Assembly: GCA_002480735.1 (NCBI GenBank)
Contig: DLCS01000082.1
Coordinates: forward strand, 1 to 15,963
Source: Bacillaceae bacterium UBA7792
GTDB lineage: Bacteria > Bacillota > Bacilli > Bacillales > Cytobacillaceae
Direction of reading: 5' to 3'
DNA: 15,963 bases
The notes beneath the pieces were generated by a model. That model saw only the letters and a program-made list of their open reading frames with translations. It was not told the DNA's origin and ran no database searches. The position numbers were made by a program, and so were the translations under genes. Positions 1 through 15,963 of this stretch are shown here, piece after piece (within the stretch, counting starts at the first letter, position 1; each line of letters opens with the position of its first letter).

Positions 1-33
1 ACAGCAGCTAGCATTTTAAGAGAAATGGTTTAA
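1..33 (+). CDS. 3' end of an unidentified upstream gene (partial)
   Basis: The window opens in a frame that reads ten sense codons (TAASILREMV) and then TAA at 31-33. The stop overlaps the first base of a GAGGAGGAG ribosome binding site region serving the next gene, an arrangement typical of tightly packed Bacillus genes on one strand. Too little is visible to name a product, and an intergenic origin of these 33 bases cannot be excluded. Confidence 0.35.
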   Translation, partial: TAASILREMV

Positions 34-47
34 TGAGGAGGAGAAAA

Positions 48-488
48 ATGGCACAGATCATGAACGTGAAGGTGAATGGAACCGGGACAGTGATGCGTTT
101 GGATGCCGTTGCTGGTAAACATAAAATTGCCGTGGATGAGCCTGTAACAATGGGTGGAAAGGATTCAGCAGCAGACCCCCTATCAACCTTTTTGGCTTCC
201 CTTCTTGCATGTGAAAATGTGATGGCTCAAATCATTGCAAAGGAAATGGAGTTCGACCTTCAAGGAATATCCTTTGAAACAGAAGGTACGATTGATATTA
301 GCGGACTTATGGGGAATCTTGAAGTAGATCCGAAGTTTCAGGAGGTTACAGTTAAAGCGTTTGTGAAGACAACTGAAACCCAAGAAAGAATTGATGAAAT
401 GAAAAATGCGGTCGATTTACGCTGTCCGATTTTTAGAACAATAAAAGATGCTGGAATCCCAATTACCAATGACTGGGTGAAAGCATAA
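48..488 (+). CDS. OsmC/Ohr-family peroxiredoxin-like protein
   Basis: This is a 146-residue soluble protein of the OsmC superfamily, whose members reduce organic hydroperoxides or detoxify reactive electrophiles with a Cys pair. The two expected cysteines are visible: C55 in the helix SLLACENVMA and C126 in DLRCPIFRTI. The PLSTFLASLLAC helix is the typical N-terminal core of the family, and the length fits. I chose ATG 48 because GAGGAGGAG lies just upstream at 35-43; the in-frame ATG at 33 lies inside that site and overlaps the preceding stop. The gene probably ends a small transcription unit, since a strong terminator follows at once. Whether it is a true hydroperoxidase or a YhfA-like OsmC subfamily member cannot be settled here. 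Confidence 0.88.
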   Translation: MAQIMNVKVNGTGTVMRLDAVAGKHKIAVDEPVTMGGKDSAADPLSTFLASLLACENVMAQIIAKEMEFDLQGISFETEGTIDISGLMGNLEVDPKFQEVTVKAFVKTTETQERIDEMKNAVDLRCPIFRTIKDAGIPITNDWVKA

Positions 489-493
489 TGATA

Positions 494-529
494 AAGCTCC
501 TAAATCATAATGATTTGGGGGCTTTTTTT
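494..529 (+). terminator. Rho-independent terminator after the OsmC gene
   Basis: A 14-bp stem (494-507 with 511-524, including two G-T wobbles) closes a 3-nt loop and runs into a T tract ending at 529. It starts five bases after the OsmC stop codon. Confidence 0.9.
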
Positions 530-565
530 ATAATAGGAAGTTAGAAATTTGAAGATTGGTGACTG

Positions 566-700
566 TTCGATCCATTGTGTGAGAGCGAGTGGGGCCCAAT
601 AGAGGTTATTGGGGCACGAACAGAAGGGAAGTTCAAGGTGAGTTGTACCCAATAAGGGTTATTGAAGTACGAAATAAATCACAATGGGTTATATCCAATA
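566..700. repeat. Imperfect tandem-type repeat pair in the spacer before the ABC operon
   Basis: Two 26-nt units at 595-620 and 648-673 begin CCCAATA, contain GGTTATTG and end ACGAA. They match at 21 of 26 positions, and their starts are 53 nt apart. Each unit is itself a weak dyad (CCCAATA against TATTG). CCATTGTG at 572-579 and its reverse complement CACAATGG at 680-687 flank the pair, and a degenerate CCAATA core recurs at 695-700. No ORF of convincing quality lies here. It may be a degenerate intergenic repeat family, but copies elsewhere in the genome cannot be seen. Confidence 0.55.
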
Positions 701-709
701 ATTTTAAAA

Positions 710-741
710 TGACAAATGTCACCTCATAATTATGACATAAT
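710..741 (+). promoter_or_regulatory. Candidate operator for the downstream response regulator
   Basis: A dyad TGACA-AA-TGTCA sits at 710-721. A second near-palindrome, TTATGACATAAT, sits at 730-741 and contains the same TGACA core. Their centres are about 20 bp apart, roughly two helical turns, and lie about 45 and 66 bp upstream of the inferred transcription start. That is the usual placement for an activator of the NarL/LuxR class. The binding protein is inferred to be the regulator encoded at 3588-4190; nothing in the sequence proves it. Confidence 0.5.
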
Positions 742-745
742 CCAC

Positions 746-774
746 TAATCCAGTATTTCCCTCCTGGCTATAAT
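746..774 (+). promoter_or_regulatory. Sigma-A-type promoter of the ABC/two-component operon
   Basis: A perfect -10 hexamer TATAAT lies at 769-774. With a 17-nt spacer the -35 position is TAATCC, a poor match to TTGACA. A good -10 with a weak -35 directly downstream of a dyad operator suggests activator dependence. Transcription would begin near 781, giving a short leader before ATG 803. Confidence 0.55.
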
Positions 775-802
775 GAAATTAGAAATCACGGAGGTGGAGG
801 AA

Positions 803-1702
803 ATGGAGCAGATTATTTCATTGCAAAATATTGCTAAGAAATTTAAAGATAAAAAAGCAGTTGATGATATATCTTTTTCAATCAAAAAGGGAGAGATTGT
901 CGCTATTCTCGGGCCGAATGGAGCAGGTAAGTCGACCACAATGCTTATGATGCTTGGGTTATTAGAACCAACAAGCGGCAGCATTAACATATTTAATCGG
1001 AACCCGAAGGAAAAACAGGTTCGTGAGCGCATTGGAGCGATGCTTCAGGAGGTCAGTGTCATTGATGCCCTGAAAGTGAAAGAGGTCATCCAGTTATTCA
1101 GAAGCTATTATCCAAATCCGATGGAATTTGCAGAGCTTGTTACCCTTACTGGCCTAAATGATGAGGATTTAAAGAGAAAAGCTGATAAGCTCTCAGGTGG
1201 GCAAAAAAGAAGATTAGGTTTCGCATTGGCTCTAGCAGGCAACCCTGATGTGCTGTTTTTTGATGAGCCGACCGTGGGGATGGACATTTCCTCAAGAAAA
1301 AGATTCTGGGACACGATTCAAGCACTGAAGGAAAGAGGAAAAACGATTATCTTTTCCACTCACTATCTGCAGGAGGCGGATGATATAGCGGAAAGAATTC
1401 TCCTCTTTAATGAAGGGGTCATAGTGGCAGACGGAACACCGAAGGAAATTAAGAAGCAGCTTTCCAAGCAATCCGTTTCATTTATCGACCCAGGGAATCT
1501 TTCCCTTGAAGAGCTTCAGAGCCTGCCAATCGTTAGAGACGTATACAGGAAAAATAATCGTGTCTATGTCGTAACAGAGCAAACAGATGATGTATTAGAA
1601 TATTTATTTTCGACAAAAGAAAAGGTCCAAGGAATTCAAATAGAGCAGGGACGTTTAGACGAAGCTTTTGCAGAGCTTACTGAAAATAAGGAGGCTATCT
1701 AA
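803..1702 (+). CDS. ABC transporter ATP-binding protein (drug/antibiotic export type)
   Basis: This 299-aa ATPase powers the permease encoded next. Walker A GPNGAGKST is at 37-45 (K43), the Q-loop is Q82, the signature LSGGQ is at 130-134, Walker B is VLFFDEPT at 150-157 (E155), and the switch His is H187. The roughly 80 residues after the nucleotide-binding domain form the C-terminal extension common in CcmA/DrrA-type exporters. GGAGGTGGAGG at 790-800 selects ATG 803; the in-frame ATG at 773 overlaps the -10 hexamer and lacks a binding site. It is the first gene of a four-gene operon, stopping one base before the permease start. The gene order matches yvfR-yvfS-yvfT-yvfU of B. subtilis as I recall it. 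The substrate is unknown; resistance to a membrane-active antibiotic is a reasonable guess. Confidence 0.93.
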   Translation: MEQIISLQNIAKKFKDKKAVDDISFSIKKGEIVAILGPNGAGKSTTMLMMLGLLEPTSGSINIFNRNPKEKQVRERIGAMLQEVSVIDALKVKEVIQLFRSYYPNPMEFAELVTLTGLNDEDLKRKADKLSGGQKRRLGFALALAGNPDVLFFDEPTVGMDISSRKRFWDTIQALKERGKTIIFSTHYLQEADDIAERILLFNEGVIVADGTPKEIKKQLSKQSVSFIDPGNLSLEELQSLPIVRDVYRKNNRVYVVTEQTDDVLEYLFSTKEKVQGIQIEQGRLDEAFAELTENKEAI

Positions 1703-1703
1703 A

Positions 1704-2444
1704 ATGAAAACAATCCTCACACAATGTAAATATGAGATCATACGCATCATGCGAAATCCCTATTATGTATTTTGGTCATTGTTTATGCCGATCGTGTTTT
1801 ACGTCGTTTTTACAAAAATATTCAATTCGAACATTGAAAATCAACAGGAATGGCAGGCACATTACCTCATGTCAATGACGACCTTCAGTGTAATGGGTTC
1901 AGCGATTATGACCCTTGGAATCCGTCTTGTTGAAGAAAGAACAAAGGGCTGGTCGATGTTCATGCGTATCACTCCTTTATCCGATAGTGCCTACTTTTTT
2001 GCCAAAATGGTTGGTCAAACCGTGATTCATGTTCTATCGATTGCCGTCATCTTTACCGCGGGCGCTCTCATAAATGGAATTTCTCTATCCGCATTTGAAT
2101 GGCTGATGAGCGGCCTATGGATCTTGGTGGCATCTGCCCCATTTTTAGCCATAGGGGTAGTGATTGGAACAATGAAACGGGTGGATACAGCATCAGGTAT
2201 CAGTAATCTCATTTATATGCTTTTAGCGATTTCGGGTGGAATGTGGATGCCGATGGAAATCATGCCAAAGGTGATTCAAAATATTGGCCAGTGGTTACCA
2301 TCTTACAATTTCGGCAATGGAGCATGGCAAATTATTCGCGGGAATGCTCCTGAGTGGTCAAATATTTTCATATTATTCGGATACCTCGTCGTTTTCGTGA
2401 TATTATCAAGCTATATAAGGAGAAAACAGGAAGCGGCGGTGTAG
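1704..2444 (+). CDS. ABC-2 type transporter permease
   Basis: This is a 246-aa integral membrane protein with about six hydrophobic segments (near residues 20-40, 55-75, 105-130, 140-165, 175-195 and 225-242) and a basic C-terminus (SSYIRRKQ). The layout is that of an ABC-2 half transporter, which would work as a dimer with two copies of the upstream ATPase. ATG 1704 is chosen because AAGGAGG at 1688-1694 lies ten bases before it. A 12-residue longer reading frame is open but would overlap the ATPase gene and has no binding site. The conserved polar stretch between segments 2 and 3 (RLVEERTKGW) is typical of exporter permeases, where it contacts the ATPase. Substrate unknown. Confidence 0.9.
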   Translation: MKTILTQCKYEIIRIMRNPYYVFWSLFMPIVFYVVFTKIFNSNIENQQEWQAHYLMSMTTFSVMGSAIMTLGIRLVEERTKGWSMFMRITPLSDSAYFFAKMVGQTVIHVLSIAVIFTAGALINGISLSAFEWLMSGLWILVASAPFLAIGVVIGTMKRVDTASGISNLIYMLLAISGGMWMPMEIMPKVIQNIGQWLPSYNFGNGAWQIIRGNAPEWSNIFILFGYLVVFVILSSYIRRKQEAAV

Positions 2445-2448
2445 AATT

Positions 2449-3591
2449 TTGGCAGCAGATCGAAAAAGGTTTGAAATCTTTCCAAGACGGTATGGATTCT
2501 TTCCCTATATATTCTTAGTCTATTTATTCATGCCGGCGTATTATATGAGCTTTGCGGAGGGTTGGAAAAAGGGGGTGGGCATTTGCCTGCTTCTCATATT
2601 TCTCATTACGTACCGTCAGCTTTATACCATTCTTGAAAGTAAGCGTCACTATACCTTTTGGTTGGCGGTACAGGTGGGCATTATTCTTATTCTTTCGATT
2701 TTCTACAACATGAACAACCTATTTCTCGGATTTTTTTCTGCTCATTTTATCGGCTATTACAATGAAAAGAAAAAATTCCTAACGGCTTTAACCATATTTG
2801 GGATTGTGATTGTTTTGCCACTTGCGCACTATATCATGAATAATAATTCCCCAAGCAATATGTTTTATTTGGTTCCCTTTATTATTATCATGCTTATCAC
2901 CCCATTTGGGATTCGCTCTATGAATGGTAGGATGGAGCTTGAAATGAAACTGGATCAAGCAAATGAACAAATCAAAGAGCTGGTGAAGCGTGAGGAGCGG
3001 ATGAGGATTGCCCGTGACCTTCATGATACACTTGGTCACACGCTGTCTCTTCTTACGTTGAAAAGTCAGCTAGTTGCTAAGCTTGCTCTTAAAGATCCAG
3101 AACGAGCCAGCCTTGAAGCTAAGGAAATGGAGAGAACCTCCCGTTCTGCCCTAGCTCAGGTACGAGAGCTTGTTTCTGATATGAGAACAATTACGGTGGC
3201 AGAGGAGCTAGTTGAGGCACAGGCTATTTTGAGAGCAGCTGGAATCTCCTTTCATTTAAGTGGGGACACCGTGCTTAAAGATACTCCGCATCTTACACAA
3301 AATATTTTGAGCATGTGTTTGAAGGAAGCGGTCACCAATGTTGTTAAGCATAGCGGTGCCAATCATTGTTTTGTCACTCTTCGTCAGCTAGAAGGGGAGG
3401 TTACGATGACAATAGAGGATGATGGGAAAGGAATGCCAACCCAAGAATCTCACGGTAATGGGTTGAAGGGGATGGGTGAGCGTCTTGAGTTGATTGATGG
3501 AACACTTCAGCTATCCACGAACAAAGGGACAAAACTAGTCATTTCCGTTCCAATCATTGTAAAAGAAAGAGAGGCTGGAGTCGTATCATGA
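2449..3591 (+). CDS. Sensor histidine kinase, NarL/DesK-type (HisKA_3)
   Basis: This 380-aa membrane kinase has about six N-terminal hydrophobic segments between residues 17 and 155, a short linker, and a HisKA_3 dimerisation helix with RIARDLHDTLGH (phospho-acceptor H192). A C-terminal HATPase domain follows, with an N-box (EAVTNVVKHSG), G1 box (IEDDGKGM) and G2 box (GLKGMGERLE). There is almost no extracytoplasmic domain, so it probably senses the membrane itself or the state of the linked transporter, as described for DesK- and LiaS-like sensors. The start is TTG 2449, four bases after the permease stop, with only a weak GGCGGTG-like binding site; translational coupling to the permease is likely. 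The stop overlaps the next start as ATGA. Comparable to YvfT of B. subtilis by context and architecture. Confidence 0.92.
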   Translation: MAADRKRFEIFPRRYGFFPYIFLVYLFMPAYYMSFAEGWKKGVGICLLLIFLITYRQLYTILESKRHYTFWLAVQVGIILILSIFYNMNNLFLGFFSAHFIGYYNEKKKFLTALTIFGIVIVLPLAHYIMNNNSPSNMFYLVPFIIIMLITPFGIRSMNGRMELEMKLDQANEQIKELVKREERMRIARDLHDTLGHTLSLLTLKSQLVAKLALKDPERASLEAKEMERTSRSALAQVRELVSDMRTITVAEELVEAQAILRAAGISFHLSGDTVLKDTPHLTQNILSMCLKEAVTNVVKHSGANHCFVTLRQLEGEVTMTIEDDGKGMPTQESHGNGLKGMGERLELIDGTLQLSTNKGTKLVISVPIIVKEREAGVVS

Positions 3592-4190
3592 TTCGAGTGA
3601 TTATTGCAGAAGACCAGCGGATGCTAAGGGGCGCTTTGGGTGCCCTACTAAATTTAGAGGATGACATCGAAGTGATCGCAGAGGTAGGGAATGGGGAGGA
3701 GGCCTTCAAGTCTATTCTTAGTCTTCAACCAGACGTATGCTTAATGGATATTGAAATGCCCATCAAAACAGGACTAGATGTAGCGGAAGAGTTAAAGCAG
3801 CTTGGCTCCCCTTGCAAGATTATTATTCTAACAACCTTTGCTAGACCTGGTTATTTCAAGAGGGCGGTAAATGCGGGTGTACACGGGTATTTGTTAAAGG
3901 ATGGACCAAGTGATGAACTGGCTGAAACCATTCGCAAGGTGACACAAGGGAAAAGAGAATACGCACCCGAGTTAGTTTTCGGTAGCCTTCAGGAGGAGAA
4001 CCCCCTTACAGAACGAGAACGTGAGATTATGAAGCTAGTAGCTGAAGGAAAAACAGCAAAGGAAATTTCCGCTGAGCTCTTTTTATCTTCAGGGACAGTT
4101 AGAAACTATATATCGGAAGTAATCAATAAATTGAATGTGAAAAATCGCATTGAAGCAATCTCCATTGCCCAAGAAAAGGGCTGGCTGTAG
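3588..4190 (+). CDS. Response regulator, NarL/LuxR (FixJ) family
   Basis: This 200-aa cytoplasmic transcription factor is the partner of the kinase whose stop codon it overlaps by four bases. The receiver domain (about 1-120) has the acidic pocket E8/D9, phospho-acceptor D54 in CLMDIEMP, T82/T83 and K104 in LLKDG. The C-terminal LuxR helix-turn-helix (about 136-200) reads LTEREREIMKLVAEGKTAKE and continues through FLSSGTVRNYISEVINKL. Dimers of this class bind short inverted repeats, and the TGACA dyads at 710-741 are the obvious candidate target, making the operon autoregulated. Similar in size and order to YvfU. I see no convincing terminator directly after it, so some read-through into the next small gene is possible. 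Confidence 0.93.
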   Translation: MIRVIIAEDQRMLRGALGALLNLEDDIEVIAEVGNGEEAFKSILSLQPDVCLMDIEMPIKTGLDVAEELKQLGSPCKIIILTTFARPGYFKRAVNAGVHGYLLKDGPSDELAETIRKVTQGKREYAPELVFGSLQEENPLTEREREIMKLVAEGKTAKEISAELFLSSGTVRNYISEVINKLNVKNRIEAISIAQEKGWL

Positions 4191-4333
4191 CAACAATGGT
4201 TGAGAAAAGAGCCGTAGTTTTCCCCCCACTTTGATTGTTAAAATCTATCAAATCTCTTTGGAACATTTCATTCATGAGAGAAAAGAAGTATGATAGAGAA
4301 AAGGCATCTAGAATCGTCAAAAGGGGTGGATAT

Positions 4334-4543
4334 ATGAAGACGTATCGAATTTCCTGGTATGCAGTGGTGGAGGATGATAGTGTCTTAGATGGCCGAAGCT
4401 TAATCCACGCACCGACGCAGGAAGAAGCAATTGAGAAATTAGTTATTAAAAAGTCTCATGAATACCGTCTTAAACCCTATATGGTACAAATTCAATCAAT
4501 ATGGGAGATTCCAAGCGGTGAATCCAATGAAAGCAGCTCTTAA
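4334..4543 (+). CDS. Small hypothetical protein (69 aa)
   Basis: I do not recognise this family. The protein starts MKTYRISWYAVVEDDSV and has alternating hydrophobic and polar residues suggestive of beta strands, followed by an EEAIEKLVIKK helix and a Ser/Glu-rich tail. It has no signal peptide, membrane segment or cysteine. ATG 4334 is preferred because AAGGGGTGG at 4321-4329 precedes it; a 33-residue longer open frame has no better binding site. A TATGAT at 4289-4294 could be a -10, though its -35 is poor. The terminator stem runs through the last codons and stop, which supports this being a real gene with a defined 3' end. It lies between the two-component operon and the DnaA-box cluster. 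Confidence 0.65.
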   Translation: MKTYRISWYAVVEDDSVLDGRSLIHAPTQEEAIEKLVIKKSHEYRLKPYMVQIQSIWEIPSGESNESSS

Positions 4544-4560
4544 GGGGGCCGCTTTTTTTT
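4530..4560 (+). terminator. Terminator overlapping the stop codon of the 69-aa gene
   Basis: AAAGC at 4530-4534 pairs with GCTTT at 4551-4555. GCTC at 4536-4539 pairs with the G-rich run at 4546-4549 across an A-C mismatch. Eight T residues follow the GC of the closing stem. The TAA stop (4541-4543) lies in the loop. Confidence 0.8.
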
Positions 4561-4565
4561 ATAAG

Positions 4566-4751
4566 TTATCCTAAAAGATATCCACATAAAAAGTACCTTT
4601 ACAGCAACCATCCACAAAGTTACCCACATTATCCACATTATTATCAGGAATTACTCATAAAAAGTTATCTACAAATGAAAAAGTGGGATGAATTAATATA
4701 TAACAAGGCTTTTATTGTGTTCATCCACAGTATCAACAGGGTTGTGGATAA
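4566..4751. promoter_or_regulatory. Candidate DnaA-box cluster
   Basis: Measured against TTATCCACA, this 186-bp stretch holds perfect boxes at 4629-4637 (plus strand) and 4743-4751 (minus strand, TGTGGATAA). One-mismatch boxes are ATATCCACA 4578-4586, TTACCCACA 4620-4628 (directly abutting the perfect box), TTATCTACA 4665-4673 and TCATCCACA 4721-4729. Two-mismatch boxes are TTATCCTAA 4566-4574 and CCATCCACA 4608-4616. Nearly all are in the same orientation; the perfect minus-strand box at the right edge is opposed. A short AT-rich stretch (4690-4703) lies inside. B. subtilis is known to have DnaA-box clusters away from oriC that titrate DnaA and restrain initiation; this fits that description. 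No dnaA, dnaN or plasmid rep gene is present, so a true origin is unlikely. Confidence 0.72.
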
Positions 4752-4809
4752 GTGGGTTCATTTTTTGTTCAAATTTCTCAAAATAAATATGTAGAAATTG
4801 TGAATTGGA

Positions 4810-4838
4810 TTGTTTCCACTGTTGGAATGGTATATAGT
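4810..4838 (+). promoter_or_regulatory. Candidate sigma-A promoter of the DoxX gene
   Basis: TTGTTT (4810-4815) and TATAGT (4833-4838) are separated by 17 nt. The -10 forms the left arm of a perfect dyad TATAGT-AAA-ACTATA (4833-4847), so a protein bound there would cover the promoter. Transcription would start near 4845 and give an unusually long leader of about 145 nt. Confidence 0.5.
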
Positions 4839-4844
4839 AAAACT

Positions 4845-4936
4845 ATAGAAAGTAAGTGAAAAACTTCACAAGATGTTCACCCAAGTTACTTTCTATTAAC
4901 TATAAGCTGGCCGGCTTATCATACAAACCTTTGTAT
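4845..4936 (+). promoter_or_regulatory. Leader with stacked inverted repeats upstream of the DoxX gene
   Basis: Three dyads follow each other. An 11-bp perfect inverted repeat (ATAGAAAGTAA 4845-4855 with TTACTTTCTAT 4886-4896) encloses a smaller GTGAA-N4-TTCAC repeat (4856-4869). A near-perfect 18-bp palindrome sits at 4902-4919 (ATAAGC, GGCC core, GCTTAT). A perfect ATACAAA-CC-TTTGTAT sits at 4921-4936. They may be RNA hairpins, repressor operators, or both. The GTGAA-AAAC-TTCACAA part matches 12 of 14 defined positions of the Rex consensus. Confidence 0.55.
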
Positions 4937-4957
4937 TCAAAAATTTTTTACATCAAA

Positions 4958-4975
4958 TTGTGAATGATATCACAA
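4958..4975 (+). promoter_or_regulatory. Perfect dyad TTGTGA-N6-TCACAA, Rex- or Crp/Fnr-type site
   Basis: TTGTGAATGATATCACAA ends three bases before the GGAG core of the DoxX ribosome binding site. It matches 13 of 14 defined positions of the Gram-positive Rex operator TTGTGAA-N4-TTCACAA. It also fits the Crp/Fnr-type core TGTGA-N6-TCACA exactly. Its place downstream of the likely promoter favours a repressor roadblock, hence Rex, over an Fnr-type activator. The binding protein is inferred. Confidence 0.55.
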
Positions 4976-4989
4976 AAAAGGAGAGGTTT

Positions 4990-5487
4990 ATGATGAAATG
5001 GTGGAAAACTCCACAAGTATCTGTAGCTTGGACAATTATTAGAATTTGGCTTGGTCTTCAATGGATTGAAGCAGGCTGGGGTAAAATAACAGGTGGTTTT
5101 GATGCTTCAGGATTTCTGAAAGGCGCAATTGCGAGTGCGAGTGGGGATCATCCAGCAGTACAAGGATGGTACGCAGCATTCCTTGAAGGTTTTGCATTAC
5201 CAAATGCTGATTTATTTAGCCATTTGGTTGCCTATGGTGAATTATTAGTGGGACTCGGACTCATTCTTGGTGCAGCAACTATCCCAGCTTTAATTGCAGG
5301 AGCATTTATGAACTTGAACTTCATGTTAGCAGGAACAACTAGCACTAATCCAATTTTATATACAGTTGCAATGGTTCTTTTATTCGCAGGAAGTGGTAGC
5401 TACTACTGGGGTGTCGACCGCTTTGCAGTACCGTTTATTAAAGCAAAATTAAACAAAGATAATAGAGCAGTGGTTAATCAAAATTAA
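4990..5487 (+). CDS. DoxX-family membrane protein
   Basis: This 165-aa integral membrane protein of the DoxX/TQO small-subunit family has the hallmark first helix IIRIWLGLQWIEAGWGKITGG and further hydrophobic segments near residues 75-95, 95-115 and 118-140. The family includes thiosulfate:quinone oxidoreductase subunits and CatD (YfiD) of B. subtilis, linked to quinone/thiol redox stress, but the reaction of this member is unknown. AAGGAGAGG at 4978-4986 selects ATG 4990; ATG 4993 is an alternative, and a GTG start at 4960 lies inside the operator. It is a single-gene unit closed by a strong terminator. The dyad-rich leader with Rex/Fnr-like sites suggests redox or oxygen control. Confidence 0.88.
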   Translation: MMKWWKTPQVSVAWTIIRIWLGLQWIEAGWGKITGGFDASGFLKGAIASASGDHPAVQGWYAAFLEGFALPNADLFSHLVAYGELLVGLGLILGAATIPALIAGAFMNLNFMLAGTTSTNPILYTVAMVLLFAGSGSYYWGVDRFAVPFIKAKLNKDNRAVVNQN

Positions 5488-5498
5488 AGGATGTTTAT

Positions 5499-5539
5499 GA
5501 GGAGGACGAAATCATAGGGTTTCGTCCTCCTCTTTTTTT
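5499..5539 (+). terminator. Strong terminator after the DoxX gene
   Basis: A perfect 13-bp stem (5499-5511 with 5520-5532) with an 8-nt loop is followed by seven T residues. It separates the DoxX unit from the helicase gene. Confidence 0.95.
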
Positions 5540-5591
5540 GGTATCCTTATGATATAAATGGAATGAACTAGCTAAGGAAGGAGCCGTCCAT

Positions 5592-8510
5592 TTGAGGATT
5601 AATCATAAAAGTTATTCAAGTGAAAAACAAAGCTTATCAGATGAATTATTGCGTATATTTGAGGATCGGCCTCTTCGTGCAACTAGGAATCAGCAATATT
5701 TTGAGGATAGAAAGGTTCTTGAAACTCAATTCGTCCTTCATGCAATCAAAGATGAACATGGCCAAAACCTATTCGGAATAGAAATTCAAGTCGAAGAAAT
5801 ACCTGTACTTGAAATACAGAATTTTTTTAAAAATGTCCAGAACGGAAAAAGATATGATCTTTCGGCATCCTTTACATACGATCCAGCGATTCACTGCTTT
5901 CAACGTGAAGTAGATGAACTTATACAAGGGCTGATCCAAATTTGCGAGGTCGACAAGTTTTTTCCTGAGGAATCCATTAATAAAAAAAATCTCTTGTTGA
6001 TTCCACCGTCTTCCTGGAGCCAAGTCCTTTCATGTCTCATCAATGTATCAGGCACCCAGCTTAAGTACAATGGGAAAGTGTTTCGCGGACTACAATTGTC
6101 AGAGGCACTCCATACTGTTCAATTTGATTTCAAAGAAGCAACGGGACAGGGGTATCAGCTATTCATACAGGGCTTGGGGCAGATCATGCTGATGCCGATG
6201 TACCACTGCGTTCTTGACAATGGGGTACTTGTCCATTTGGATCAAGCAGGCTACAAGCAATTCATGGGTATAAAGGAAATACTAGAGAATACCAACTTAA
6301 GCCATATCCCGATCCCTCAGGAACAGCTATCTTTTTTTCTGGAAAAAGTTCTGCCAGGATTAAAGAGGCTCGGTCCTGTTCATATTTCCGAGATTCTCTC
6401 GCAGGAACTCATACAGACGCCGCTCGTGGCTAAGCTTTATCTCGATCGGATTCGAAATCGCCTCCTCGCCGGCTTGGAGTTTCATTATGGGAATGTAGTC
6501 TTTAATCCATTAGAGCAGAATAAACTGGCTGATAGCGTTCTCCTTTTTAGAGACCGCAGAAAGGAAGATGAGATTCTTCGTTTGTTCGATGAAAGTGGCT
6601 TTGCCAAAACGGATGAGGGGTACTACCTACAGAATGAAGAGCTAGAGTATGAGTTTCTCTATCATACGATTCCGCAGCTCGAGAAAATGGTGCAAATTTA
6701 TGCTACCACTGCGATTAGGAATCGTATATTCAGGAGCAATGACCGTCCGCAAATCCGGGTCAAGGTAAAGAGGGAGCGGACCAATTGGCTTGAATTCAAG
6801 TTTGAAATGGGGAGTATACCAGAAAGTGAAATTCGAAATGTTTTGCAAGCCCTTGAGGAAAAGAGAAAATACTACCGCTTGAGGAATGGTTCCCTTTTAT
6901 CATTAGAGGCTAGGGAATTTGAGGAAATCAATCGCTTTTTAAGAACGGTCCCTAATCAGCATTATGAGGATTTTGAAAAAGGGTTGGAGCTTCCCATTCT
7001 GATAGGGATTAGTTTTCTTGATGCAATTATGGACAACGACGCATTTGCTCCTGAGGAATCCTTTCAGCAATTTTTGGAGGAAATTCGTCATCCCGAACGG
7101 CTGCGGTTTGAGGTGCCTAGGCCATTAGATGCTCTATTGAGGGAATATCAAAAGCAGGGTTACCAGTGGATGAAGACCCTTGCTAGCTATGGCTTTGGAG
7201 GGATCCTCGGAGATGATATGGGATTGGGGAAAACCGTGCAGAGCATTACCTACATACAGTCGGTCCTCTCCGAAATTCGCACGCAAAAGCTACCAGCTTT
7301 AATCGTCTGTCCGTCCTCAGTAACCTATAACTGGTTGAATGAATTTAAGCGGTTTACCCCTAACATCCATGCCCTTGTCATTGATGGGGGGAGAAAGGAA
7401 AGACGGAGGCTTGAGCAAAACATAGAGGGTGTAGATGTTATCATTATTTCTTATCCATTATTACGTAGTGATCTTCATTGGGCTGAGCAACAGGCGTTTC
7501 ACACAGCGTTTTTTGATGAGGCTCAAAGCTTCAAGAATCCGATTACACAAACAGCCAAAGCGGTAAAGAAAGTCAAAGCGAATCATCAATTTGCTCTTAC
7601 TGGTACACCGGTCGAGAATACGGTTGAGGAATTATGGTCGATTTTTCATGTTGTTTTTCCTGAGCTGTTTCAGGGATTGAGGGAATATAGCCAACTATCA
7701 CGCAAGCAAATAGCTCGCCGTTCAAGTCCCTTTCTTCTTCGGCGCTTGAAGGAGGATGTATTGGCGGAGCTTCCAGAAAAAATAGAAATCCAAGAATCAG
7801 TAGAGCTTTATCCTGAGCAAAAAAAGCTGTATGCTGCTTACTTGGCGAAGCTAAGACATGATACATTAAAACACTTAGATAAGGATACGATTGAGAGGAA
7901 CCGCATTAGAATTCTAGCGGGTCTCACACGATTGCGCCAAATATGCTGTCACCCAACTCTGTTTGTCGATGGCTATAAAGGGGGAGCAGCGAAGTTTGAT
8001 AAGCTGATGCAGCTCGTCGAAGAATCGCAGCACGCTGGAAGAAGAGTCCTCATCTTTTCCCAATTTACTAAGATGCTTGGCCTGATTGGGAGACAGCTGA
8101 CATTAAAAGGAGTTTCTTATTTTTATTTGGATGGGGCGACACCTTCTGAGGAACGGGTAGAGCTTTGCGATCGGTTTAACTCAGGGGACAGATCATTCTT
8201 TTTAATATCCTTAAAAGCGGGTGGGACTGGGCTTAATTTGACGGGAGCAGACACGGTGATCCTCTATGATATTTGGTGGAACCCAGCGGTAGAGGAGCAG
8301 GCAACCGACCGTGCCCACCGAATCGGGCAAGAGCAAACGGTAAAGGTAATCAAGCTGCTTTCTAAAGGAACGATTGAAGAAAAGATGGAGCAGCTCCAAA
8401 ACAAAAAGCGGCACTTAATCGAAGAACTCATTGATTCCAAGGAGAATCGAGAATCCGCATTAACTGCAGAGGACATTCGGGATCTGCTAATGCTGGATTT
8501 AGAAAGCTAA
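5592..8510 (+). CDS. SNF2-family DNA helicase/translocase (YwqA type)
   Basis: This 972-aa superfamily 2 ATPase is predicted to translocate on double-stranded DNA and remodel DNA-protein complexes. The first ~500 residues resemble the bacterial SNF2-associated region. The catalytic core follows: Q-motif region LREYQKQGYQWMK, motif I GDDMGLGKT (K547), motif II DEAQ (642-645), motif III ALTGTPVEN, motif IV RRVLIFSQFTKML, motif V LISLKAGGTGLNL and motif VI DRAHRIGQ (from D906). DEAQ instead of DEAH is normal in this bacterial branch. No CxC...CxH SWIM motif is seen in the N-terminal half; in B. subtilis I recall a SWIM protein (YwqB) encoded beside ywqA, but none is here. AAGGAG at 5578-5583 supports TTG 5592. 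A monocistronic unit is likely. Confidence 0.95.
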   Translation: MRINHKSYSSEKQSLSDELLRIFEDRPLRATRNQQYFEDRKVLETQFVLHAIKDEHGQNLFGIEIQVEEIPVLEIQNFFKNVQNGKRYDLSASFTYDPAIHCFQREVDELIQGLIQICEVDKFFPEESINKKNLLLIPPSSWSQVLSCLINVSGTQLKYNGKVFRGLQLSEALHTVQFDFKEATGQGYQLFIQGLGQIMLMPMYHCVLDNGVLVHLDQAGYKQFMGIKEILENTNLSHIPIPQEQLSFFLEKVLPGLKRLGPVHISEILSQELIQTPLVAKLYLDRIRNRLLAGLEFHYGNVVFNPLEQNKLADSVLLFRDRRKEDEILRLFDESGFAKTDEGYYLQNEELEYEFLYHTIPQLEKMVQIYATTAIRNRIFRSNDRPQIRVKVKRERTNWLEFKFEMGSIPESEIRNVLQALEEKRKYYRLRNGSLLSLEAREFEEINRFLRTVPNQHYEDFEKGLELPILIGISFLDAIMDNDAFAPEESFQQFLEEIRHPERLRFEVPRPLDALLREYQKQGYQWMKTLASYGFGGILGDDMGLGKTVQSITYIQSVLSEIRTQKLPALIVCPSSVTYNWLNEFKRFTPNIHALVIDGGRKERRRLEQNIEGVDVIIISYPLLRSDLHWAEQQAFHTAFFDEAQSFKNPITQTAKAVKKVKANHQFALTGTPVENTVEELWSIFHVVFPELFQGLREYSQLSRKQIARRSSPFLLRRLKEDVLAELPEKIEIQESVELYPEQKKLYAAYLAKLRHDTLKHLDKDTIERNRIRILAGLTRLRQICCHPTLFVDGYKGGAAKFDKLMQLVEESQHAGRRVLIFSQFTKMLGLIGRQLTLKGVSYFYLDGATPSEERVELCDRFNSGDRSFFLISLKAGGTGLNLTGADTVILYDIWWNPAVEEQATDRAHRIGQEQTVKVIKLLSKGTIEEKMEQLQNKKRHLIEELIDSKENRESALTAEDIRDLLMLDLES

Positions 8511-8514
8511 GTTT

Positions 8515-8553
8515 TTAAAAAAAATGAACCAGTGGAGGAAGCCCACTGATTCA
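8515..8553. terminator. Bidirectional terminator between the SNF2 gene and yfhD
   Basis: CAGTGG (8530-8535) pairs with CCACTG (8543-8548), extended across one mismatch by TGAA/TTCA. The A run at 8517-8524 gives a good T tract for minus-strand transcripts from yfhD. The plus-strand side is only moderately T-rich (TTATTTATTTATTTTTT further on). The two genes converge here. Confidence 0.75.
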
Positions 8554-8566
8554 ATCACTTATTTAT

Positions 8567-8755
8567 TTATTTTTTCTGTTTTGCACGACGGTCGGCTGCA
8601 TTGGAGCGCGCCATCGCTTCCAAATCTTCATGATCTGCCAAATCGCGATCAAACTCAACATCGAGACCATCCGATTTCATATTTTTTGGAACTTGTGGAA
8701 GCTTCGCCTTGTTTTTATCTCTTGTTTTCTGTCCTTGAGCACGTCCCAATCTCAT
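8567..8755 (-). CDS. yfhD: YfhD family small protein
   Basis: This is a 62-aa highly charged protein: MRLGRAQGQKTRDKNKAKLP, then a DVEFDRDLADHEDLEA block and a basic tail RRAKQKK. I recognise this pattern as the YfhD family of Bacillus, of unknown function. It has no membrane segment and is rich in Lys/Arg at both ends with an acidic middle, like many small proteins of spore formers. The ATG at 8755 is preceded by GAAAGGGG on the minus strand. It is separated from yfhE by a hairpin and converges with the SNF2 gene. Conservation of neighbours yfhE and yfhF supports the call. Confidence 0.88.
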   Translation of the reverse strand: MRLGRAQGQKTRDKNKAKLPQVPKNMKSDGLDVEFDRDLADHEDLEAMARSNAADRRAKQKK

Positions 8756-8774
8756 GAACCCCTTTCAAATTGAA

Positions 8775-8807
8775 AAGTAAGGAAAACCAGCTTGGCTTTC
8801 CTTACTT
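8775..8807 (-). terminator. Hairpin between yfhE and yfhD (probable yfhE terminator)
   Basis: AAGTAAGGAAA (8775-8785) pairs perfectly with TTTCCTTACTT (8797-8807), extended inward by CCA/TGG. On the minus strand it is followed only by TTTC, so termination may be inefficient and yfhD may be read through from yfhE. Confidence 0.6.
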
Positions 8808-8845
8808 AGTCTGTACGGAGCACTTTGAAAATATGAATGGTTAAA

Positions 8846-8974
8846 TTAATGTTTCGCTTTCTTTTTTGTGTAGCCTCCAGCCTGATCGGCCATCTTAAAT
8901 TCATGGGAATAAACAACTTCCTGCATGCTTGAGAGGGTGCTTTTTGACTTATCTCTTCTTTTCTTATCTGCCAA
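8846..8974 (-). CDS. yfhE: YfhE family small protein (TTG start)
   Basis: The minus strand encodes 42 residues from TTG at 8974: a basic N-terminus MADKKRRDKSKSTLSSMQEV, then VYSHEFKMADQAGGYTKKKA and KH. The SSMQEVVYSHEFK-ADQAGG core is what I know of the YfhE family, function unknown, always short. GGAAAGGATG on the minus strand (8981-8990) provides the binding site, and a nearer ATG in it is closed at once by a stop, leaving TTG as the only sensible start. It lies between yfhF and yfhD as in B. subtilis. It is short enough, and its start rare enough, to be missed by automatic calling. Confidence 0.82.
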   Translation of the reverse strand: MADKKRRDKSKSTLSSMQEVVYSHEFKMADQAGGYTKKKAKH

Positions 8975-9050
8975 TTTAGTTCATCCTTTCCACAAAGAAT
9001 AGTAAATGCAAATACTTTCTTATTTTTCCCGAATTGGAAAGGATTGATAC

Positions 9051-9953
9051 TTAAGATGAATAAATATCCTTCAATGCCTCATCAATTTGAGTGTATTGAA
9101 AAGGGTATCCGTACTTCTGAAGCTGTTCAGGAATAACCTGTTGGCCTTCAAGAACCAATATGCTCATCTCACCAAGAGCTATTTTTAAGGCAAAGCTAGG
9201 AGCTGGAATCCAATGGGGACGACGAAGTGCCCTTCCGACTGCCCTACCTAACTCCTTCATCCGAATTGGATGAGGTGAAGTGAAGTTGACGGGTCCAGAA
9301 ATTGTTTCATGTTCAATGATAAATAATAGGGCATTGACCACATCATCAATATGAATCCATGACATCCACTGTTCGCCCGTTCCAACGGTGCCTCCTACGA
9401 AAAGCTTATATGGTAGTGCCATTCGAGGGAGCGCCCCTTCTTCCTTGTCCAAAATAATTCCAAATCGGCAATAACAAGTACGAATTCCAAGCATAGATGC
9501 TTCGGAGGCTTTTTCTTCCCATTGTCGGACCGTTGTTGCTAAAAAATCCTTGCCTGATTTCCCCGTCTCCTCCGTAAAAGTTTCTGTGAAGGACGTTCCA
9601 TAATAGCCAATGGCACTAGCATTAATAAGAGCCTTTGGTTTCTGCTCGAGTCTCCTCAAGATCGAAATAATCGCTTCTGTAGCTTCCAAACGACTAGTTA
9701 AGATTTTATTTTTTCCTGTTTCGGTCCAGCGGGTATTAATGGACTCACCTGCTAAATTAATCACGATGTCAATCTGATGTAGCTGACTTACTGGCTCGCT
9801 CCCTTCAACTAGCCACTTTACATATGTCAGATTCTGCACATTATTCTTGGGTGGATTTCTTGTTAATATAAATAACTCATGTCCCAGATCTAATAGTCTT
9901 TTCGTTAAGGCTTTTCCAACAAAGCCAGTCCCCCCAGCAATGGCAATTCTCAT
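9051..9953 (-). CDS. yfhF: TIGR01777-type NAD(P)-dependent epimerase/SDR protein
   Basis: This 300-aa extended short-chain dehydrogenase-like protein starts MRIAIAGGTGFVGKALTKRL, with the Rossmann motif GGTGFVG at residues 7-13. INLAGES and ASAIGYYG follow as the cofactor and Tyr region, and a C-terminal DUF1731-like segment (about 250-300) contains HWIPAPSFALKIALGEMS. The substrate is unknown; the family is often annotated as an epimerase or cell-division inhibitor SulA homologue without biochemical proof. GGGAGGGAG on the minus strand at 9958-9966 selects ATG 9953; a start 15 bases further upstream would sit within that site. It is divergent from recX across about 107 bp. Confidence 0.9.
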   Translation of the reverse strand: MRIAIAGGTGFVGKALTKRLLDLGHELFILTRNPPKNNVQNLTYVKWLVEGSEPVSQLHQIDIVINLAGESINTRWTETGKNKILTSRLEATEAIISILRRLEQKPKALINASAIGYYGTSFTETFTEETGKSGKDFLATTVRQWEEKASEASMLGIRTCYCRFGIILDKEEGALPRMALPYKLFVGGTVGTGEQWMSWIHIDDVVNALLFIIEHETISGPVNFTSPHPIRMKELGRAVGRALRRPHWIPAPSFALKIALGEMSILVLEGQQVIPEQLQKYGYPFQYTQIDEALKDIYSS

Positions 9954-10060
9954 GCTTCTCCCTCCCATTTAAATCACTAATGATTAATTTTGCTTTCCGG
10001 TCGATAAAACCCTTTAAAAACTTTTCTTTTTCAACTACGATTAATGAGGAGGTGAAAAAA

Positions 10061-10870
10061 ATGGCTATTATTACGAAAATCACCACCCAAAAGAAGAGCA
10101 CCGACCGCTATAACATCTTCCTCGATCATGGAAATGGGGAGGAATATGCGTTCAGCGTTGATGAGGATGTACTGATCAAATTTAATTTGAAAAAAGGGAT
10201 GGAGCTAGATGACTTTGCGATCATGGAGATCAATTACCAAGATGAGATCCGCAAAGCCTATAATTCAGCCATTCAATATCTGTCTAGAAGAATGAGATCG
10301 GAAACAGAGGTTAGGAACTTCTTAAAGGAAAAAGAGAGTCCTGAGCCAGTCATTCAAGAGGTTATCCATAAGCTCTACGAATATCAGTTCCTTAATGATG
10401 AGGAATATGCTCGCGCCTTCGTACGTACGCAAATGAATACAACGGACAAGGGCATAGAGCTGATAAGGAGAGAACTGAAGGAAAAGGGGATAAAGGGAGA
10501 TCTTTTAGAAGCAGCCTTGAAAGAATATCCACTCACGAATCAGATCGAAAAAGCTAAGGAGCTTTGGAAAAAAGCCATGCAAAAATATTCCAAAGAATCC
10601 GATCGAGTAATGAAGCAAAAAGCGGAACAGAACTTCATTCGAAAAGGATACTCCTATGCTGTCATTGCCATAGCGATGGAAGAAGTAGAAGACATAGATG
10701 AAAGTGGGGAACTGGATGCCCTTAGATATCAAGGGGAGAAGGTACACCGAAAATATAAGCACCTAAAAGGTTACGAATACGAGCAAAAAATGAAACAAAG
10801 CTTATATCGAAAAGGATTTTCTATAGAGATGATTGAAAGATATTTGTCTGAAATAAATGACGAACAGTAG
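10061..10870 (+). CDS. recX: Recombination regulator RecX
   Basis: RecX binds the RecA filament and modulates homologous recombination and the SOS response. This 269-residue protein has the long Bacillus form: a basic N-terminal beta segment (MAIITKITTQKKSTDRYNIF) and three or more repeats of a three-helix unit. The motif AIQYLSRRMRSETEVRNFL is near residues 73-91, YEYQFLNDEEYARAFV comes next, and later repeats include RKGYSYAVIAIA and YRKGFSIEMIERYL. ATG 10061 follows GAGGAGGTG at 10046-10054; a longer open frame to 9980 lacks a binding site and would cut into the divergent promoter region. yfhH starts 27 nt downstream, so the two are probably co-transcribed. No LexA-type operator is apparent upstream. 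Confidence 0.95.
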   Translation: MAIITKITTQKKSTDRYNIFLDHGNGEEYAFSVDEDVLIKFNLKKGMELDDFAIMEINYQDEIRKAYNSAIQYLSRRMRSETEVRNFLKEKESPEPVIQEVIHKLYEYQFLNDEEYARAFVRTQMNTTDKGIELIRRELKEKGIKGDLLEAALKEYPLTNQIEKAKELWKKAMQKYSKESDRVMKQKAEQNFIRKGYSYAVIAIAMEEVEDIDESGELDALRYQGEKVHRKYKHLKGYEYEQKMKQSLYRKGFSIEMIERYLSEINDEQ

Positions 10871-10897
10871 AGAAACCCAATTCTAGAGGTGAGAACA

Positions 10898-11218
10898 ATG
10901 GATGAAAAAAGATATAGTGACATGACAGAATATGAGCTCCAGCAGGAGATTGCAAAGCTAAATGAAAAAGCAAAAAAAGCGGAACAAATGGGGATGGTTA
11001 ATGAGTTCGCAGTTTTGGAAAGGAAAGCGGTGATGGCGAGGGCTTATTTGTTAAATCCAAAGGACTTTAAACCGAAGGAAATTTATGAAATAGATGGAGA
11101 TCCGGGTACCTATTTTCAAGTTGAGTATTTGAATGGCGTTTTTGCTTGGGGATTTCGCCTTGGGCAAAGTAAGACGGAAGAAGCATTGCCGATTTCGATG
11201 CTGAAAGCATTAAAGTAA
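10898..11218 (+). CDS. yfhH: YfhH family protein (DUF1811)
   Basis: This 106-aa soluble protein has an N-terminal helical part (YSDMTEYELQQEIAKLNEKA, with many Lys/Glu) and a C-terminal beta barrel-like part with FKPKEIYEIDGDPGTYFQVE and ending LPISMLKALK. This is the DUF1811/YfhH pattern; function unknown. AGAGGTGAG at 10885-10893 precedes ATG 10898; the GTG at 10889 lies inside that site. It follows recX on the same strand by 27 nt as in B. subtilis and ends in a hairpin that covers its stop codon. Confidence 0.92.
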   Translation: MDEKRYSDMTEYELQQEIAKLNEKAKKAEQMGMVNEFAVLERKAVMARAYLLNPKDFKPKEIYEIDGDPGTYFQVEYLNGVFAWGFRLGQSKTEEALPISMLKALK

Positions 11219-11244
11219 CCAGAGCCAAGGATCGCTCTGGTTAC
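11215..11244. terminator. Hairpin between yfhH and the YpzG-like gene
   Basis: GTAACCAGAGC (11215-11225) pairs perfectly over 11 bp with GCTCTGGTTAC (11234-11244). The yfhH stop (11216-11218) is inside the left arm. Neither side has a long T tract, so it is a weak bidirectional terminator or an mRNA 3'-end stabiliser. Confidence 0.65.
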
Positions 11245-11260
11245 CTTGCGTAAGACGCCA

Positions 11261-11419
11261 TTAAGAGTTTTTCCTAATTTGACGGTGGAGAATAATAAGG
11301 TCTTGTGTCTCCTGTGTCTCTCCGTTGACCTGGGAGTGTGCATGCTTCACGCGAAAATTTGGTGAAGTAAAAGGGCTTGAATATGGATTGTTGTCAAAGA
11401 ATTTTTTGCTGTTACCCAT
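11261..11419 (-). CDS. Small YpzG-like protein (52 aa)
   Basis: The minus strand from ATG 11419 encodes MGNSKKFFDNNPYSSPFTSP, then NFRVKHAHSQVNGETQETQD and LIILHRQIRKNS. The KHAHSQVNGETQETQ core resembles the YpzG family of small Bacillus proteins, function unknown; this assignment is from memory and moderate. GGAGG at 11430-11434 on the minus strand lies ten bases before the start. It occupies the yfhH-sspK interval, where I recall yfhI in B. subtilis. The two neighbouring genes on the same strand encode sspK and yfhP, so a sporulation-linked role is possible but only inferred. Overlapping longer frames here are shadows. Confidence 0.72.
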   Translation of the reverse strand: MGNSKKFFDNNPYSSPFTSPNFRVKHAHSQVNGETQETQDLIILHRQIRKNS

Positions 11420-11484
11420 AATTATCCAGCCTCCTAAGCCGATTTTTGAACGGACTTTTCTTCATAATGAGTAAGAATGGAGTC

Positions 11485-11661
11485 TTATTCTAAAAGCTCA
11501 GAGGTATCGGAATCCCGTTGATTTGAAGCTCTCATTCGTTCCTGCGGACGTGTATTGATGGTCCCATCAGCTCGCAATGAACTGTACTCGGCTTTCGCGC
11601 GAGGCTCACCTTCAAATTTGTTCGTTTCCTGATTTGGGAAATTCTTTGCCTTATTTCTCAT
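11485..11661 (-). CDS. sspK: Small acid-soluble spore protein K
   Basis: This 58-aa minor SASP is made in the forespore. The minus-strand product starts [20 protein letters not shown] and continues [26 protein letters not shown], which is the SspK pattern ([30 protein letters not shown]). It has about 12 extra residues at the C-terminus ([12 protein letters not shown]) beyond the ending I remember for B. subtilis. The binding site GGGAGGG on the minus strand lies before ATG 11661. A sigma-G-like promoter is present at 11736-11766. It stands between the YpzG-like gene and yfhP. Confidence 0.94.
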
Positions 11662-11696
11662 ATGTTGCCCTCCCTATGCAAACTCGAATCACACCC

Positions 11697-11729
11697 CGCT
11701 ATTGACGTGCGTTTTGATAGTCAATAACG
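11697..11729 (-). other. Hairpin in the sspK leader
   Basis: CGCTATTGAC (11697-11706) and GTCAATAACG (11720-11729) pair over 9 of 10 positions. It lies between the sigma-G-like -10 and the ribosome binding site, so it would fold at the very 5' end of the sspK mRNA and could stabilise it. Confidence 0.45.
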
Positions 11730-11735
11730 TAATCT

Positions 11736-11766
11736 TAGTATGGGCGCATTGAAAGGGAAGTATGAT
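11736..11766 (-). promoter_or_regulatory. Sigma-G-like (forespore) promoter of sspK
   Basis: On the minus strand the -10 reads CATACTA (11736-11742), the classic sigma-G/sigma-F form. With an 18-nt spacer the -35 is ATCATA (11761-11766), four of six against TGCATA. It begins just after the T tract of the yfhP terminator. Consistent with forespore expression of a SASP. Confidence 0.65.
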
Positions 11767-11769
11767 GGG

Positions 11770-11805
11770 AAAAAATTAAAAAGCGATGCAACTAGACATC
11801 GCTTT
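11770..11805 (-). terminator. Terminator of yfhP
   Basis: On the minus strand AAAGCGATG / CATCGCTTT (11780-11788 with 11797-11805) forms a 9-bp stem with an 8-nt loop. It is followed by TTTAATTTTTT. The stem overlaps the first two bases of the yfhP stop triplet as read on the plus strand. Confidence 0.88.
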
Positions 11806-12784
11806 AGTTAGGGAGAATCTGCAGTTTTTTGCGAAGCTTTTCTTCGCTAAAGATCCATCCCGTATAGGAAGATAAAATATTTAGGTCCATATCTAATTGA
11901 ACGACCGCAACAAAGGGATAGTGGTCCTTGCTGCGATATCTAAGGTCAATGAACTTAACCTCATAATAATTGTCGTATTCATCAACCTCCCAACGATACA
12001 CCGGAGAAAAGGAAAGGAAGGCAGATAGGTTCTTGTCCTTTTTTGCCGCTTCGATAACAGGTGATTCAGGAACCTTTACGCGTGCAAATTGGTCAAGAAT
12101 CGTGACTTCATTATTATGAGCGCGCCCGACAAAAAATTGATGCTTGTTCATGACCGCAACTCTCCACTGATGAAACTTCATCGTTGGAGAAATAATGATG
12201 TCGGTCGCATCCGGGATGATTGTTCTGACTTCACGCAGCACTTTTCTTTGCCTAATAAAACGATATACATAATAGGCAATGAGAATAGCATAGATCCCTA
12301 AAAAGGTGTAACCAGGATCAAATCCTACTCCCCAAATTACTAAACCGACGACATGGAGGCCAAAAATTATCGGGTCAAAGGTATTAATGACGCCTAGGGC
12401 CACCCATTTTGATGAAAATGGTCGTAAGGCTTGAGTTCCATAGGCATTGAAAATATCAACAAAAACATGTAGAAATACAGCTAAAAATGTCCACAGCCAT
12501 AAATGCAGCAAATTCGCTTCAGGAAAAAAAGGATAAACCACCGCTACAATGGCGAGCGGCCAAAGCAATACAGCGGGAATCGAATGGGTAATCCCTCGAT
12601 GGTTTCGAATATACACAGCATTGTTCCGAAGCTTTAGCACAGTATCGATGTCGGGAGCCTGTGACCCAACAATCGTACCGATCATGACACTTGTTGCGGT
12701 TGCCGCACTTCCTGCTACAATCGGATCTAAGGTTGCGAGACCGCCTAGGGCAAGTCCCATTACGACATGAGTACCAGTGTCCAA
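11804..12784 (-). CDS. yfhP: YfhP/YdjM-type membrane-bound metal-dependent hydrolase family protein
   Basis: This 326-aa membrane protein begins MDTGTHVVMGLALGGLATLD. It carries the metal-ligand-like motifs of the YdjM/DUF457 family: TH near residue 6, SQAPDID near 40, HRGITHS near 63 and HVFVDIFNAYG near 110. Four or more hydrophobic segments lie in the N-terminal 190 residues, followed by a soluble, beta-rich C-terminal domain of about 130 residues. The enzymatic activity is predicted, not shown. The start is TTG 12784, supported by AAGGAGG seven bases upstream on the minus strand. It is divergent from mutY across a 175-bp AT-rich spacer. Regulation of YfhP by sporulation or stress cannot be read from the sequence. 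Confidence 0.92.
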   Translation of the reverse strand: MDTGTHVVMGLALGGLATLDPIVAGSAATATSVMIGTIVGSQAPDIDTVLKLRNNAVYIRNHRGITHSIPAVLLWPLAIVAVVYPFFPEANLLHLWLWTFLAVFLHVFVDIFNAYGTQALRPFSSKWVALGVINTFDPIIFGLHVVGLVIWGVGFDPGYTFLGIYAILIAYYVYRFIRQRKVLREVRTIIPDATDIIISPTMKFHQWRVAVMNKHQFFVGRAHNNEVTILDQFARVKVPESPVIEAAKKDKNLSAFLSFSPVYRWEVDEYDNYYEVKFIDLRYRSKDHYPFVAVVQLDMDLNILSSYTGWIFSEEKLRKKLQILPN

Positions 12785-12959
12785 AGGGAAACCTCCTTAG
12801 GAAGGATGAAATTCTTTTTTGTAATTTAATTCTAACAACAAATCTTTTGTAAATATACAGTTATCACGCTATTTTTAAAGAGAACTTAATAATTGAAATA
12901 AAATGTTCAAAAATCATTTGTAACGTTATCTAATAGGGTAGGCAAAAGGAGGCATATTC
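12785..12959. other. Divergent intergenic region between yfhP and mutY
   Basis: This 175-bp AT-rich spacer must hold promoters for both genes. On the plus strand TTGTAA (12918-12923), a 12-nt spacer and GGGTAG (12936-12941) loosely resemble a sigma-B promoter. The agreement is too poor to call, and no convincing sigma-A pair was found for either direction. AAAGGAGG just upstream of ATG 12960 is the mutY ribosome binding site. Confidence 0.4.
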
Positions 12960-14838
<1,879 letters not shown>

Positions 14839-14881
14839 ACCTCCAAATCGGGACAAATTAATGATCGTGGAGGTGATAACA

Positions 14882-15079
14882 GTGGCAAAACCAAACAAAT
14901 CTCAATCTGGAACTAATATTCAACAGGTTCGCCAGCAAAATGCACAGTCAGCACAAGGCGGACAAGGACAATTTGGCACTGAGTTTGCAAGTGAAACCAA
15001 TGCACAAGAGGTAAGAAAGCAAAACCAGCAAGCTGAATCTAACAAATCCCAAAATGCTGGCCAATTTGGTCAGGAATAG
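14882..15079 (+). CDS. sspE: Gamma-type small acid-soluble spore protein
   Basis: This 65-aa amino-acid store of the spore is degraded by the GPR protease at germination. The Gln/Asn/Ala/Gly-rich sequence has two internal repeats, NIQQVRQQNAQSAQGGQGQF and NAQEVRKQNQQAESNK, each leading to a GQF motif. The GPR site TEFASET is retained after the first repeat. It lacks hydrophobic or aromatic residues apart from F, as expected. The start is GTG 14882, after GGAGGTG (14869-14875); a start at 14861 would put the binding site inside the gene. At 65 residues it is shorter than the roughly 84 I recall for B. subtilis SspE, so repeat content is reduced. Context fabL-sspE-ygaB is the usual one. Confidence 0.95.
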   Translation: MAKPNKSQSGTNIQQVRQQNAQSAQGGQGQFGTEFASETNAQEVRKQNQQAESNKSQNAGQFGQE

Positions 15080-15093
15080 CGTAAATATACTTA

Positions 15094-15133
15094 AGAGAAA
15101 TGCCCTTTCTTGAACGAGAGAGGGCATTTTTCT
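15094..15133 (+). terminator. Terminator after sspE
   Basis: AAATGCCCT (15098-15106) pairs with AGGGCATTT (15121-15129), extended inward to about 13 bp (one G-T wobble) and flanked outward by AGA/TCT. A T run ends the hairpin. Confidence 0.88.
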
Positions 15134-15138
15134 AGTTT

Positions 15139-15167
15139 CGCCGATATATTTGATTTAACGCCGATAT
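15139..15167. repeat. Short direct repeat CGCCGATAT, 20-nt period
   Basis: CGCCGATAT occurs at 15139-15147 and again at 15159-15167 in the spacer between the sspE terminator and ygaB. The rest of this 213-nt spacer shows no gene and no clear promoter. Confidence 0.5.
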
Positions 15168-15292
15168 CATCCCGAAGCTACCATTCGACAAAACCTCCGA
15201 TTACCCTACATAACTAGTCAAAGGAATCCCTATCTGTTCCTCGAATATATTTAGTGCGAATACTTAATTCAATTTTAAGGACGGTGTTTTTG

Positions 15293-15544
15293 ATGAAGGA
15301 CTTCAGCCGTTTAGTTAGTGAACAAATGGAAACAATGGAAAAATTGTTATTTCTTCAATCTGAAATTGAACGATGTCAAGAAATCGAGAATGAACTTAGA
15401 GAGCTGCAGGAAGAAGCAAAACGAGAATCCGTTTGCGCTGAAATTGAGAGGAAGAAGAAAGAGCTTAAGGAAATTCATGATATTTTTGAAAAGCAGACTG
15501 AAGAGCTAATTCAGTCCTATCAAGACACTGCTGCCCTTGTATGA
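15293..15544 (+). CDS. ygaB: YgaB family coiled-coil protein
   Basis: This 83-aa soluble protein is almost entirely Glu/Lys/Gln-rich helix, from LVSEQMETMEKLLFLQSEIE to RKKKELKEIHDIFEKQTEEL, with heptad-like Leu/Ile spacing that suggests a coiled coil. It fits the YgaB family by size, composition and position between sspE and ygaC. Function unknown. ATG 15293 is chosen with the AAGG-ACGGTG site at 15277-15285; a 13-residue longer frame exists without a binding site. It stands alone between two terminators. Confidence 0.86.
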   Translation: MKDFSRLVSEQMETMEKLLFLQSEIERCQEIENELRELQEEAKRESVCAEIERKKKELKEIHDIFEKQTEELIQSYQDTAALV

Positions 15545-15572
15545 GTAAAGCTAAAAGCATAATTTTGTGAGT

Positions 15573-15605
15573 AGGCATTGAAATAAATCAATGCCTCTTT
15601 GTTTT
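15573..15605 (+). terminator. Terminator after ygaB
   Basis: A perfect 9-bp stem AGGCATTGA / TCAATGCCT (15573-15581 with 15588-15596) has a 6-nt loop and is followed by CTTTGTTTT. Confidence 0.88.
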
Positions 15606-15630
15606 AAATTCTGACTTTTACCGTTATAAT
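15602..15630 (+). promoter_or_regulatory. Candidate sigma-A promoter of ygaC
   Basis: TATAAT (15625-15630) is perfect. The hexamer 17 nt upstream is TTTTAA (15602-15607), a weak -35 embedded in the T tract of the ygaB terminator. The leader to ATG 15699 would be about 62 nt. Confidence 0.5.
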
Positions 15631-15698
15631 AATAGATAGAGAAACTGGACAGGTTATAGATATTTCAAGTGTTCGGAGAATGAAAGTAGGGAGAAAAA

Positions 15699-15963
15699 AT
15701 GGATGTACCTCTGGAGGGTGAACCGATACAAATTCATAGTTATAAGCATAATGGCCATATTCATCGGATATGGGAGGAAACAACGGTTCTAAAGGGAACG
15801 CAAAATTTAGTCATAGGTGGAAACGATCGGACAATCGTAACTGAATCGGACGGAAGAACATGGGTGACGAGAGAGCCCGCAATCTGTTATTTCCATTCAC
15901 AAATATGGTTCAATATTATTGGAATGATTCGTGAGGATGGAATTAACAGATTGCGGGCTCTCT
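15699..15963 (+). CDS. ygaC: Nucleoside tri-/diphosphate phosphatase YgaC/NtdP (DUF402), 5' part
   Basis: The first 82 residues, from [20 protein letters not shown] through [20 protein letters not shown] and [22 protein letters not shown], match the DUF402 family protein of Firmicutes that hydrolyses nucleoside tri- and diphosphates with divalent metal. The usual length is about 170-180 residues, so half the protein, including the C-terminal metal-binding acidic residues, is missing. After G81-I82 the reading changes to NRLRAL, whereas the family continues with a YYYCN-like motif. The change coincides with a 20-base inverted copy of 15870-15889, so residues 83-88 are probably not native. AGGGAG (15688-15693) precedes ATG 15699. 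Confidence 0.9.
15870..15963. repeat. Exact 20-base inverted repeat ending at the window end
   Basis: AGAGAGCCCGCAATCTGTTA (15870-15889) is the exact reverse complement of the last 20 bases (15944-15963), with 54 nt between. The left copy is in ygaC coding frame (REPAICY). The right copy breaks the expected protein. See the finding on a fold-back junction. Confidence 0.95.

Follow-up and report, generated by a model that had tools for sequence, protein, structure and literature searches.

In Bacillus subtilis, eight chromosomal regions are listed as strong DnaA sites in PMC4447404, namely sda, ywlC, ywcI, yydA, trmE, dnaA, dnaA/N and gcp/ydiF. The gcp/ydiF region contains 10 boxes and shows a strong preference for ATP-DnaA, with a Kd of 0.15 µM for ATP-DnaA and 0.33 µM for ADP-DnaA and a 16-fold greater recovery with ATP-DnaA at 55 nM (PMC4447404). 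The authors of that study suspect that the sequence, orientation and spacing of the boxes matter, and had too few regions to tell. Deleting six chromosomal clusters in B. subtilis advances initiation (Okumura 2012, as cited in PMC5295017 and PMC13220808). According to a cited review, a 10-fold overproduction of DnaA does not lead to over-initiation in B. subtilis, and this weakens a simple titration model. The control of the DnaA-ADP/ATP balance in this organism is called unknown in a 2026 review (PMC13220808). The locus described here, beside yfhF, is not among the eight strong sites listed in PMC4447404. In the literature searched, most of it freely readable, we found no DnaA cluster at the yfhF locus, no conserved array geometry and no binding or initiation experiment on this array; an earlier comparative remark in Okumura 2012 is possible.

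The DNA analysed, hereafter the window, is 15,963 nt long and covers positions 1-15,963 of the forward strand of contig DLCS01000082.1 from Bacillaceae bacterium UBA7792 (GCA_002480735.1), an assembly of 3,556,505 bases in 296 contigs that is 82% complete. A box scan found again the two perfect TTATCCACA boxes of the original prediction, one at 4629-4637 on the plus strand (offset 63 from the start of the first box) and one at 4743-4751 on the minus strand (offset 177), the latter being inverted and closing the array. The four boxes with one mismatch were also recovered, all on the plus strand: ATATCCACA at 4578-4586 (offset 12), TTACCCACA at 4620-4628 (offset 54), TTATCTACA at 4665-4673 (offset 99) and TCATCCACA at 4721-4729 (offset 155). 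The box at 4620-4628 directly abuts the perfect box at 4629-4637, as had been described. Boxes with two mismatches are indeed present in the cluster, but we count three and not two, again all on the plus strand: TTATCCTAA at 4566-4574 (offset 0, a place kept in relatives), the weak box CCATCCACA at 4608-4616 (offset 42) and GTATCAACA at 4730-4738 (offset 164), which abuts the box at 4721-4729.

The window as a whole has an ordinary number of boxes (19 with at most one mismatch, 15.3 expected); it is their clustering that is unusual. Perfect TTATCCACA occurs 58 times in the UBA7792 assembly, compared with 33 times for the reversed control, and at least two perfect copies within 250 bp are found at only seven places in the 3.56-Mb assembly, the yfhF-locus cluster included, so this density is not a common property of its intergenic regions. 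Clusters were ranked by a score in which each perfect TTATNCACA counts 3 and each box with one mismatch counts 1, a peak being a score of at least 7 in 250 bp. Within the examined stretches of the assembly the yfhF-locus cluster, at 10, is sixth of eight peaks, below the region upstream of dnaA (16), ywlC (15) and three peaks at 12, and above the dnaA-dnaN (9) and flagellin (7) regions. Bacillus sp. FJAT-27245 (main scaffold 4.58 Mb, 72 perfect boxes) has eight places with two or more perfect boxes within 250 bp, and the yfhF-locus cluster is again one of them. From reading the translations, we take the other six dense places in UBA7792 to be rlmH(yydA)-htrC, mnmE-jag, the region upstream of dnaA, yqeG-sda, ywlC and, more weakly, the region before a flagellin gene. 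Judged by their genes, five of them resemble known B. subtilis DnaA sites and the flagellin site is the weak sixth; since the yfhF locus is unlisted, it stands as the one clear addition. The flagellin site (contig C241; 5129-5159 of locus L084) consists of two perfect boxes that point the same way at a distance of 22 bp and enclose a one-mismatch box, upstream of the gene.

The conservation of the cluster was followed from a yfhF-like gene at 9051-9968 on the minus strand (TIGR01777 family oxidoreductase), which served as anchor for the locus. In the family sample yfhF was matched in 113 of 121 genomes, and 100 stretches were taken, blind to both DoxX and boxes; exactly one cluster was found in 68 of them and two in none. 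In the order sample YfhF was matched in 79 of 81 genomes and 60 stretches were taken, of which 30 held one cluster and none held two, the clusters coming from 21 of the 39 sampled families. The cluster is therefore conserved in close relatives. These results also bear on the possibility that it is a chance accumulation of DnaA-like words, a reading with which the near-expected box total in the window would agree. Over the 100 family stretches (819,567 bases) neither the reversed motif nor five Markov simulations gave any peak, and 30 scrambled motifs gave 0-2 peaks each (none for 24 of the 30), against 68 for the real motif. Considering also that the box layout is conserved across relatives and that the cluster recurs at the order level, a chance origin is hardly credible and was rejected.

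The array is missing from 32 of the 100 family stretches and 30 of the 60 order stretches, and some of these misses are contig ends (for example, L132 and L145). It is absent from 13 of 15 stretches of one genus (g17) and from all five of another (g5). With about one third of the family stretches and one half of the order stretches lacking it, the array is not essential, and other clusters may do part of the same work. Natural comparisons are possible between related genomes that have the array and those that lack it, for example in genus g17, where 2 of 15 have it. Where it is found, its direction relative to yfhF is identical in 95 of 96 model hits, and this constancy suggests vertical inheritance at a single locus.

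The arrangement of the boxes is also retained. Across genera and families the same offsets recur, at approximately 0, 12, 42, 54, 63 (the last two abutting), 85-99, 140-156 and 149-165, followed by the inverted closing box at 162-178, with variation in the box complement such that some arrays lack one or more boxes. An abutting pair in the same direction, allowing two mismatches in total, is present in 96 of 98 clusters, a count that is partly built in because this pair anchored the alignment. Among 35 genus representatives the mean column identity is 0.66 in boxes and 0.36 in spacers; it reaches 0.85 at the box at 4620-4628 and 0.90 at 4629-4637, and is 0.44 at 4665-4673, a weakly conserved place. 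We built a sequence-only model, R1, from 35 yfhF-locus arrays, the window being one of the training sequences. R1 matches the plus strand at 4562-4754 (model positions 3-185 of 188) with 85.8 bits and an E value of 4.3e-24, and the next place in the UBA7792 genome, in the sda region, scores 22.3 bits.

Many DnaA boxes together with an AT-rich stretch would also be expected of a second or relic replication origin, left for example by an integrated element. The array does not lie beside dnaA/dnaN, and the oriC of UBA7792 is found on contig C152. No dnaA, dnaN or other initiator gene is among the families found in the window, the synteny and direction with yfhF are conserved over families, and the geometry is unlike that of the organism's own oriC, pieces of which score at most 11.4 bits with R1. 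With synteny, direction and geometry all against it, a relic origin is very improbable.

The model led to a second locus. All 81 order genomes contain an R1 match at E ≤0.01, many of them weak; at least 30 genomes have a match no more than 8 kb from yfhF, at least 64 of the 81 have one no more than 6 kb from tsaD (gcp), and at least 25 have both. Among the matches listed, 78 have at least 40 bits, with 27 near yfhF, 44 near tsaD and 7 elsewhere; the yfhF-locus matches include training sequences and the tsaD matches include none. In each of the 16 loci in which tsaD and ydiF could both be identified, the two genes converge and the array lies between them; it is placed in the same way in loci L279 and L286. 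It is present there in all six same-genus relatives searched; tsaD itself was not found in the 82%-complete UBA7792 assembly.

The geometry of the two loci was compared by exchanging spacers within a locus, in 40 trials per locus, and comparing R1 scores. At 15 of 19 tsaD loci every one of the 40 shuffles scored lower than the real array, and at the other four 4, 5, 6 and 10 of the 40 shuffles scored as high. Since 17 of the 19 loci had been found by R1 itself they are selected for score, and the two picked by perfect boxes alone split, with 0 of 40 shuffles as high at L286 and 10 of 40 at L279. At ten other DnaA clusters, six from UBA7792 and four from FJAT-27245, between 1 and 37 of 40 shuffles scored as high. 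For the UBA7792 clusters this number was 7 to 37, the shuffles equalling or beating the real arrangement, and a geometry shared with them was thus not found. In box order, direction and spacing the yfhF-locus array belongs to the tsaD/ydiF type, with the qualification that 15 of 19 tsaD loci beat all their shuffles and four did not.

In a class-level sample, R1 matched at E ≤1e-4 in 60 of 81 genomes, five of these being from the array's own order. Fourteen class-level loci were inspected (L339-L352), and tsaD is present in nine of them. Because class-level matches fall at tsaD, the tsaD/ydiF array looks old, and on this distribution the array at yfhF would appear to be a second copy in many families. 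The remaining five loci (L339, L343, L347, L350 and L352) are R1 matches in 3-kb loci having none of the four marker genes tsaD, ydiF, DoxX and yfhF, and are possibly further sites of the same geometry.

Downstream of the array is a DoxX-family gene at 4990-5487 on the plus strand (Pfam PF07681, 34.1 bits). Its start was measured 239 bp past the last box, in agreement with the distance of about 240 bp given originally, and the array had also been proposed as a DnaA-responsive control region for this gene. That proposal did not hold. In the family stretches the cluster is present in 19 of 31 with DoxX and in 49 of 69 without it, so that DoxX is absent from 49 of the 68 stretches with a cluster, and in the order sample the corresponding frequencies are 7 of 11 and 23 of 49. 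Among same-genus genomes, the cluster occurs together with DoxX and an SNF2-family gene in three (G008, G033, G050), with SNF2 but without DoxX in one (G073) and with neither gene in another (G083). We also searched 79 DoxX loci of named genomes, defining the context as yfhF or recX within 6 kb downstream; the genomes of this search and those of the family sample overlap, and the two samples are not independent. In this context a cluster lies within 1 kb upstream of DoxX in 31 of 51 loci, and outside it in only 3 of 28 (L051, L058 and L062, of which L058 is a short contig). A link between cluster and DoxX as a regulated gene was thus not found in the family and DoxX samples: the array stays without DoxX, DoxX elsewhere is mostly without the cluster, and DoxX regulation was rejected as the main explanation. 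In three loci without DoxX, the small genes between cluster and yfhF presumably correspond to yfhD and/or yfhE, which they resemble. No paper joining a DnaA box with DoxX was found in the literature searched.

A more general form of this proposal would have DnaA, as a transcription factor, regulate whichever gene is adjacent, DoxX in the window and other genes elsewhere. The position of the array ahead of DoxX would suit such a role, and according to PMC4447404 some genes close to DnaA clusters are under DnaA control. We nevertheless consider it improbable. The neighbouring genes vary while the array persists, DoxX genes outside the locus rarely have a cluster, and the sister array at tsaD/ydiF sits between two gene ends. 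In addition, a simple scan, whose reach is limited to this promoter type, found no plus-strand sigma-70-like site in 4300-5050.

Other features surround the array. A palindrome, TATAGT-AAA-ACTATA, is found upstream of DoxX at 4833-4847 and is a possible operator; a strict motif search found it upstream of DoxX in none of the 79 DoxX relatives, and therefore no weight is placed on it. Just before the array, at 4334-4543 on the plus strand, is a gene for 69 amino acids that matched neither Pfam nor NCBIfam at E 0.001. Relatives of it precede the array in L126 and L148, two loci of the same genus, and six of the 79 DoxX loci gave tblastn matches (L025, L027, L038, L059, L063 and L075). Between DoxX and yfhF lies the SNF2-family helicase gene (5592-8510, plus strand), present in Robertmurraya-type genomes and absent in most family stretches. 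Further upstream, 773-4190 on the plus strand contains ABC transporter genes followed by genes for a DesK-like histidine kinase and a LuxR-type response regulator. No known RNA family or tRNA was found in the window at the thresholds used.

The array consists of several boxes, is intergenic, lies outside oriC and is clustered beyond chance, as are chromosomal DnaA-box clusters of the B. subtilis type, and this part of the original prediction is supported by its conservation at one locus, its near-fixed geometry and the layout common with tsaD (gcp)/ydiF. We think it likely that the array, with its roughly nine boxes at near-fixed spacing in about 180 bp, is a chromosomal DnaA-box cluster outside oriC that cooperatively assembles DnaA, with a preference for ATP-DnaA, and restrains early initiation. 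What it controls is probably the start of chromosome replication, and not the expression of a neighbouring gene. That DnaA binds here we infer; a preference for ATP-DnaA would follow the precedent of gcp/ydiF (PMC4447404), and an effect on initiation that of the six-cluster deletion (cited in PMC5295017 and PMC13220808). Taken together, these two precedents suggest that the array holds ATP-DnaA off oriC. DnaA, by preference in its ATP form, would assemble cooperatively and head-to-tail on the tandem boxes of the same direction; the assembled protein would be kept away from oriC, and its withholding would restrain early initiation. An unlisted and widely conserved locus thus joins the chromosomal DnaA-box clusters of the Bacillus group, with one box geometry common to the yfhF and tsaD/ydiF clusters over many families. 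The spacing question, for which PMC4447404 had too few regions, can now draw on many natural arrays of one layout, and a conserved assembly site offers a definite starting point for studying how the DnaA-ADP/ATP balance is controlled.

Given the constraint on spacing, the array could also play a more active part, as datA or DARS does in Escherichia coli. As a counterpart of these sites the array would change the nucleotide state of DnaA and would not only be a sink. The spacing is kept over many families, beyond the needs of a plain sink; orientation and interval matter at datA and DARS (PMC5742627), and the balancing of DnaA-ADP and DnaA-ATP in B. subtilis is the process stated as unknown in PMC13220808. 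The core of DARS1 and DARS2 has two boxes in one direction and a third in the opposite direction (PMC5742627), like the end of the yfhF array, but the intervals are 9 and 13 in the array and 12 and 14 in DARS, and the boxes of the latter compared here lie between bioD and uvrB. DARS also prefers ADP-DnaA (PMC5742627), unlike gcp/ydiF with its ATP-DnaA preference (PMC4447404). The datA site has DnaA boxes in the same direction at set intervals and a preference for ATP-DnaA; it requires IHF (PMC5742627), whereas B. subtilis is without IHF according to a cited review. In three E. coli regions covering datA and DARS the best R1 score was 13.3 bits, before mutH, and the datA region gave 4.5 bits. 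Having no R1 match and different box intervals, the array is not identical with either E. coli site, and a remodelling role of this kind is unlikely, with some chance of being correct. Only tentatively would we propose a wider scheme, a class-wide DnaA assembly site of near-fixed geometry with copies at tsaD/ydiF and, in many families, at yfhF, on which a defined ATP-DnaA oligomer would set the nucleotide state or availability of DnaA as the sequence-unrelated, Gram-positive counterpart of datA and DARS.

The array as a likely DnaA-box cluster outside oriC has its nearer parallels in B. subtilis. The clusters at sda, ywlC, ywcI, yydA and trmE likewise lie outside oriC (PMC4447404). Clusters at sda-, ywlC-, yydA- and trmE-type places are present in the UBA7792 assembly itself, with a box layout unlike that of the yfhF array. 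The gcp (tsaD)/ydiF cluster (region 4 of Table 1 in PMC4447404) differs by its locus, the yfhF array sitting beside yfhF with changing neighbours and with a DnaA binding that is presumed. The two are alike in being intergenic, outside oriC and rich in boxes, and the likeness extends to geometry in the tsaD/ydiF arrays of the relatives, where it was seen, and not in the B. subtilis sequence itself.
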